Translations under genes and position numbers: made by a program
DNA from: Bathymodiolus brooksi
Taxonomy: Eukaryota > Mollusca > Bivalvia > Mytilida > Modiolidae
DNA length: 64,000 bases
Direction: 5' to 3'
NCBI GenBank assembly: GCA_963680875.1
Contig: OY804590.1
Coordinates: 23,064,640 to 23,128,639, forward strand
Part shown: in pieces, positions 1 to 64,000 of the stretch
Layout: each line of letters starts with the position of its first letter
How positions within the stretch are numbered: the stretch's first letter is position 1
Notes under the pieces: generated by a model
What the model was told of the DNA's origin: nothing
Seen by the model: only the letters and a program-made list of their open reading frames with translations
Database searches by the model: none

Positions 1-355
1 TGACATACCTTGTCGTGTGTTAAGGATATCATAAAATATATCACAATGCAAACAGGTGAACAGACAATCTAATTAATGATTGATTAATTGGTGATTAACA
101 CCAACTGTAGCAGTATTTCAGCTATATGGTGATACATTAACATATAACTACATCCTGTTTGGGGTCATGTCATATAACCTTTCATTCAAGGTTGACAGTC
201 CAATCATATGTTAAACAGTTAAATATATTGACCAATCGACAACACCTCTGTGGTGATTATTCGTTTTTAATACTTAAATATGAAGTTCGTTCATCATTGA
301 TTGGTTTGTTGAAAATATGAACCCTGATGGGACCCTAAGCAGGATGTTATTCAAG
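1..355. other. AT-rich sequence, no gene seen
   Basis: Weak resemblance to SINE family A around 80-160 (GGTGATTAACACCAACTGTA...TTTCAGCTATATGGTG). Nothing else. Confidence 0.5.
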
Positions 356-518
356 AAATAAATCATGGAAGCCAGATTGTGTTTTGAGTTTTAACACGGG
401 GTGGCAGATATATGATATTAGTATTTTATCCTGAGCCAGAGGAGAGGGATAAAATTTACTAATAGCCGCCAACCCATGTTAAAACTCAAAACACATTCTG
501 GCTTCCATGAATTATTTC
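356..518. mobile_element. Hairpin MITE of about 160 bp
   Basis: The arms at about 356-402 and 472-518 are inverted copies (both contain CATGGAAGCCAGA and GTGTTTTGAGTTTTAACA). The interior also folds (ATTAGTATTTTATCC against GGATAAAATTTACTAAT), leaving a loop of about 14 nt around 438-451. No coding capacity; a non-autonomous foldback DNA element is likely. Confidence 0.75.
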
Positions 519-887
519 CATTCTGATATGTCTAAGAGTACAAATACGGTAGTATACTTTGATTGGAAGACGGTTATTTATTATATTTACATTTGCGGAC
601 AATGTCGCACACAATTTATGCTGTCATATTCGAGCAGACGATAATTCATCAAAATGTTCATTTACGATGGGAAAGTCAGTCACATGCACCGCCGCATGTG
701 CTAATGAGATTATACCCAATCGATAAATCGCTCGTTTGTTTACAAAGCGAAAGAAGGACGTCATGTTAGAATAAATGTTAAGTGTATTGTCAAAGAAAAA
801 AAAAGAAAAAAAAAATATAACAAACATCTAATTAAAATACTAGGATACCTGTATATCAAAGGGGAAAATGTACATGTATGTGGTTTG
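519..887. other. No gene seen
   Basis: Short open frames on both strands at 563-827 overlap each other and resemble nothing known. Confidence 0.5.
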
Positions 888-1325
888 GGCGAGTGAGTGC
901 ACGATTGTTGTTTAATGCCAAATGAGCAATTTTTCAGCTATAACAAGTTACATTTCAATAAGATAATGATGATGCACTATGTACTAAACTATTTTCCCCT
1001 ATCTAGATTTTTCTAGACTTTTGATATGGTATTGAGAAGACATTTTGACACAAGAAAATCCACAGTTTAAGTCTTTTACAATTAGTTTGAGGTTTGGCTA
1101 TTTTTTTCCATAGATTGACTGGATGATGATGAAGTGCACTATGTACTAAACCAACACACTTAGTGGTATTTTTATGGTGTTAGCTGACTGAAACAACAAT
1201 CCATGGCTAGACATGTCACTCCATTCAGACATATTATCCTGATTCTGATCCAACCATTCTTTGTTCTTACTCTTTAATGTTGCGTACCTATTTTATACGT
1301 CTTTGGCTTGATCTGATGCAGTTGT
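888..1325 (-). mobile_element. SINE family B copy, head missing
   Basis: Shares its body with the fuller copy at 40436-40835: GAGTGAGTG, CAATTTTTCAGCTATA...AACAAGTTA, ACTAAACCAACACACTTAGT, CATTATCCTGATTC...CAACCA, CTCTTTAATG, and the start of the GTCTTTGG block. The tRNA-like head is absent. Diverged, non-functional. Confidence 0.65.
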
Positions 1326-2307
1326 ACGTGGTTTGAAAGGTCCTTTGTAAAAACATGCAATGATTAAAGGTGAATGATCTGCATGTTATTGAAATTAAGT
1401 GTGGGAAAATTCTACGCAAACATGTTTATGTTTTCAATAATTGGCTTCTGACATTTCCGTGTTTTTATTTTCCCATATCAACACTAACGTTCATTACACT
1501 TTGAAAGTTAGACTTTCTAAAATTAGGCATTTATACAATAAAACAAAAATAGGCATCTATATAAAAAAAAAAACATCTCCTAGAATAATTTCAATATGAT
1601 TCACCCTAAATTAACACACATTTAAACAAGAAATGAATTACCACTGAATTAAGAGTCGATAATACAAAAAAAATAGTGCATTCAATTTTTCCACTGATCT
1701 GCAGTAAAACTGTCAAAGTTTGAATTACTTATAATAATAACAATCTTCCAATTTGTCGGGTTTTTTTTGGTTTTTTGGATGTCAGGTAACCCCATCAACA
1801 GTATATATCAAAAACAGAAATGGTCATTATCCTAAGTATATATAATACATGGAATGAAAATTTCAGATAATTAATGTGCAGACAAACAGATATAAGCATG
1901 TCAATCATATAAACAATATAATACTATACAGAAAAACCCATCTTTGCACTTTAGGGCCTCTTGTTTGGAAGATGGATGATGACAACAACGACAGACCTGT
2001 AACATAATATAATTTAAGTCTATACTTATATTTGGTTATTCAAGTAATAGTAATTATTAGTTAGTATATGTTTTTTTGAATTTCGTACATCATAATTTTA
2101 ATCATTTATTTATGGTAATATTGTCATGTGCAGTTCTAAGGGGAGTATTCGTCACAAACTCTTTATAATTCCACATTCTGGTTCAAACAGCGGAAGATAT
2201 ACGACTGCAAATACTTTTGTAGTCGTATAAAAATGAGGTTGACCATTTTAAGATCAACATAAGGGGGAGTTTAAAGTACATGTAACCCTTTTTAACAACA
2301 AGGATAC
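1326..2307. other. Probably LSG1 intron 10; no exon found
   Basis: AT-rich with A-runs at 1560-1572. Searched by eye on minus for the LSG1 C-terminal blocks after PPVALV; none seen. Confidence 0.5.
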
Positions 2308-2451
2308 AAGAGCCACAGGAGGAAGATAATCCCTCATCTGGTCTATCGGCAGGATACCGTTGACTACCAGTTCTGCCTTGGTAGAAACAAAGGATGGAAA
2401 CACCAGACCTGGACAGTCACATAACATTAAATCTTTCTCTACATATAAAGT
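2308..2451 (-). CDS. LSG1: LSG1 exon 10 with the DCPG motif (3' border uncertain)
   Basis: After TTTTCAG it encodes [20 protein letters not shown] then [20 protein letters not shown] and [12 protein letters not shown] is G3, and [10 protein letters not shown] is an LSG1 signature. Homology ends near 2308, where a weak CTT|GTATCC donor keeps phase 0. The open frame runs on to about 2254 but no longer resembles LSG1. No later exon was found in 1-2250. Confidence 0.93.
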
Positions 2452-5400
2452 CTGAAAATAATGAAAAAAAGAAATAGTATTACAAAATCGTGTACATTGA
2501 ATGGCTAAAACCCATTTACCAATAGTACACACCGATTGATAGCCCACAAAAAATGTTGTTATCCTTTTTCAAATTCATGTAGAATGATACTCCCCTCTTT
2601 CTACGAATATTTTCTATATTTGTTTTAATGTACCTATGTGAATTACGTTTTCAACATTTGATACTGCTAACTTAGTCATTCAGTCATACAGTGACACCTG
2701 TTTAAACCGAACATTGAAAAAAATTGAATCCTAAGTAAACAAAACTTTAAATAAAGCCCCAATTTAGGAAATCAATGTTAATTAAACCTGTATAACATGA
2801 ACACCTGTCTATTCCAAACACATAAGCTTGTCCCAAGGACATTCTGTTTAGACAGGTTTCACTATATTTGTTGTTGCATGTTGCTCCTTTTCATTGATTT
2901 TAAAATAATTAAATCTAACCTTACCTGAAATTTTTTTTTTAACTAACTTAAATCTAACCTGAATTTTTTTTTTTTTAAACTGAATCTAACTTTACCTGAA
3001 TTTTTTTTTTTAACTAACTAAATCTAACCTTACCTGAATTTTTTTTTTAACTAACTTAAATCTAACCTGATTTTTTTTTTTTAACTAAATCTAACCTTAC
3101 CTGAAATTTTGTTTAACTAACTAAATCTAATCTTACCTGAATTTTTCTTTTTTTAACTAATTAAATCTAAACTTACCTGAATATTTTTTCAACTAACTAA
3201 ATCTAACCTTACCTGAATTTTTTTTTCAAAACTAATTAAATCTAACCTTACCTGAATTTTTTTTTTTAACTAACTTAAATCTAACCTGAATTTTTTTTTT
3301 TAACTAAATCTAACCTTACCTGAAATTTTGTTTAACTAACTAAATCTAACCTTACCTGAATTTTTTTTTAACTAATTAAATCTAACCTTACCTGAAAATG
3401 TTTAGTTCTGCCAGGTGTAGCAGATACAGGTACTTTTTTCATCTTTAGTATGGCATTTATTGTAGAACTTTTACCTACATTAGGATAACCAACCTTAAAT
3501 AAAAGAAAACATAACATATAGTGTAGGGGGCCTTGGTGATAGAGTGGTTGGGGTGGTTGACTTCTGACTACTAACACATGTTTGTGCTCTGATACCCCAC
3601 ACAATCTACTTAAAGATAGGGGTGTCATCAGTCAGTTTGTTATAACTGTCAAGGTTTTCCTTCTCCAATAAATGTGGTAGTCACAATATATTTGAAAATC
3701 TGATGAAAGTGTCGCCTTAACACCAATAACCCTAACCCATATACCATTAACCAACTATTATACTCAACAGAATAGTCTTCAACCAGCTGATTCCACCCTC
3801 TTCCCTATCTAGCTAGATCTGTTTATCAAAGCATTTATTGACCCTTCTTTGTACTGCCCATGCCTATATTTTGTTGTTTTGTAATTAGCGGTAGTATGTT
3901 GCTTTTTCAAGTTGAAGGAAACCTTTGAATCTTTTTTTCATTACTGTTTAACTATATTTTTTGGTCATTATAAATTTCTGAGTATTAAGATCGCAGGGTT
4001 GCAAACCTGTGTAATCAGGTTTATCCCTTCCATCATATCAAGATTTTCAAATTTAGTTTATTCATAAAGTTAAAAAAATTAATTATGCAAAATTTAATGA
4101 ACTAAACTGTTTGAATAGTATTAAATCATTAACTATTAAACTACAGTCTTGTTATTTGGTAAATTGTTTTGTAATAATGCTGTTAATTAGGTGATAATCT
4201 ATCTTTGAGTGTTTGGGAAAAATGAAACTTTGTGCTAACAAAGGAAACATCATATCAGATAAGATCAGTATAAAATATCAGAAAGTCTATAAAAGATTTG
4301 CATATTTTACATCAAAGTGAGGGGCTGTCATGGCCGTGATCGTATGGTACATTGTAGTTGGATTTACAACAACTACCCATGCAATCAGTGCCTATCACCA
4401 CTGATGTTGTGAGTTCAAATCTCGATCAGGGCGAGGTGTTTAATATTATGTGATAAAGTTGATCAGTAACTTGCGACAGGTCTGTGGTTTTCTCCGGGTC
4501 CTCCGATTTCCTCCACCAATAAAACTGACCGCCATGATATAACTGAAATATTGTTGAAAGTTGTGTTAAACTGTAAAACACCATCAAACAAACATACATC
4601 AAAGTGTACTATACAAAGCTAATTACTACTTTTCTGTAAGAACTTGTTCCCACAGCTCAAACCCACAGAGCTGCTAAGCATGTCCCTGGGTGGCAGATAT
4701 GGGGAGTAAAACTCTCCATACATGTTCTGTGGCAGTCAAATGTAGTTCACCCAGTTAAACCATCCCTTCTCTCATTTTTATATAATTATATATATATATA
4801 TATATATTATTGAACTTGCACTCGTCCTGAATATAGCTGACATACTGATGATCGCTAGAAGTTAAGCAATAATCACTCCATAAATCTATAAGAAATCATA
4901 AAGTTAACAGTACCATTAAAATGTTGTGCATTATACACCAATGCACACTATACACATTTAATTACTGTACAACTCGACATTAAATTTTTGTAAAGCATAT
5001 TACCATTCCAATAGTAGTTTGTCCCTCGTGTGCTTTAGGGCCACTGTGTAAATTTCTAAATAATTTTAGAAGCTCCTCTCCACTTAAAAGTTCAGGTGTG
5101 TTTCTATGACAACAGCCATCTGCTACAACATTACCAGTATGGTCCATTTCAGATGTCTCATCACAATTTTCAGTGTTCGATAATTTGTCTCCTATATCGC
5201 ATGGTGTTTCTGAACCTGCTAATTCACTGGTGTTTTTGTTTGTGCTTTCTCCGTCTGATGATGTTTGTTGTCTATCTTTTACACTAGCACTTTGCAAACG
5301 TTCCTCAATTTCATCTGATACATTTTGTAAATCTTTGTCTTCAACATCTACTTCATCTATTTCTTCTTCACTTTCGTCATCATCATCATCATCATCCTCA

Positions 5401-8400
5401 TTCATATTCTCATCTGATGAATCTTCTTGTTCATTTAGTTTCTACAGAATTACAAAAAATGAGACATATGTATCAAGGAATATGATATAAAGCACAGGAC
5501 ATGTACAGTTTACAAAATGCAGACAGAATACTAACAATGATTTATTTAGAAATTCTTACAAAAAAACCCACATATATCTTTCGTCCATAAATAATAACAC
5601 TTCAAATACTACAATATAGATTTGTTGTCAGGAGAAAATAACATTATGACAATAGATCGGTTAATTCTTTCAATAACAGTCACCTAAAATAAATGGTTAC
5701 CTTTCTTACCTGGCTAATTTCAGATCCTCCCCCCTCCCCGCCTCCAATGATTTTCATATGCAAATTTATCTGAAATAAGAGGTGACCTCAAAAAAATAGC
5801 CAGTGGTCAGCATTTTTCTTCAGAAAACAGCCATGTTCCTTAATGAAGTGACTGACCAGCCAAATTGCAGTCTGGTATGAAAAGAGGGCTTTCTCTGATA
5901 TTGAGGATTTCAGAAGAGCTACAAACAATCCAGTATAATAATGAGATCCCTATTTAAAACCAATACTTCAGGTGAACATTTTTCGTCTGGATTTTTATTT
6001 CGTAGATTGTTGATAGTCACACGATTGTAGGCTTGAACATGTAATAAAGGCAATAAAAACAACTTTAAGTTTATCTTTGCATAAATTAATATCATTTAGA
6101 AGATTTTATAAGTTTAGGATTAGGATTATGGTGTTTAACGCCACTTTCAACAATATTTCAGCTATATCATGGCGGTCAGTTTTATTGGTAGTGGAAACTG
6201 GAGTACCCAAAGAAAACCATTGACCTGCTGCAAGTCACTGATTGCATAGGTAGTTAAAATCTAACTACCATACAAGCACGATCACGATGGCCCCTTTTAT
6301 AATCTTAAAATTGTAAATTATAATCAAATACTAACAGACTGAAAACTGTGATACACAGGTTTCAAGATTGGATTAATAACAAAAAGAATTCTTTAAATTA
6401 ATTAAAAACAACATGATTATTGAATTATGGTGTGAAAACAAAATTAACACCCTTCTGTCAATCTGTCCAAGAAATATTATCAAAATTTCTCCCTGCAATT
6501 TTGTTTTCCAATATCTCCTTAGACAACACAAAACAATAACAAAATCTGTACAGGAAAACAAATTAATATGAAAGGTGATTTTCCTTCAATTTCATTGGCT
6601 AAGGCAGTAACAAACGCTAACAATATAGTAACAGCTTTTGATAAAGTTTTATAATTGCTAATTCCCATATCTGGCAAGGAGCCAAAATCAATGCTGGTCA
6701 GGGTTAAAGGTTAAAGATTCCAACACCTGGCACAGCGCCAATAGTAATTTTGGTCCACGAGTTCAAAATTTTGTGGTTTCTGCAGATATCTACAATTATA
6801 TTTTTTTAATTACATAATTGAATTTTGAAATATGTAATTCATTTAAATCATATACTACTAAAATGACAATGCTTGCTATTTTAATTAAAGTTAGCAAAGA
6901 TCAAAGGAGCAAAACCGCATACCAATTTTATAGTCTTTGGTATGACCCGACCGGGACCCAAATCCACGATCTACCGCACTCGAGGCAAGCACGATAACCA
7001 TTATGCCACCGATGTGGTTAAATTTCAAAAGGATCGGTCAACAAAAATTTAAGTTATCACATGGAAAGCATTCTGTCTAAACGGACGATGACAGTGAAGT
7101 ATTTAATATAAAATCAAATTAGTTTTCACACTATCTTAATTGAGTTTTGAAGTGTTAACATTACCATATTACCACTTGGCTTATATTTCTTAATTATCAG
7201 GAGAAAAAAATTGTTATATTTGAGGTTTGACGTGCTTCCATTACCATACGGAACTTACATTTCTTAATTATCAGGACAAAAAAATATGTTATGTTAGGCA
7301 GCAGTAAACAATTAGTCTTACTTATGATTGTGAAAACTGTAAATTGATTAATATCAAAATTACCAACTGTCATCATGACTAAAACATAGTTTAAAATTAA
7401 CACATTTACTATTGTTCACACAAGTAATTATTTTTTAAGAATCTACAGTATGGTTTATTCTTTTGTTCTTGCATATATGAACTTTAACTTTTTTTAAAAC
7501 AATTTAGCCTTAAAAACGTGCTTTAAATATTTTGGGACTTACAAGTATTGAACCCCTGCTTGACTTATCAAGGTTTGTTTTAGGTTTGAAAAATTCAGTC
7601 TAACCACCAGCACCCGGCTAAGGTGATCACACTACTATACAATATAATTAATGTATATGACTCTTAATAGTAAATTTTATTTTTTTCAAATATTGATAAC
7701 TTTCTTAATTGAATAATTGATCAATATATACGAGGCACGATACAAATATTTCAAATCTGGCATAATTTATGTTCAGAACTGACGAGTACGTGAAATTTTA
7801 AAATAGATTCTCTCAATACATAAAACAACTAACGAATCGACCGTAAGTAATCACAAATCAGACAGACCATATGTGAACATTTGGGACACTTGAAAGACCT
7901 TGAAATTTCTAAATATAAATGAGAATCGAAAGTATGTATGCCAATAAAAATGTATTGTTTTATTTTTGTTAATTGTAATATAATTTGGCTTTCTAAATAT
8001 TAAATAAGTAAAAATATCCAGCAAAAACATTTTTTCAGATGGAAATGTATTAAGTCAGAAAATACAATCCAACTTGTAGATTCTTAAAAATAATCAACTC
8101 AACCTTGTGGGTCTCGCTGATTATTTTTTTAAGAATCTACATTTGGAATACATTCTCCATTACATAACAATATTATATTATTATAAACTGGACGAGTATT
8201 AGAAAAACACCATTCATCAGAAAAATCTATACATATAAAAAAAAAAAAAAGTATTGAACCAATCATGACTTCTGGAAAATTACGGGTACTCATTTGTATG
8301 TACAATTGAACATCATTAACTTGCATTCAGATATATCATTTCTTGAGTGAATACTGTATTTGTACTTTTTATCATGACAAGTGTGATTTGTGAAAATAAG

Positions 8401-11400
8401 TACAAATACATTAAAGTAGAATATTAATAGGGGACCAGAGACCCTTGTAACTCCCCTAGATGATTCCTCGACTCGCCCTTATCAGTTGGGACTCGCCGAA
8501 GTTTTTAAATATTTGAGTTTTACAATGGTGGGACTCAACAAAATTTTCAGAAATGTCTTCTGGACTCAACAAAATAAATGGCTACAAGTATCACTGAGCG
8601 ATTTGATCAATACTTGTATGATTCAAAGTTAAATCACCATTATGGAATGTCTGTGTCATAGATGACCACAGATATGTTCCATTTTATCATTACCATACCT
8701 CTTTCTGTCTTTCTGTTTCTGCCAGTGCTGACCAAAATGCCACCATTATATTATTGTCTGTAAAATAATCACACCACATCTTCCTGAAAACATTAATATA
8801 TATATATATAAATATATATATTACATTTGTACCTCGTTGTGTCATGGATAGCTAGATATTAAAGTTATCTCCCAGGATAAAATAAGCTAAATGCTACTAT
8901 GTATGTAGTGACCATATATTTATTTGAGGTATACAAGAATATGACTTATTTGCATGTATATAAGTAAAATATATATAGAATAAAGGGAATTTTGTTTTCG
9001 ATACTGTCTTTATCAGGACCATTATCTGGCAAACCCAATAGGATGAGCCAGATGATGGTCCTGGTAAAGACAGTATCGAAAACAAATAGCCCTTTATTTT
9101 GTTTATCAGTAATTTACATACAAAAATCATTAAAACGTTGGAAAAAAGATTTCTTTGCAGTTACAGAAAAGATTTCAGGTCTAAACTCTATTTATTTCCA
9201 TGCAAAAACTATTGTTTTTTTGGGACTACTTTTTTAGCATATTTTGGTTTGTGAAACGTCATTCATTCAAACCGTGCACTTCATTTTCAGTTGAACTATG
9301 AATGTAACAGGGCGTAATTTTCACCGTTCCTCAAATTTGTGCATATTTTGTGCATAATTTGGAAATTGATTCATTTTAAAATTGCAGTAAGTGAAATTAT
9401 ATTATTATATTTTAAGAATTCAAACAGTTTTTTTTCTGTGTACACATGATAATGTGTGGCACACGTTGTGTGTCATGACTCATGGTGTACTTTCGTTTTC
9501 GACAGGTATTAAAACATTCCACATACTTCCACCGGATATGTGTATTCATTCACATTTTATCATCATCACATGCCGTGAGAAACATAATACCATCAAATAA
9601 TGGTCTACATGTAGAAAAGATTGTCATTTTCCTGGTTACTGGATAGTACTTTGTTTATGTTGAATCTTAGTACTTTTTAGTAGCTGGTGTATATGGCAAA
9701 TAGAACATCAAGACGTCTAGATTCATGTTGTATGTATTTTTGTAGATTTTGGCTACTGTATGGATCCATTGTTAATTATGTATAGCAGACGATTTCCTAA
9801 TGGAAATCTTGCCAAAGATGTAGTGTAATTATTAGGGATTTACTGTGGAAACAAAGTGAATTATATTAATTTATTTTTTCTTCAAATTCAATTGAATATT
9901 TCATTGCAAACAACCGCATTTTACAATTTACTTCCCGAAACAGAGTGACATCATTGTTTTCATTAATGAAGACCGACATTACAGTACATATCCTTTCGCG
10001 TTGGTCAGCGCATGTCAAATGATGAACTGACCCAATAAATGTCTGATATGGTCTAGTAAGTCGACCCTAGCTTTATCTATCGGCACACTTCAAAGGAATG
10101 TGGCACAAAATAGCGATAAATATACTATATATGTATATTGTCAGAAAATACTTATAAGTATATTGTCAGAAAATACTGTTTCAGAAAAGATAAAATTTAT
10201 GATCTTTAGAAACAGGGAGAAAAGCAACCCATTGAGGAGCTTTTCTGTCCTGTATCACAGCGAGTTACAATAAATTTAACTTTTACTGACAATGTACATA
10301 TATTGTGTTTATCCTGCAATGTCAAAAAGTTCAAACAACTGCCAAAATTTTATTGAAAAGCAGACTTGTTCTATTCGTTTTAAACAGTGTTCTCTATCAA
10401 GTCTGTGTTTATTCTATTACTGTTTCATACTATTAGCTCTACATGTATCAGGAACCAGAACAACTTTATTAGGTTCATGACTGAATAACAATCAAGTTTA
10501 TTTGACCCCTTAAATAGTATTCAAAATTACACAATTGCAGGATAAATGGCTGAACAATTTAATTGTGGTATCATAAGTTTCTTGGTATTTAAATATCTAC
10601 AATAATTACATGTAGTAGTAAATTCACCTTGTCACGATTCACCTCCTTTATTTAATGTAATAGTTTGACTGTTAGCCTTACCTCTGTTCTTGTGTTAGTA
10701 GATCTGCTTTATTTACTAGTAGTAAATTGACCTTGTCACGATTCACCTCCTTTATTTAATGTAATAGTTTGACTGTTAGCCTTACCTCTGTTCTTGTGTA
10801 AGTAGATCTGCTTTATTTACTAGTAGTAAATTCACCTTGTCATGATTCACCTCCTTTATTTAATGTAATAGTTTGACTGTTAGCCTTACCTCTGTTCTTG
10901 TGTAAGTAGATCTGCTTTATTTACTAGTAGTAAATTCACCTTGTCACGATTCACATCCTTTATTTAATGTAATAGTTTGACTGTTAGCCTTACCTCTGTT
11001 CTTGTGTAAGTAGATCTGCTTTATTTACTAGTAGTAAATTCACCTTGTCATGATTCACCTCCTTCATTTAATGTAATAGTTTGTCTGTTAGCCTTACCTC
11101 TGTTCTTGTGTTAGTAGATCTGCTTTATTTACTAGTAGTAAATTGACCTTGTCACGATTCACCTCCTTTATTTAATGTAATAGTTTGACTGTTAGCCTTA
11201 CCTCTGTTCTTGTGTAAGTAGATCTGCTTTATTTACTAGTAGTAAATTCACCTTGTCATGATTCACCTCCTTTATTTAATGTAATAGTTTGACTGTTAGC
11301 CTTACCTCTGTTCTTTTGTAAGTAGATCTGCTTTATTTACTAGTAGTAAATTCACCTTGTCACGATTCACATCCTTTATTTAATGTAATAGTTTGACTGT

Positions 11401-14400
11401 TAGCCTTACCTCTGTTCTTGTGTAAGTAGATCTGCTTTATTTACTAGTAGTAAATTCACCTTGTCACGATTCACCTCCTTTATTTAATGTAATAGTTTGA
11501 CTGTTAGCCTTACCTCTGTTCTTGTGTAAGTAGATCTGCTTTATTTACTAGTAGTAAATTCACCTTGTCATGATTCACCTCCTTTATTTAATGTAATAGT
11601 TTGACTGTTAACCTTACCTCTGTTCTTGTGTAAGTAGATCTGCTTTATTTACTAGTAGTAAATTCACCTTGTCACAATTCACCTCCTTCACATAATCATA
11701 AACATCTTCACATCGAAACAATAATGGATTCCTGGCATCAACGATCTGTACAATAACGTCACTGTAAATAAAGATGGCATCATTTAATGTCTACACAGAT
11801 CAGTCTTTCCGTCTTTACCTATTAATGTCCGATACAAGTTATCTCCCCTTTGGGTAGGTAGTTCTGTATACAGGTAGTTAGTATAGAAATTTATGTCAAT
11901 TTCATGTCTTTAATTATTTCAACTCCTAATTTTATGATACTTAGAATTTTTATTTATTATCTAGATAGCTTAAGTAAAGTTTTTCTTCCTTTGCACAAAA
12001 CTTCCATAACTCTATATAAAATGCATAATTACATAACTTCCACCCACTGAAATAATACCAAATTAAAGGCTCTTATAAAATTAGAAAAGTGTTCAGTGTT
12101 CATAAAGTGTTGTGATAGCTGTCATTTATCGACACCACTTGCTACTAGTATTTTGCTTGGTACCATTATTGTAGAGTAACACGACAGGTGCCACTAGTGG
12201 AGCAGGAATTGCTTACCATTTCGGAGCACCTGATTTCACCCCCAGTTTTTAATGGGGTTCGTGTTGCTCAATCTTTTAATTTCTGTGTATTGGTTTGTAG
12301 ATTGTTGTTTGTCTTTTTGTCATTTTTTTTTTGGCCAATGTGTTGTCTGTCTTTTTTCGATTTACAGATTCTGATTACCCTTTTTGATATCTTCAAACTC
12401 GTCTTGTACACAACTCTGTTAAATAAGACTTCACAATAGAGATCTATAGCATACCTTCTTTCTATGACTCGCCAAAGCTGCCTCCAAAAGTCCAAATTTT
12501 TCTCATAGGGTGTCAGAACAATACCTTCTACTTCTGACAATCTACAACACAATATCATCAAATTGATAAATACTAATATATATGGTTCAACCTGGTTTTC
12601 TATGTCAGTGACTTGCGACAGGTTGGTGGTTTTCTCCACCAATAAAACTAACTGACACGATATAACTGAAATATTGTTGAAAATGGCATTAAACACCATA
12701 AACTAAACCACAAACCATCAACCTGTTTTTATCCTGCAATTGTGTGATTTTGAGTACTAATAAGTGGGTCAAAAAAACTTCAGTGTTATTTAGTCATGGA
12801 CCTAATAAAGTACATGTATCTCCGGTATCTGATTCATGTAGAGCGACAGAAAGCAACGGTAACAGATGGCACCATTGAAAACAATTAGCACACCGCTAGT
12901 TTCAGCTATTTTCAGACAAATTAGCAGGTGTTTTTTGATATTGCACGATAAACACAATATACGTACATTGTCATTAAATATACAAAATTGCACTCACTGT
13001 AAATCAGGTTAGAAAAGCTCGCCACAGCCTCGTTTTCCTACCTGTTTCTAAAGCTCGTTCAAATAAATTATATATTTTCCGACAATGTACGTATATTGTA
13101 TATATCTTGAACTCTTAAAAATATTATTCCTCTTGTTAATCTGACTGAATTCAAACTAAAACAAACCATTGAAGCCATATTCGCTAGCGAAGAGTTATAA
13201 CCCACCTCCACTCCTCTTCACTCTTGGCAGCATTAGCCAGATTTCTTTTAGGTCATACGGTGACAGCTTTTAATTAGATACCACCAGCGATAGCTTCAAC
13301 CAATCAGGGTTAGGGTTAGGGTTTTTAAATCCACTTTCAACAATATTTCAATTACATCCTGGTGGTCAGTTTTATTGTCGGAGGAAACTGGAGTACCCAG
13401 AGAAAACCACCAACCTGTCGCAAGTGACAAGTCACTGTCAAACTTTATCACATAATTTTGTATTGAGTACACCTCACCTGAGTGGGATTCGAACTCACAA
13501 TGTTAGTGATGATAAGCACTGATTGTATATATATAGGTAGCTAAAAATCCAACTACCATATGATCACGATGGCCCCTATACAACCAATCAGAATACACAC
13601 TATAAAAAGATGCGCTTTGTACAAAAATGTAAATCAAAAATGGATAATTGTATACTTTGCTACGAGGAACTGCCAAAAAATAACAAAATCATTTTTGGGG
13701 AAACATTTTTTGTGTTTTCAGTCAACTGTGTACATATTTTGACATGAGCTGAAATGAAGGCATTCTATTGACTGGTTACAAAATAATATCATTATCAGGA
13801 ACGTGCCTGATAATATTCAGCAGTTGGCAATGAACCGGAATTAAGAAATTACAGCTAACAGTGCTGCTAAAGGTGAAGAAGAGTGAAGGAGGATCATTAC
13901 CCTCACCGACTTTACTTGCAAAGAGGTAATGAAGTGCTTCCAAACATTTAAAAGCTTAAGATTATTGGTGTTTCAACACTATTTTTTTTGTGGTTGGTTT
14001 TCTTAATTTGTAAATGGAAACTATGTAAAATACCTGGAGAAAGACACAGTTTTAACTGACCAACTTTATTATCTAAAACTGCATAGAGACAAGAAACAAC
14101 CTCATAAACCGTTTTATAGCTACAGTATAGATAGAGACGTAGCATGATAAATCACTGTGATAGACATAACACTCATCTTGGTGATTTGGATATATCTTTT
14201 GTTCTGCTTAATATATCTTCAAAATTTCTTTTACATTTAGAGTGTTACTTACTGTCACCCTAAAGGCATATCAAACTAGAGGCTCAGTGGGCTGAGCCTG
14301 TGTCGCTCACCTTTCATTCTGCTTTGAGGAAACTTAACACAGAACCTTCCATAAGTGCTTCCCACCAAATTTCGGTTCATTTGGCTAAGCAGTTTCAGAG

Positions 14401-17400
14401 AAGAAGATTTTTAGAAATCGACCAACAAGAAAAAAGAATTGCCTATGGCAGCCATGTTTGTTAACGGATCGGGACAAATTTAGCAATCTTTATAGAGTAC
14501 CTTCCATATATGTTTACTACAAAGTTTCGGTTCATTTGGCAAAGCGGTTTCAGAGGAGAAGATTTTTAGAATTCGACCAATTAGAAACAAGAACTGCCTG
14601 TGGTGGTCATGTTTGTTAATGGATCGGGACGAAATGAGCATTCTTTATAAAGGATCTTCCATAGATGCTTCCTACCAAGTTTCGGTTCATTTAGCAAAGC
14701 GGTTTCAGAAGAGAAGATTTTTAGAAATCGACCAATCAGAAACAAGAATTGCCTGTGGCGGCCATGTTTGTACATGGATTGGGACGAAATCATCAATCTT
14801 TACAGAGGACCTGCCATAGATGTTTCCTACTAAGTTTCGGTTCATTTGGCTAAACAGTTTCAGAGGAGAAGAATTTTTAAAATCAGTCAATCAGAAACAA
14901 GAATCGTCTGTGGCGGCCATGTTTGTTAATGGATTGGGACGAAATGAGCAATCTTTATAGAGGACCGCCCATAGATGATACCTACCAAGTTTCGGTTCAT
15001 TTGGTTAAGCGGTTTCAGATGAGAAGATTTTTTTAGAAATCAACCAATCAGAAACAAGAATTGCCTGTGGTGGCCATGTTTGTAAACGGATCGGGATGAA
15101 ATGAGCAGTCTTTATAGAGGACCTTCCATAGATGTTTCCTACCAAGTTTCGGTTCATTTGGCCAAGCGGTTTCGGAGGAGAAGATTTAAAAAAATTGGCC
15201 AATCAGAAACAAGAATTGCCTGTGGCGGCCATGTTTGCTAACGGATCGGGACGAAATGAGCAATCTTTATCGAGGACCTTCCATAGATGCTTCCTACTAA
15301 GTTTTGGTTCATTTGGCTAAGCAGTTTCGGAGAAGATTTCTAAAAATCGGCCAATCAGAAACAAGAATTGCCTGTGGCAGCCATGTTTGTTAACAGATCG
15401 GGATAAATTGAGCAATCTTTATAGAGAACCTTCCATAGATGCTTCCTGCCAAGTTTCGGTTCATTTGACCAAGCGGTTTCGGAGGAGAAGATTTAAAAAA
15501 ATTGGCCAATCAGAAACAAGAATTGCCTGTGGCGGCCATGTTTGTTAATAGATCGGGACAAAATGAGCAATCTTTAGAAAGGACCTTCCATAGATGCTTC
15601 CTACCAAGTTTCAGTTCATCTGAGAGGTTTCAGAGGAGAAGATTAAAATGTGAAAAATTAACGGACGACAAACGTCAAGTGATGGCAAAAGCTCACTTTG
15701 CCTTTGGCAAGGTGAGCTAACAAGGTGAGCTAACAAAAATGAATAACAAATTTGATATGATAGAATCAGGGCAAGGCATTTGCTTGTTGCCATCTTTGTT
15801 TACTAATGGGGACACACTCTACTACTAACTGTGTATTAAAAATACAAGAAGTATACTGACTGTGTATTGAATATCCATGGCTTCCACGTCTTGTTACAAA
15901 CCAATGATACAGTAAGACATATGTTAATATGAGGATTTGAATGCTTGCACAAGAATTAAGTATGACACGTGACAGGAACAATACTTGCTGCAGTTGCCAG
16001 CTGAACTCCCTCAAATAAAAATTTCTACTAGGCCAGCAAGTCACTTTCCAGGGGCTCTGGCCAAATGTTAGTGGTCTTGGACTACACATCATCAGCTTCT
16101 ATTTTCTAAGAATCGTATAACATATGACAATTTATGGACGATATATTAGATTTCTGTCATATTTATGTACTTACGTAGATAATGATTTTCTCCAATCTAA
16201 AAAGGCTGCCTTCTCTCTGTTGTCTAGTTCTTCTGGTGAAGTTGTACTGTCCCAATGTGGCCTGTCAATGAAAAATGTTAATTTAAGACTGTCTGTCAGA
16301 CATACAGCGAGATTTCATACTCTAAATGCTATAACTAAATGGTTGGTTCGGGCTATTAGTGATTTTTGCCACATTCAGTTATTTTTCAGCTAATTATGAC
16401 TAAAAGTTATAATTTACTGACCTGTGAACTCCCCTCAAAATTATAATTTTTAAAAACATATTTTTTCAATGTCTAATTAATTTGAAATAATAATAAAAAA
16501 ATTAAATATTTTATATGTGATGTCTGTCACCAGATGTAGTAAAATATCCAACAAAGAGGAATGAGCTCATATTCAAAATGTAATAATATACAATTATGTC
16601 CTTCATGAGAAGTTAATATCCATAATTATTAAATTGAGAAAGGGTTATTTTCCCCGAGGTCCGAAGGAGCGAGGGAAAATAACCCTTTCGAGATTTAATA
16701 ATTATGGATATTAACTTCTCATGAAGGACATAACTGTATTATTATACTGAACTAATATGAGGGAAATAACTAGTTATTAGTTCGACGTGCTGAGGGAAAT
16801 AACTAGTTATTGGTTCGAAGTGCAAAAGCGTGCCAATTTCAAACAGTTATTTTGTGCTACGTGCAGATTCTCTCACAGTTATTTGGCCTACAGTGTACGT
16901 GCAGTTTGCCACGGGAATAATGAGTTATTTCTTGTTCCATGGAATAAAACTTTAAAATATCTTAATTATTTCTTGCTTGGTTTCTATAGTAAAGTATAAT
17001 AATATAATATAATATATGGGCACATATTAAACTAATTATTGATAAATCTAATAAAATGTGACACTTTTATTAATGAAATGTCATTGTAAAATGTCAAAGT
17101 AACATACATGACTTTAGGTTAGGGGGGTTATGGTGTTTAATGCTTGTTTCTACAATATTTCAGTTATATCATGGTGGTCAGTTTTATTGGTGGAGGAAAC
17201 CGTAGTACCCAGAGAAAACCACTGACCTGCCACAAGTCACTGACAATACACTACTTTGGTATAGATTCTTTAATTTAATCTTTTATTTTTTGACAAAATC
17301 TTCTCAAAACTATCTTTTAATCAATAAAAATGGAAACTTTCAATTTTCACATTAAAAAATTGCAAATTTCAGGTGTTTAATTTTTTTTTTCTGTTTGTCC

Positions 17401-20400
17401 CCTAAAGAATTGCACAAAAGTTCAAAGTGAGTGATCCTACTGGCAGCTTGGAGAATTATTAAACAGCTCTCTTGAAATTATTGAATGCCAAGTTTATGAT
17501 AAATTACAACTTTCATAGGAACCAACCATTTTATAACAGAGGGGGAAGGGGCTGGGATTTTCATGCTTGATAGAATTTATTTTTCATGTCAATACAAAAC
17601 CTTTTTTTTTTGCACACATCAAGTACCGGTAGATAAAAAAAAAATTATAGATACATGAGACAAAAACAATTTTTCAAAGATTTTTTCTTTACAAAAGATT
17701 TACTAGTAAATTCAAGCAGACATTTATCAAAAGATGCCTTTGTAGGGCTCAAACTTTACAAAAATAGATGAGAAGTCTACCTACATTAATCAGAACAACA
17801 AGAGCAATTATTTACCCCCAATATCGTGTGTTGCTTGGAAACACTTTTTTTCTAAAATTAATGAGCTTTCTGTATCTACAAAGAGACTTTTTATGTTCTA
17901 GTCACAATTCTTACTTTCTTTTACTTGGTAGTGTTCATATACCAGCAGTTTCATGTTATGTTTTAGTTTCATGTCTTTTACTTGGTAGTGTTCATATACC
18001 AACAGTTTTATGTCATGTTTTAGTTTCATGTCTTTTACTTGGTAGTGTTCATATACCAACAGTTTTATGTCATGTTATAGTTTCATGTCTTTTACTTGGT
18101 AGTGTTCATATACCAACAGTTTTATGTTATGTTATAGTTTCATGTCTTTTACTTGGTAGTGTTCATATACCAACAGTTTTATGTCATGTTTTAGTTTCAT
18201 GTCTTTTACTTGGTAGTGTTCATATACCAACAGTTTCATGTATTGTTTTAGTTTCATGTCTTTTACTTGATAGTGTTCATATACCAGCAGTTTTATGTCA
18301 TGTTATAGTTTCATGTCTTTTACTTGGTAGTGTTCATATACCAACAGTTTCATGTTATGTTTTAGTTTCATGTCTTTTACTTGGTAGTGTTCATATACCA
18401 ACAGTTTTATGTCATGTTATAGTTTCATGTCTTTTACTTGGTAGTGTTCATATACCAACAGTTTTATGTCATGTTATAGTTTCATGTCTTTTACTTGGTA
18501 GTGTTCATATACCAACAGTTTTATGTCATGTTTTAGTTTCATGTCTTTTACTTGGTAGTGTTCATATACCAACAGTTTTATGTCATGTTATAGTTTCATG
18601 TCTTTTACTTGGTAGTGTTCATATACCAACAGTTTTATGTCATGTTTTAGTTTCATGTCTTTTACTTGGTAGTGTTCATATACCAACAGTTTTATGTCAT
18701 GTTATAGTTTCATGTCTTTTACTTGGTAGTGTTCATATACCAACAGTTTTATGTCATGTTATAGTTTCATGTCTTTTACTTGGTAGTGTTCATATACCAA
18801 CAGTTTTATGTCATGTTATAGTTTCATGTCTTTTACTTGGTAGTGTTCATATACCAACAGTTTTATGTCATGTTATAGTTTCATGTCTTTTACTTGGTAG
18901 TGTTCATATACCAACAGTTTTATGTTATGTTTTAGTTTCATGTCTTTTACTTGGTAGTGTTCATATACCAACAGTTTTATGTCATGTTATAGTTTCATGT
19001 CTTTTACTTGGTAGTGTTCATATACCAACAGTTTTATGTCATGTTTTAGTTTCATGTCTTTTACTTGGTAGTGTTCATATACCAACAGTTTCATGTTATG
19101 TTTTAGTTTCATGTCTTTTACTTGGTAGTGTTCATATACCAACAGTTTTATGTCATGTTTTAGTTTCATGTCTTTTACTTGGTAGTGTTCATATACCAAC
19201 AGTTTTATGTCATGTTATAGTTTCATGTCTTTTACTTGGTAGTGTTCATATACCAACAGTTTTATGTTATGTTTTAGTTTCATGTCTTTTACTTGGTAGT
19301 GTTCATATACCAACAGTTTTATGTCATGTTATAGTTTCATGTCTTTTACTTGGTAGTGTTCATATACCAACAGTTTTATGTCATGTTTTAGTTTCATGTC
19401 TTTTACTTGGTAGTGTTCATATACCAACAGTTTCATGTTATGTTTTAGTTTCATGTCTTTTACTTGATAGTGTTCATATACCAGCAGTTTTATGTCATGT
19501 TATAGTTTCATGTCTTTTACTTGGTAGTGTTCATATACCAGCAGTTTCATGTCATGTTATAGTTTCATGTCTTTTACTTGGTAGTGTTCATATACCAACA
19601 GTTTCATGTTATGTTTTAGTTTCATGTCTTTTACTTGGTAGTGTTCATATACCAACAGTTTTATGTCATGTTATAGTTTCATGTCTTTTACTTGGTAGTG
19701 TTCATATACCAACAGTTTTATGTCATGTTTTAGTTTCATGTCTTTTACTTGGTAGTGTTCATATACCAACAGTTTTATGTCATGTTTTAGTTTCATGTCT
19801 TTTACTTGGTAGTGTTCATATACCAACAGTTTTATGTCATGTTATAGTTTCATGTCTTTTACTTGGTAGTGTTCATATACCAACAGTTTTATGTCATGTT
19901 ATAGTTTCATGTCTTTTACTTGGTAGTGTTCATATACCAACAGTTTTATGTTATGTTTTAGTTTCATGTCTTTTACTTGATAGTGTTCATATACCAGCAG
20001 TTTTATGTCATGTTATAGTTTCATGTCTTTTACTTGGTAGTGTTCATATACCAGCAGTTTCATGTCATGTTATAGTTTCATGTCTTTTACTTGGTAGTGT
20101 TCATATACCAACAGTTTCATGTTATGTTTTAGTTTCATGTCTTTTACTTGGTAGTGTTCATATACCAACAGTTTTATGTCATGTTATAGTTTCATGTCTT
20201 TTACTTGGTAGTGTTCATATACCAACAGTTTTATGTCATGTTATAGTTTCATGTCTTTTACTTGGTAGTGTTCATATACCAACAGTTTTATGTCATGTTA
20301 TAGTTTCATGTCTTTTACTTGGTAGTGTTCATATACCAACAGTTTTATGTCATATTATAGTTTCATGTCTTTTACTTGGTAGTGTTCATTATATTCCAGC

Positions 20401-23400
20401 AGTTTTATGTCATGTTATAGTTTCATGTCTTTTACTTGGTAGTGTTCATATACCAACAGTTTTATGTCATGTTATAGTTTCATGTCTTTTACTTGGTAGT
20501 GTTCATATACCAACAGTTTTATGTCATGTTATAGTTTCATGTCTTTTACTTGGTAGTGTTCATATACCAGCAGTTTTATGTCATGTTTTAGTTTCATGTC
20601 TTTTACTTGGTAGTGTTCATATACCAACAGTTTTATGTCATGTTTTAGTTTCATGTCTTTTACTTGGTAGTGTTCATATACCAGCAGTTTCATGTTATGT
20701 TTTAGTTTCATGTCTTTTACTTGGTAGTGTTCATATACCAACAGTTTTATGTCATGTTATAGTTTCATGTCTTTTACTTGGTAGTGTTCATATACCAACA
20801 GTTTTATGTCATGTTTTAGTTTCATGTCTTTTACTTGGTAGTGTTCATATACCAACAGTTTTATGTCATGTTTTAGTTTCATGTCTTTTACTTGGTAGTG
20901 TTCATATACCAGCAGTTTTATGTCATGTTATAGTTTCATGTCTTTTACTTGGTAGTGTTCATATACCAACAGTTTTATGTCATGTTATAGTTTCATGTCT
21001 TTTACTTGGTAGTGTTCATATACCAGTAGTTTTATGTTATGTTTTAGTTTCATGTCTTTTACTTGGTAGTGTTCATATACCAGCAGTTTTATGTCATGTT
21101 ATAGTTTCATGTCTTTTACTTGGTAGTGTTCATATACCAACAGTTTTATGTCATGTTATAGTTTCATGTCTTTTACTTGGTAGTGTTCATATACCAACAG
21201 TTTTATGTCATGTTATAGTTTCATGTCTTTTACTCGGTAGTGTTCATATACCAAGTTTTATGTCATGTTTTAGTTTCATGTCTTTTACTTGATAGTGTTC
21301 ATATACCAGCAGTTTTATGTCATGTTATAGTTTCATGTCTTTTACTTGGTAGTGTTCATATACCAACAGTTTTATGTCATGTTATAGTTTCATGTCTTTT
21401 ACTTGGTAGTGTTCATATACCAACAGTTTTATGTCATGTTATAGTTTCATGTCTTTTACTTGGTAGTGTTCATATACCAACAGTTTTATGTCATGTTATA
21501 GTTTCATGTCTTTTACTTGGTAGTGTTCATATACCAACAGTTTTATGTCGTTATAGTTTCATGTCTTTTACTTGGTAGTGTTCATATACCAACAGTTTTA
21601 TGTCATGTTTTAGTTTCATGTCTTTTACTTGGTAGTGTTCATATACCAACAGTTTTATGTCGTTATAGTTTCATGTCTTTTACTTGGTAGTGTTCATATA
21701 CCAACAGTTTTATGTCATGTTATAGTTTCATGTCTTTTACTTGGTAGTGTTCATATACCAACAGTTTTATGTCATGTTATAGTTTCATGTCTTTTACTTG
21801 GTAGTGTTCATATACCAACAGTTTTATGTCATGTTATAGTTTCATGTCTTTTACTTGGTAGTGTTCATATACCAACAGTTTTATGTCATGTTATAGTTTC
21901 ATGTCTTTTACTTGGTAGTGTTCATATACCAACAGTTTTATGTCATGTTATAGTTTCATGTCTTTTACTTGGTAGTGTTCATATACCAACAGTTTTATGT
22001 CATGTTTTAGTTTCATGTCTTTTACTTGGTAGTGTTCATATACCAACAGTTTTATGTCATGTTTTATTTTCATGTCTTTTACTTGGTAGTGTTCATATAC
22101 CAACAGTTTTATGTCATGTTATAGTTTCATGTCTTTTACTTGGTAGTGTTCATATACCAACAGTTTTATGTCATGTTATAGTTTCATGTCTTTTACTTGG
22201 TAGTGTTCATATACCAACAGTTTTATGTCATGTTTTAGTTTCATGTCTTTTACTTGATAGTGTTCATATACCAACAGTTTCATGTTATGTTTTAGTTTCA
22301 TGTCTTTTACTTGGTAGTGTTCATATACCAGCAGTTTCATGTTATGTTATAGTTTCATGTCTTTTACTTGGTAGTGTTCATATACCAACAGTTTTATGTC
22401 ATGTTATAGTTTCATGTCTTTTACTTGGTAGTGTTCATATACCAACAGTTTTATGTCATGTTTTAATTTCATGTCTTTTACTTGGTAGTGTTCATATACC
22501 AACAGTTTTATGTCATGTTTTATTTTCATGTCTTTTACTTGGTAGTGTTCATATACCAACAGTTTTATGTTATGTTTTAGTTTCATGTCTTTTACTTGGT
22601 AGTGTTCATATACCAACAGTTTTATGTCATGTTATAGTTTCATGTCTTTTACTTGGTAGTGTTCATATACCAACAGTTTTATGTCATGTTATAGTTTCAT
22701 GTCTTTTACTTGGTAGTGTTCATATACCAACAGTTTTATGTCATGTTTTATTTTCATGTCTTTTACTTGGTAGTGTTCATATACCAACAGTTTTATGTTA
22801 TGTTTTAGTTTCATGTCTTTTACTTGGTAGTGTTCATATACCAACAGTTTTATGTCATGTTATAGTTTCATGTCTTTTACTTGGTAGTGTTCATATACCA
22901 ACAGTTTTATGTCATGTTTTAGTTTCATGTCTTTTACTTGGTAGTGTTCATATACCAACAGTTTTATGTCATGTTATAGTTTCATGTCTTTTACTTGGTA
23001 GTGTTCATATACCAACAGTTTTATGTCATGTTTTAGTTTCATGTCTTTTACTTGGTAGTGTTCATATACCAACAGTTTTATGTCATGTTATAGTTTCATG
23101 TCTTTTACTTGGTAGTGTTCATATACCAACAGTTTTATGTTATGTTTTAGTTTCATGTCTTTTACTTGGTAGTGTTCATATACCAACAGTTTTATGTCAT
23201 GTTATAGTTTCATGTCTTTTACTTGGTAGTGTTCATATACCAACAGTTTTATGTCATGTTATAGTTTCATGTCTTTTACTTGGTAGTGTTCATATACCAA
23301 CAGTTTTATGTCATGTTTTATTTTCATGTCTTTTACTTGGTAGTGTTCATATACCAACAGTTTTATGTTATGTTTTAGTTTCATGTCTTTTACTTGGTAG

Positions 23401-26400
23401 TGTTCATATACCAACAGTTTTATGTCATGTTATAGTTTCATGTCTTTTACTTGGTAGTGTTCATATACCAACAGTTTTATGTCATGTTTTAGTTTCATGT
23501 CTTTTACTTGGTAGTGTTCATATACCAACAGTTTTATGTCATGTTATAGTTTCATGTCTTTTACTTGGTAGTGTTCATATACCAACAGTTTTATGTCATG
23601 TTTTAGTTTCATGTCTTTTACTTGATAGTGTTCATATACCAACAGTTTTATGTCATGTTATAGTTTCATGTCTTTTACTTGGTAGTGTTCATATACCAAC
23701 AGTTTCATGTTATGTTATAGTTTCATGTCTTTTACTTGGTAGTGTTCATATACCAACAGTTTTATGTCATGTTATAGTTTCATGTCTTTTACTTGGTAGT
23801 GTTCATATACCAACAGTTTTATGTCATGTTTTAGTTTCATGTCTTTTACTTGGTAGTGTTCATATACCAACAGTTTAATGTCATGTTATAGTTTCATGTC
23901 TTTTACTTGGTAGTGTTCATATACCAACAGTTTTATGTCATGTTTTAGTTTCATGTCTTTTACTTGGTAGTGTTCATATACCAACAGTTTTATGTCATGT
24001 TATAGTTTCATGTCTTTTACTTGGTAGTGTTCATATACCAACAGTTTTATGTTATGTTTTAGTTTCATGTCTTTTACTTGGTAGTGTTCATATACCAACA
24101 GTTTTATGTCATGTTTTAGTTTCATGTCTTTTACTTGGTAGTGTTCATTATATTCCAGCAGTTTTATGTCATGTTATAGTTTCATGTCTTTTACTTGGTA
24201 GTGTTCATATACCAACAGTTTTATGTTATGTTTTAGTTTCATGTCTTTTACTTGATAGTGTTCATATACCAACAGTTTTATGTCATGTTATAGTTTCATG
24301 TCTTTTACTTGGTAGTGTTCATATACCAACAGTTTTATGTTATGTTTTAGTTTCATGTCTTTTACTTGATAGTGTTCATATACCAACAGTTTTATGTCAT
24401 GTTATAGTTTCATGTCTTTTACTTGGTAGTGTTCATATACCAACAGTTTTATGTTATGTTTTAGTTTCATGTCTTTTACTTGATAGTGTTCATATACCAA
24501 CAGTTTTATGTCATGTTATAGTTTCATGTCTTTTACTTGGTAGTGTTCATATACCAGCAGTTTCATGTCATGTTATAGTTTCATGTCTTTTACTTGGTAG
24601 TGTTCATATACCAACAGTTTTATGTTATGTTTTAGTTTCATGTCTTTTACTTGGTAGTGTTCATATACCAACAGTTTTATGTCATGTTATAGTTTCATGT
24701 CTTTTACTTGGTAGTGTTCATATACCAGCAGTTTCATGTCATGTTTTAGTTTCATGTCTTTTACTTGGTAGTGTTCATATACCAACAGTTTTATGTCATG
24801 TTATAGTTTCATGTCTTTTACTTGGTAGTTTTCATATACCAACAGTTTCATGTTATGTTTTAGTTTCATGTCTTTTACTTGGTAGTGTTCATATACCAAC
24901 AGTTTTATGTCATGTTTTAGTTTCATGTCTTTTACTTGGTAGTGTTCATATACCAACAGTTTTATGTCATGTTATAGTTTCATGTCTTTTACTTGGTAGT
25001 GTTCATATACCAACAGTTTTATGTCATGTTATAGTTTCATGTCTTTTACTTGATAGTGTTCATATACCAACAGTTTTATGTCATGTTTTAGTTTCATGTC
25101 TTTTACTTGGTAGTGTTCATATACCAACAGTTTTATGTCATGTTATAGTTTCATGTCTTTTACTTGGTAGTGTTCATATACCAACAGTTTTATGTCATGT
25201 TTTAGTTTCATGTCTTTTACTTGGTAGTGTTCATATACCAACAGTTGTATGTCATGTTATAGTTTCATGTCTTTTACTTGGTAGTGTTTATATACCAACA
25301 GTTTTATGTTATGTTTTAGTTTCATGTCTTTTACTTGGTAGTGTTCATATACCAGCAGTTTTATGTTATGTTTTAGTTTCATGTCTTTTACTTGGTAGTG
25401 TTCATATACCAACAGTTTTATGTTATGTTTTAGTTTCATGTCTTTTACTTGGTAGTGTTCATATACCAGCAGTTTTATGTCATGTTTTAGTTTCATGTCT
25501 TTTACTTGGTAGTGTTCATATACCAGCAGTTTTATGTCATGTTTTAGTTTCATGTCTTTTACTTGGTAGTGTTCATATACCAACAGTTTTATGTCATGTT
25601 TTAGTTTCATGTCTTTTACTTGGTAGTGTTCATATACCAACAGTTTTATGTCATGTTTTAGTTTCATGTCTTTTACTTGGTAGTGTTCATATACCAACAG
25701 TTTTATGTCATGTTATAGTTTCATGTCTTTTACTTGGTAGTGTTTATATACCAACAGTTTTATGTTATGTTTTAGTTTCATGTCTTTTACTTGGTAGTGT
25801 TCATATACCAACAGTTTTATGTCATGTTATAGTTTCATGTCTTTTACTTGGTAGTGTTCATATACCAACAGTTTTATGTCATGTTATAGTTTCATGTCTT
25901 TTACTTGGTAGTGTTCATATACCAACAGTTTTATGTCATGTTTTAGTTTCATGTCTTTTACTTGGTAGTGTTCATATACCAACAGTTTTATGTCATGTTA
26001 TAGTTTCATGTCTTTTACTTGGTAGTGTTCATATACCAACAGTTTTATGTCATGTTATAGTTTCATGTCTTTTACTTGGTAGTGTTCATATACCAACAGT
26101 TTTATGTCATGTTATAGTTTCATGTCTTTTACTTGGTAGTGTTCATATACCAGCAGTTTTATGTCATGTTATAGTTTCATGTCTTTTACTTGGTAGTGTT
26201 CATATACCAGCAGTTTCATGTCATGTTATAGTTTCATGTCTTTTACTTGGTAGTGTTCATATACCAACAGTTTCATGTCATGTTATAGTTTCATGTCTTT
26301 TACTTGGTAGTGTTCATATACCAACAGTTTTATGTCATGTTATAGTTTCATGTCTTTTACTTGGTAGTGTTCATATACCAGCAGTTTTATGTCATGTTTT

Positions 26401-29400
26401 ATTTTCATGTCTTTTACTTGGTAGTGTTCATATACCAACAGTTTTATGTCATGTTTTAGTTTCATGTCTTTTACTTGGTAGTGTTCATATACCAACAGTT
26501 TTATGTCATGTTATAGTTTCATGTCTTTTACTTGGTAGTGTTCATATACCAACAGTTTTATGTCATGTTTTATTTTCATGTCTTTTACTTGGTAGTGTTC
26601 ATATACCAACAGTTTTATGTCATGTTTTAGTTTCATGTCTTTTACTTGGTAGTGTTCATATACCAACAGTTTTATGTCATGTTATAGTTTCATGTCTTTT
26701 ACTTGGTAGTGTTCATATACCAACAGTTTTATGTCATGTTTTAGTTTCATGTCTTTTACTTGGTAGTGTTCATATACCAACAGTTTTATGTTATGTTTTA
26801 GTTTCAACATGTTCAAGTATCTTGAATGTTTATCTTGCTTTTTGCTTTTTCATTAAAATGTATATTTGCAAATAGTTTGTCTTTATGATCCAATAGAGTT
26901 GAATAAACATAATTTCATAATTGCTACTATAATAACCTCGAACATGAATTTTTTTTATTTTCCTTAAATAAAGTTTTTCTTTTCCAAGGCTGTCTTCTAG
27001 ATCTGCACTGCATACATTTCTTGAAGATTCTTCTGATCGTTTTTTATTGATTGTATATTTTTTAACACAATTTATTTGGTTGGTGTTTTCAAACTTAAAT
27101 TTTTTTTCACATAGAGCAAAATAAAATATTTTTTAGACTAAGACATAATTTTGCTTTCTTCAAAAAAAAATATCACTATTTAGATAGGAACGATATCAGG
27201 TACATATAGCATGTAATTTATCAAAAAACATTATTCTATAAAAATAAGCTTGCTAACATTTTACTCTTAACAAATACATTTTTTTGTAATAGCTTTGATT
27301 TATTTATTATTCAAAATTCTTTAAAGCAAATATATTTAAGAATTAGTTGGATATATATAAAATGTGAAGGATTTTTTTTTTATTATCAAGGGGTGAAATG
27401 AAAAGAAGCCAATAGGTATAACTCGTATTGCCAGAAATAATAAATTCCATAAACATATACATACATGTATATTAAACAATATCAATATTTTTCACAAATC
27501 ATATCAATATTATAAAAATATAAAAAAAATTGGCAACAGAGTCTGCCTATCGTTTCCTCATTTAAATATATGCATAAATATAAATTAAGAGGTGGAAGGT
27601 GTTTTTTTTTTAAACAAGTCACAGTAAAACTTTCAATATAAATACTAAGTCATATATTCCATGTAATATAACAAACTTTAACAAAGAAATTTACATAACC
27701 AAGGAAAAGAAAATTTCTTAATTATTGAGCAGATTTCTAAAGTAGAACCACCCTAAACAAAACCGATCAAACTGGTGTACCAAATCAAAAGGAAAATAGA
27801 AATTTCACCGTCTTGCTAATTAAATCATTTTAAAATTTTAATTATCCCAATGTGAACTTTAATGTAATCAGTTTCCGAGATATACTAAAAATGATACGAT
27901 ATCTTTTTTACCTCCGTTATAGGAGATGTCGCAAGTCGTAACTCTAAAGATTAGGACTAGCTTAGTGAAATGCATGTATACGTGCACGTATGGAAATCGT
28001 AAGAGTGATCTTAGACTTACAATCTACGATTACTTTTGTGAAACGGCCGCCAGGTGAGCAAGTCAGAGATGTGATCATAGATTGTGGTCAGATGAATATG
28101 TCAAATTTCTCTAACATCTGTTATATAATATAGTGTTAGGATGTTTAACGCAACTTTCAACAATATTTCAGTTATATCGCTGCAGTCAGTTTTATTGGTG
28201 GAGGAAATCAGAGTACCCAGAGAAAACCACAGACCTGGCACAAGTCACTGACAAACTTTATCACATAATGTTGTATCGAGTACACCTCACCATGAGTGGG
28301 ATTCGAACTCACAACTTTAGTGATTGCACAGGTAGTTGTAAATCCAAGTACCATATGATCATGAACACGATGGTCCCTGTTATCAAATATACCGTAACAT
28401 ATGATTATGAAAGAAAGCTTAAACAATTCGACCATTATCAAGAAAATGAACAATTACCTCTCACTTCAAATCATTTTTCATGTGTATTAAAAAATTTCAC
28501 AAATAAATTTATTCATATATTCTATGGGTGGGTTTTGCAGTCTTTTTTCTATCTTGCTTGTTTTATCTGCATAGGTGAACCCAATCTAATTGAAATTAGA
28601 TCTCCTCAGTTGCTTCCCCTTTTTCTATGTCACTAGGAAATCTAATAACATCCCATAAGGGGTCATGTCCAGGTGACCTTTTGAATAAAAATAGAACTGA
28701 GTACTAGTAATCGAGTGGTGTTTCAATTCAAAGACAGAATATGCGTCCTTGGTTACTTTAAAATGTAAGACAGCTAAAAACATGTTTTTTAGGTATTTAA
28801 AACCTAATTTTATGAATCTTTATTTACATTAATTACAGGCCTTTCAATAAGGGGCAGTACCAGGTACTTTTACCTGCCAAAAATGGTCTTTGGTACCTCC
28901 TGATTTTAAAGAGTGTTGTATAAGATATTCATGAAAATGGTTCCAATTTTAATAAAAAGTATCACCTGTAAATAGTGAAGTCCTGGTAGATTTGAAAAAT
29001 ATTGAAAGCCCTTGGAATGGGTGGGTTTTGCAGTCTTTTTTCTATCTTGTTTGTTTTATCTGCATGGGTGAACTCAATCTAGCTAAAATTAGATCTCCTC
29101 AGTTGCTTCCCCTTTTTTTATGACACTGTAGGAGATCTAACAACATCCCTATATGGGTCATGTTAAGGTGACCTTTGGAATAAAATTAGAGCTGACCAAC
29201 TGGATGGTGTTTCATTTCAAAGATAAAACATTCTTTGCCTTAATTTTTTTCACCAACTTACCCGAAAGCCAAACTTAGAAGAAAAAAAATTATCTATTCA
29301 AACAAATTCTTTAATAATTTTCACATGTCCGAATCCAGTTTTACTTATCCCGGTCTTCTCCTTCGGTCAAGAGGGTTAGTGCAAAGACCGCAGAATATGC

Positions 29401-32400
29401 TTCATTGGTTACTTTAAAATGTCAGACAGTTAAATACATGTTTCTTTTTCTATTAAATAAGTATCTAAAGCCTAATTTTTAGGATCTTTATGTACATTAA
29501 TTACCACTGTTATTACCATCTATCACACACTCAATTGTTTCTTTAACTCTTTATTTACTTAACGAGGATTGCCGACAGCCGATGGCTACGAACGGTTCTC
29601 ATCAAAATACATACATGAATACATAATTTGAATCAATATAATGCCTAAATGGTTATTACAAATATTGAAATGACAACATGACATATAAAAGACAAGACAA
29701 CACACATGCATGCACACATTTTAAATAACAAATAATATCAAATATTTTAACAAAGATATAACTACCAGTAATGTGCTAATGATTTATTCACTGAATTGTT
29801 GAATGAATTTTTTAAATAGAAGAATTTTTGGCTCACTTCAAGATGAAAGCCTGGGTGGCTCAATGAGTTAGGTAGCAGCTGGATTACCTAACAACTCATA
29901 CAAGCCTATCACCAATATGGCGTGGGTTTGCGCCCAGCTTTGTAAATTACAAACCAGAGGCTCCCAGGAGCCTGTAATCGCTCACCTAGATCAAAGCTGC
30001 TTTCAATAACAACGCAACTGCAGCACTGTGGTGGCCATCTTGGTGGGAGAGCGCGACTGCCGGACACAGTTTTGGAAGAGGACCATCCAATGACTATTCC
30101 ATCAAAGTTTGGTTCTAATTGAGCTACTGGTTCCAGCCAAGATGGTTTTTATGTGAATTTCCCATAGGGTCCTATGTTAAACTAAGTTCAGCTGTGCAGC
30201 CATCTTGGTCAGAGGGTGGGACCACCAGACACAATTTTCGAAGAGGACCCTCCAATGACTATTTTATCAAAGTTTGGTTCCAATTGAGCAACTGGTTCCA
30301 GACAAGAAGATTTTTATGTGAATTTCCCATAGGGTCCTACGTTAAGCTAAGTTCGGCTGTGGCAGCCATCTTGGTCGGGGGTCTGAAATGCCGGACACAA
30401 TTTTGGAAGGGGACCACCCAAAGATCATCTCAGCAAAGTTTGGTTGAGATTGGCTCAGTAGTTTCAGAGGAGAAGATTTCTTTTAAATTTCATCCCCCTT
30501 TTTTTCTATTTTTAGCTAGGTGGCCATCTTGGTTGGAATTCGGGATCACCGGACACATTTTTGGAAGGGGACCACCCAAGGACCATTCCACCAAAAGTTG
30601 CTTGCAATTGGCCCAGTGGTTTCTGAGGAGAAGATTAAAATGTGAAATGTTGACGGACGGACGACGGACGAAAAGTGATGGCAATAGCTCACCTGGCCTA
30701 AAGGCCAGGTGAGCTAAAAAGGGTGCACTCGACTCGCAGCTGCAAGTGATAAAGTTTACCAGTTACTTGCCCATGGTCGGTGGTTCTCTCCGGGTACTCC
30801 TGCTTCTTCCACCACTAAAACTGGTCGCCATGATATAGCTGAAAGTGGCATTAAACACAATAAATCATTAAATCAAATCACTTCAAGATGCTACTATTAG
30901 TTGGTTGTGGTATGTATTTCTGCATAAAGTATTTGTAATTAATGGATGCAGAACTTTTGTTCCATTCCGGCAAATGGATCAAGGTAAATGATAGTCGCCA
31001 AATCATATCAGATTTAGATCTGCGATTTGCAGAGCAGCAATATGATTGGAAGAGGAAATGTCACTTGAATGTGACCCATTATGAGATTTCAGTGAAGAAG
31101 ATTGGAATGTGAAAAATTTACAGGCAATGATGGTGACTACGATGAGGACCAAATCTTACGAAGAGGACAACTTTTTTGCCCTAGTTTCAATAAAATCACC
31201 ATACTTCCGCCCCAAATGTGAAGTTTTAGCGGATTTATCAGTTTTTTGGAAATCAGTTTTTTTTGCCACCAATAATACTACCTTTTCTTGTATTTCATGC
31301 ATACAGCCTTTCATGTTATTGCAATTTGATCTATAGGGTTAATTATTCAACATTTTATTCCAAACTTGTTGATAGCATTTTAAGATCATCAAACAACACA
31401 TTTGTTTTGGCAAAATCTAGGGAACTTGCATTGCAGTAGTGGTGAAAAAAATAAATAAACGGGAGCTCTTTGGAAGTCATCCAGATTGTGACCTACTTCG
31501 TCATTACGCAAGCCCTCTGAAAGAAAACTCAAGTCATCCTAATTTTACAATGTGTAGTGAAGCCTGAATGTTTTAAAGTTTGGTAGGGGTCGTCGTGGTC
31601 GTAAGTACTTTGTCAGTGACTTGCAGCGGGTCCGTGGTTTTCTCCAGTTTCCTCCACCAATAAAACTGACCATCATGATATAACTGAAATATTGTTTAAA
31701 GTGGTGTTAAACACGATAACTTTAACCCATATCCCCCAAAAGTTTGGTTGAGTTGAGTGTGATAAGAGGATTTCCAGAGATTAATAGTCTGACAAAGACT
31801 AGATATACATAATTACATTTCTGCTTGGCAGCTATGGATGAAGTCACTTGTGAACTCCCATGTAAACATTAAACTTCTGTCTATTAGTAAAATTTTGATG
31901 ACATTTTACCTGCGTGGAATTCTCAGAAGATTCCTGTGTTGTTCATGTAGACATTCCACATTAGCCCGCTCTGTTTCTGATAACAATCCACTATTTTTGC
32001 TTGGATCCACAAACTTTATGTTCAGCTTCTCTAGAAAAAACAAAGAACAAATGTAACTAATTTTTTCAATCAGCATTTTTCTATAATATTGAAATTATGT
32101 TTTGAGTGGAAGTGAATCTGTGTAGATTTTCTATTGTTTGTTTATATATGTATTGCCATTCATTAGAGATCCAGTTATCAAGAGGGGGACGGGGGGGGGG
32201 GGGGGGATCTCATTAACCGACTTAACCCCAAAATATTTTTATGCCTATCCCAAACCAGGATCTGGATTTCCAACATTATATGTCATGGTTTTTTTGGGGT
32301 TCAGTGAGTTCAGTTACATTGTAAGATGAGAGGTGACTGTTCATTTTTTTGATATTGGTGGAATTGATGCCCATCACTGTTTAAACTCTCTTTTTATAAT

Positions 32401-35400
32401 GTATATGATTGATGGATTGATCTGTGTGTAATGCCTACTTAAGAAAATATTTCAGCTATATTGTAACATGAACAAATTTTATAATTTGATTTTCTTAAAA
32501 AGAAGGCTTAGGTTTTGGTGTTTAATGCCACTTTCAACAATATTTCAATTAATTCGTGGCAGTCAGTTTTATTGTTGGAGGAAACCGGAGTACCCAGTGA
32601 AAACCATCGACCTGTCGCAAGTCACTGACAAACTTTAAAACATGATGCTGTATGATAACTTTTATCGAGTACACCTTGCCATGAACAGGATTCAAACTCA
32701 CAACATAAGTGGTGATAGGCACTGATTGAAAAGGTACATGTAGTTGTAAATTCAACTACCATACAATAACAACAGTCAACAATGATCCCTCTTAACAAGA
32801 AGACCCTTATAACTCAAATATATCTGAATAAGAAAACAATATGGTTATATACTGCACAAATAAAAGAAAAATTAATATGATATCATTAGATGTTTTCTTA
32901 AATTTACAACTTAGTATATAAATCAATTTCTTATAAATTTGTAAATAAATCAGATAAAGCATTAACAGTAGAATAGCAGTAACATATCTCTACAGTCGAT
33001 CAAAGTTCACCACACTTGGTAAAACAGAGATTACTTTCTTCAGTTGAAATAAGGGCAAAGTGAGTGAAAATCTGTGAGACTTCTGAAAAGTTGCATGTAT
33101 TTTAATGTTTTCCCCACTACCACATGTCCCCTTTGGCATCACAAAACAAAAATGCTGCATGACGATCTTAAATATGATGCAATCAACAAATTTGGAATAA
33201 AATATTGAATATCAAACTCTGTATAGGTCAAATTTAAGGAACACGGGAGTTCCTTACACATGAAAAATATACTGCCTTCCAAAGACTGACGTGACAGGGT
33301 GACTAAAACTTCACCTTATAGTGGGAATAGGATGATTTCATTGACACCAGGGCAAAAAGGTCACCCATTTTTAACTGGCTTAGTGAATCCTGGTCGAGTA
33401 GAATATGCCTCAGTGAATAATTGGCATTAAACAAAATACATAGAGCTTATTCAGTTTTTGTCTTATTGATAGATGTACATCAAAAGTCTATCATACAATA
33501 ACAGAACCTGAGGGTTAAAAGGTCAATCAAAAGAAGAGGTGCATAAAATACACAAGTATGTTTTTATAAACAGCCATTTATCATCTGGTACCTGCAGTAA
33601 ATTCTGTTCCAGCTAGCTCTGCTGTAGAAAGAAAATCATCCAGATTGCTCTGTTCTGTGACTGACTGTAAGTTCAATCTTCCCCAGTCATAACCATCATT
33701 AAGTTCTGTTGTATGAAGCTAAAAAAATTATTTGAGTGCAACGATTAGCTTATTATAGGTTAAAGTAACTTTAAAGAAATAATTTGATGAGCTCTGTGGT
33801 CAGTTTTTCAAGAGCTAGAAAAAGAAGATATAAAATGAAATCTTTCAGAGTCCGTGTTGTTTCACTTTTTTATTTATTATTCATCTTTGTAGTTTTCATC
33901 TTTGTTGGATTTATTACTGATTGGTTTTTTTATTTCTGCAATGATGTGCTAAAACTTTTCCGCAAATTTCTTCGTTCTAATGACATCCCTCAATTCATCC
34001 ACAAGTGTTGGGATTTGGCTAAAAAAAAATAGTAGTTTAATCTGAATAATCAGATGCTTGTCATTGATTCATTTTTCCATTATAATCGGAGTTGTTCGTG
34101 TTTGTTACAAATTTAGGTGAAAATCTAGTTAATGATCACTCATAATTGAAGTTTATTATCATTACATGTAACAAGTGCTAGCCTCTATAAACTTGATGAG
34201 TCTATGTCAGTTTTAAGCTTTGAAAAAGCTGATTTATTGATTGCAAGACATACATTCTAAATACAAAACAGATTGTATTTCCAGAAAAGTATGAGATGAT
34301 CGAATTAATTATAATATCGAAAAATTGTAATCAATTGTCTTTGAAATTCAAGTAATATATCGATTTTTAATCATAATCGATTTTCGGAACACCACTAATC
34401 CACACATAACTCTCATAAGATTTGATGGTGTTTAAAAGATTTGAAAAATGTTTTCCAACCTGCAAATATTTATCATATTTTACACTAGGTGACATTCATA
34501 GCAAATACAACTTCTGCAATAATGCCCCCATCTTAATAAAGTTATTTCCATTATAGAGAGAAAATGGAGGGAGGCAGAATATAACGACTGAAATATTGAG
34601 GTTATTGACTCCCTTAAGTACAAAAGTAATTTGTTACTACACATGTACAGGGCTAGAAATTAAACACTAGCAAGCAGGCAAATTGCTAGTTGAAATTTTG
34701 ATTTGCCTTTATTTTGCTAGTGGCTAATATTATTACTAACAGAATTTTGCTAGTTTAAAAAAAACATGCATTCAGAATTGAATATGAAACAACTACACAT
34801 GTGTAAACTTGTACTTTTTGCCATTCACCACCTGAACATACCGTCTTTGTAATAGATGCTAAGGAAAAACCAGAGTATCTATTGACCCTATGTAAAGCCC
34901 TGAAATAATATCCGAACAACTGATTCTGGTCCTTGATTTCTAAAATAATATCGTGGTTTTTCCAGTTAAAGTAACCAGTTGCGAGAAAAATGTCAGAACA
35001 AAAATGTTCATGTCGATCACGATATTTAACAAAGTAAGAAGTACCATCGAGTTTCAGGTAGATTTATATTTTTACTGCGACTAAGTGGAAATATGTCAGT
35101 GCTTGTCGTGCATAAAACTTTGCTTGTTTTGTTTTTTTGACTAATAGTAATACAATATCATATAAATGTCAGTATGCTTGATGATGTTCGCTTGAGTCTG
35201 AGAGTTTTATTACTCCCAGTCTGAGCTCAAGGATCTGGAAATTGTAATGCAACAAGGCAGCGGTTCCCAAAGATTTACTGTTTAATTCATAGCTTTAATG
35301 CTTTCATTTTCCTATGACTATAAAGTATATATCTATACCCACAGGTACAGGGAAAGGACCCCCTTTTTTGACAATTTTTTTTTCTCATTTGAAGTATTTT

Positions 35401-38400
35401 TCCTCCGAGTGCGGTTAATAACATTAACTTACTATCCGCTGCAGTTTTCTATCCACATAATATTTGGTTACTATCAATATACAAATGTAGTAACTAACCA
35501 AATATTATGTGGATAGAAAACTGCAGCGGATAGTAAATTAATGTTATTAACCGCACTCGGAAGATAGTAAATTAATGTTATTAACCGCACTCGGAGGAAA
35601 AATACTTCAAATGAGAAAAAAAAATTGTCAAAAAAGGGGGGTCCTATTCCCGTGTACCTGTGTCTATACCCAAAAGAAAAACGACTTTAACGTAGTCTTG
35701 AAATTTAAAAAAATTGTGATTTAGCCTACTAAATCACTTTTGAAACAGATCACCATTCTGAGGACTTTATTGAAATATTTGATTGAACTGAATTTTTCTA
35801 AAGTTTAAATAACTAGAGCTACCCCATAGTTTTCATATTTCTTTTATTATAATTCTATTCCATTTCATCATGAATTTAAAAGTCAATTCATATTTTGTTT
35901 CATCGAAATACAAAAATTTCAATTGAAAAACGTTCGATTGCATTTACCCAAAATGTTATCACTCAGTCTGCTACTTTTTAATACATGTAGCTATATACCT
36001 GTAGCTCAGTCGAAGAGAATTCAGCTACTTTCATATTTCATACATTTTTCCATTTGCATTGTAGAAATACATTAATTGTCTCTAAAAATTATTTGTTAAA
36101 ATTGTACATTCTATCACACAAATTTAAAGAACATTTCAACATGTCAAATAGACAACTTTCACAATGCAATATGATCAGAGAGAGGGATTGCATGATTTTT
36201 TTCAATAAATCACATTAAACTTTGCTGATATAATTATTTTGTTAACACACTTATAATATTATGAAGCATGAATTTCGGGTTCAGTTTGGTTGCTAGTTGG
36301 GTCAGTATGTTTGCTAGTGGATTTTTTTACAACTAGCAAAGTTTTGCTTGTGGTGAAAGACATTAATTTCTATCTACATGTTTTTTTTTGTATTTTGTGA
36401 AGCTTTTCAACTTGTATGTTAAATAATGGTTTAAATGATTGACACAGGGCTCTACAATTCATACCAGCTCCCACTAGCCCCTGGCCAGTAAGGAAACATT
36501 TTTTACTCGCCAACAAAAGTACCTGTATGTTACTTGCCAGATTAATAAAGATACAAATTTGTACTATATAATTTCAATATGTATTTATTTATACATAATT
36601 ATTAATCCCCTGAATGAGACAGAAGATGCTTAGTTGAGGAATGGGCTTTTGCTGAACCTTTGGAACATTTTCATGCTTCAGACTTTTATTAAGAAAAACA
36701 AGACTTTCACATTTAAACGTTTTTACAGTAACAAATTCGGTTTTGACAGCAATATCTGAGCCTGCCTTTCTGCAAACATCACACTACATAATTAACGTTG
36801 CTACTGGAATCATAAATGTAAAATGAGCCACAAAAATTTTGACTTCCAGACATCGTGGAATTTGCACTTTCCACCTTTAAACCCGAAATTTCACCCCTTT
36901 TTGCTTGATACGTCCGTGGATATTGCATTAACAGGCCAGCTTTATGATAAGTTAATTCAACCGGTTTATTTTTAGCAAAATATTTTGTATGAAGGTTTTT
37001 TATTTTTGCTTATCGTGGTCACTTGCAAGCATTAAAAGTATGTGATTTAAAACTTTTATGTCGGAGTCCATTGTGCGGTTTAAAAGACTGAAAAATCCAA
37101 GTAGGATTTTAAAATGAAAAATGCGATCGGCGATGGTATGAAAATGTTCCAAAAATATCAACTCACCGTCAATACAGAATTTTTATTCGCATTTTACAAA
37201 AGTAACTCGCAAATGCGAGTGTTTTAGTCGCATTGTAAAGCCCTGTTGACATGTAATTGTATGTTGCAAAAACTGATAGAACAATATTTTCTGGGTAAAG
37301 ACATACAGTGATGATCTTTTTCATCAATTGAAAAACATATATTATTGGAGTTCTATGGTACAGTAGTAGTTAAATTTAAAATATGACGTTGAAAATTGGT
37401 TGAAATAGCACATGAATGCACAGCATCATAGAACCATCGGAACCACAGGATCACACTATAAACGAAAGAAGTTTTGTACTTGTCCTTTATGCTCCATATG
37501 GCATACATGTATGGACCTACATGCTATATGGTAGAATTTTGTTTTAAATTGAACATGTCCCTGTGATATAAATAAATTAAATTAGATCTCTTGAACTTTA
37601 TGATCACAACCCTAATCCTAATCTCCAACGAGATTAGGATTCCGAAGAAATTTTCTGTCTGTATCTTCATCCTAATCTCGTTTCAAGACCTATCAAGGGT
37701 ATTCTGGAAAATTAGAATTTGACCCCCCGGTGCATTTTGGCATGGATGGATTGTGTCAGATCAAGTGCAGGTAAGATTTCATATATAGACATATTTTCTA
37801 GTTCAAATCTGCAAAAATATTGATATTTCCTTACCTTTTACAGCGTATATCCGATAAAATAAACTAAAATCCACTTCGAGCTGTCTGCCATTTTAGTGAA
37901 CTCATGAACTACAAAAAATGTACACCACATGATCAAAATTGTCACGGATTTTGATACAGCCTGTTTCTAAATTAAAGGTCGATGTCAAATATTTATTGTG
38001 TAAATGCAAGCATATCCTTTATGGGCTGTTGATTGGTTTTAATAAAATATTTATAACAAAATTTTAAAACTTCAAGCAGTTTATATGGGATTTTAAAATT
38101 ATAATAAAATATTTGACATCGACATCTTGAATCTAGAAACAGGCTGTAACAAAATCCGTGACGATTTTGATCACGTGATGTAGTTCATGAGTTCACTAAA
38201 ATGGAAGACAGTTTGAAGTGGAATTTGGATTATTTTGTCGGATATATGCTGTATAAGCCTAAAAGGTAAGGAAATATCAATATTTTTGCAGATTTGAACT
38301 AGAAAATATGTCTATATATGAAATCTTACCTGCACTTGATCTGACACAATCCGTTCATGCCAAAATATCCATCGGAATGCACCGGGGGGGTCAAATTTTT

Positions 38401-39594
38401 AATTTCCAGAATACCCTTGATAGGGCTTGAAACGAGATTAGGATGAAGATACTGACAGAAAATTTCTTTGGAATCCTAATCTCAACGAGATAACCCTAAT
38501 ACAATACAATTATTGCGATCATAAAGTTCAAGAGAGCCATTAAATTTAAAGCTAAATATGTGATAGTACTGACAGAAAATTTCATAAATTGGATAAGTAT
38601 CAGAGCTCCAGATAAGCTGCGTATTTGCATTTTTTACGCTATGAAAACGAGTAAAAACGCATGTATAATCAGATTAGAGTGTACACATTACGCATACATA
38701 TTGCTGTGTAAGCAAACTTTCCAAATTCGGAGCATACTTGTACAGTCGTGTACATAACAATACATTTTTGTCTTTGAGAAATTTCCTGTAATTCCCTTTA
38801 TACTTTTCGAAGGAGAGAGCGTATGCATCCGAGGGGTACGGTAAGCTATCCTTTCTAAGCATCGATGTGAAAAGAGATCTGATTGGATGTTTACGATAAA
38901 TCATCCAATCGCGGTCAATATTACAAATAAATGCGGTTTTACGTAATAAGTAAGAACTAAAACGAAAGTAATTTTGGAAATGCGTTGTTAGTTGAAAATG
39001 AGCAAGAACATGAATAAGTGGGCTACTAAGCACAAGAGCGCTACGGAAAATTATATACTTATCCTGACAGTTTCATCTGTGTCAAGTGACAGTATATAGT
39101 TAAAGGAATCATTGATGACATTGTCAACACGGCTGTGAAAACTGCCGAAGTCGACGAGCAAAAAACTAAATATTTACAACATTTTATTAATAAACATGAC
39201 ACATGTCAAATTAAACAGAGATATACATTTCACTTGCATCCTGCGTTTATTGAATAACACTTGTGTCAAACATAATTTTAAAAGTGTACATGTAAGCAAT
39301 CTTTTCTGAAGTAGAGAGTACAGCAGTGCAAAGGAAATATGCAAATACCCATCATTTTCAAAAGTAGGGGGTAATTACCCTTTGGACTTGAAAATTATTT
39401 GGAACTCTGAGTATCAAGTCAAGTCTCATGTACATGTACTCACGGTAGTCAAGAAGACAAGATTTTCAAAACAAGACTAAATAAATGGATGAGATTCTTA
39501 CGAAAGTGTCTCCTGAACCTCTTTGTTTTCTATGTCCAAATCTGTCTTTGATGAGCATCTTGCCAAGAGTACCTTCCTTTTTCTTTTTCCCCAT
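2308..39594 (-). CDS. LSG1: LSG1 large-subunit GTPase 1, 10 exons, 3' end outside the window
   Basis: LSG1 is a circularly permuted GTPase of the YlqF/YawG family. It acts in the cytoplasm and is needed to release the export adaptor NMD3 from pre-60S ribosomal subunits. Coding exons on the minus strand join as 39594-39502, 33718-33592, 32030-31910, 16261-16175, 12541-12455, 11761-11618, 8783-8699, 5441-5004, 3493-3392 and 2451-about 2308. All have GT-AG borders, and the lengths sum to 1428 nt (476 codons) in phase. The motifs occur in permuted order: [16 protein letters not shown] (G4), FWSALA (G5), an acidic linker, GYPNVGKSS (G1), [10 protein letters not shown] (G2), DCPG (G3) and [10 protein letters not shown]. 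Introns range from 0.7 to 15.6 kb and are full of repeats. The C-terminal part, which in animal LSG1 follows PPVxLV, was not found in the left 2.3 kb, so the gene probably continues beyond the window. The family call is very sure; exon borders are inferred by eye. Confidence 0.95.
2911..3398 (-). repeat. 33-40-bp tandem array built on the LSG1 exon 9 donor
   Basis: About 14 units of the form (plus strand) AAATCTAACCTTACCTGAA + T-run + AACTAACT. In the gene sense each long unit reads TTCAGGTAAGGTTAGATTT plus an A-run, the same as the exon 9 end and intron start at 3398-3385. About ten units keep TTCAG|GTAAGG; three are shorter forms lacking GTAAGG. The array occupies the 5' half of intron 9 and directly abuts exon 9. 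Confidence 0.92.
3392..3493 (-). CDS. LSG1: LSG1 exon 9 with the P-loop
   Basis: 34 codons between TTTAAG and CAG|GTAAGG. It encodes [20 protein letters not shown] and then [23 protein letters not shown] is the P-loop (G1) and the Thr of [10 protein letters not shown] is G2. The donor sequence is repeated about a dozen times in the following intron. Confidence 0.98.
3494..4318. other. LSG1 intron 8, 5' part
   Basis: Ordinary AT-rich intron. The SINE at 4319-4595 and a TA run at 4785-4807 follow. Confidence 0.55.
4319..4595 (+). mobile_element. SINE family A, nearly full length
   Basis: tRNA-derived head (GATCGTATGGTA...GTTGTGAGTTCAAATC, a decayed B box), then the family body CTTGCGACAGGTCTGTGGTT, CCACCAATAAAACTGACCGC and GAAATATTGTTGAAAG. 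Lies in LSG1 intron 8. The same family recurs at least eleven more times in the window, in both orientations. Confidence 0.8.
5004..5441 (-). CDS. LSG1: LSG1 exon 8, acidic linker
   Basis: A 146-codon exon between CTGTAG and ATG|GTAATA. It encodes the Asp/Glu-rich low-complexity linker (a run of seven Asp, then [15 protein letters not shown]) that separates G5 from G1 in animal LSG1, and ends with the conserved [12 protein letters not shown]...GQTTIGM, which leads straight into VGYPNVGKS of the next exon. The linker itself is poorly conserved in the family. Confidence 0.9.
6122..6300 (-). mobile_element. SINE family A copy
   Basis: Reverse copy: GTGTTTAACGCCACTTTCAA, TATCATGGCGGTCAGTTTTA, then GCAAGTCACTGATTGCATAGGTAG and the head end CACGATGGCCCC. 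An internal deletion joins the body to the distal head. LSG1 intron 7. Confidence 0.78.
6905..7021 (-). mobile_element. SINE family B, tRNA-like head only
   Basis: The reverse strand reads as a degraded tRNA-like head (ATGGTTATCGTGC, then GCGGTAGATCGTGGATTTGG) continuing into TCATACCAAAGACTATAAAA. It matches the head of the copy at 40436-40835. LSG1 intron 7. Confidence 0.6.
7022..8698. other. LSG1 intron 7, AT-rich, no further gene seen
   Basis: A loose doublet around 7180-7300 (CATTACCATAYGGAACTT / TTTCTTAATTATCAGGA). Otherwise nothing. Confidence 0.5.
8699..8783 (-). CDS. LSG1: LSG1 exon 7 with the G5 motif
   Basis: After TTTTCAG it encodes [20 protein letters not shown] and then [15 protein letters not shown] is the G5-like element that follows NKAD in LSG1. 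It ends in phase 0 at GAG|GTATGG. Confidence 0.92.
8956..9124. mobile_element. Foldback hairpin of about 170 bp
   Basis: Inner arms TTTGTTTTCGATACTGTCTT + TATCAGGACCATTATCTGGC and GCCAGATGATGGTCCTGGTA + AAGACAGTATCGAAAACAAA are almost perfect complements about 18 bp apart. Weaker complementarity continues outward through the AATAAAGGG/CCCTTTATT blocks. Non-coding MITE-like element in LSG1 intron 6. Confidence 0.75.
9125..10089. other. LSG1 intron 6, no gene seen
   Basis: No conserved frames or clear repeats. Confidence 0.5.
10090..10545 (-). repeat. About 450-bp interspersed repeat, inverted partner of 12725-13110
   Basis: Read on the minus strand it aligns with 12725-13110 on plus: TTTATCCTGCAATTGTGT, then CTAATAAAGT, ACATGTAGAGC, GATAAACACAATATAYGTAC, AAAAGCTC, CCTGTTTCTAAAG and TTTTCYGACAATRTAC. 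A local tandem doublet of TATATTGTCAGAAAATACT occurs at 10135-10173. Lies in LSG1 intron 6. Confidence 0.7.
10611..11690 (-). repeat. 104-bp tandem array duplicating the end of LSG1 exon 6 and its donor
   Basis: A GATCTG landmark recurs at 10701, 10805, 10909, 11013, 11117, 11221, 11325, 11429, 11533 and 11637, exactly 104 bp apart. On the minus strand every unit encodes DKVNLLVVNKADLL...EQR followed by GAG|GTAAGG, the same as exon 6 and its donor, then about 30 nt of intron. The copy at 11637 is the true exon. In the others the coding frame is closed upstream by an in-frame TAA at the unit junction. Units differ by only a few substitutions, and some variants (GTGTTAGT, ACATCC) recur at intervals of several units. 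Confidence 0.96.
11618..11761 (-). CDS. LSG1: LSG1 exon 6 with the G4 motif
   Basis: Encodes [20 protein letters not shown] followed by [20 protein letters not shown] and ADLLTQEQR. It holds the [12 protein letters not shown] signature and the guanine-specificity motif NKAD. The donor is GAG|GTAAGG. The last about 80 nt of this exon plus the donor and about 30 nt of intron are repeated in tandem just downstream (see the 104-bp array). This copy is taken as the real exon because only it continues upstream without a stop to a proper acceptor. Confidence 0.96.
12170..12400 (+). mobile_element. Penelope-like element 3' UTR remnant
   Basis: Plus strand CACGACAGGTGCCACTAGTG, GAGCAGGAATTGCTTACC, ATGGGGTTCGTGTTGCT, TTTGGCCAATGTGTTGTCTG and CAGATTCTGATTACCC. 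The same string of blocks follows the reverse-transcriptase C-terminus on the minus strand at 61075-60880, so this is the 3' end of the same retroelement family, severely 5'-truncated. Antisense to LSG1, intron 5. Confidence 0.75.
12455..12541 (-). CDS. LSG1: LSG1 exon 5
   Basis: Encodes [20 protein letters not shown] and then QLWRVIER. The block [22 protein letters not shown] is one of the most conserved parts of LSG1. Acceptor TTGTAG, donor AG|GTATGC, length 87 nt, phase 2 at both ends. Confidence 0.93.
12598..12706 (+). mobile_element. SINE family A, 3' part
   Basis: GTCAGTGACTTGCGACAGGT, TTCTCCACCAATAAAACTAA and GATATAACTGAAATATTGTT followed by GGCATTAAACACCATAAA. Head missing. LSG1 intron 4, close to exon 5. 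Confidence 0.78.
12725..13110 (+). repeat. About 400-bp interspersed repeat, inverted partner of 10090-10545
   Basis: Begins TTTTTATCCTGCAATTGTGT and ends near TTTTCCGACAATGTACGTAT, with the block order described for 10090-10545 in opposite orientation. The two copies bracket LSG1 exons 5 and 6 and the 104-bp array. Confidence 0.7.
13306..13578 (-). mobile_element. SINE family A copy, nearly full length
   Basis: Reverse copy with body (CCACTTTCAACAATATTTCA, GGTGGTCAGTTTTATTG) and head (GATTCGAACTCACAATGTTA, TACCATATGATCACGATGGC). The B box survives as GAGTTCGAATCCC on minus. LSG1 intron 4. Confidence 0.82.
13579..14277. other. LSG1 intron 4, no gene seen
   Basis: Short unsupported open frames only. 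Confidence 0.5.
14278..15722 (+). mobile_element. Hairpin-ended repeat with about nine 155-bp internal modules
   Basis: The 5' end has an inverted pair (AGGCTCAGTGGGCTGAGCCT) and then GCTCACC; the 3' end is GCTCACTTTGCC...GGCAAGGTGAGC followed by TAA. Between them a module recurs about every 155 bp: CCTTCCATAGATGCTTCCTA, AAGTTTCGGTTCATTTGGC, GTTTCAGAGGAGAAGATTT, AATCAGAAACAAGAATTGCC, GGCGGCCATGTTTGTTAA. The distal end (AAAATGTGAAAAATTAACGG ACGAC...) is shared with 29950-30716. Apparent short open frames here come from the module. LSG1 intron 4. Confidence 0.8.
16175..16261 (-). CDS. LSG1: LSG1 exon 4
   Basis: After a GACAG acceptor it encodes [20 protein letters not shown] and then LDWRKSLST, corresponding to the P-x-W-x(4)-T-x-EEL...FLEWRR stretch of LSG1. 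The phase fits on both sides; the donor is AC|GTAAGT. Confidence 0.88.
16580..16747. mobile_element. Hairpin MITE of about 165 bp
   Basis: Near-perfect arms of about 75 nt: ATGTCCTTCATGAGAAGTTA, ATATCCATAATTATTAAAT and AAAGGGTTATTTTCCC against their complements, with the loop around CGAGGTCCGAAGGAGCGA. LSG1 intron 3, about 320 bp upstream (gene sense) of exon 4. A 37-bp direct doublet (GAGGGAAATAACTAGTTATT) follows at 16753-16825. Confidence 0.8.
17118..17262 (-). mobile_element. SINE family A, 3' part
   Basis: GTTATGGTGTTTAATGC, TATCATGGTGGTCAGTTTTA, GGTGGAGGAAACCGTAGTAC and CTGCCACAAGTCACTGACAA on plus, so a reverse copy without the head. LSG1 intron 3. Confidence 0.75.
17917..26806. repeat. 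57-bp satellite, about 156 copies, in LSG1 intron 3
   Basis: Unit (plus strand) starts TTTTACTTGGTAGTGTTCAT and continues ATACCAACAGTTTTATGTCA plus TGTTATAGTTTCATGTC. About 8,890 bp of nearly identical units with a few recurring variant sites (CAACAG/CAGCAG, CATG/TATG, TTATAG/TTTTAG, TTGG/TTGA). Three 2-bp deletions (near 21252, 21548, 21662) and two identical 3-bp insertions (near 20389 and 24148) break the phase. Because 57 is a multiple of 3 and one frame has no stop, the array reads as open frames of 1174 and 749 codons on plus, and of up to 146 codons on minus. No resemblance to an LSG1 exon was found. Confidence 0.98.
26807..28128. other. LSG1 intron 3 beyond the satellite
   Basis: Very AT-rich, with many A- and T-runs. 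No gene or recognised repeat. Confidence 0.5.
28129..28385 (-). mobile_element. SINE family A copy, nearly full length
   Basis: Reverse copy: GTTTAACGCAACTTTCAACA, CGCTGCAGTCAGTTTTATTG, GACCTGGCACAAGTCACTGA, GATTCGAACTCACAACTTTA and CATATGATCATGAACACGAT. It gives rise to spurious open frames on both strands. LSG1 intron 3. Confidence 0.82.
28524..29510. repeat. About 490-bp direct tandem duplication
   Basis: Copy 1 (28524-29015) and copy 2 (29016-29510) share GGGTGGGTTTTGCAGTCTTT, TTTTATCTGCATRGGTGAA, AGATCTCCTCAGTTGCTTCC, GGTCATGTYMAGGTGACCTT and, further on, TTGGTTACTTTAAAATGT and TTTACATTAATTAC. Copy 2 carries about 160 bp of unrelated sequence near 29235-29395. No gene in it. LSG1 intron 3. 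Confidence 0.8.
29950..30716 (+). mobile_element. Hairpin-ended repeat with about three 130-bp modules
   Basis: Same architecture as 14278-15722: 5' AGGCTCCCAGGAGCCT then GCTCACC; 3' AGCTCACCTGGCC..GGCCAGGTGAGCT then AA. Internal modules read GGTGGCCATCTTGG...GGACACA, TTTTGGAAGRGGACCAYCCA, TCAGCAAAGTTTGGTT and TTTCAGAGGAGAAGATTT. The 197-codon frame at 30119-30712 is produced by these modules and is not considered a gene. LSG1 intron 3. Confidence 0.75.
30725..30872 (+). mobile_element. SINE family A, 3' part
   Basis: GATAAAGTTTACCAGTTACT, CTCTCCGGGTACTCCTGC, ACTGGTCGCCATGATATAGC and AAAGTGGCATTAAACACAAT. Abuts the hairpin-ended repeat. LSG1 intron 3. Confidence 0.7.
31583..31728 (+). mobile_element. 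SINE family A, internally deleted
   Basis: A head fragment GGGGTCGTCGTGGTCGTAAG is joined to the body GTCAGTGACTTGCAGCGGGT, CCTCCACCAATAAAACTGAC, AACTGAAATATTG and GTGGTGTTAAACACGAT. LSG1 intron 3, about 180 bp from exon 3. Confidence 0.75.
31910..32030 (-). CDS. LSG1: LSG1 exon 3
   Basis: Begins after TCTAG and encodes [20 protein letters not shown] and then a segment ending LLRIPRR, matching the conserved EKLNIKFV...RIPRRP stretch of LSG1. The donor is AG|GTAAAA. The next intron is 15.6 kb long and contains the 57-bp satellite. Confidence 0.88.
32190..32206. repeat. Poly-G run
   Basis: A G-run of about 17 following GAGGGGGAC. Prone to sequencing and assembly error, and a possible G-quadruplex former on plus. 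Confidence 0.8.
32508..32792 (-). mobile_element. SINE family A copy, nearly full length
   Basis: Reverse copy: TTTTGGTGTTTAATGCCACT, TTCGTGGCAGTCAGTTTTAT, CCTGTCGCAAGTCACTGACA, GGATTCAAACTCACAACATA and CAACTACCATACAATAAC. LSG1 intron 2. Confidence 0.8.
32793..33591. other. LSG1 intron 2, no gene seen
   Basis: Plain intron sequence between the SINE and exon 2. Confidence 0.5.
33592..33718 (-). CDS. LSG1: LSG1 exon 2
   Basis: Starts after a T-rich acceptor and encodes [20 protein letters not shown] followed by [20 protein letters not shown]. This is the conserved region before the GTPase domain of animal LSG1. It ends at G|GTACC with one leftover base, which combines with AG of exon 3 to give Glu. 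Confidence 0.9.
33719..35331. other. LSG1 intron 1, proximal part
   Basis: AT-rich. A hydrophobic 82-codon plus frame (33784-34032) has no support. GCTAGT/CTAGCA-type words recur around 34665-34755 and again at 36290-36345. Confidence 0.45.
35340..35662. mobile_element. Foldback element, 323 bp, with 8-bp target duplication
   Basis: Arms starting CACAGGTACAGGG and (inverted) CACAGGTACACGGG continue through AGGACCCCC, GACAATTTTTTT, CTCATTTGAAGTATTTTTCC, GCGGTTAATAACATTAA and CTATCCGCTGCAGTTTTCTA to TCCACATAATATTTGGTTA around a short loop near 35485. The right arm holds an extra 34-bp tandem copy of AGTAAATTAATGTTATTAAC...CTCGGA. TCTATACC flanks both ends (35332-35339 and 35663-35670). An 8-bp duplication would suit hAT-type transposition, but the class is not proven. 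LSG1 intron 1. Confidence 0.85.
35671..37586. other. LSG1 intron 1, middle part
   Basis: AT-rich, no gene or clear element. Confidence 0.45.
37587..38535. mobile_element. Foldback element of about 950 bp with mirrored ATG and splice-donor segments
   Basis: Arms of about 430 bp fold around an axis near 38050: TCTCTTGAACTTTATGATC at both outer ends, then ATTAGGATTCC, AAATTTTCTGTC, GGGTATTCTGGAA, GATCAAGTGCAGGTAAGATT, AGTTCAAATCTGCAAAAATA, GGTAAGGAAATATC, AGTTCATGAGTTCACTAAAATGG and TCGATGTCAAATATTT. Each arm has an outward-facing ATG followed by a GTAAGG donor. The right copy (38201-38265) encodes [20 protein letters not shown] and then KR. The left copy (from 37891 on minus) reads [17 protein letters not shown] and then stops. 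The ends are ragged and no target duplication was seen. LSG1 intron 1. Confidence 0.8.
38536..39501. other. LSG1 intron 1, distal part
   Basis: A 119-codon minus frame (39033-38674) has no recognised motif and sits in the intron sense of LSG1. Treated as non-coding. Confidence 0.4.
39502..39594 (-). CDS. LSG1: LSG1 exon 1 (start codon)
   Basis: Encodes a lysine-rich N-terminus of 31 residues beginning MGKKKKEG and ending SGDTF, before a GTAAGA donor in phase 0. Basic N-termini are usual for LSG1. The ATG at 39594-39592 is the first in this frame, and the exon joins in phase to the next exon, which starts [14 protein letters not shown]. Confidence 0.8.
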
Positions 39595-39640
39595 TTCTAA
39601 ATTCTAGTTTTCAATCTGCAAGTTCACGTGTTGCGCAAGC
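39595..39640 (-). promoter_or_regulatory. LSG1 5' flank with a CACGTG E-box
   Basis: The 5' side of the LSG1 start codon contains a perfect CACGTG at 39625-39630, about 31 bp upstream of the ATG. CACGTG is the Myc/Max-type E-box often found in promoters of ribosome-biogenesis genes. That it acts here is an inference from position only; no TATA box or transcription start can be fixed. Confidence 0.3.
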
Positions 39641-40435
39641 AAAAAAAATAATAACAGGAAATCTACTTGGAATACATCGCATCATACTGAAATGTCCAAA
39701 GAATCTCGAAAAAAGAAAATAGTAATAAAAAAACGAAACAGACAATGAAATTCCGGATATAATTCTTCCTGCTAGATTTGATTATTCCACTGATTTCTCG
39801 TTTATTTAGAAAGAGTTCATCACACACCCTTTCAGAAAATCGTGCATAATCATACCGTTAACACGAGGATTAAGGACATTAAAGTGAAAAATGTTAAAAT
39901 TTGCACTAGAAAAAATCGTAAAATTAGAGGGAAAAAATCATTTCTAGATGAAAAATTTCTGAAGCATTTATTAATTAAAGCAACCATATTCTACAGAATA
40001 TGGCTCTTCGTGCTTTTGATAAAATATTTCGGTTTCTCAGAAAAGGAAATAACTCTTTTAAGGCTGCAAAATGGTCGAGCACTACAAATTGATGTTTTTA
40101 ATGACAACCTTTTTGCATTACTCCTAATACTAACCATAAGTAATACTTCTATACTAAAAGGGCAATAGTACATGTATTTTGAAAACTTACTGTATGAAAC
40201 ACTAAAATGATAGATTTTTTTGTAAAAAAAAAACAAAAATAAATAAGTTATATTTCTGGGATTTTTTCTATCAACGTACAGCGTCTTCATCCGTTGATTT
40301 TGGAAAATCTTTATTAAAGATAATCTTTTACTCTTTTGTCACAAGGATTGTTTTCAGTACATGAATTAGTACCAAAATGACGAATGCATGGCATATGCAC
40401 ACCGAGAAATTATGCGCAAATTCAAAGCCGCCGCG
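39641..40435. other. LSG1 upstream region, no gene recognised
   Basis: A 108-codon plus frame (39842-40168), basic at first and hydrophobic later, is divergent from LSG1. No family, splice or promoter evidence supports it. Confidence 0.4.
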
Positions 40436-40835
40436 CGGGACTTCCTTAGAGTGAGTGAGTGATAAATTGTTGTTCTAAGTAGCGCCAATTCAGCAATTTT
40501 TAAGTTATATCATGGCGAGAACAAGTTAATTTCAATGAGATAATGATGAGGGCCGCTTTGTACTAGACCAACACGCTTAGTAGGATTTTTATAGTGCTAA
40601 CTCCCTGAAACAGCAGTCCGCGGATATACAAGACGCCCCACTCGGACACATTATCCTGATTCCAAGCCAACCAGGTTTTTTTGCTCTTTCTCTTTAATGC
40701 TGTGTGCTTAGCGGAGAAGCAACAAATATGAATTTTATAGTCTTTGGTTTGACCCGATCGGGGCTCGAACCTACGATCTACCGCACTCGAGACGAGCACG
40801 CTAACCATTGTACAACCGATGCGGTTAGGACCGCC
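40436..40835 (-). mobile_element. SINE family B, nearly full length
   Basis: On minus it starts with a tRNA-like head: ACCGCATCGGTTGTACAATG GTTAGCGTGC (A-box region), ...GTAGGTTCGAGCCCCGAT (B box), then CAAACCAAAGACTATAAAAT, AAGAGAAAGAGC, CTTGGAATCAGGATAATGTG and further body to CACTCACTC at 40450. A tRNA-derived SINE, not a functional tRNA: the stem pairing is poor and it runs into SINE body. Copies at 888-1325 and 6905-7021. Confidence 0.8.
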
Positions 40836-41417
40836 TTAGAAGAAAGTGTCACGATGTTCATTCTGAAAATTAGCAATAGTATTTTCCATGAAAATGTTCA
40901 AAAAAGGGGGAAGGGGGTATTATTAGTCAAGTACTAAGAATTTTCATTTCAACCAGGAAGTAGTTAACATTTAGCTAAGCTGATTTTTTAACGCCAAATA
41001 AGTGGTTCGTGATGAGGATAAATTTAGAACAACTTATAATCATAGTACAAGGTTCAGAATGGGGATTTTGATTGCCAGACAGAAAAGAGGCGAATGCTGG
41101 ATAATGGTATCAATTGCAGGTGCCTCTTTCAAGGGGGCTCCTTCATGGGAGAAAGAACCTGTTCCTCCTTCGGGGATCAATGCGGATAATCCATGGATGA
41201 TTAATGGCAAAACGTGAGAAATAAATAGCACAATATACAATAAAAAGAATACTACTTTATTTTTCGAGATCATGAGTTCCGTGTTTTGAAAGTATAAAGA
41301 CACTATTAATTAATCATTGGTTTGCATGTGGAATTTGACCATTATCTCAGGGTCGTCTCGAAGCACCAACAGTCACTTAGTCCAACAGTCATCATGGTCC
41401 GACACTCTCATATGAAT

Positions 41418-41698
41418 TGGGGACCGTCGTGGTCGTGATCGTATGGTAGCTGGATTTACAACTACATGAGCAATCAGTCCATACCACCACCACCAACGTT
41501 GTGAGTTCGAACCCCGTTCATGGCGAGGTGTACTCGATACATTGTGTGATAAAGTTTGTATGTGACTTGCGACAGGTCTGTGGTTTTCTCTGGGTACTCC
41601 GGTTTCCTTAATTCACCAATAAAACTGCATGACCGCCACGATATAACTGAAATTATATTGTTGAAAGTGGTATTAAGCACCATAGAACCAAGCGCCCA
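41418..41698 (+). mobile_element. SINE family A, full length
   Basis: Best-preserved head: GGACCGTCGTGGTCGTGATC, GTATGGTAGCTGGATTTAC, GTTGTGAGTTCGAACCCCGT (good B box), then GGTGTACTCGATAC, GTGACTTGCGACAGGTCTGT, GGGTACTCCGGTTTCCTT, AATAAAACTGCATGACCGCC and GAAAGTGGTATTAAGCACCA. Spurious open frames on both strands come from it. Confidence 0.85.
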
Positions 41699-43921
41699 AT
41701 ACGAATTGTATCTACATGATCTTTTGCTACTAATCAAAATGAGATTAAAATTTAAGTGCATATGTGTTTTGTCATTTTCTGTCTGAATGTCTAAATCATT
41801 CACCATAGACTTGCTCCATGCCCCCTTTTTTGTATTGATAGTCTCTTTAAAATTGATGCTATGGAAATTCAAATCTTGACTGACTTAAATACTAACAAAA
41901 TTTCTTTGCAGATTACACATACAAACAAATGTACATAGTAAATATAAGTAGTCAGTCAAGATTTCAACTTTCCTATATTTTCAGGTGTAGCTTATGTTGA
42001 GATACAGAGGCAGCTACCTCCCAAAAATGATGTGAAAAATAATTTGACAGTATTTCAAAGTCGATGTATATTTCATTGACAATTATTTTGGGGTTTTCTA
42101 AATGGAAGCACAGGCACGTGTTTCTATTAGTTTTTACCTTTCACGCCGACTGTGGGGTGTGGATGATCAAAAGCCGACTGTGGGGTGTGGATGATCAAAA
42201 AGAATATAAACAAGTGCCACTGATTTGGATGCCAGATTCAAGAATAAATTGTTGTTTCTTTTCTACGAAGATCAAAACAATTTCGCAAGAGAAATGACAG
42301 AGGTTTCTTTTATTGGTACAAACAGCCTAGAATTACAATATAACATGGAAATTCAGCACTGGAAGGCACAAGCATCGCTTTCTGAACCATGTGTTCTGTT
42401 TGTTCCAGAACACTATCTGAATACTCATGAAATATTCCCATATATATTGCACATAATGATGGTCTGATCTGTTCCATGCAAATCCCAATTTTTTCCCCGT
42501 TGTGGAGACTAAAATCATGTAGTCGTACAACTATTAACCATATATTAAATTGAATAGCACTGATGCAAGCCTAATGTAGCAAGGGGCCGACAATTTAACT
42601 TTTAAAGAGGGTAATGGCTTTGGGCCTTCTATAGGATATTCCTGTCGCCACATTGCTTTGAAAAAAATTGCCCCGAAAGATGCTAAATATTACAAAAATC
42701 AGACCTTTCAGTTTTCAGCAAAAATGTTTTGATAACATATTTATTTAAGTTCATTTAAGTTATAAAAAGAAAGGAAAAGAAAAGTGTAAACAGAATAATT
42801 CGTGTACATGCTTTCCATATGCGAGAAGTTTTGTACATAACCACATGGAGAAAGTTATATACATCTGTTAAATTTTTCATATGTTCATCATGAAAACCCG
42901 TCCGAACTATCCATAATTGAAAGGAAAAAACCCCAACAATTGTTAGTTTCTGATGTGCTGCGCCCAAGACCCACTACCTGTTCTCGGTAGAAATGGACGT
43001 CAAGCATTGCCCCTGCTACAAAAGCAACGTCAATGTTTATCAGAAAATCACGTGTTCTGTTGTTAAGTATGTTTTCACTTCATCATGATCTAGACCAGCG
43101 GTAGAAAATCAAAAAATAAAATGTAATGAACCCATGGGCTACACACCTATATCATATGTCATTGGAAAGAGGAATTACGGGACTCTCAGAATAATGATGC
43201 CGTAAAAGTCGGAAGTGGTCACGTTTTTGCATAATTAAGGTCAAAGGTCAAGAAAAATTAGTTTTTCGCTTTCGACTTTCGTTCGAAAAGTGCATTTTCC
43301 TTAAAAATGAAATTCAATTCGACAAGTTTGATGGTTTTTATTTGATGGACCACATATTAAATTAGATTATTGAACCAAAATTCAGAAATGAATGACGTCA
43401 ATTGACGTCGAAATGACTGTTTTTGATGGGAATGTGATTTTTCAATGTAAGTGACTCGTATTTGCTTCCATAAAACAATGACCTTGACCCAAGGTCATCC
43501 CTATTTACGTAATAATGACGTTTATTTATGTTTCATTATATTTTGTATATATACTGTTCGATACAAGGAAGTAAATCAAAACATACCCGATTCGCCCAAC
43601 ACTAGGTTTTTTTTGTAAGTCTGTATTTTGTCAGTCCCTAAATAGCTATGAGCATTGTACATCTCATGTGAACCCTTGTAGTTTTTTTTATTAAAGTGAT
43701 TCATAAATAAAAACACCCTTTTAGACATTTTGAACGCTTAAAACGTAAATATACATGTTTCATTCACCATCGTAATCCAAAACCCAATTATTATCAGAAA
43801 AATTGGGTGTTTGGATAATGCATTTGATCTGGTCAATCGCATATGGAGATATTCAGGGAATCAAATAAATACATAATGTAGTTGTTTTTATGATTTGTTT
43901 AAAAAAAGAACTCTTGCGTGC
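41699..43921. other. No gene recognised
   Basis: Contains the 28-bp doublet at 42144-42201. Short frames at 42064-42467 and 42755-42967 have no support. Confidence 0.45.
42144..42201 (+). repeat. 28-bp tandem doublet
   Basis: GCCGACTGTGGGGTGTGGAT followed by GATCAAAA, twice in succession. No gene context. Confidence 0.85.
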
Positions 43922-45698
43922 TTACGCATCGTCATCTTCGATATCTGTCCTGTGTGTAATCACATTGTGACAGGAGTCTAATGCTTGGCAAGGACAAAGT
44001 TCTGTGCAAGACAAATTCTGTTCAAAACAAACACAACCTTTACTACAAACGGATCTTCCGTTGCATACGAGGTCCTGCAAAAAGTCAGGTGACATTTGAC
44101 CTTCAACCAATATTGGTTCAAGACCAAACTTTCCATCTTTACAACCATGCTCAAGAGGTGATCCAACTGCTGGCTTTGGAATATGTGCAATTAACCATAT
44201 CTTTGTTTGGTACGAAGATCTAAGAACATGCTGTTTAAATGTGTTTTCACTCGGAGGAAGTCTCACCATGCAAAGTAGAATCTTTGACAGTTTCCAATTT
44301 TACCCGCAATTTGTTCAGATAGATATGGCATCGTTTCGACTTTCCCTTCGGATCATACAGCCTTGATATTATAGTTTTCGGCTTAGATCGACTGAATCAT
44401 TCTATTCGAGACAAATCACTAAACTGATTGGGTGGCTCTTTCAGAGCTTTGAATATAGAGTTCTTCCCGATACCAAAGAACGAAGAAGTGGTATCACACC
44501 CAGTTAGAGCATGATCAACTGGCAAGATCTCACACACAACGGAGCTCAATGACTTGCATAACTCGTGTACAGGGATATAACGTCTACAATCCTTAGTGCT
44601 CGTAATAGGTCCTGTTTGAAACCAAAGCTCACTTGTGTTTTTCATATTTGGAAAATAATGTATTAAAAGGACAAGAACGTCCGTATCTGGGGATTTCACA
44701 ACGATGCGACCTTGAACGTTATTCTCTTGATACAGTTTGTCAGAATACAGTGCATGCCAAATTATGCAGGTATCCGCCTCTTCTTGTGTGCTTGCCAAAC
44801 AACTGCAATCTAACATACCATTCTGATTCAACATTTTAACTGTTTCAGGATTTGAAAATAAACCGGTCAGGTAAAGTGATTGTCCTTCTTGGAGAGAACT
44901 GTTCTGACGAATATGTTTGACAATTAATGTAATCGCCGAGAAATCTAATAATATTTTCACCAGAACTAATAAACTTTTTCCAGTCAGGAATAACCCTACC
45001 TTCAATCAAATGCAGTGAAAACAGACTTGGATCGACGGTCCCGTTCGGCCTTTTTGATAGAGTTTTGAATGTCATAGCTATCAAAGATATCGACGACAAC
45101 GGATGTAAACTGAAAACAAGAGATCTGATTTTTTACAAAATCAAGTGCCATCTCACCAAAAGTTCTAAACCTTTTTGCATTTATTGACTGCAACAAAGAC
45201 ATGTCATCTCTGATCAGAGTTGTTCTGGAAATATCAAAAAATGGGCAGTGTTTGTATTATAGAAACGTTCTGTTCCAGTTGATATACAAGATCTGCCTTA
45301 CTGGTTTTGCGCATTGTGCCATCGTCGTGAAACAATTATGTTGGAATCGGACCAATTGGAAAAGACAGAACCTTTTTAACAGTAACGTCCTCTCGACAAT
45401 TTGCAAGAACCAGTTCCCGACGAAAAACTAGCTCAGGATTCATATGAACAGTGACTGTGTCCCCAGAACGACACTTCAGCTTAGTTTTGTGAGCCATATC
45501 TTCGAATGACTTCAGCTTGGACCATATACTAGGATTGTAGAAACTACGAGACTGGCCCTCAGACAAAGAACCATCAACAAGTGATGTGACCATTTTTGTT
45601 CCTTCTTCAACACAATTCAATAATGATTCTTGAACTTCCCTAGATGGAAGAAGTTTACGTTGGCTACCAAACTGTGCCATTTTCCGGAAAACACTCAC
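43922..45698 (-). pseudogene. Broken XPG/FEN1-like (PIN-fold) protein with a C-terminal CXC-like Cys cluster
   Basis: A single protein can be followed on minus through at least four frame changes. The N-terminal part (45698-45336) contains GDTVTVHMNPELVFRRELVL. Next come DGTMRKTSKADLVYQLEQNV (about 45320-45260) and MSLLQSINAKRFRTFGEMAL (45202-). LIEGRVIPDWKKFISSGENI follows near 45000. The core (44940-44397) has EEADTCIIWHA, VVKSPDTDVLVLLIHY and DHALTGCDTTSSFFGIGK, and the tail (44269-43922) has CSKGCVCFEQNLSCTELCPC and ends with a stop. EAD, DTD and GCDxxSxxxGxGK resemble the acidic and helix-turn-helix motifs of XPG/FEN1-type nucleases; the Cys cluster resembles a tesmin/TSO1-like CXC repeat. 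Such proteins are multicopy and uncharacterised in cnidarians and molluscs (recalled, not searched). The gene is non-functional here. No terminal repeats were seen around it. Confidence 0.75.
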
Positions 45699-46276
45699 AA
45701 CAGTTCCGACAAATGATTTTCTAACAACTTGTAAACATTAATTAAATTCTCTACAAACAATATTTCAAACCATCTTTTGTAACTAAAACGTTACAATTAA
45801 AAACAGCAAATGTTAACAATGAAAGGTGACAACAATTAAATACAGTTAACACAAGAATATAAGTTCATACGATATTTTGGCATATATCACAAAGAATTAC
45901 ATAGCGTTGATATACTATGCGAAAATAGTACATCTACTATGCCAGTTTCACGCGAGGAAGGTTGGGTTTTCAGCTGTCTGTCAAGCTATATATAGCTAGT
46001 CCACGTGCAAGGGGGCGGATCCAATCTGTCAATCTATCATATTCGTCTATTATTCATGTTACTGTTTTTTAATACTTGTTATTGTTGTTAATCAAATTTG
46101 AAACTTCAAAAATCTTTATATTTTTAAAGCCTTAAATGAAACAAAGAATATTCTCACACTTTCAAGAATATCTGATCCAATATATTAGTCATCAATATCA
46201 GAACCTCCTTTATTGTAATAGTTCTCAATATATGTTGTCTACATATAACAGTCAGCATAATAATAATAATAATGTT
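45699..46276. other. No gene seen
   Basis: Lies upstream (minus sense) of the XPG-like pseudogene; the missing N-terminus was not found here. An AAT microsatellite lies at 46258-46272. Confidence 0.45.
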
Positions 46277-46384
46277 ATGACTATGCCATATAGTGGCAGA
46301 GTTATTGCTAAGCAACATTATTTAAACATAGTGCACGACCCGAAGGAAAATGTTCTGTTAGCAATGACTATGCCAATATAGTGG
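46277..46384. mobile_element. Small hairpin MITE
   Basis: ATGACTATGCCATATAGTGG...TTATTGCTAAGCAACATT pairs imperfectly with AATGTTCTGTTAGCAATGAC...ATAGTGG. The loop carries GTGCACGACCCGAAGG, which recurs just outside at 46401-46416, immediately before R1 copy a. The loop style (CCGAAGG) resembles that of the 16.6-kb hairpin. Confidence 0.5.
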
Positions 46385-46416
46385 TCAGGGTTGAAGACAT
46401 AGTGCACGACCCGAAG

Positions 46417-47432
46417 GTAGCTGATTTCTTCTGTAAACTTAGATGGACCAGAGTTCATGCTTTTTTAATTGCTCTCAAAGGCTTATGTTTGGCTTGTGAT
46501 ATTTTGGATTATTCCATACTTGGTTTTGTTTGCCTAACTAGGATGTTTTTTTCCTGTGGATTGCCACTAGAACCTTGCTAAAAGGAACAAGTTGACGTTG
46601 TTCGTTTACAGCTTTTAACCTTTGTGCCTGTTCTTTTGAATTGTCAGGATCAACAACTGGTATTGGGTATGTAATCTTAATCTTTACATTGCTTTGTGTC
46701 AAAAAAGATACTCTTTTATTTCTTGTATGGTCACTTTGAAAATTCATTTACATTTGCGTTCTTAAAGGTATTTTACTTGGCTGACACGTTTTAACCCTGG
46801 AGTTTTCCTACTTCTGGTTTCCTGACCATGTATATATGTAACTTGGCTGCTTTTCGGCTGTTTTTGTACATCTGCAATTTGTAAATCCTTTTTGTTTTTT
46901 CTATGCTTCTTTTAGTGATACACTGCAGCGCAATTTCGAAAACGTGTGTAGTCGACAAAGACTAAAACGTTATGAGTCGTAATAAAAACGTAGATATCGA
47001 ATTTAGTGCGCAAGACGCGTTTCTGGAATAACCTTCAGCATGAACGCTGATAATCGAAAGAGTGGAAAGCCAAATACACCCCACTAATTTAAATGTCTTT
47101 GGGAGTAAGTAAATGTAACTGCCTAAATAGGATAGCCAAAATCTACTAAGGACTGAAGGAGGAGAACCTTAGTTTTAATAATAATTACACTGTTTTCATC
47201 ACGTAATCATCAGTTGGTCTTTGATCTCCGACCTTTTCTGGATATTGTAAATGTTTTCGCACCTGCTTGACGCAAACCAATTCTAATTATTGACGCGAGA
47301 AAACTGATAAGATACTTTTAAGGATCGTCTTGGCATAACAGTAATAAACAATGTCTAGCCACGTGACTGGATGACGCAATTGATAATCTGGGCTTTAGTT
47401 CAGGTTTCAATAAATTACAGGGATAAAGTTAT
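46417..47432 (+). repeat. R1 repeat, copy a
   Basis: Starts GTAGCTGATTTCTTCTGTAA and ends AATTACAGGGATAAAGTTAT, where copy b begins at once (head-to-tail). Lacks about 80 bp present in the other copies (CCACGTTTCTCCCAAG... to GATCA). Landmarks: GGTATTTTACTTGGCTGACA, CTTCTGGTTTCCTGACCATA, GATACACTGCAGCGCAATTT, GACTGAAGGAGGAGAACCTT, CACCTGCTTGACGCAAACCA. A coding-like minus-strand stretch starting MNFQSDHTRNKRVSF lies at 46747-46538. Confidence 0.88.
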
Positions 47433-48526
47433 GTAGCTGATTTCTTCTGCAAACTTAGATGGCCCAGAGTTCAAGCTTTTTTAATTGCTCTCAAAGGCTT
47501 ATATTTGGCTTATGATAATTTGGATTATTCCATACTTGCTTTTGTTTGCCTAACTAGGATGTTTTTTCCTGTGGATTGCTACTAGAACCTTGCTAAAAGG
47601 AACAAGTTGACGTTGTTCGTTTACAGCTTTTCACCTTTGTGCCTGTTCTTTTGTGCCACGTTTCTCCCAAGTAAAACCTTTGATATATATTGGTATTTGG
47701 CTTTCTGTAGTTTTACAATACCTGCATGATCATTGTCAGGATCAACAACTGGTATTGAGTATGTAATCTTAATATTTGCATTGCTTTGTGGCAAAAATGA
47801 TATTATTGTATTTGATGTATGATCACTTTGATAATTCATTTACATTCGCGTTCTTAAAGGTATTTTACTTGGCTGACACGTTTTAACCCTGGAGTTTTCC
47901 TACTTCTGGTTTCCTGACCATATATATCCTTTGATGCAAAGAGGAACATGGCTGCTTTTCGGCTATTTTTGTACATCTGCAATTTGCAAATCCTTTTTGT
48001 CGTTTCTATGTTTCTTTTAGTGATACACTGCAGTGCAATTTCGAAAACGTGTGTAGTCGAGAAAGACGAAAACGTTAAGAGTTGTAATAAAAACGTAGAT
48101 ATCTAATTTAGTGCGCACGACGCGTTTCTGGAATAACCGTTATCATGTACACTCATAATCGAAAGAGTGGAAAGTCAAATAATTTAAATGTCTTTGGGAG
48201 TAAGTAAATGTAACGGCCTAAATAGGATAGCCAAAATCTACTAAGGACTGAAGGAGGAGAACCTTAGTTTTAATAATAATTACACGTGATTTGATCACGT
48301 AATCATCAGCTTGTCTTTGATCTCCGACCTTTTCTGGATATTGTAAATGTTTTCGCACCTGCTTGACGCAAACCAATTCTAATTATTGATGTGAGAAAAA
48401 TAAGATGCTTTTAAGGATCGTCTTGGCATAACAGTAATAAACAATGTCTAGCCACGTGACTTGATGACGCAATTGATAATCTGGGTTTTGGTCCAGGTTT
48501 CAATAAATTACAGGGATAAAGTTATT
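47433..48526 (+). repeat. R1 repeat, copy b
   Basis: Full-length copy of about 1.09 kb directly following copy a and leading into segment X at 48527. About 90 percent or more alike to the others by eye. On minus the segment MNYQSDHTSNTIISFLPQSN (47839-) corresponds to the one in copy a. Confidence 0.88.
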
Positions 48527-49728
48527 TATCCTGCAATCAGTACATTTGCTGTACAAATATACCATACGACTAAATTTTTGCTTTATTCGTAGCCTACGAA
48601 TAAACTTTTGAAGCCTACGAATAAACTTTTAAACCTACGAATAAACTTTTAAGCCCCGCCCATAGATTCCGGAACTACTTTTTTGTATGTTTCTGCTCTC
48701 CTGTGAAGGAGGTACAATATCAACCGTAACCAATGTCAATAATCGACGTCGTCTTTTTCTAATAAATGTTTTCGTTCTCACTATTTGTAAATTTACAAAC
48801 CGACAAAATGAAACTAATAATTTTAAAATTTCATATTTTTTATACATATTTTACGATAAAAAAAATCCTAGAAGTCAATAAAAAACAAAACAAAAATCTT
48901 AAACAAATCCGAATCATTTATAACTTGACAGGGAAGCTTTGAAAACAAAACAAAAGCAACTAAAACTACAGGACAAAGGGAATAAACCAAAGAGGGCATG
49001 CCCTCCAACAGATGAGGAAATTAACATCCTTTATAACAGAAACGTTCTGGGCAGTCACACACCACAATCTTTACTAAACACACTTATATGGTTAAATAAC
49101 TCAGTACAGTTTGAACATTAAACTCTAAGATTACTACATATATTTTATTATAAAATTTCTTCATATTAAATGTTCAATTAATTCACATCAATTACTTCAA
49201 CATATCAGATAGTAGATTTCTTCAAGGTGAAAAGATCACATATTCCTGCTATTGCATCAAGTCACTTTAAAATTATAGATAATTATTTATATTCTGAATT
49301 CTTTATGACACCACAAAATATCTATATAATTTGTTTTAACCATTTGGAATAATTGTATTCAGTCACTTCCTCCAATCATTTTGCATCTTTTTTTTTCTTT
49401 TGCAAAATTCCAACAAAGTTGTATGATTTGTCAGTTGAAACTAGTCTTTTATCTGCTGGAATTCTACTCACTGTTGATCAGGATTACAGTACATTTTTTA
49501 TTTTGTGCAATTCCATTTGAAACTGATTCACATACCCCTGGCCTGTATGCAACAACTGAGTGATAGTTCTTGAAAAATGTTCTTTGTTTAATCAGATCTT
49601 TATAAAACGTTCATTGGTTTTTATGCAATTATTTCTTTCATATATATAGTCTTTTGCACTTATTTCAAACATCACATGTACATTGTACACTGTTAGACCA
49701 TTAATCCAGCCATTCATCTGAAAGACAT
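48527..49728 (+). repeat. Segment X, copy 1 (linked to R1)
   Basis: About 1.2 kb, near-identical to 57590-58790. Begins with TTTATCCTGCAATCAGTAC, then three short direct repeats of CTACGAATAAACTTTTRAA (48589-48652), and AT-rich sequence. It ends near GACCATTAATCCAGCCATTC, where the two copies diverge. Short open frames in it are preserved between copies only because the copies are recent; no protein family is recognised. Confidence 0.9.
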
Positions 49729-50359
49729 TAATATAGCATTGATTATAAATAAAATACACGTTATTATATATTTACTAATAAAATAACAAGAAAAAAGGAA
49801 CAAAATGCAGACTAAATTAGCAATGTTTGAATATTTGAAACTTCAAGCTTTCATAATGCATTTTTGTATGATCCGACTCAGAAAATATATTCGCACATTA
49901 GTCATTACTCGCAACAGCCAACATTATCATGTAAATATTGTTCATTCCAGAAAAATATATCCTTCACTCTAATATTTTTCTGGTCACAACACTTATGCAA
50001 TAAACCTATGTCCATAATATTCTTGGTTCCTTAGTGACATCGCATTATGTAATTTACCAATCAATGGATTATGGTTTAATAATAGAAAATTTGATATGAA
50101 GAAAATAGTTGGTGGGGATTCTACATACATGTAGACTTCAATGCATATTAATTCATTTGATTATGATATACAAACAGAAGTTAAATATAGTAATTAAAAT
50201 CATATCTGGTGCTTGTTGACACTAAATCAGATCTCTATTTTGATTTTCTTCAATTTACCGTGTATATATGAAAGATTTATTTTATTCTATAAAAATAAAT
50301 TCCAATTTTCCATTGAAACCTATGTAAAGTCCAGAAGATTGGTATTAGCTTCTCCTCCT
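49729..50359. other. No gene seen
   Basis: AT-rich, unique sequence between segment X copy 1 and the possible TIR element. Confidence 0.45.
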
Positions 50360-51195
50360 TTATATAGCCCGGGGTTCTATGGTACCGCGGTACTTAATGT
50401 TTAACGTCTGTGTAACGTAACTAGTTTTCGGAATGAATCCAAAAATGTTATATTTTATTCCCCGATATAGAAACCTATTTTCCCCCACAATTCATTTTAT
50501 TCTTTGAATTTGTTTAAAAATATGTCGCCACTTTTCTCTATGACAACGCCGATGTACCTCCCAGAAATGGTTTCCTATGATATCGAGGTAATTGCTAAAT
50601 TAATGTTATGGGACACAATGTTTGATAAATCAAGACATCGTTTATAAATACTAAATCAAGGTGAATATCTGGCAAACTTATACCATAAAGAAAATCTTGA
50701 TAATTTATCACATTTAATAAAGTAAAGTTTCTTTGAAATAACAAATGTAACGAAGTTGAGTCAATTTGATGTAACGCTATGTTGGTTAATATGTTTTCAT
50801 AGCTTAATTTTTCCATCAACTTTGTCGGTCTAGAAAGTAACTACAAATAGCACCAAAAATACCAAATCGGGTTGAAATGAAGCGTAAACAAACAGACGAC
50901 ATTTCTAAAGAAATAGCAGACGAATTATGACAACTATGGTTTAATTATTGGACATTTTACAAAGCATGGTATCAGGGTAAAATAAAAATGTCCGCTATTT
51001 CTAAGGAAAAGATAAAAATGCGTGTACTTACAAAAATTCAAGACATTTGGACAGAATGACCAGACGTTCCGATAAATGTGACTGTTGTGTTTATGAATAT
51101 ATAAATAGAAAAACCGGCGGGTGGCACTGCAGTACATAGGAACAGACAAAATAAATACCGCGGTATCATAGAACCCGCGGTACCATAGGAAGGGA
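50360..51195. mobile_element. Possible TIR element of about 830 bp
   Basis: Imperfect inverted ends of about 40 bp: left GGGGTTCTATGGTACCGCGG TACTTA (50370-50395), right (inverted) GGGTTCTATGATACCGCGG TATTTA (51156-51180). A weaker related motif (TTTCCTATGATATCGAGGT) lies inside at 50571-50589. No transposase and no clear target duplication. A non-autonomous DNA transposon is the likeliest reading. Confidence 0.5.
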
Positions 51196-51201
51196 GTATA
51201 C

Positions 51202-51589
51202 TTGCATTGTCGCAAAATACATAATTTATTTGTACGAGCTTTAGAAACAGGTAGAAAAGTGCATGAAAGAAAACTTTCCAGTCTCATGAAAAAAATGAAG
51301 GAAAGTTGCAAATTAGACATTAATCAATCAGTGGCAGTGCCAGAAAATATCTTGTCCCGTCTAGAAGTTAAGAGAAAACAATGTGGAGGGAATCTATAGA
51401 TATTATGCAAATATCAGGGCATAAAAATGTGGCATTTATTAATAATTACTCAACATTGAGTGAGGAAAGACACAAGAAAATATCAAACATCCTCAGCAAC
51501 ACTGAAAGTAAAACTAACAGAAATGCTTTTCAGCAAACTTACCTCGTAAAACCTCCACAAATTCTACAGCCAGTAGCACTTCTGATGTT
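51202..51589 (+). pseudogene. Crypton-like tyrosine recombinase remnant, part 1
   Basis: The plus frame at 51381-51530 encodes IMQISGHKNVAFINNYSTLS followed by EERHKKISNILSN. This is the G-H...N-N-Y end of a Crypton (DUF3504-type) tyrosine recombinase, where GH and the final Tyr are catalytic-core positions. Upstream, in another frame (51202-51399), is a basic stretch [19 protein letters not shown]... of unclear origin. Downstream a frame change near 51535 leads to ASSTSDV, where the foldback element at 51590 interrupts. The N-terminal recombinase domain is missing. Part 2 is at 53137-53249. Confidence 0.65.
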
Positions 51590-52357
51590 GGATCTCCTGT
51601 ACTTGGCGATCACTAGTATAATTTTTTTTTTCCAGTATTGTGAATTTTTTTCAAAATTTTGTACAATACTGGTATACCAGTAATGTAATTAAGATATTGG
51701 TATTGTAATTCAATTATGAAATTGGATTGCTTCATATTAGAAGGTTCATGTTATCAACTGTTGAAAAGCATACTAAAAGTACAAGTTCATTGTGTATCAT
51801 TTTATTGGCATTTATAACATCGTATCAGTAATACATCACAATACACAACAATCCATTATGGATAGAGTCAAGATTATTATACAGCGACACAAGAACAGCT
51901 ACTTCAAGAACTGGTCTACCCAGGAACTAACATTTCCACAATACCTATTATAATACTTACTACAATACTATACACAAGTAAAAAAATAATTTTTTTAAAT
52001 CACAATACTGGTACAATACTGGTATACAATACTGGAACAAATTTTTATACCAGTATTGTGCACAGGTACTTGTGGACAAGACCCTGTGTTGCTCCCTTTT
52101 TTTTTTTTTTTAGCATCGACTTTTTGTCATATAAACAACATTTTGCAACTTTATATGTATCACTGTATGACATATATACAATAAATACAATCAAACAGTA
52201 GTTTCTATCCATGCCGGGTTTCTGACAAGATATAAGTTAGAAGGTAAGTCACTCTTCTTTGTTTACTTGTTGTGTATTCATCTTAAATTTAGTGAATGAA
52301 AAAGGCCTACCTGTCTGGAAATTGGCTTATTCCTTCTCTGTATATATTATTCTCCCT

Positions 52358-52444
52358 GAAAACACACATCAATATTTATTTACAGCAGCTGACAACTCAC
52401 CATTGAACATTTTCCACTCGCGTTTTGCGATTTTCAGACGACAT
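52358..52444 (-). CDS. Candidate outward-facing first exons, left arm of the foldback
   Basis: Mirror image of 52683-52816 with the same sequence: ATG TCG TCT at 52444 downward encodes MSSENRKTRVENVQ plus two bases of a Trp codon, then GTGAGT; a second segment after TTTTCAG encodes ENNIYREGISQFPD and stops at AG|GTAGGC (the second segment extends to about 52311). No family is recognised. The implied intron is only 45 nt. This could be a captured gene start or chance. Confidence 0.3.
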
Positions 52445-52485
52445 TTTTGAAAACTCGAATTAAAGCTACGGAAGTGTGATTATTA

Positions 52486-52499
52486 GCGACATCTGCTGG
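52486..52499 (-). promoter_or_regulatory. CTCF-like motif, left arm
   Basis: Minus strand CCAGCAGATGTCGC, one mismatch from the CTCF core CCASYAGRKGGCGC. It has an exact mirror at 52628-52641. Binding is not shown. Confidence 0.3.
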
Positions 52500-52557
52500 T
52501 CATTTGAAATATTGACGATACGGTAAAACGCGGGAGTTCCGGGTAAAATTAAATTTT

Positions 52558-52565
52558 GCGCCAAA
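52558..52565 (-). promoter_or_regulatory. E2F-type site at the palindrome axis
   Basis: TTTTGCGCCAAAA spans 52554-52566; on minus 52565-52558 reads TTTGGCGC, the E2F consensus. It sits at the axis (52563.5) between two outward-facing ATGs about 120 bp away on each side. Function is inferred from sequence and position only. Confidence 0.4.
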
Positions 52566-52627
52566 AAATTCCCGAACTTTTTACCCGGAACTCTCGCGTT
52601 TTACCGTATCGTCAATATTTCAAATGA

Positions 52628-52641
52628 CCAGCAGATGTCGC
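52628..52641 (+). promoter_or_regulatory. CTCF-like motif, right arm
   Basis: Plus strand CCAGCAGATGTCGC, mirror of 52486-52499, so the two motifs point away from each other across the axis. Confidence 0.3.
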
Positions 52642-52682
52642 TAATAATCACACTTCCGTAGCTTTAATTCGAGTTTTCAAAA

Positions 52683-52816
52683 ATGTCGTCTGAAAATCGC
52701 AAAACGCGAGTGGAAAATGTTCAATGGTGAGTTGTCAGCTGCTGTAAATAAATATTGATGTGTGTTTTCAGGGAGAATAATATATACAGAGAAGGAATAA
52801 GCCAATTTCCAGACAG
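52683..52816 (+). CDS. Candidate outward-facing two-exon gene start, right arm of the foldback
   Basis: Exon 1 at 52683-52726 encodes MSSENRKTRVENVQ(W) and ends TG|GTGAGT. After a 45-nt gap ending TTTTCAG, exon 2 at 52772-52816 completes the Trp and encodes ENNIYREGISQFPD, ending AG|GTAGGC in phase 2. Unspliced, the frame closes at once (TGG TGA). Both exons are identical in the left arm. No homology is recognised and no third exon was found before the element ends. The short intron is a reason for caution. Confidence 0.3.
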
Positions 52817-53136
52817 GTAGGCCTTTTTTATTCACTAAATTTAAGATGAATACACAACAAGTACCCAAATGTAAACAAAGAAGAGTGACTTACCTTCTAA
52901 CTTATATCTTGTCAGAAACCCGGCATGGATAGAAACTACTGTTTGATTGTATTTATTATATATATGTCATACAGTGATACATAGAAAGTTGCAAAATGTT
53001 GTTTATATGACAAAAAGTCGATGCCAAAAAAAAAAAAAAAAAAAAGGGAGCAACATAGGGTCCTGTCCACAAGTACCTGTGGTATTGTGCACAATACTAG
53101 TATACCAGTATTGTGATCGCCAAGTACAGGAGATCC

Positions 53137-53249
53137 CTGATGTTTCGTGTCGAAGCAATCCCGATGTTCCTTCTTACAGTTCCAATACAAATATGTCAAG
53201 TCAAATTAGTTCTATGTTTTACGGCGTGGTCATCCATAACAAATGGTGA
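53137..53249 (+). pseudogene. Crypton-like remnant, part 2 (C-terminus)
   Basis: After the second CTGATGTT the plus frame reads SCRSNPDVPSYSSNTNMSSQ, then ISSMFYGVVIHNKW and a stop. This is in frame with ASSTSDV just left of the element when one target copy is removed. The S-x-MF-x-G-x-x-I ending followed by a stop is typical of Crypton/DUF3504 proteins (recalled from the family, not searched). Confidence 0.6.
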
Positions 53250-53465
53250 ATGTGTACACAATTTTCACAAATGACTTATATCCCAATAACTGAGCATTTG
53301 AGCGTTTGACATCGTTGTTAAATACATTTCCGTGAATCAGTTCAGTTTGTTGAGATAAAAGATTAATCTTTCTGTTTTCTCTACTCTACCTAGTTTACTT
53401 AAAACATGCTCGAATCGTCGATACATGTATGTGTGTGTTGCTTTCACATGTTTACAAACTGTGTG

Positions 53466-53717
53466 GGTCATACTTAAATACGCCTGCAGTAGTAACCAGG
53501 TAAATATATACGCCTGTTTGTCATACAAAGTTGGACGCCTGCAACTATATGGTTCTTTTTTTTTTAATATAAACTAGTAAAAGGAATATATCGGATGTTT
53601 ATTATTTGATATAAAAAAATAAAAATAAAAGTGAACCATATAGTTGCAGGCGTATACCTTTTCACACAGGCATATATATTTACCAGGTTACTACTGCAGG
53701 CGTATTTAAGTATGACC
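53466..53717. mobile_element. Foldback hairpin of about 250 bp
   Basis: Arms GGTCATACTTAAATACGCCT GCAGTAGTAACC...GGTAAATATATA and ACGCCTGCAACTATATGGTTC are mirrored on the right by GAACCATATAGTTGCAGGCG TATACC and by GGTTACTACTGCAGGCGTAT TTAAGTATGACC. The spacer is AT-rich. Non-coding. Confidence 0.82.
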
Positions 53718-54014
53718 GCATGTGACGTATGATCGATAAATTAATGTGTTTTCATATCTATGAAAAACATATTAAATATATATATTTCAGGTTCTAAACT
53801 ATCAATTTTCTATATAGATTTTCATCTTAATCAATAAATCTTCATTTAAATAAAGTTATTTCACTTCCTTTTGAGAACTATTTGTTCGCGAATTTTTGTC
53901 GGCAAAAAAAATCTGGTATTTTATTACGCCAAATAGTGAGGATTCCGTTGCATTAAAAAAATGCATTTTTACGAGTTAAGATTATTTTTTAGGACATCGT
54001 GGATTGCAGGATAA

Positions 54015-54164
54015 ATACAATATTGGTCTGTTGACGGTAAATATAGAATTTATTTGACTCGGCGCGAAACGGGGAGAAAGACGCGCTAAAAGCTCGTCTT
54101 TCACCCCGTTTCTCAGCCTTGTCAAATAAATTCTATATTTACCGTCTACAGACCAATATTGTAT
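54015..54164. mobile_element. Hairpin MITE of 150 bp abutting an R1 copy
   Basis: ATACAATATTGGTCTGT, GACGGTAAATATAGAATTTA, TTTGAC and AAACGGGG...GAAAGACG are mirrored in the right half around a loop near 54079-54090. R1 copy c begins 2 bp after its right end, so the element sits exactly at the R1 boundary. Confidence 0.82.
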
Positions 54165-54496
54165 ATGTAGCTGATTTCTTCTGCAAACTTTGATGGCACA
54201 GAGTTCAAGCTTTTTTAATTGCTCTCAAAGGCTTATGTTTGGCTTATGATAATTTGCATTATTTCATACTTGCTTTTGTTTGCCTAACTAGGATGTTTTT
54301 TCCTGTGGATTGCTACTAGAACCTTGCTAAAAGGAACAAGTTGACGTTGTTCGTTTACAGCTTTTAACCTTTGTGTTTGTTCTTTTGAGTAACGTTTCTC
54401 CCAAGTAAAACCTTTGATATATATTGGTATTTGGCTTTCTGTAGTTTTACAATACCTGTATGATCATTGTCAGGATCAACAACTGGTATTGAGTAA

Positions 54497-56826
54497 AGGT
54501 AATAACAAAATTACCGAACTCCGAACAATCTTACAAAGGGAAAGTCAAAACTCATAATTATATAAACAGACAAAATCAGTCAACAACCGGAAAACTGTGA
54601 AAACCGTAATGACCCTGACTTGGTACAGGCATTTCTAAAGAAATGGTGGGTTGAATCAGATTTTAAGGCGCCAAACCTCCCGCTCTCATTACGGTTCAAA
54701 GGTTCCGGCTGTCACTGTAACAGTATTTAAATACAGGAACAAAATAGGTAAAATAGTTGTCAAAGCAGTACCATATTCGGTGACGTAAATGTCAAAAATA
54801 TTTTTACGTCACACATTGACAAAAAAATTCTTGACATTTTTGACTTCTTTATCTTTATACATTTTCATATGAAAATGCATCGCTTATAATTTTTTCTGCA
54901 GAGACGGAATATATTTCGACAAGATATTGGTATCGGAATATAAACTTTTTAAGAGATCGAATAAGGCGAATCTTTTTATAGCCCTGGTCCAGTAGCCTGT
55001 TTCTCAGATAAAGATGACGTTTCAGGAAATCAGAATAATTGCTACTGGCCCTTGCAATGCGAATCAATTGCGAGATGTAAACACCATATGCAGGAGAAGC
55101 TGGTATATTGCTGCACATGTTTGGAAAATTTATGATTTTAAAATTGAAGTCGTCCCGCTTATCATAAATTTTAGTACTGAGTTGACCACTGTCGTCAAAT
55201 TCGAGGTATAAGTCCAAAAATGATGCGGACGAAGCTGTATCGGTGGTCTCTTTTAACTTCCAGCTCTGGAGGATATATCAATGGAAGAAATTCTGCAAAT
55301 CTAGAATTATTGATAGACAAAACGTCATCAATATACCTGTATGTGAAATTAAAGGCTCTAGCCTCATGAATCTTCTTATCTTTTACAAGCTTTTGAAGAA
55401 TCTCCGACTCATATGAGTATAAAAATAAATCGGCTAGAAGAGGGGCACAATTCGTACCCATTGGTATGCCGACGACCTGCTGAAACAGTGTCCTTCCAAA
55501 GGAGACAAATATGTTATCGATGAGGAACTCCAGCATACTGATCACTTGTTTCTCCGAGTAGCATATTTTACCTTTATGAATTTTGTTTGAAAAATATGTG
55601 GAATTGTAGCCTAACACAACAAATTTTGAGCCATAGTTTCTATGACTAAAAGCTTTATGAATTGTTTCTTTTAAGCGGGTTTTTAATTTGTCATGCGGTA
55701 GGGTGGTATATAGAGTTGAAAAATCAAAGGTTTTGATGGAGGATACCTGAGAGAAATATCTTGATTTCAGGTTACCCAAAAGATCTTTAGAGTTTTTCAA
55801 AATCCACATGTGATTTATGCCACTACGCGAGTAAACAGTTTCACAATATTTCTGTTGTCCCTCTTTTACTGCAGACAGAATCTTTGTCAGGTGAATAGAC
55901 AATTCTTTCGTCGAACAAGTTGATGATCCCGCTATGTACCTTTCTTTGTATGGTGTCTTAAGGAGTTTAGGTATCCAATATAAATAGGGTAAATCCTCAG
56001 ACTCTTTACCAGAGGGAATGTTTAAAGAGGTCATGAATGATCTGTGGTTAGCTAGGATTTCATCTTTGTCGAACGAAGTTGGTTTGTATGTGGTATTACT
56101 AGAGGTGTTGCTATTTATGCCTAATTCCTTGATTAGGCATTCGAAGTAATATGATTTACATACAAACACGATATTGTTGGAAGCCTTGTCCGCAGGAACG
56201 ATAACATATTTGTCATGAAGAGAGGAAAAGCACTTAACAGCTTCTTGGTCTTTAAATACAGACTTAGGTCGACTATTAACACAATTTTTGAGTTTGTGAA
56301 TCCGACCTTGTACTAGAGACCTAATTGTTCTAACCCAGTCTGGCAAGGACTCTAACTCAGGATCTTGGTCTACTTCTCTCTTTATCCACCTTCTGGCATA
56401 ATCCTCAACAGCATCCATAATTATCTTGAAATTATGTTTCCAATTGATGTGTTGAGGTTCTCTGAATTTAGGACCATGAGAAATCACCTTTCGGAGACTC
56501 TCATGTTGAATGATATTCAGATCACCAGTGATTACATGTCCAGATGGGTTGTATTGAAAAGGAGAGTGGGAGCAGTCACAAATCAGAGGGTTCTTAATGT
56601 ACTCTTTTATGTTAATATCTTGCAATGCTTCTTTGTAGTTGAAAATTTTACCGCCAATGCTGTTAGTGTAGCTATAGGAGACAATGGGAACAGATTGATT
56701 TTTGAAATATGGTGGAATTTCTTTTACGACCTCTTTTCTATTAAGAATGTTGCTGATGTTAATAGCATCGATTCCTTTATTAGCAAACGGAATATGGAGG
56801 AATTTTCTGTTGTTATCATTAAGAGG
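54497..56826 (-). mobile_element. Penelope-like retroelement, 5'-truncated
   Basis: A 2.33-kb insertion in R1 copy c. On minus, coding sequence starts right at the junction near 56826, and the 3' end is GAGTTCGGTAATTTTGTTAT TACCTT at 54520-54497. There is no GIY-YIG segment and no terminal repeat. Empty-site comparison with copy b shows no obvious target duplication and a 1-bp loss. The family call rests on the reverse-transcriptase motifs (next entry); assignment to Penelope-like elements rather than another non-LTR class is from recall. Confidence 0.85.
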
Positions 56827-56842
56827 TAATCTTAATCTTTGC
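54855..56842 (-). pseudogene. Reverse transcriptase of the Penelope-like element, frameshifted
   Basis: The first frame (56842-55195) covers an N-terminal region with CDCSHSPFQYNPSGHVITGD, then KYVIVPADKASNNIVFVCK, DLPYLYWIPKLLKTPYKERY, FDFSTLYTTLPHDKL (motif A), GIPMGTNCAPLLADLFLYSY (motif B) and FTYRYIDDVLSINN (motif C, the YIDD catalytic pair). Near 55210 the frame shifts, and the C-terminus continues at 55217-54855 with LDLYLEFDDSGQLSTKIYDK and NIPASPAYGVYISQLIRIAR, ending SYENV. The first ATG (56842-56840) lies in the flanking R1 repeat, so the native N-terminus is missing. Dead copy because of the frameshift and truncation. Confidence 0.88.
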
Positions 56843-57589
56843 ATCGCTTTGTGGCAAAAATGATATTATTGTATTTGATGTATGATCACTTTGAAAATTC
56901 ATTTACATTCGCGTACTTAAAGGTATTTTACTTGGCCGACACGTTTTAAACCTGGAGTTTTCCGACTTCTGGTTTCCTGACCATATATATCCTTTGATGC
57001 AAAGAGGAACATGGCTGCTTTTTGGCTGTTTTTGTACATCTGCAATTTGCAAATCCTTTTTGTCGTTCCTATGTTTCTTTTAGTGATACACTGCAGCGCA
57101 ATTTCGAAAACGTGTGTAGTCGAGAAAGACGAAAACGTTCAGAGTTGTAATAAAAACGTAGATATCTAATTTAGTGCGCACGACGCGTTTCTGGAATAAC
57201 CGTTATCATGTACACTCATAATCGAAAGAGTGGAAAGTCAAATAATTTAAATGTCTTTGGGAGTAAGTAAATGTAACGGCCTAAATAGGATAGCCACAAT
57301 CTACTAAGGACTGAAGGAGGAGAACCTTAGTTTTAATAATAATTACACGTGATTTGATCACGTAATCATCAGCTGGTCTTTGATCTCCGACCTTTTCTGG
57401 ATATTGTAAATGTTTTCGCACCTGCTTGACGCAAACCAATTCTAATTATTGATGTGAGAAAAATAAGATGCTTTTAAGGATCGTCTTGGCATAACAGTAA
57501 TAAACAATGTCTAGCCACGTGACTTGATGACGCAATTGATAATCTGGGTTTTGGTCCAGGTTTCAATAAATTACAGGGATAAAGTTATT

Positions 57590-58790
57590 TATCCTGCAAT
57601 CAGTACATTTGCTGTACAAATATACCATACGACTAAATTTTTGCTTTATTCGTAGTCTACGAATAAACTTTTGAAGCCTACGAATAAACTTTTAAACCTA
57701 CGAATAAACTTTTAAGCCCCGCCCATAGATTCCGGAACTACTTTTTTGTATGTTTCTGCTCTCCTGTGAAGGAGATACAATATTAACCGTAACCAATGTC
57801 AATAATCGACGTCGTCTTTTTCTAATAAATGTTTTCGTTCTCACTATTTGTAAATTTACAAACCGACAAAATGAAACTAATAATTTTAAAATTTCATATT
57901 TTTTATACATATTTTACGATAAAAAAAATCCTAGAAGTCAATAAAAAACAAAACAAAAATCTTAAACAAATCCGAATCATTTATAACTTGACAGGGAAGC
58001 TTTGAAAACAAAACAAAAGCAACTAAAACTACAGGACAAAGGGAATAAACCAAAGAGGGCATGCCCTCCAACAGATGAGGAAATTAACATCCTTTATAAC
58101 AGAAACGTTCTGGGCAGTCACACACCACAATCTTTACTAAACACACTTATATGGTTAAATAACTCAGTACAGTTTGAACATCAAACTCTAAGATTACTAC
58201 ATATATTTTATTATAAAATTTCTTCATATTAAATGTTCAATTAATTCACATCAATTACTTCAACATATCAGATAGTAGATTTCTTCAAGGTGAAAAGATC
58301 ACATATTCCTGCTATTGCATCAAGTCACTTTAAAATTATAGATAATTATTTATATTCTGAATTCTTTATGACACCACAAAATATCTATATAATTTGTTTT
58401 AACCATTTGGAATAATTGTATTCACTCACTTCCTCCAATCATTTTGCATCTTTTTTTAAAACATTTTTTTCTTTTGCAAAATTCCAACAAAGTTGTATGA
58501 TTTGTCAGTTGAAACTAGTCTTTTATCTGCTGGAATTCTACTCACTGTTGATCAGGATTACAGTACATTTTTTATTTTGTGCAATTCCATTTGAAACTGA
58601 TTCACATAACCCTGGCCTGTATGCAACAACTGAGTGATAGTTCTTGAAAAATGTCCTTTGTTTAATCAGATCTTTATAAAACGTTCATAGGTTTTTATGC
58701 AATTATTTCTTTCATATATATAGTCTTTGCACTTATTTCAAACATCACATGTACATTGTACACTGTTAGACCATTAATCCAGCCATTCAT
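57590..58790 (+). repeat. Segment X, copy 2
   Basis: Near-identical to 48527-49728, including the triple CTACGAATAAACTTTTRAA at 57652-57715. It has a small length change around the TTTTTTT(AAAACA)TTTTTTTC run at 58450-58470. After 58790 it is followed by R1 sequence (copy d), unlike copy 1. Confidence 0.9.
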
Positions 58791-58796
58791 ATTATC

Positions 58797-59526
58797 CAAA
58801 TGATATTATTGTATTTGATGTATGATCACTTTGATAATTCATTTACATTCGCGTTTTTAAAGGTATTTTACTTGGCTGACACGTTTTAACCCTGGAGTTT
58901 TCCTACTTCTGGTTTCCTGACCATATATATCCTTTGATGCAAAGAGGAACATGGCTGCTTTTCGGCTATTTTTGTACATCTGCAATTTGCAAATCCTTTT
59001 TGTCGTTTCTATGTTTCTTTTAGTGATACACTGCAGCGCAATTTCGAAAACGTGTGTAGTCGAGAAAGACGAAAACGTTCAGAGTTGTAATAAAAACGTA
59101 GATATCTAATTTAGTGCGCACGACACGTTTCTGGAACAACCGTCATCATGTACGCTCAAAATCGAAATAGTGGAAAGCCAAATAATTTAAATGTCTTTGG
59201 GAGTAAGTAAATGTAACGCCCTAAATAGGATAGCCAAAATCTACTAAGGACTGAAGGAGGAGAACCTTAGTTTTAATACTAATTACACTGTTTTGATCAC
59301 ATAATCATCAGCTGGTCTTTGATCTCCAACCTTTTCTGGATATTGTAAATGTTTTCGCACCTGCTTGACGCAAACCAATAATATTATTGATGTAAGACAA
59401 ATAAGATGCTTTTAAGGGTCATCTTGGTATAACAGTAATGATCGATGTCTAGCCACGTGACTTGATGACGCAATTGATAATCAGGGTTTTGGTCCAGGTT
59501 TCAATAAATTACAGGGATACAGGTAT
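58797..59526 (+). repeat. R1 repeat, copy d, 5'-truncated
   Basis: Starts inside the R1 unit (CAAATGATATTATTGTATTT) and runs to AATTACAGGGATACAGGTAT, where copy e begins. Landmarks as in copy a. Confidence 0.85.
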
Positions 59527-60556
59527 GTAGCTGATTTCTTCTGTAAACTTAGATGGACCAGAGTTCATGCTTTTTTAATTGCTCTCAAAGGTTTATATTT
59601 GGCTCGTGATATTTTGGATTTTTTCTTACTTGCTTTTGTTTCCATAACTGGGATATTTTTTCTGTGGATCGCTACTAGAACCTTGCTAAAAGGAACAAGT
59701 TGATGTTGTTCGTTTACAGCTTTCAACCTTTGTGCCTGTTCTTTTGTGCCACGTTTCTCCCAAACAAAACCTTTGATATATATTAGTGTTTGATTTTCTG
59801 TAGTTTTACAATACCTGCATGATCATTGTCAGGACCAACAACTGGTGTTGGGTATGTAATCTTAATCTTTGCATTGCTTTGTGTCAAGAAAGATACTCTT
59901 TTATTTCATGTATGATCACTTTGAAAATTCATTTACATTCGCGTTCTTAAAGGTATTTTACTTGGCTGACGCGTTTTAACCCTGGAGTTTTCCTACTTCT
60001 GGTTTCCTGTCCATATATATCCTTTGATGCAAAGAGGAACTTGGCTGATTTTCGGCTGTTTTTGTACATCTGCAATTTGTAAATCCTTTTTGTCGTTTCT
60101 GTGCTTCTCTTAGTGATACACTGCAGCGCAATTTCGACAAAGTGTGTAGTCGAGAAAGACTAAAACGTTACGAGTTGTAATAAAAACATAGATCTATCGA
60201 ATTTAGTGTGTACGACGTATTTCTGGGACAACCGTCATCATATACACTCATAATCGAAAGAGTTGAAAGCCAAATACACCCCACTAATTTAAATGCCTTT
60301 GGGAGTAAGTAAATGTAACGGCCTAAACAGGATAGCCAAAATCTACTAAGGTCTGAAGGAGGAGAACCTTAGTTTTAATAATAATTACACGTGTTTTGAT
60401 CACGTACTCATCAGCTGGTCTTTGATCTCCGACCTTTTCTGGATATTGTGAATGTTTTCGCACATGCTTGACGCAAACCAATTCTAATTATTGATGCAAG
60501 ACAAATAAGCTGTTTTCAAGGATCGTCTTTGCATAACAGTAATGACCAATTTCTAG
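59527..60556 (+). repeat. R1 repeat, copy e
   Basis: Starts GTAGCTGATTTCTTCTGTAA head-to-tail after copy d and breaks off at ACCAATTTCTAGC (about 60556), short of the usual CACGTGACTTGATGACGC end. The most diverged copy; its minus-strand coding-like stretch has in-frame stops. Confidence 0.85.
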
Positions 60557-60879
60557 CATTTCAATATGCGTGGTCTTGAAGCAAAACAGAGTTCTATTCA
60601 TAGAAGAACGGGTGTCATTGTTTGCCAGAATATTCTTCGAGAACAGTGATAAATACAGAAGTGTGCAAACAAGTGGACAACAAGTTGACTTCTGAAGCAG
60701 ATTTCATGTACGGTTTATGTAAATTTTCTACCTTGAGATCAAAGGTAAGTGTTAAAATTAGAGAGGTCAATATTAAGATCCATTTTTTGGGTTTGTATTT
60801 TTTTTTTTGTAGTCAGAAGTTTGAAACTGCATGTCATAGGTCTAAAGATAAATTCTGACGGCTCATTATCTCCGTAAGA
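60557..60879. other. No gene recognised
   Basis: A good donor-like AAAG|GTAAGTG at about 60745 ends a short plus frame (60622-), but the frame resembles nothing known. Confidence 0.35.
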
Positions 60880-61300
60880 AGAGCTTGAAAATACCAAAGG
60901 AGTAATCAGAATCCGTAATTCGAAGAAGAACAGACAACACAATGGCCAAAAGAAAAAGGACAAAAGCACAAACAACTACCTTCTAAGCATACACATAAAA
61001 CTAAAAATCGAATATAACGAACCCCACTAAGCAGTTCCTGTTCCACTAGTGGAACCCGTCGTGTTAATCTAGTTGCACGGTGATAAGTCATGAATGAGGA
61101 AAGTACCGGAAAGTGTTTACGGCAAGTGGAATATATCCGTGGTCATTTGTGACACTGACATTCCATAACGGTCAACCAATTCTTGGTGGCGACCGTAAAA
61201 TGTTCGAAGTGATGTCTTCAACTTAACCAAGATTGTATTATTATGCATCTTACGACAATGCAAAAGCATGAAATTACGGAGAACATTATTCGCTTTCATA
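60880..61300 (-). mobile_element. Second Penelope-like element, C-terminus and 3' UTR only
   Basis: The minus frame ending at 61117 encodes LKTSLRTFYGRHQELVDRYG and then MSVSQMTTDIFHLP-stop, the C-terminal end of a reverse transcriptase of the same superfamily as 54855-56842 but a different lineage. It is followed by the UTR blocks CACGACGGGTTCCACTAGTG, GAACAGGAACTGCTTAG, TTTGGCCATTGTGTTGTCTG and ATTCTGATTACTCC, also found alone at 12170-12400. Severely 5'-truncated. Confidence 0.8.
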
Positions 61301-61689
61301 TTTTTATTTTTGTGATTCGAACCTCATAATAGATATAATTGAACTTCATGTCATTACATCCATAATGTTTCTCCTTTTGTTTACAATACTGGACAAGATT
61401 ATTCAGAGCTAAGAAATATATAGCTCTAGCTTTGTAAAAAATAGTAACAACTATTGTGCATTTCAATAATCTAATTTAACGTATCCAAATATATAGAAGC
61501 TATTAATAGACACATTCGGAATGATGCATCATCTAGGGAAGCTTAGCACAGCAACCAATGACACCACGAGAAAAGATTTAGAAAGTACGCTGTTTAAACT
61601 TGAAGGTCAGTTATATTTAAATCATCATCTTAGAGTCTTAATAAGCAGAATCTCGCAATATCATAGAATAAATACAGTCAAACGGTGTC
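61301..61689. other. No gene seen
   Basis: AT-rich; one unsupported 63-codon frame at 61521-61712. Confidence 0.45.
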
Positions 61690-62688
61690 TTCAACCTATG
61701 CCAACATTTTGAAATATCATATTCAAGGTATGCCAACTTAATTAATGACATTTACAGGTAAGTAAATTTGGAAATACAGGTCTCAAAAGTGAAATTTATT
61801 ATTTGAAAAAAAAAAAAAACGAAACAAAAAACAATCTAAAAATCTGTTAAAATTTAATAACTTGAAAAAAAAAATTAAACTTTTGTAAAAAATTATATAT
61901 AAAATAAAAATCTGGTAAAATTACACAAAAATCTGTAAATAAAAAAGATGAAAACATAAAATTTTAGAATAATTTAAATAAACAATCTTTCTAAAACGTA
62001 TGAATTCAAAATATTATATGATACTCATGCAATTAAGCAATTTTCTTAAAATCTAAATGCAAAAGTTTTTAATAATATTTATTTATAAATTTAGAATTAA
62101 CTTGTTATGATAATTTCTATGATTTCGAAATCGAACATTGTTATCCAAAATCTAAGACAATTGTATTTTTAGAAATTTGTAATGTGATTGTGTATACTGA
62201 TTGTTTTTGGTTATTTTGATAAAGTATGATAAAAAAAATATCTGTGCCTATAATATATTTAATTTATTTTCATGAAGTATGATAAAAAAAAATATCTGTG
62301 CTTGTAATATCCTAATTTATTTTCATGATGTATGATATAAAAATATATACATGTATGTTTATAATATCTTATTTTATTTTTATAATGATTGATGTTAAAA
62401 TATACGTGCTTATAATAATATCCTAATTATTTTTATAAAGTTTGATATTTAAATATATGTGCTTATATACTGATTTTTTGCTTGTTATTTCCATAAAATA
62501 TGATTTTAAATACTTACTTTCTACTTACTATTCATTAAAAATTAATTGAGTACATTGACATCTGCCCCGATTTTACACTAATTAAACATGACTAGTCATG
62601 TTTATATAACAATTAACCTTTTCAACCTATGCCAACAATCTTTCTTACCTTTTTATATATATTTTTTAAAATGTTGGCATAGGTTGAA
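61690..62688. repeat. AT-rich segment bounded by TTCAACCTATGCCAACA motifs
   Basis: TTCAACCTATGCCAACA occurs at 61690 and 62621 (plus) and inverted at 62672-62688. The last two form a perfect 17-bp-arm hairpin; the outer pair could be terminal inverted repeats of a 1-kb element. Inside, about five loose copies of a 55-65-bp unit (TATGATAAAAAAAATATCTG TGCY TATAATAT) run from 62220 to 62500. No coding capacity. Confidence 0.5.
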
Positions 62689-63542
62689 TGAACCAGTCAA
62701 ACATGTATATAAAAGGCACTCAAGAGAACCAGAAAATGTACCTTTTATGAGCAGTTGTCCTTTATATACAGGTTAATTTATATGCACTATCCGTTAATGA
62801 GACTGCCGTTTATAAACAGTAATTTACTATATAGAATCGAAATGCCCTTTAAGGCAGGTTTGATTGTACTGTAATATTTTGCATTTTCTAAATCAATGAA
62901 CTGCAGTAAATGTTAATAGATCCAGCGAACTACCACAAAGCCTGAAGCAATAAAACTATACAAGTTGGCCACAAATAGGGTTATAATGGGTGTTCATAAC
63001 CACCTTCAACAATATTCAGTTTTATTGGTAGAAATATATTATTGGGATACAAATATGATCACTAATTAATTTGACAGATTGTGAAATAAACATGTGAAAT
63101 AGCCTAAGGTAAAAATGTCAAAGTCAATGACCGGATGTTTCATCTGTGATCCGATTTTAATCCCAAGGTAATACACATGTTTTGACAGGTAAATTCGACT
63201 TAACGAATGTAAATAATATGGCTTTCTACATCTCGGAACCAACACTTTTATTCGAGACAACCGAAATTTCGACTCATCGAATTCGACTCAACAGGAGTCA
63301 AATTATATATATTTATACACAACGAAGTTCGGGACTTCGATAAAAATTCGACTCAACCGGAAATTCGAGTCAACCGAGTTCGCGACAATGAGAGTCAACT
63401 GTACATGTAGAAAACAGCCTTATGACCGCAAGTCACTAACAAACATTTTCAAGTAGAACTCGCTGCTAACTATATTTCCGAATCGATTTGCAGCTTCATT
63501 GCAATCCAACTATCATACGATCGCAGCCATGACGGTATACAT
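62689..63542. other. No gene seen
   Basis: Contains the SINE A fragment at 62975-63042 and a TTCGACTCA-rich patch at 63270-63400 (ATTCGACTCAACAGGAG, ATTCGACTCAACCGGAAATT, TTCGAGTCAACCGAGTTC) of loose repeats. Confidence 0.45.
62975..63042 (-). mobile_element. SINE family A fragment
   Basis: GGTTATAATGGGTGTTCATA, CCACCTTCAACAATATTC and AGTTTTATTGGTAGA: a short decayed reverse copy. Confidence 0.45.
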
Positions 63543-63831
63543 GGAACTATGAACGACTGATAACACTCTGTAATTGACAGATGTGGGAGGAGTTCTGCGT
63601 ACAAATGACGATGGCATACATGGAACTATGGATGACAACACTATGTGATTGACAGATGTGGGAGTTCTGCGTACAAACGACGATGGAATACATTGAACTA
63701 TGGACGACAATACTCTGTGATTGACAGATGTGGGAGGAGTTCTGCGTACAAACAACGATGGCATACATGGAACTATGGACGATAACACTCTGTGATTGAC
63801 AGATGTGGGAGGAGTTCTGCGTACAAACCTT
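63543..63831. repeat. 72-78-bp minisatellite, four copies
   Basis: Unit AACTATGGACGACAACACTC, TGTGATTGACAGATGTGGGA, GGAGTTCTGCGTACAAACRA and CGATGGCATACATGG, four times with small differences (one copy lacks GGA). It generates the repetitive short open frames on minus; no gene is recognised. Confidence 0.9.
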
Positions 63832-63927
63832 TTGTTGAAATATTCTAAGCGAAAAGAGCAATGATTGTGTAACAGAATTTGAAACTGTTTGAAAAAAAAT
63901 TCGTATTCAGTAAAATGGCTTTGTAAT

Positions 63928-64000
63928 TGGTTTTGGTTTATGGTGTTGTAACGCCACTTTCAACAATATATCAGTTGCATCGCGGCAGTCAGTTTTATTG
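63928..64000 (-). mobile_element. SINE family A, cut by the window end
   Basis: TTTATGGTGTTGTAACGCCA, CTTTCAACAATATATCAG and GCGGCAGTCAGTTTTATTG up to base 64000: the 3' end of a reverse copy whose head lies outside. Confidence 0.75.

Follow-up and report, generated by a model that had tools for sequence, protein, structure and literature searches.

Around position 52563.5 of the 64 kb of DNA analysed here (the window) lies a near-perfect foldback, each arm of which reads outwards like the beginning of a gene. This raises the question of whether the foldback is a mobile element, and whether its arms hold the captured start of a gene, a fragment of some other mobile element or a likeness that arose by chance. 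The locus is made of nested insertions with exact 8-bp duplications, its arms are near-identical and both carry the gene-start-like pattern. The best reading of this arrangement, which we judge moderately probable, is that the 5' end of a gene was captured in the manner of a Pack-TIR and mirrored into both arms.

Nested transposons and their arms

The interval 52311-52816, which the sequence-only reading had singled out, is the core of the foldback. The elements, their flanks and the two palindromes elsewhere in the window which share their types of ends are as follows:

51582-51589: left flank of the outer element, 8-bp target duplication CTGATGTT, identical to the copy at 53137-53144
51590-53136: outer DNA transposon, non-autonomous, with the 24-bp terminal inverted repeat GGATCTCCTGTACTTGGCGATCAC (ends complementary at 24/24 positions)
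51662-52058: left side of the outer element, CAATACTGGTATACCAGTATTG-type repeats (at 51664, 52014 and 52037)
52053-52060: left flank of the inner foldback, 8-bp target duplication GTATTGTG, identical to the copy at 53082-53089
52061-53081: inner foldback transposon, non-autonomous, with termini CACAGGTACTTGTGGACARGACC and ends CACAGGTAC...GTACCTGTG
52258-52548, minus strand: left inner arm, 99% complementary to the right inner arm
52549-52578: unpaired loop of 30 nt at the axis
52579-52869, plus strand: right inner arm, 99% complementary to the left inner arm
53082-53089: right flank of the inner foldback, 8-bp target duplication GTATTGTG
53137-53144: right flank of the outer element, 8-bp target duplication CTGATGTT
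35340-35662: second palindrome with CACAGGTAC ends, flanked by the target duplication TCTATACC (35332-35339, 35663-35670)
37584-38538: palindromic transposon of 955 bp with ends like those of the outer element, target duplication ATTAAATT at 37576-37583 and 38539-38546

The inner foldback (52061-53081) is inserted inside the outer element (51590-53136), and each has its own exact 8-bp duplication. The right side of the outer element has a further CAATACTGGTATACCAGTATTG-type repeat, at 53092. Both types of ends are found once more in the window, in each case bounding a different palindrome that is flanked by an 8-bp duplication. The sequence CACAGGTAC occurs four times in 64 kb, where 0.33 are expected (at least four in 0/100 shuffles), and all four sites are the termini of two palindromes: the inner foldback and 35340-35662. 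The ends of the palindrome at 37584-38538 differ from the terminal repeat of the outer element at 6/24 and 7/24 positions. Because the end types recur in this way, mobility is well supported by the anatomy, and it is the best supported part of the interpretation of the foldback. The proposal that the palindrome is mobile is thus borne out by termini and target duplications which the sequence-only reading did not mention.

Concerning its class, the inner element has the terminal inverted repeats and target duplication of animal Pack-TIRs and contains no transposase of its own; its longest ORF (fully within 52061-53081) has only 63 aa, so that a transposase must be supplied from elsewhere. As in FB-like foldbacks, most of its length is taken up by the arms (488 and 503 nt of 1021 bp, with the 30-nt loop). 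A target duplication of 8 bp is typical of the hAT superfamily, and the inner element has this length. The same length is given for the P element in an excerpt of PMC4168063.

The outer pieces of the foldback arms are 98% and 96% complementary. Within the inner 452-462 nt, the arms are distinguished by one indel and five substitutions, all outside the region 16-251 nt from the inner edge in which the putative exons lie, and farther out there are two additional substitutions and a difference in poly(A) length. The near-identity of the arms could reflect a recent origin or gene conversion, and the differences are so few that they provide no argument for selection.

Some minor observations concern the outer element. 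Its arm matches 61658-61753 weakly (67%). An open frame at 51372-51587 adjoins its left end and contains a GHK...Y pattern, which we take to recall the C-terminus of a tyrosine recombinase; a comparison of this frame with Pfam and PDB gave no match. A 115-codon frame across the joined flanks (the other frames have 22 and 58) was dropped as evidence and is given no weight, since at the filled site the same frame continues into the element without a stop for ~30 codons.

The gene-start-like segment

When the sequence was reread, the axis at 52563.5, the coordinates, the mirrored ATG exons, the GTGAGT donors, the TTTTCAG acceptors and the second segments were all found as the sequence-only reading had described them. 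The segments of the two arms are:

52683-52726, plus strand: putative exon 1 of the right arm (MSSENRKTRVENVQ-W), ATG at 52683
52727-52771, plus strand: putative 45-nt intron of the right arm (GTGAGT...TTTTCAG), donor GTGAGT at 52727
52772-52816, plus strand: putative exon 2 of the right arm (ENNIYREGISQFPD), followed by the weak donor GTAGGC at 52817
52401-52444, minus strand: putative exon 1 of the left arm, ATG at 52444
52356-52400, minus strand: putative 45-nt intron of the left arm, donor at 52400
52311-52355, minus strand: putative exon 2 of the left arm, donor at 52310

Read outwards, the order is identical in both arms: ATG, 14 codons and a split TGG, GTGAGT, the 45-nt intron, TTTTCAG, an in-phase segment and GTAGGC. 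The ATG frame starts ~105 nt from the loop and is directed outwards. Past the donors the genomic frames are soon closed (TGG TGA after exon 1, AGG TAG after the second segment).

The pattern of ATG exon, donor, acceptor, in-phase segment and donor was searched on both strands of the window, with a 57-bp satellite excluded, and has two starts, both in these arms. In dinucleotide-shuffled arms it appears in 0/4000 cases, and a repeat run with the same rules gave two starts in the window and 1/1500 shuffles. Looser rules give four starts and 1/1500 shuffled arms; the two extra starts, at 48847 and 57910, sit in 98% identical copies of one repeat. Very loose rules give 12 starts and 28/1500 shuffled arms. 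As the two arms are mirror images, they count as one independent observation, and both the rules and the motifs were chosen post hoc, with the sequence already known. Read with that reservation, the gene-start pattern of the arms is better than chance. The excluded satellite lies at 17917-26806 and comprises ~156 copies with 96% matches and long open frames throughout.

The putative intron is very short and contains AATAAA at 52747, which could cause a premature transcript end. Splicing is reported for human introns with lengths of 43, 49 and 56 nt in an excerpt of PMC4463651, so the splicing of a 45-nt intron is not impossible.

Promoter-like features near the axis

Three motif sites lie between the two putative first exons:

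52558-52565, minus strand: TTTGGCGC, an exact E2F-type 8-mer across the axis, not above chance level
52486-52499, minus strand: CTCF-like core CCAGCAGATGTCGC, 13/14, pointing outwards, one mismatch
52628-52641, plus strand: CTCF-like core CCAGCAGATGTCGC, 13/14, pointing outwards, one mismatch

The sites were scored against consensus sequences of these promoter motifs. The central E2F site of the sequence-only reading is present as an exact 8-mer across the axis, but its count is unremarkable: TTTSSCGC occurs three times in the window against 1.45 expected, and three are reached in 15/100 shuffles. For this reason the site is given little weight. The two outward near-consensus CTCF cores hold up better, being the only sites in 64 kb with at most one mismatch (0.10 expected); since they are mirror copies, they amount to one independent hit. 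Concerning CpG, the 240-nt interval at 52401 contains 20 and is the richest in 64 kb (mean 3.9). This value is inflated, as the inner arm enters it two times through the mirroring; a single arm, read from 52579, contains 12, a number which 3.6% of such intervals reach (those of the satellite included). ETS-type cores are found at 52585 and 52652, together with their mirrors; they are common, with 19 places in the window, four of them in these arms. The near-CTCF core and the CpG clustering suggest a promoter.

These features also bear on the possibility that the inner element is an ordinary palindromic transposon which resembles a gene start by chance, its exons, motifs and donors being meaningless. 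The open segments are short, the intron has only 45 nt, the second donor is weak and the motifs were picked after reading; very loose rules give the 12 starts and 28/1500 shuffled arms mentioned above. In addition, the palindrome at 37584-38538 also shows, by eye, an outward ATG and a donor in its right arm, a look-alike with a broken left copy and a 26-nt intron, so that such patterns can be found if sought. Against this, the stricter rules match only the arms of the inner foldback and are almost never satisfied by shuffled arms, and the CTCF-like core and the CpG clustering coincide with the pattern. We consider a chance likeness unlikely, although it is the strongest of the alternatives. 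The palindrome at 37584-38538 was itself considered as a further case of gene-start capture and rejected, because the frame in its left arm is broken, the intron would have 26 nt and there is no CpG peak.

Origin of the segment and known systems

The putative 30-residue spliced product has no match in Pfam or PDB, which at this length is not a strong negative. Two protein searches with it, covering proteins of ~147-469 and ~404-1286 residues, gave no candidate parent gene sharing three words. As three shared five-residue words were required from 30 residues, and within limited lengths, a parent is easily missed; exon-wise gene models could also hide the product from a protein search. The database does include bivalve proteins, so the null is not due to missing bivalve data: a neighbouring ORF has relatives in Pinctada imbricata with 55-56% identity, and others 97% identical to it, among the matches listed (120 of 2003). 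Patterns of the terminal repeats and exons were found in 0, 1, 0 and 0 stretches of the viral and prokaryote collections, none of them in prokaryote contigs. The single viral-contig match fits a 23-base degenerate pattern, diverges beyond it and was set aside as chance-like. No Rfam family reaches the cut-off anywhere in the window.

A captured gene start, as the sequence-only reading had proposed, is plausible and explains the arms better than chance, but the limited searches gave no parent gene; we regard it as probable on balance, though unproven. A non-autonomous transposon with CACAGGTAC ends would have acquired the beginning of a gene, from the promoter through exon 1 and a short intron to the first part of exon 2, presumably of a host gene and most likely by gap repair or template switch. 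An inverted duplication of the captured segment, through template switching or snap-back repair, would then have given much of both arms, and the element with its mirrored segment would have been inserted into another transposon, mobilised by a transposase encoded elsewhere. The result might be divergent transcription from the axis, with putative splice donors through which exons nearby could be joined on. Both capture and arm recruitment have precedents: Ssk-FB4 took up a gene along with the region upstream of it, and the arms of Galileo took up internal sequence.

That the arms instead derive from a different mobile element, or from part of the gene of the autonomous partner, appears rather improbable: Galileo arms did recruit part of their own transposase gene, as an excerpt of PMC4168063 describes, and the second segment reads into TAG and may represent the final codons of a gene, but the ATG frame points outwards, whereas the terminal promoter needed for an internal transposase gene would point inwards, which supports capture, and the product matches nothing in Pfam or PDB, its 30 residues being too few for this to count strongly.

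The known systems were compared on the basis of excerpts of the papers cited. In animals, 370 Pack-TIRs are reported in 100 genomes (PMC8277862). Among foldbacks, Ssk-FB4 of Drosophila captured a gene together with its 5' upstream region, and the transcript of its X-linked copy is fused with adjacent sequence (PMC8277862). Ssk-FB4 and the inner foldback are alike in being non-autonomous, with terminal inverted repeats, a target duplication and long arms, and the putative gene-like segment of the latter resembles the gene sequence with 5' upstream region carried by the former. They differ in that the inner foldback has this segment as a mirror pair inside both arms and as a 5' end only, has a duplication of 8 bp and not the 9-10 bp of FB4 (PMC8277862), and has no parent gene found in the limited searches. 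Galileo is a foldback-like member of the P superfamily whose arms have taken in sequence from outside the termini (PMC4168063). It shares with the inner foldback very long inverted repeats and non-terminal sequence in both arms; however, the sequence it recruited comes from its transposase gene or from other transposons, and its duplication is mostly 7 bp as against 8 bp here. The Pack-MULE and Pack-TYPE elements of plants (PMC3310237, PMC8903248) likewise hold captured gene pieces between terminal repeats but are plant families. The combination which gives mirrored outward gene starts does not appear in the excerpts of the published accounts of Pack-TIRs or Galileo, and the titles and abstract openings listed in literature searches name no foldback with mirrored first exons, which does not prove that there is none.

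Should the segment be a captured gene start, its recruitment into the arms turns a promoter that worked in one direction into one for both directions, and does so in one step. Non-autonomous transposons would then have a simple way of spreading promoters and first exons. That the element acts as a mobile, orientation-independent promoter cassette, each insertion providing the genes on either side with a putative promoter directed outwards, a start codon and a donor, is a more specific claim and an improbable one.

The nested foldbacks are located within 46417-60557, a stretch of partial copies of one repeat arranged head to tail (e.g. 47763-49717 and 56826-58790, 98% identical). It contains a reverse-transcriptase-like ORF at 55195-56844 on the minus strand (RVT_1 20.7 bits, below the curated cut-off of 29.6), whose relatives among the matches listed (120 of 2003) include proteins of Pinctada imbricata and of a Lucinoma-symbiont assembly. 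These relatives make a bivalve the likely source of the window, which is eukaryotic. We take this repeat with its ORF to be Penelope-like. A small palindrome at 54015-54164 adjoins the start of one copy of the repeat and has ~69% identity to another at 12932-13121. Further small palindromes, assigned to no family, are found at 355-518, 8955-9122, 16583-16745 and 53466-53717.
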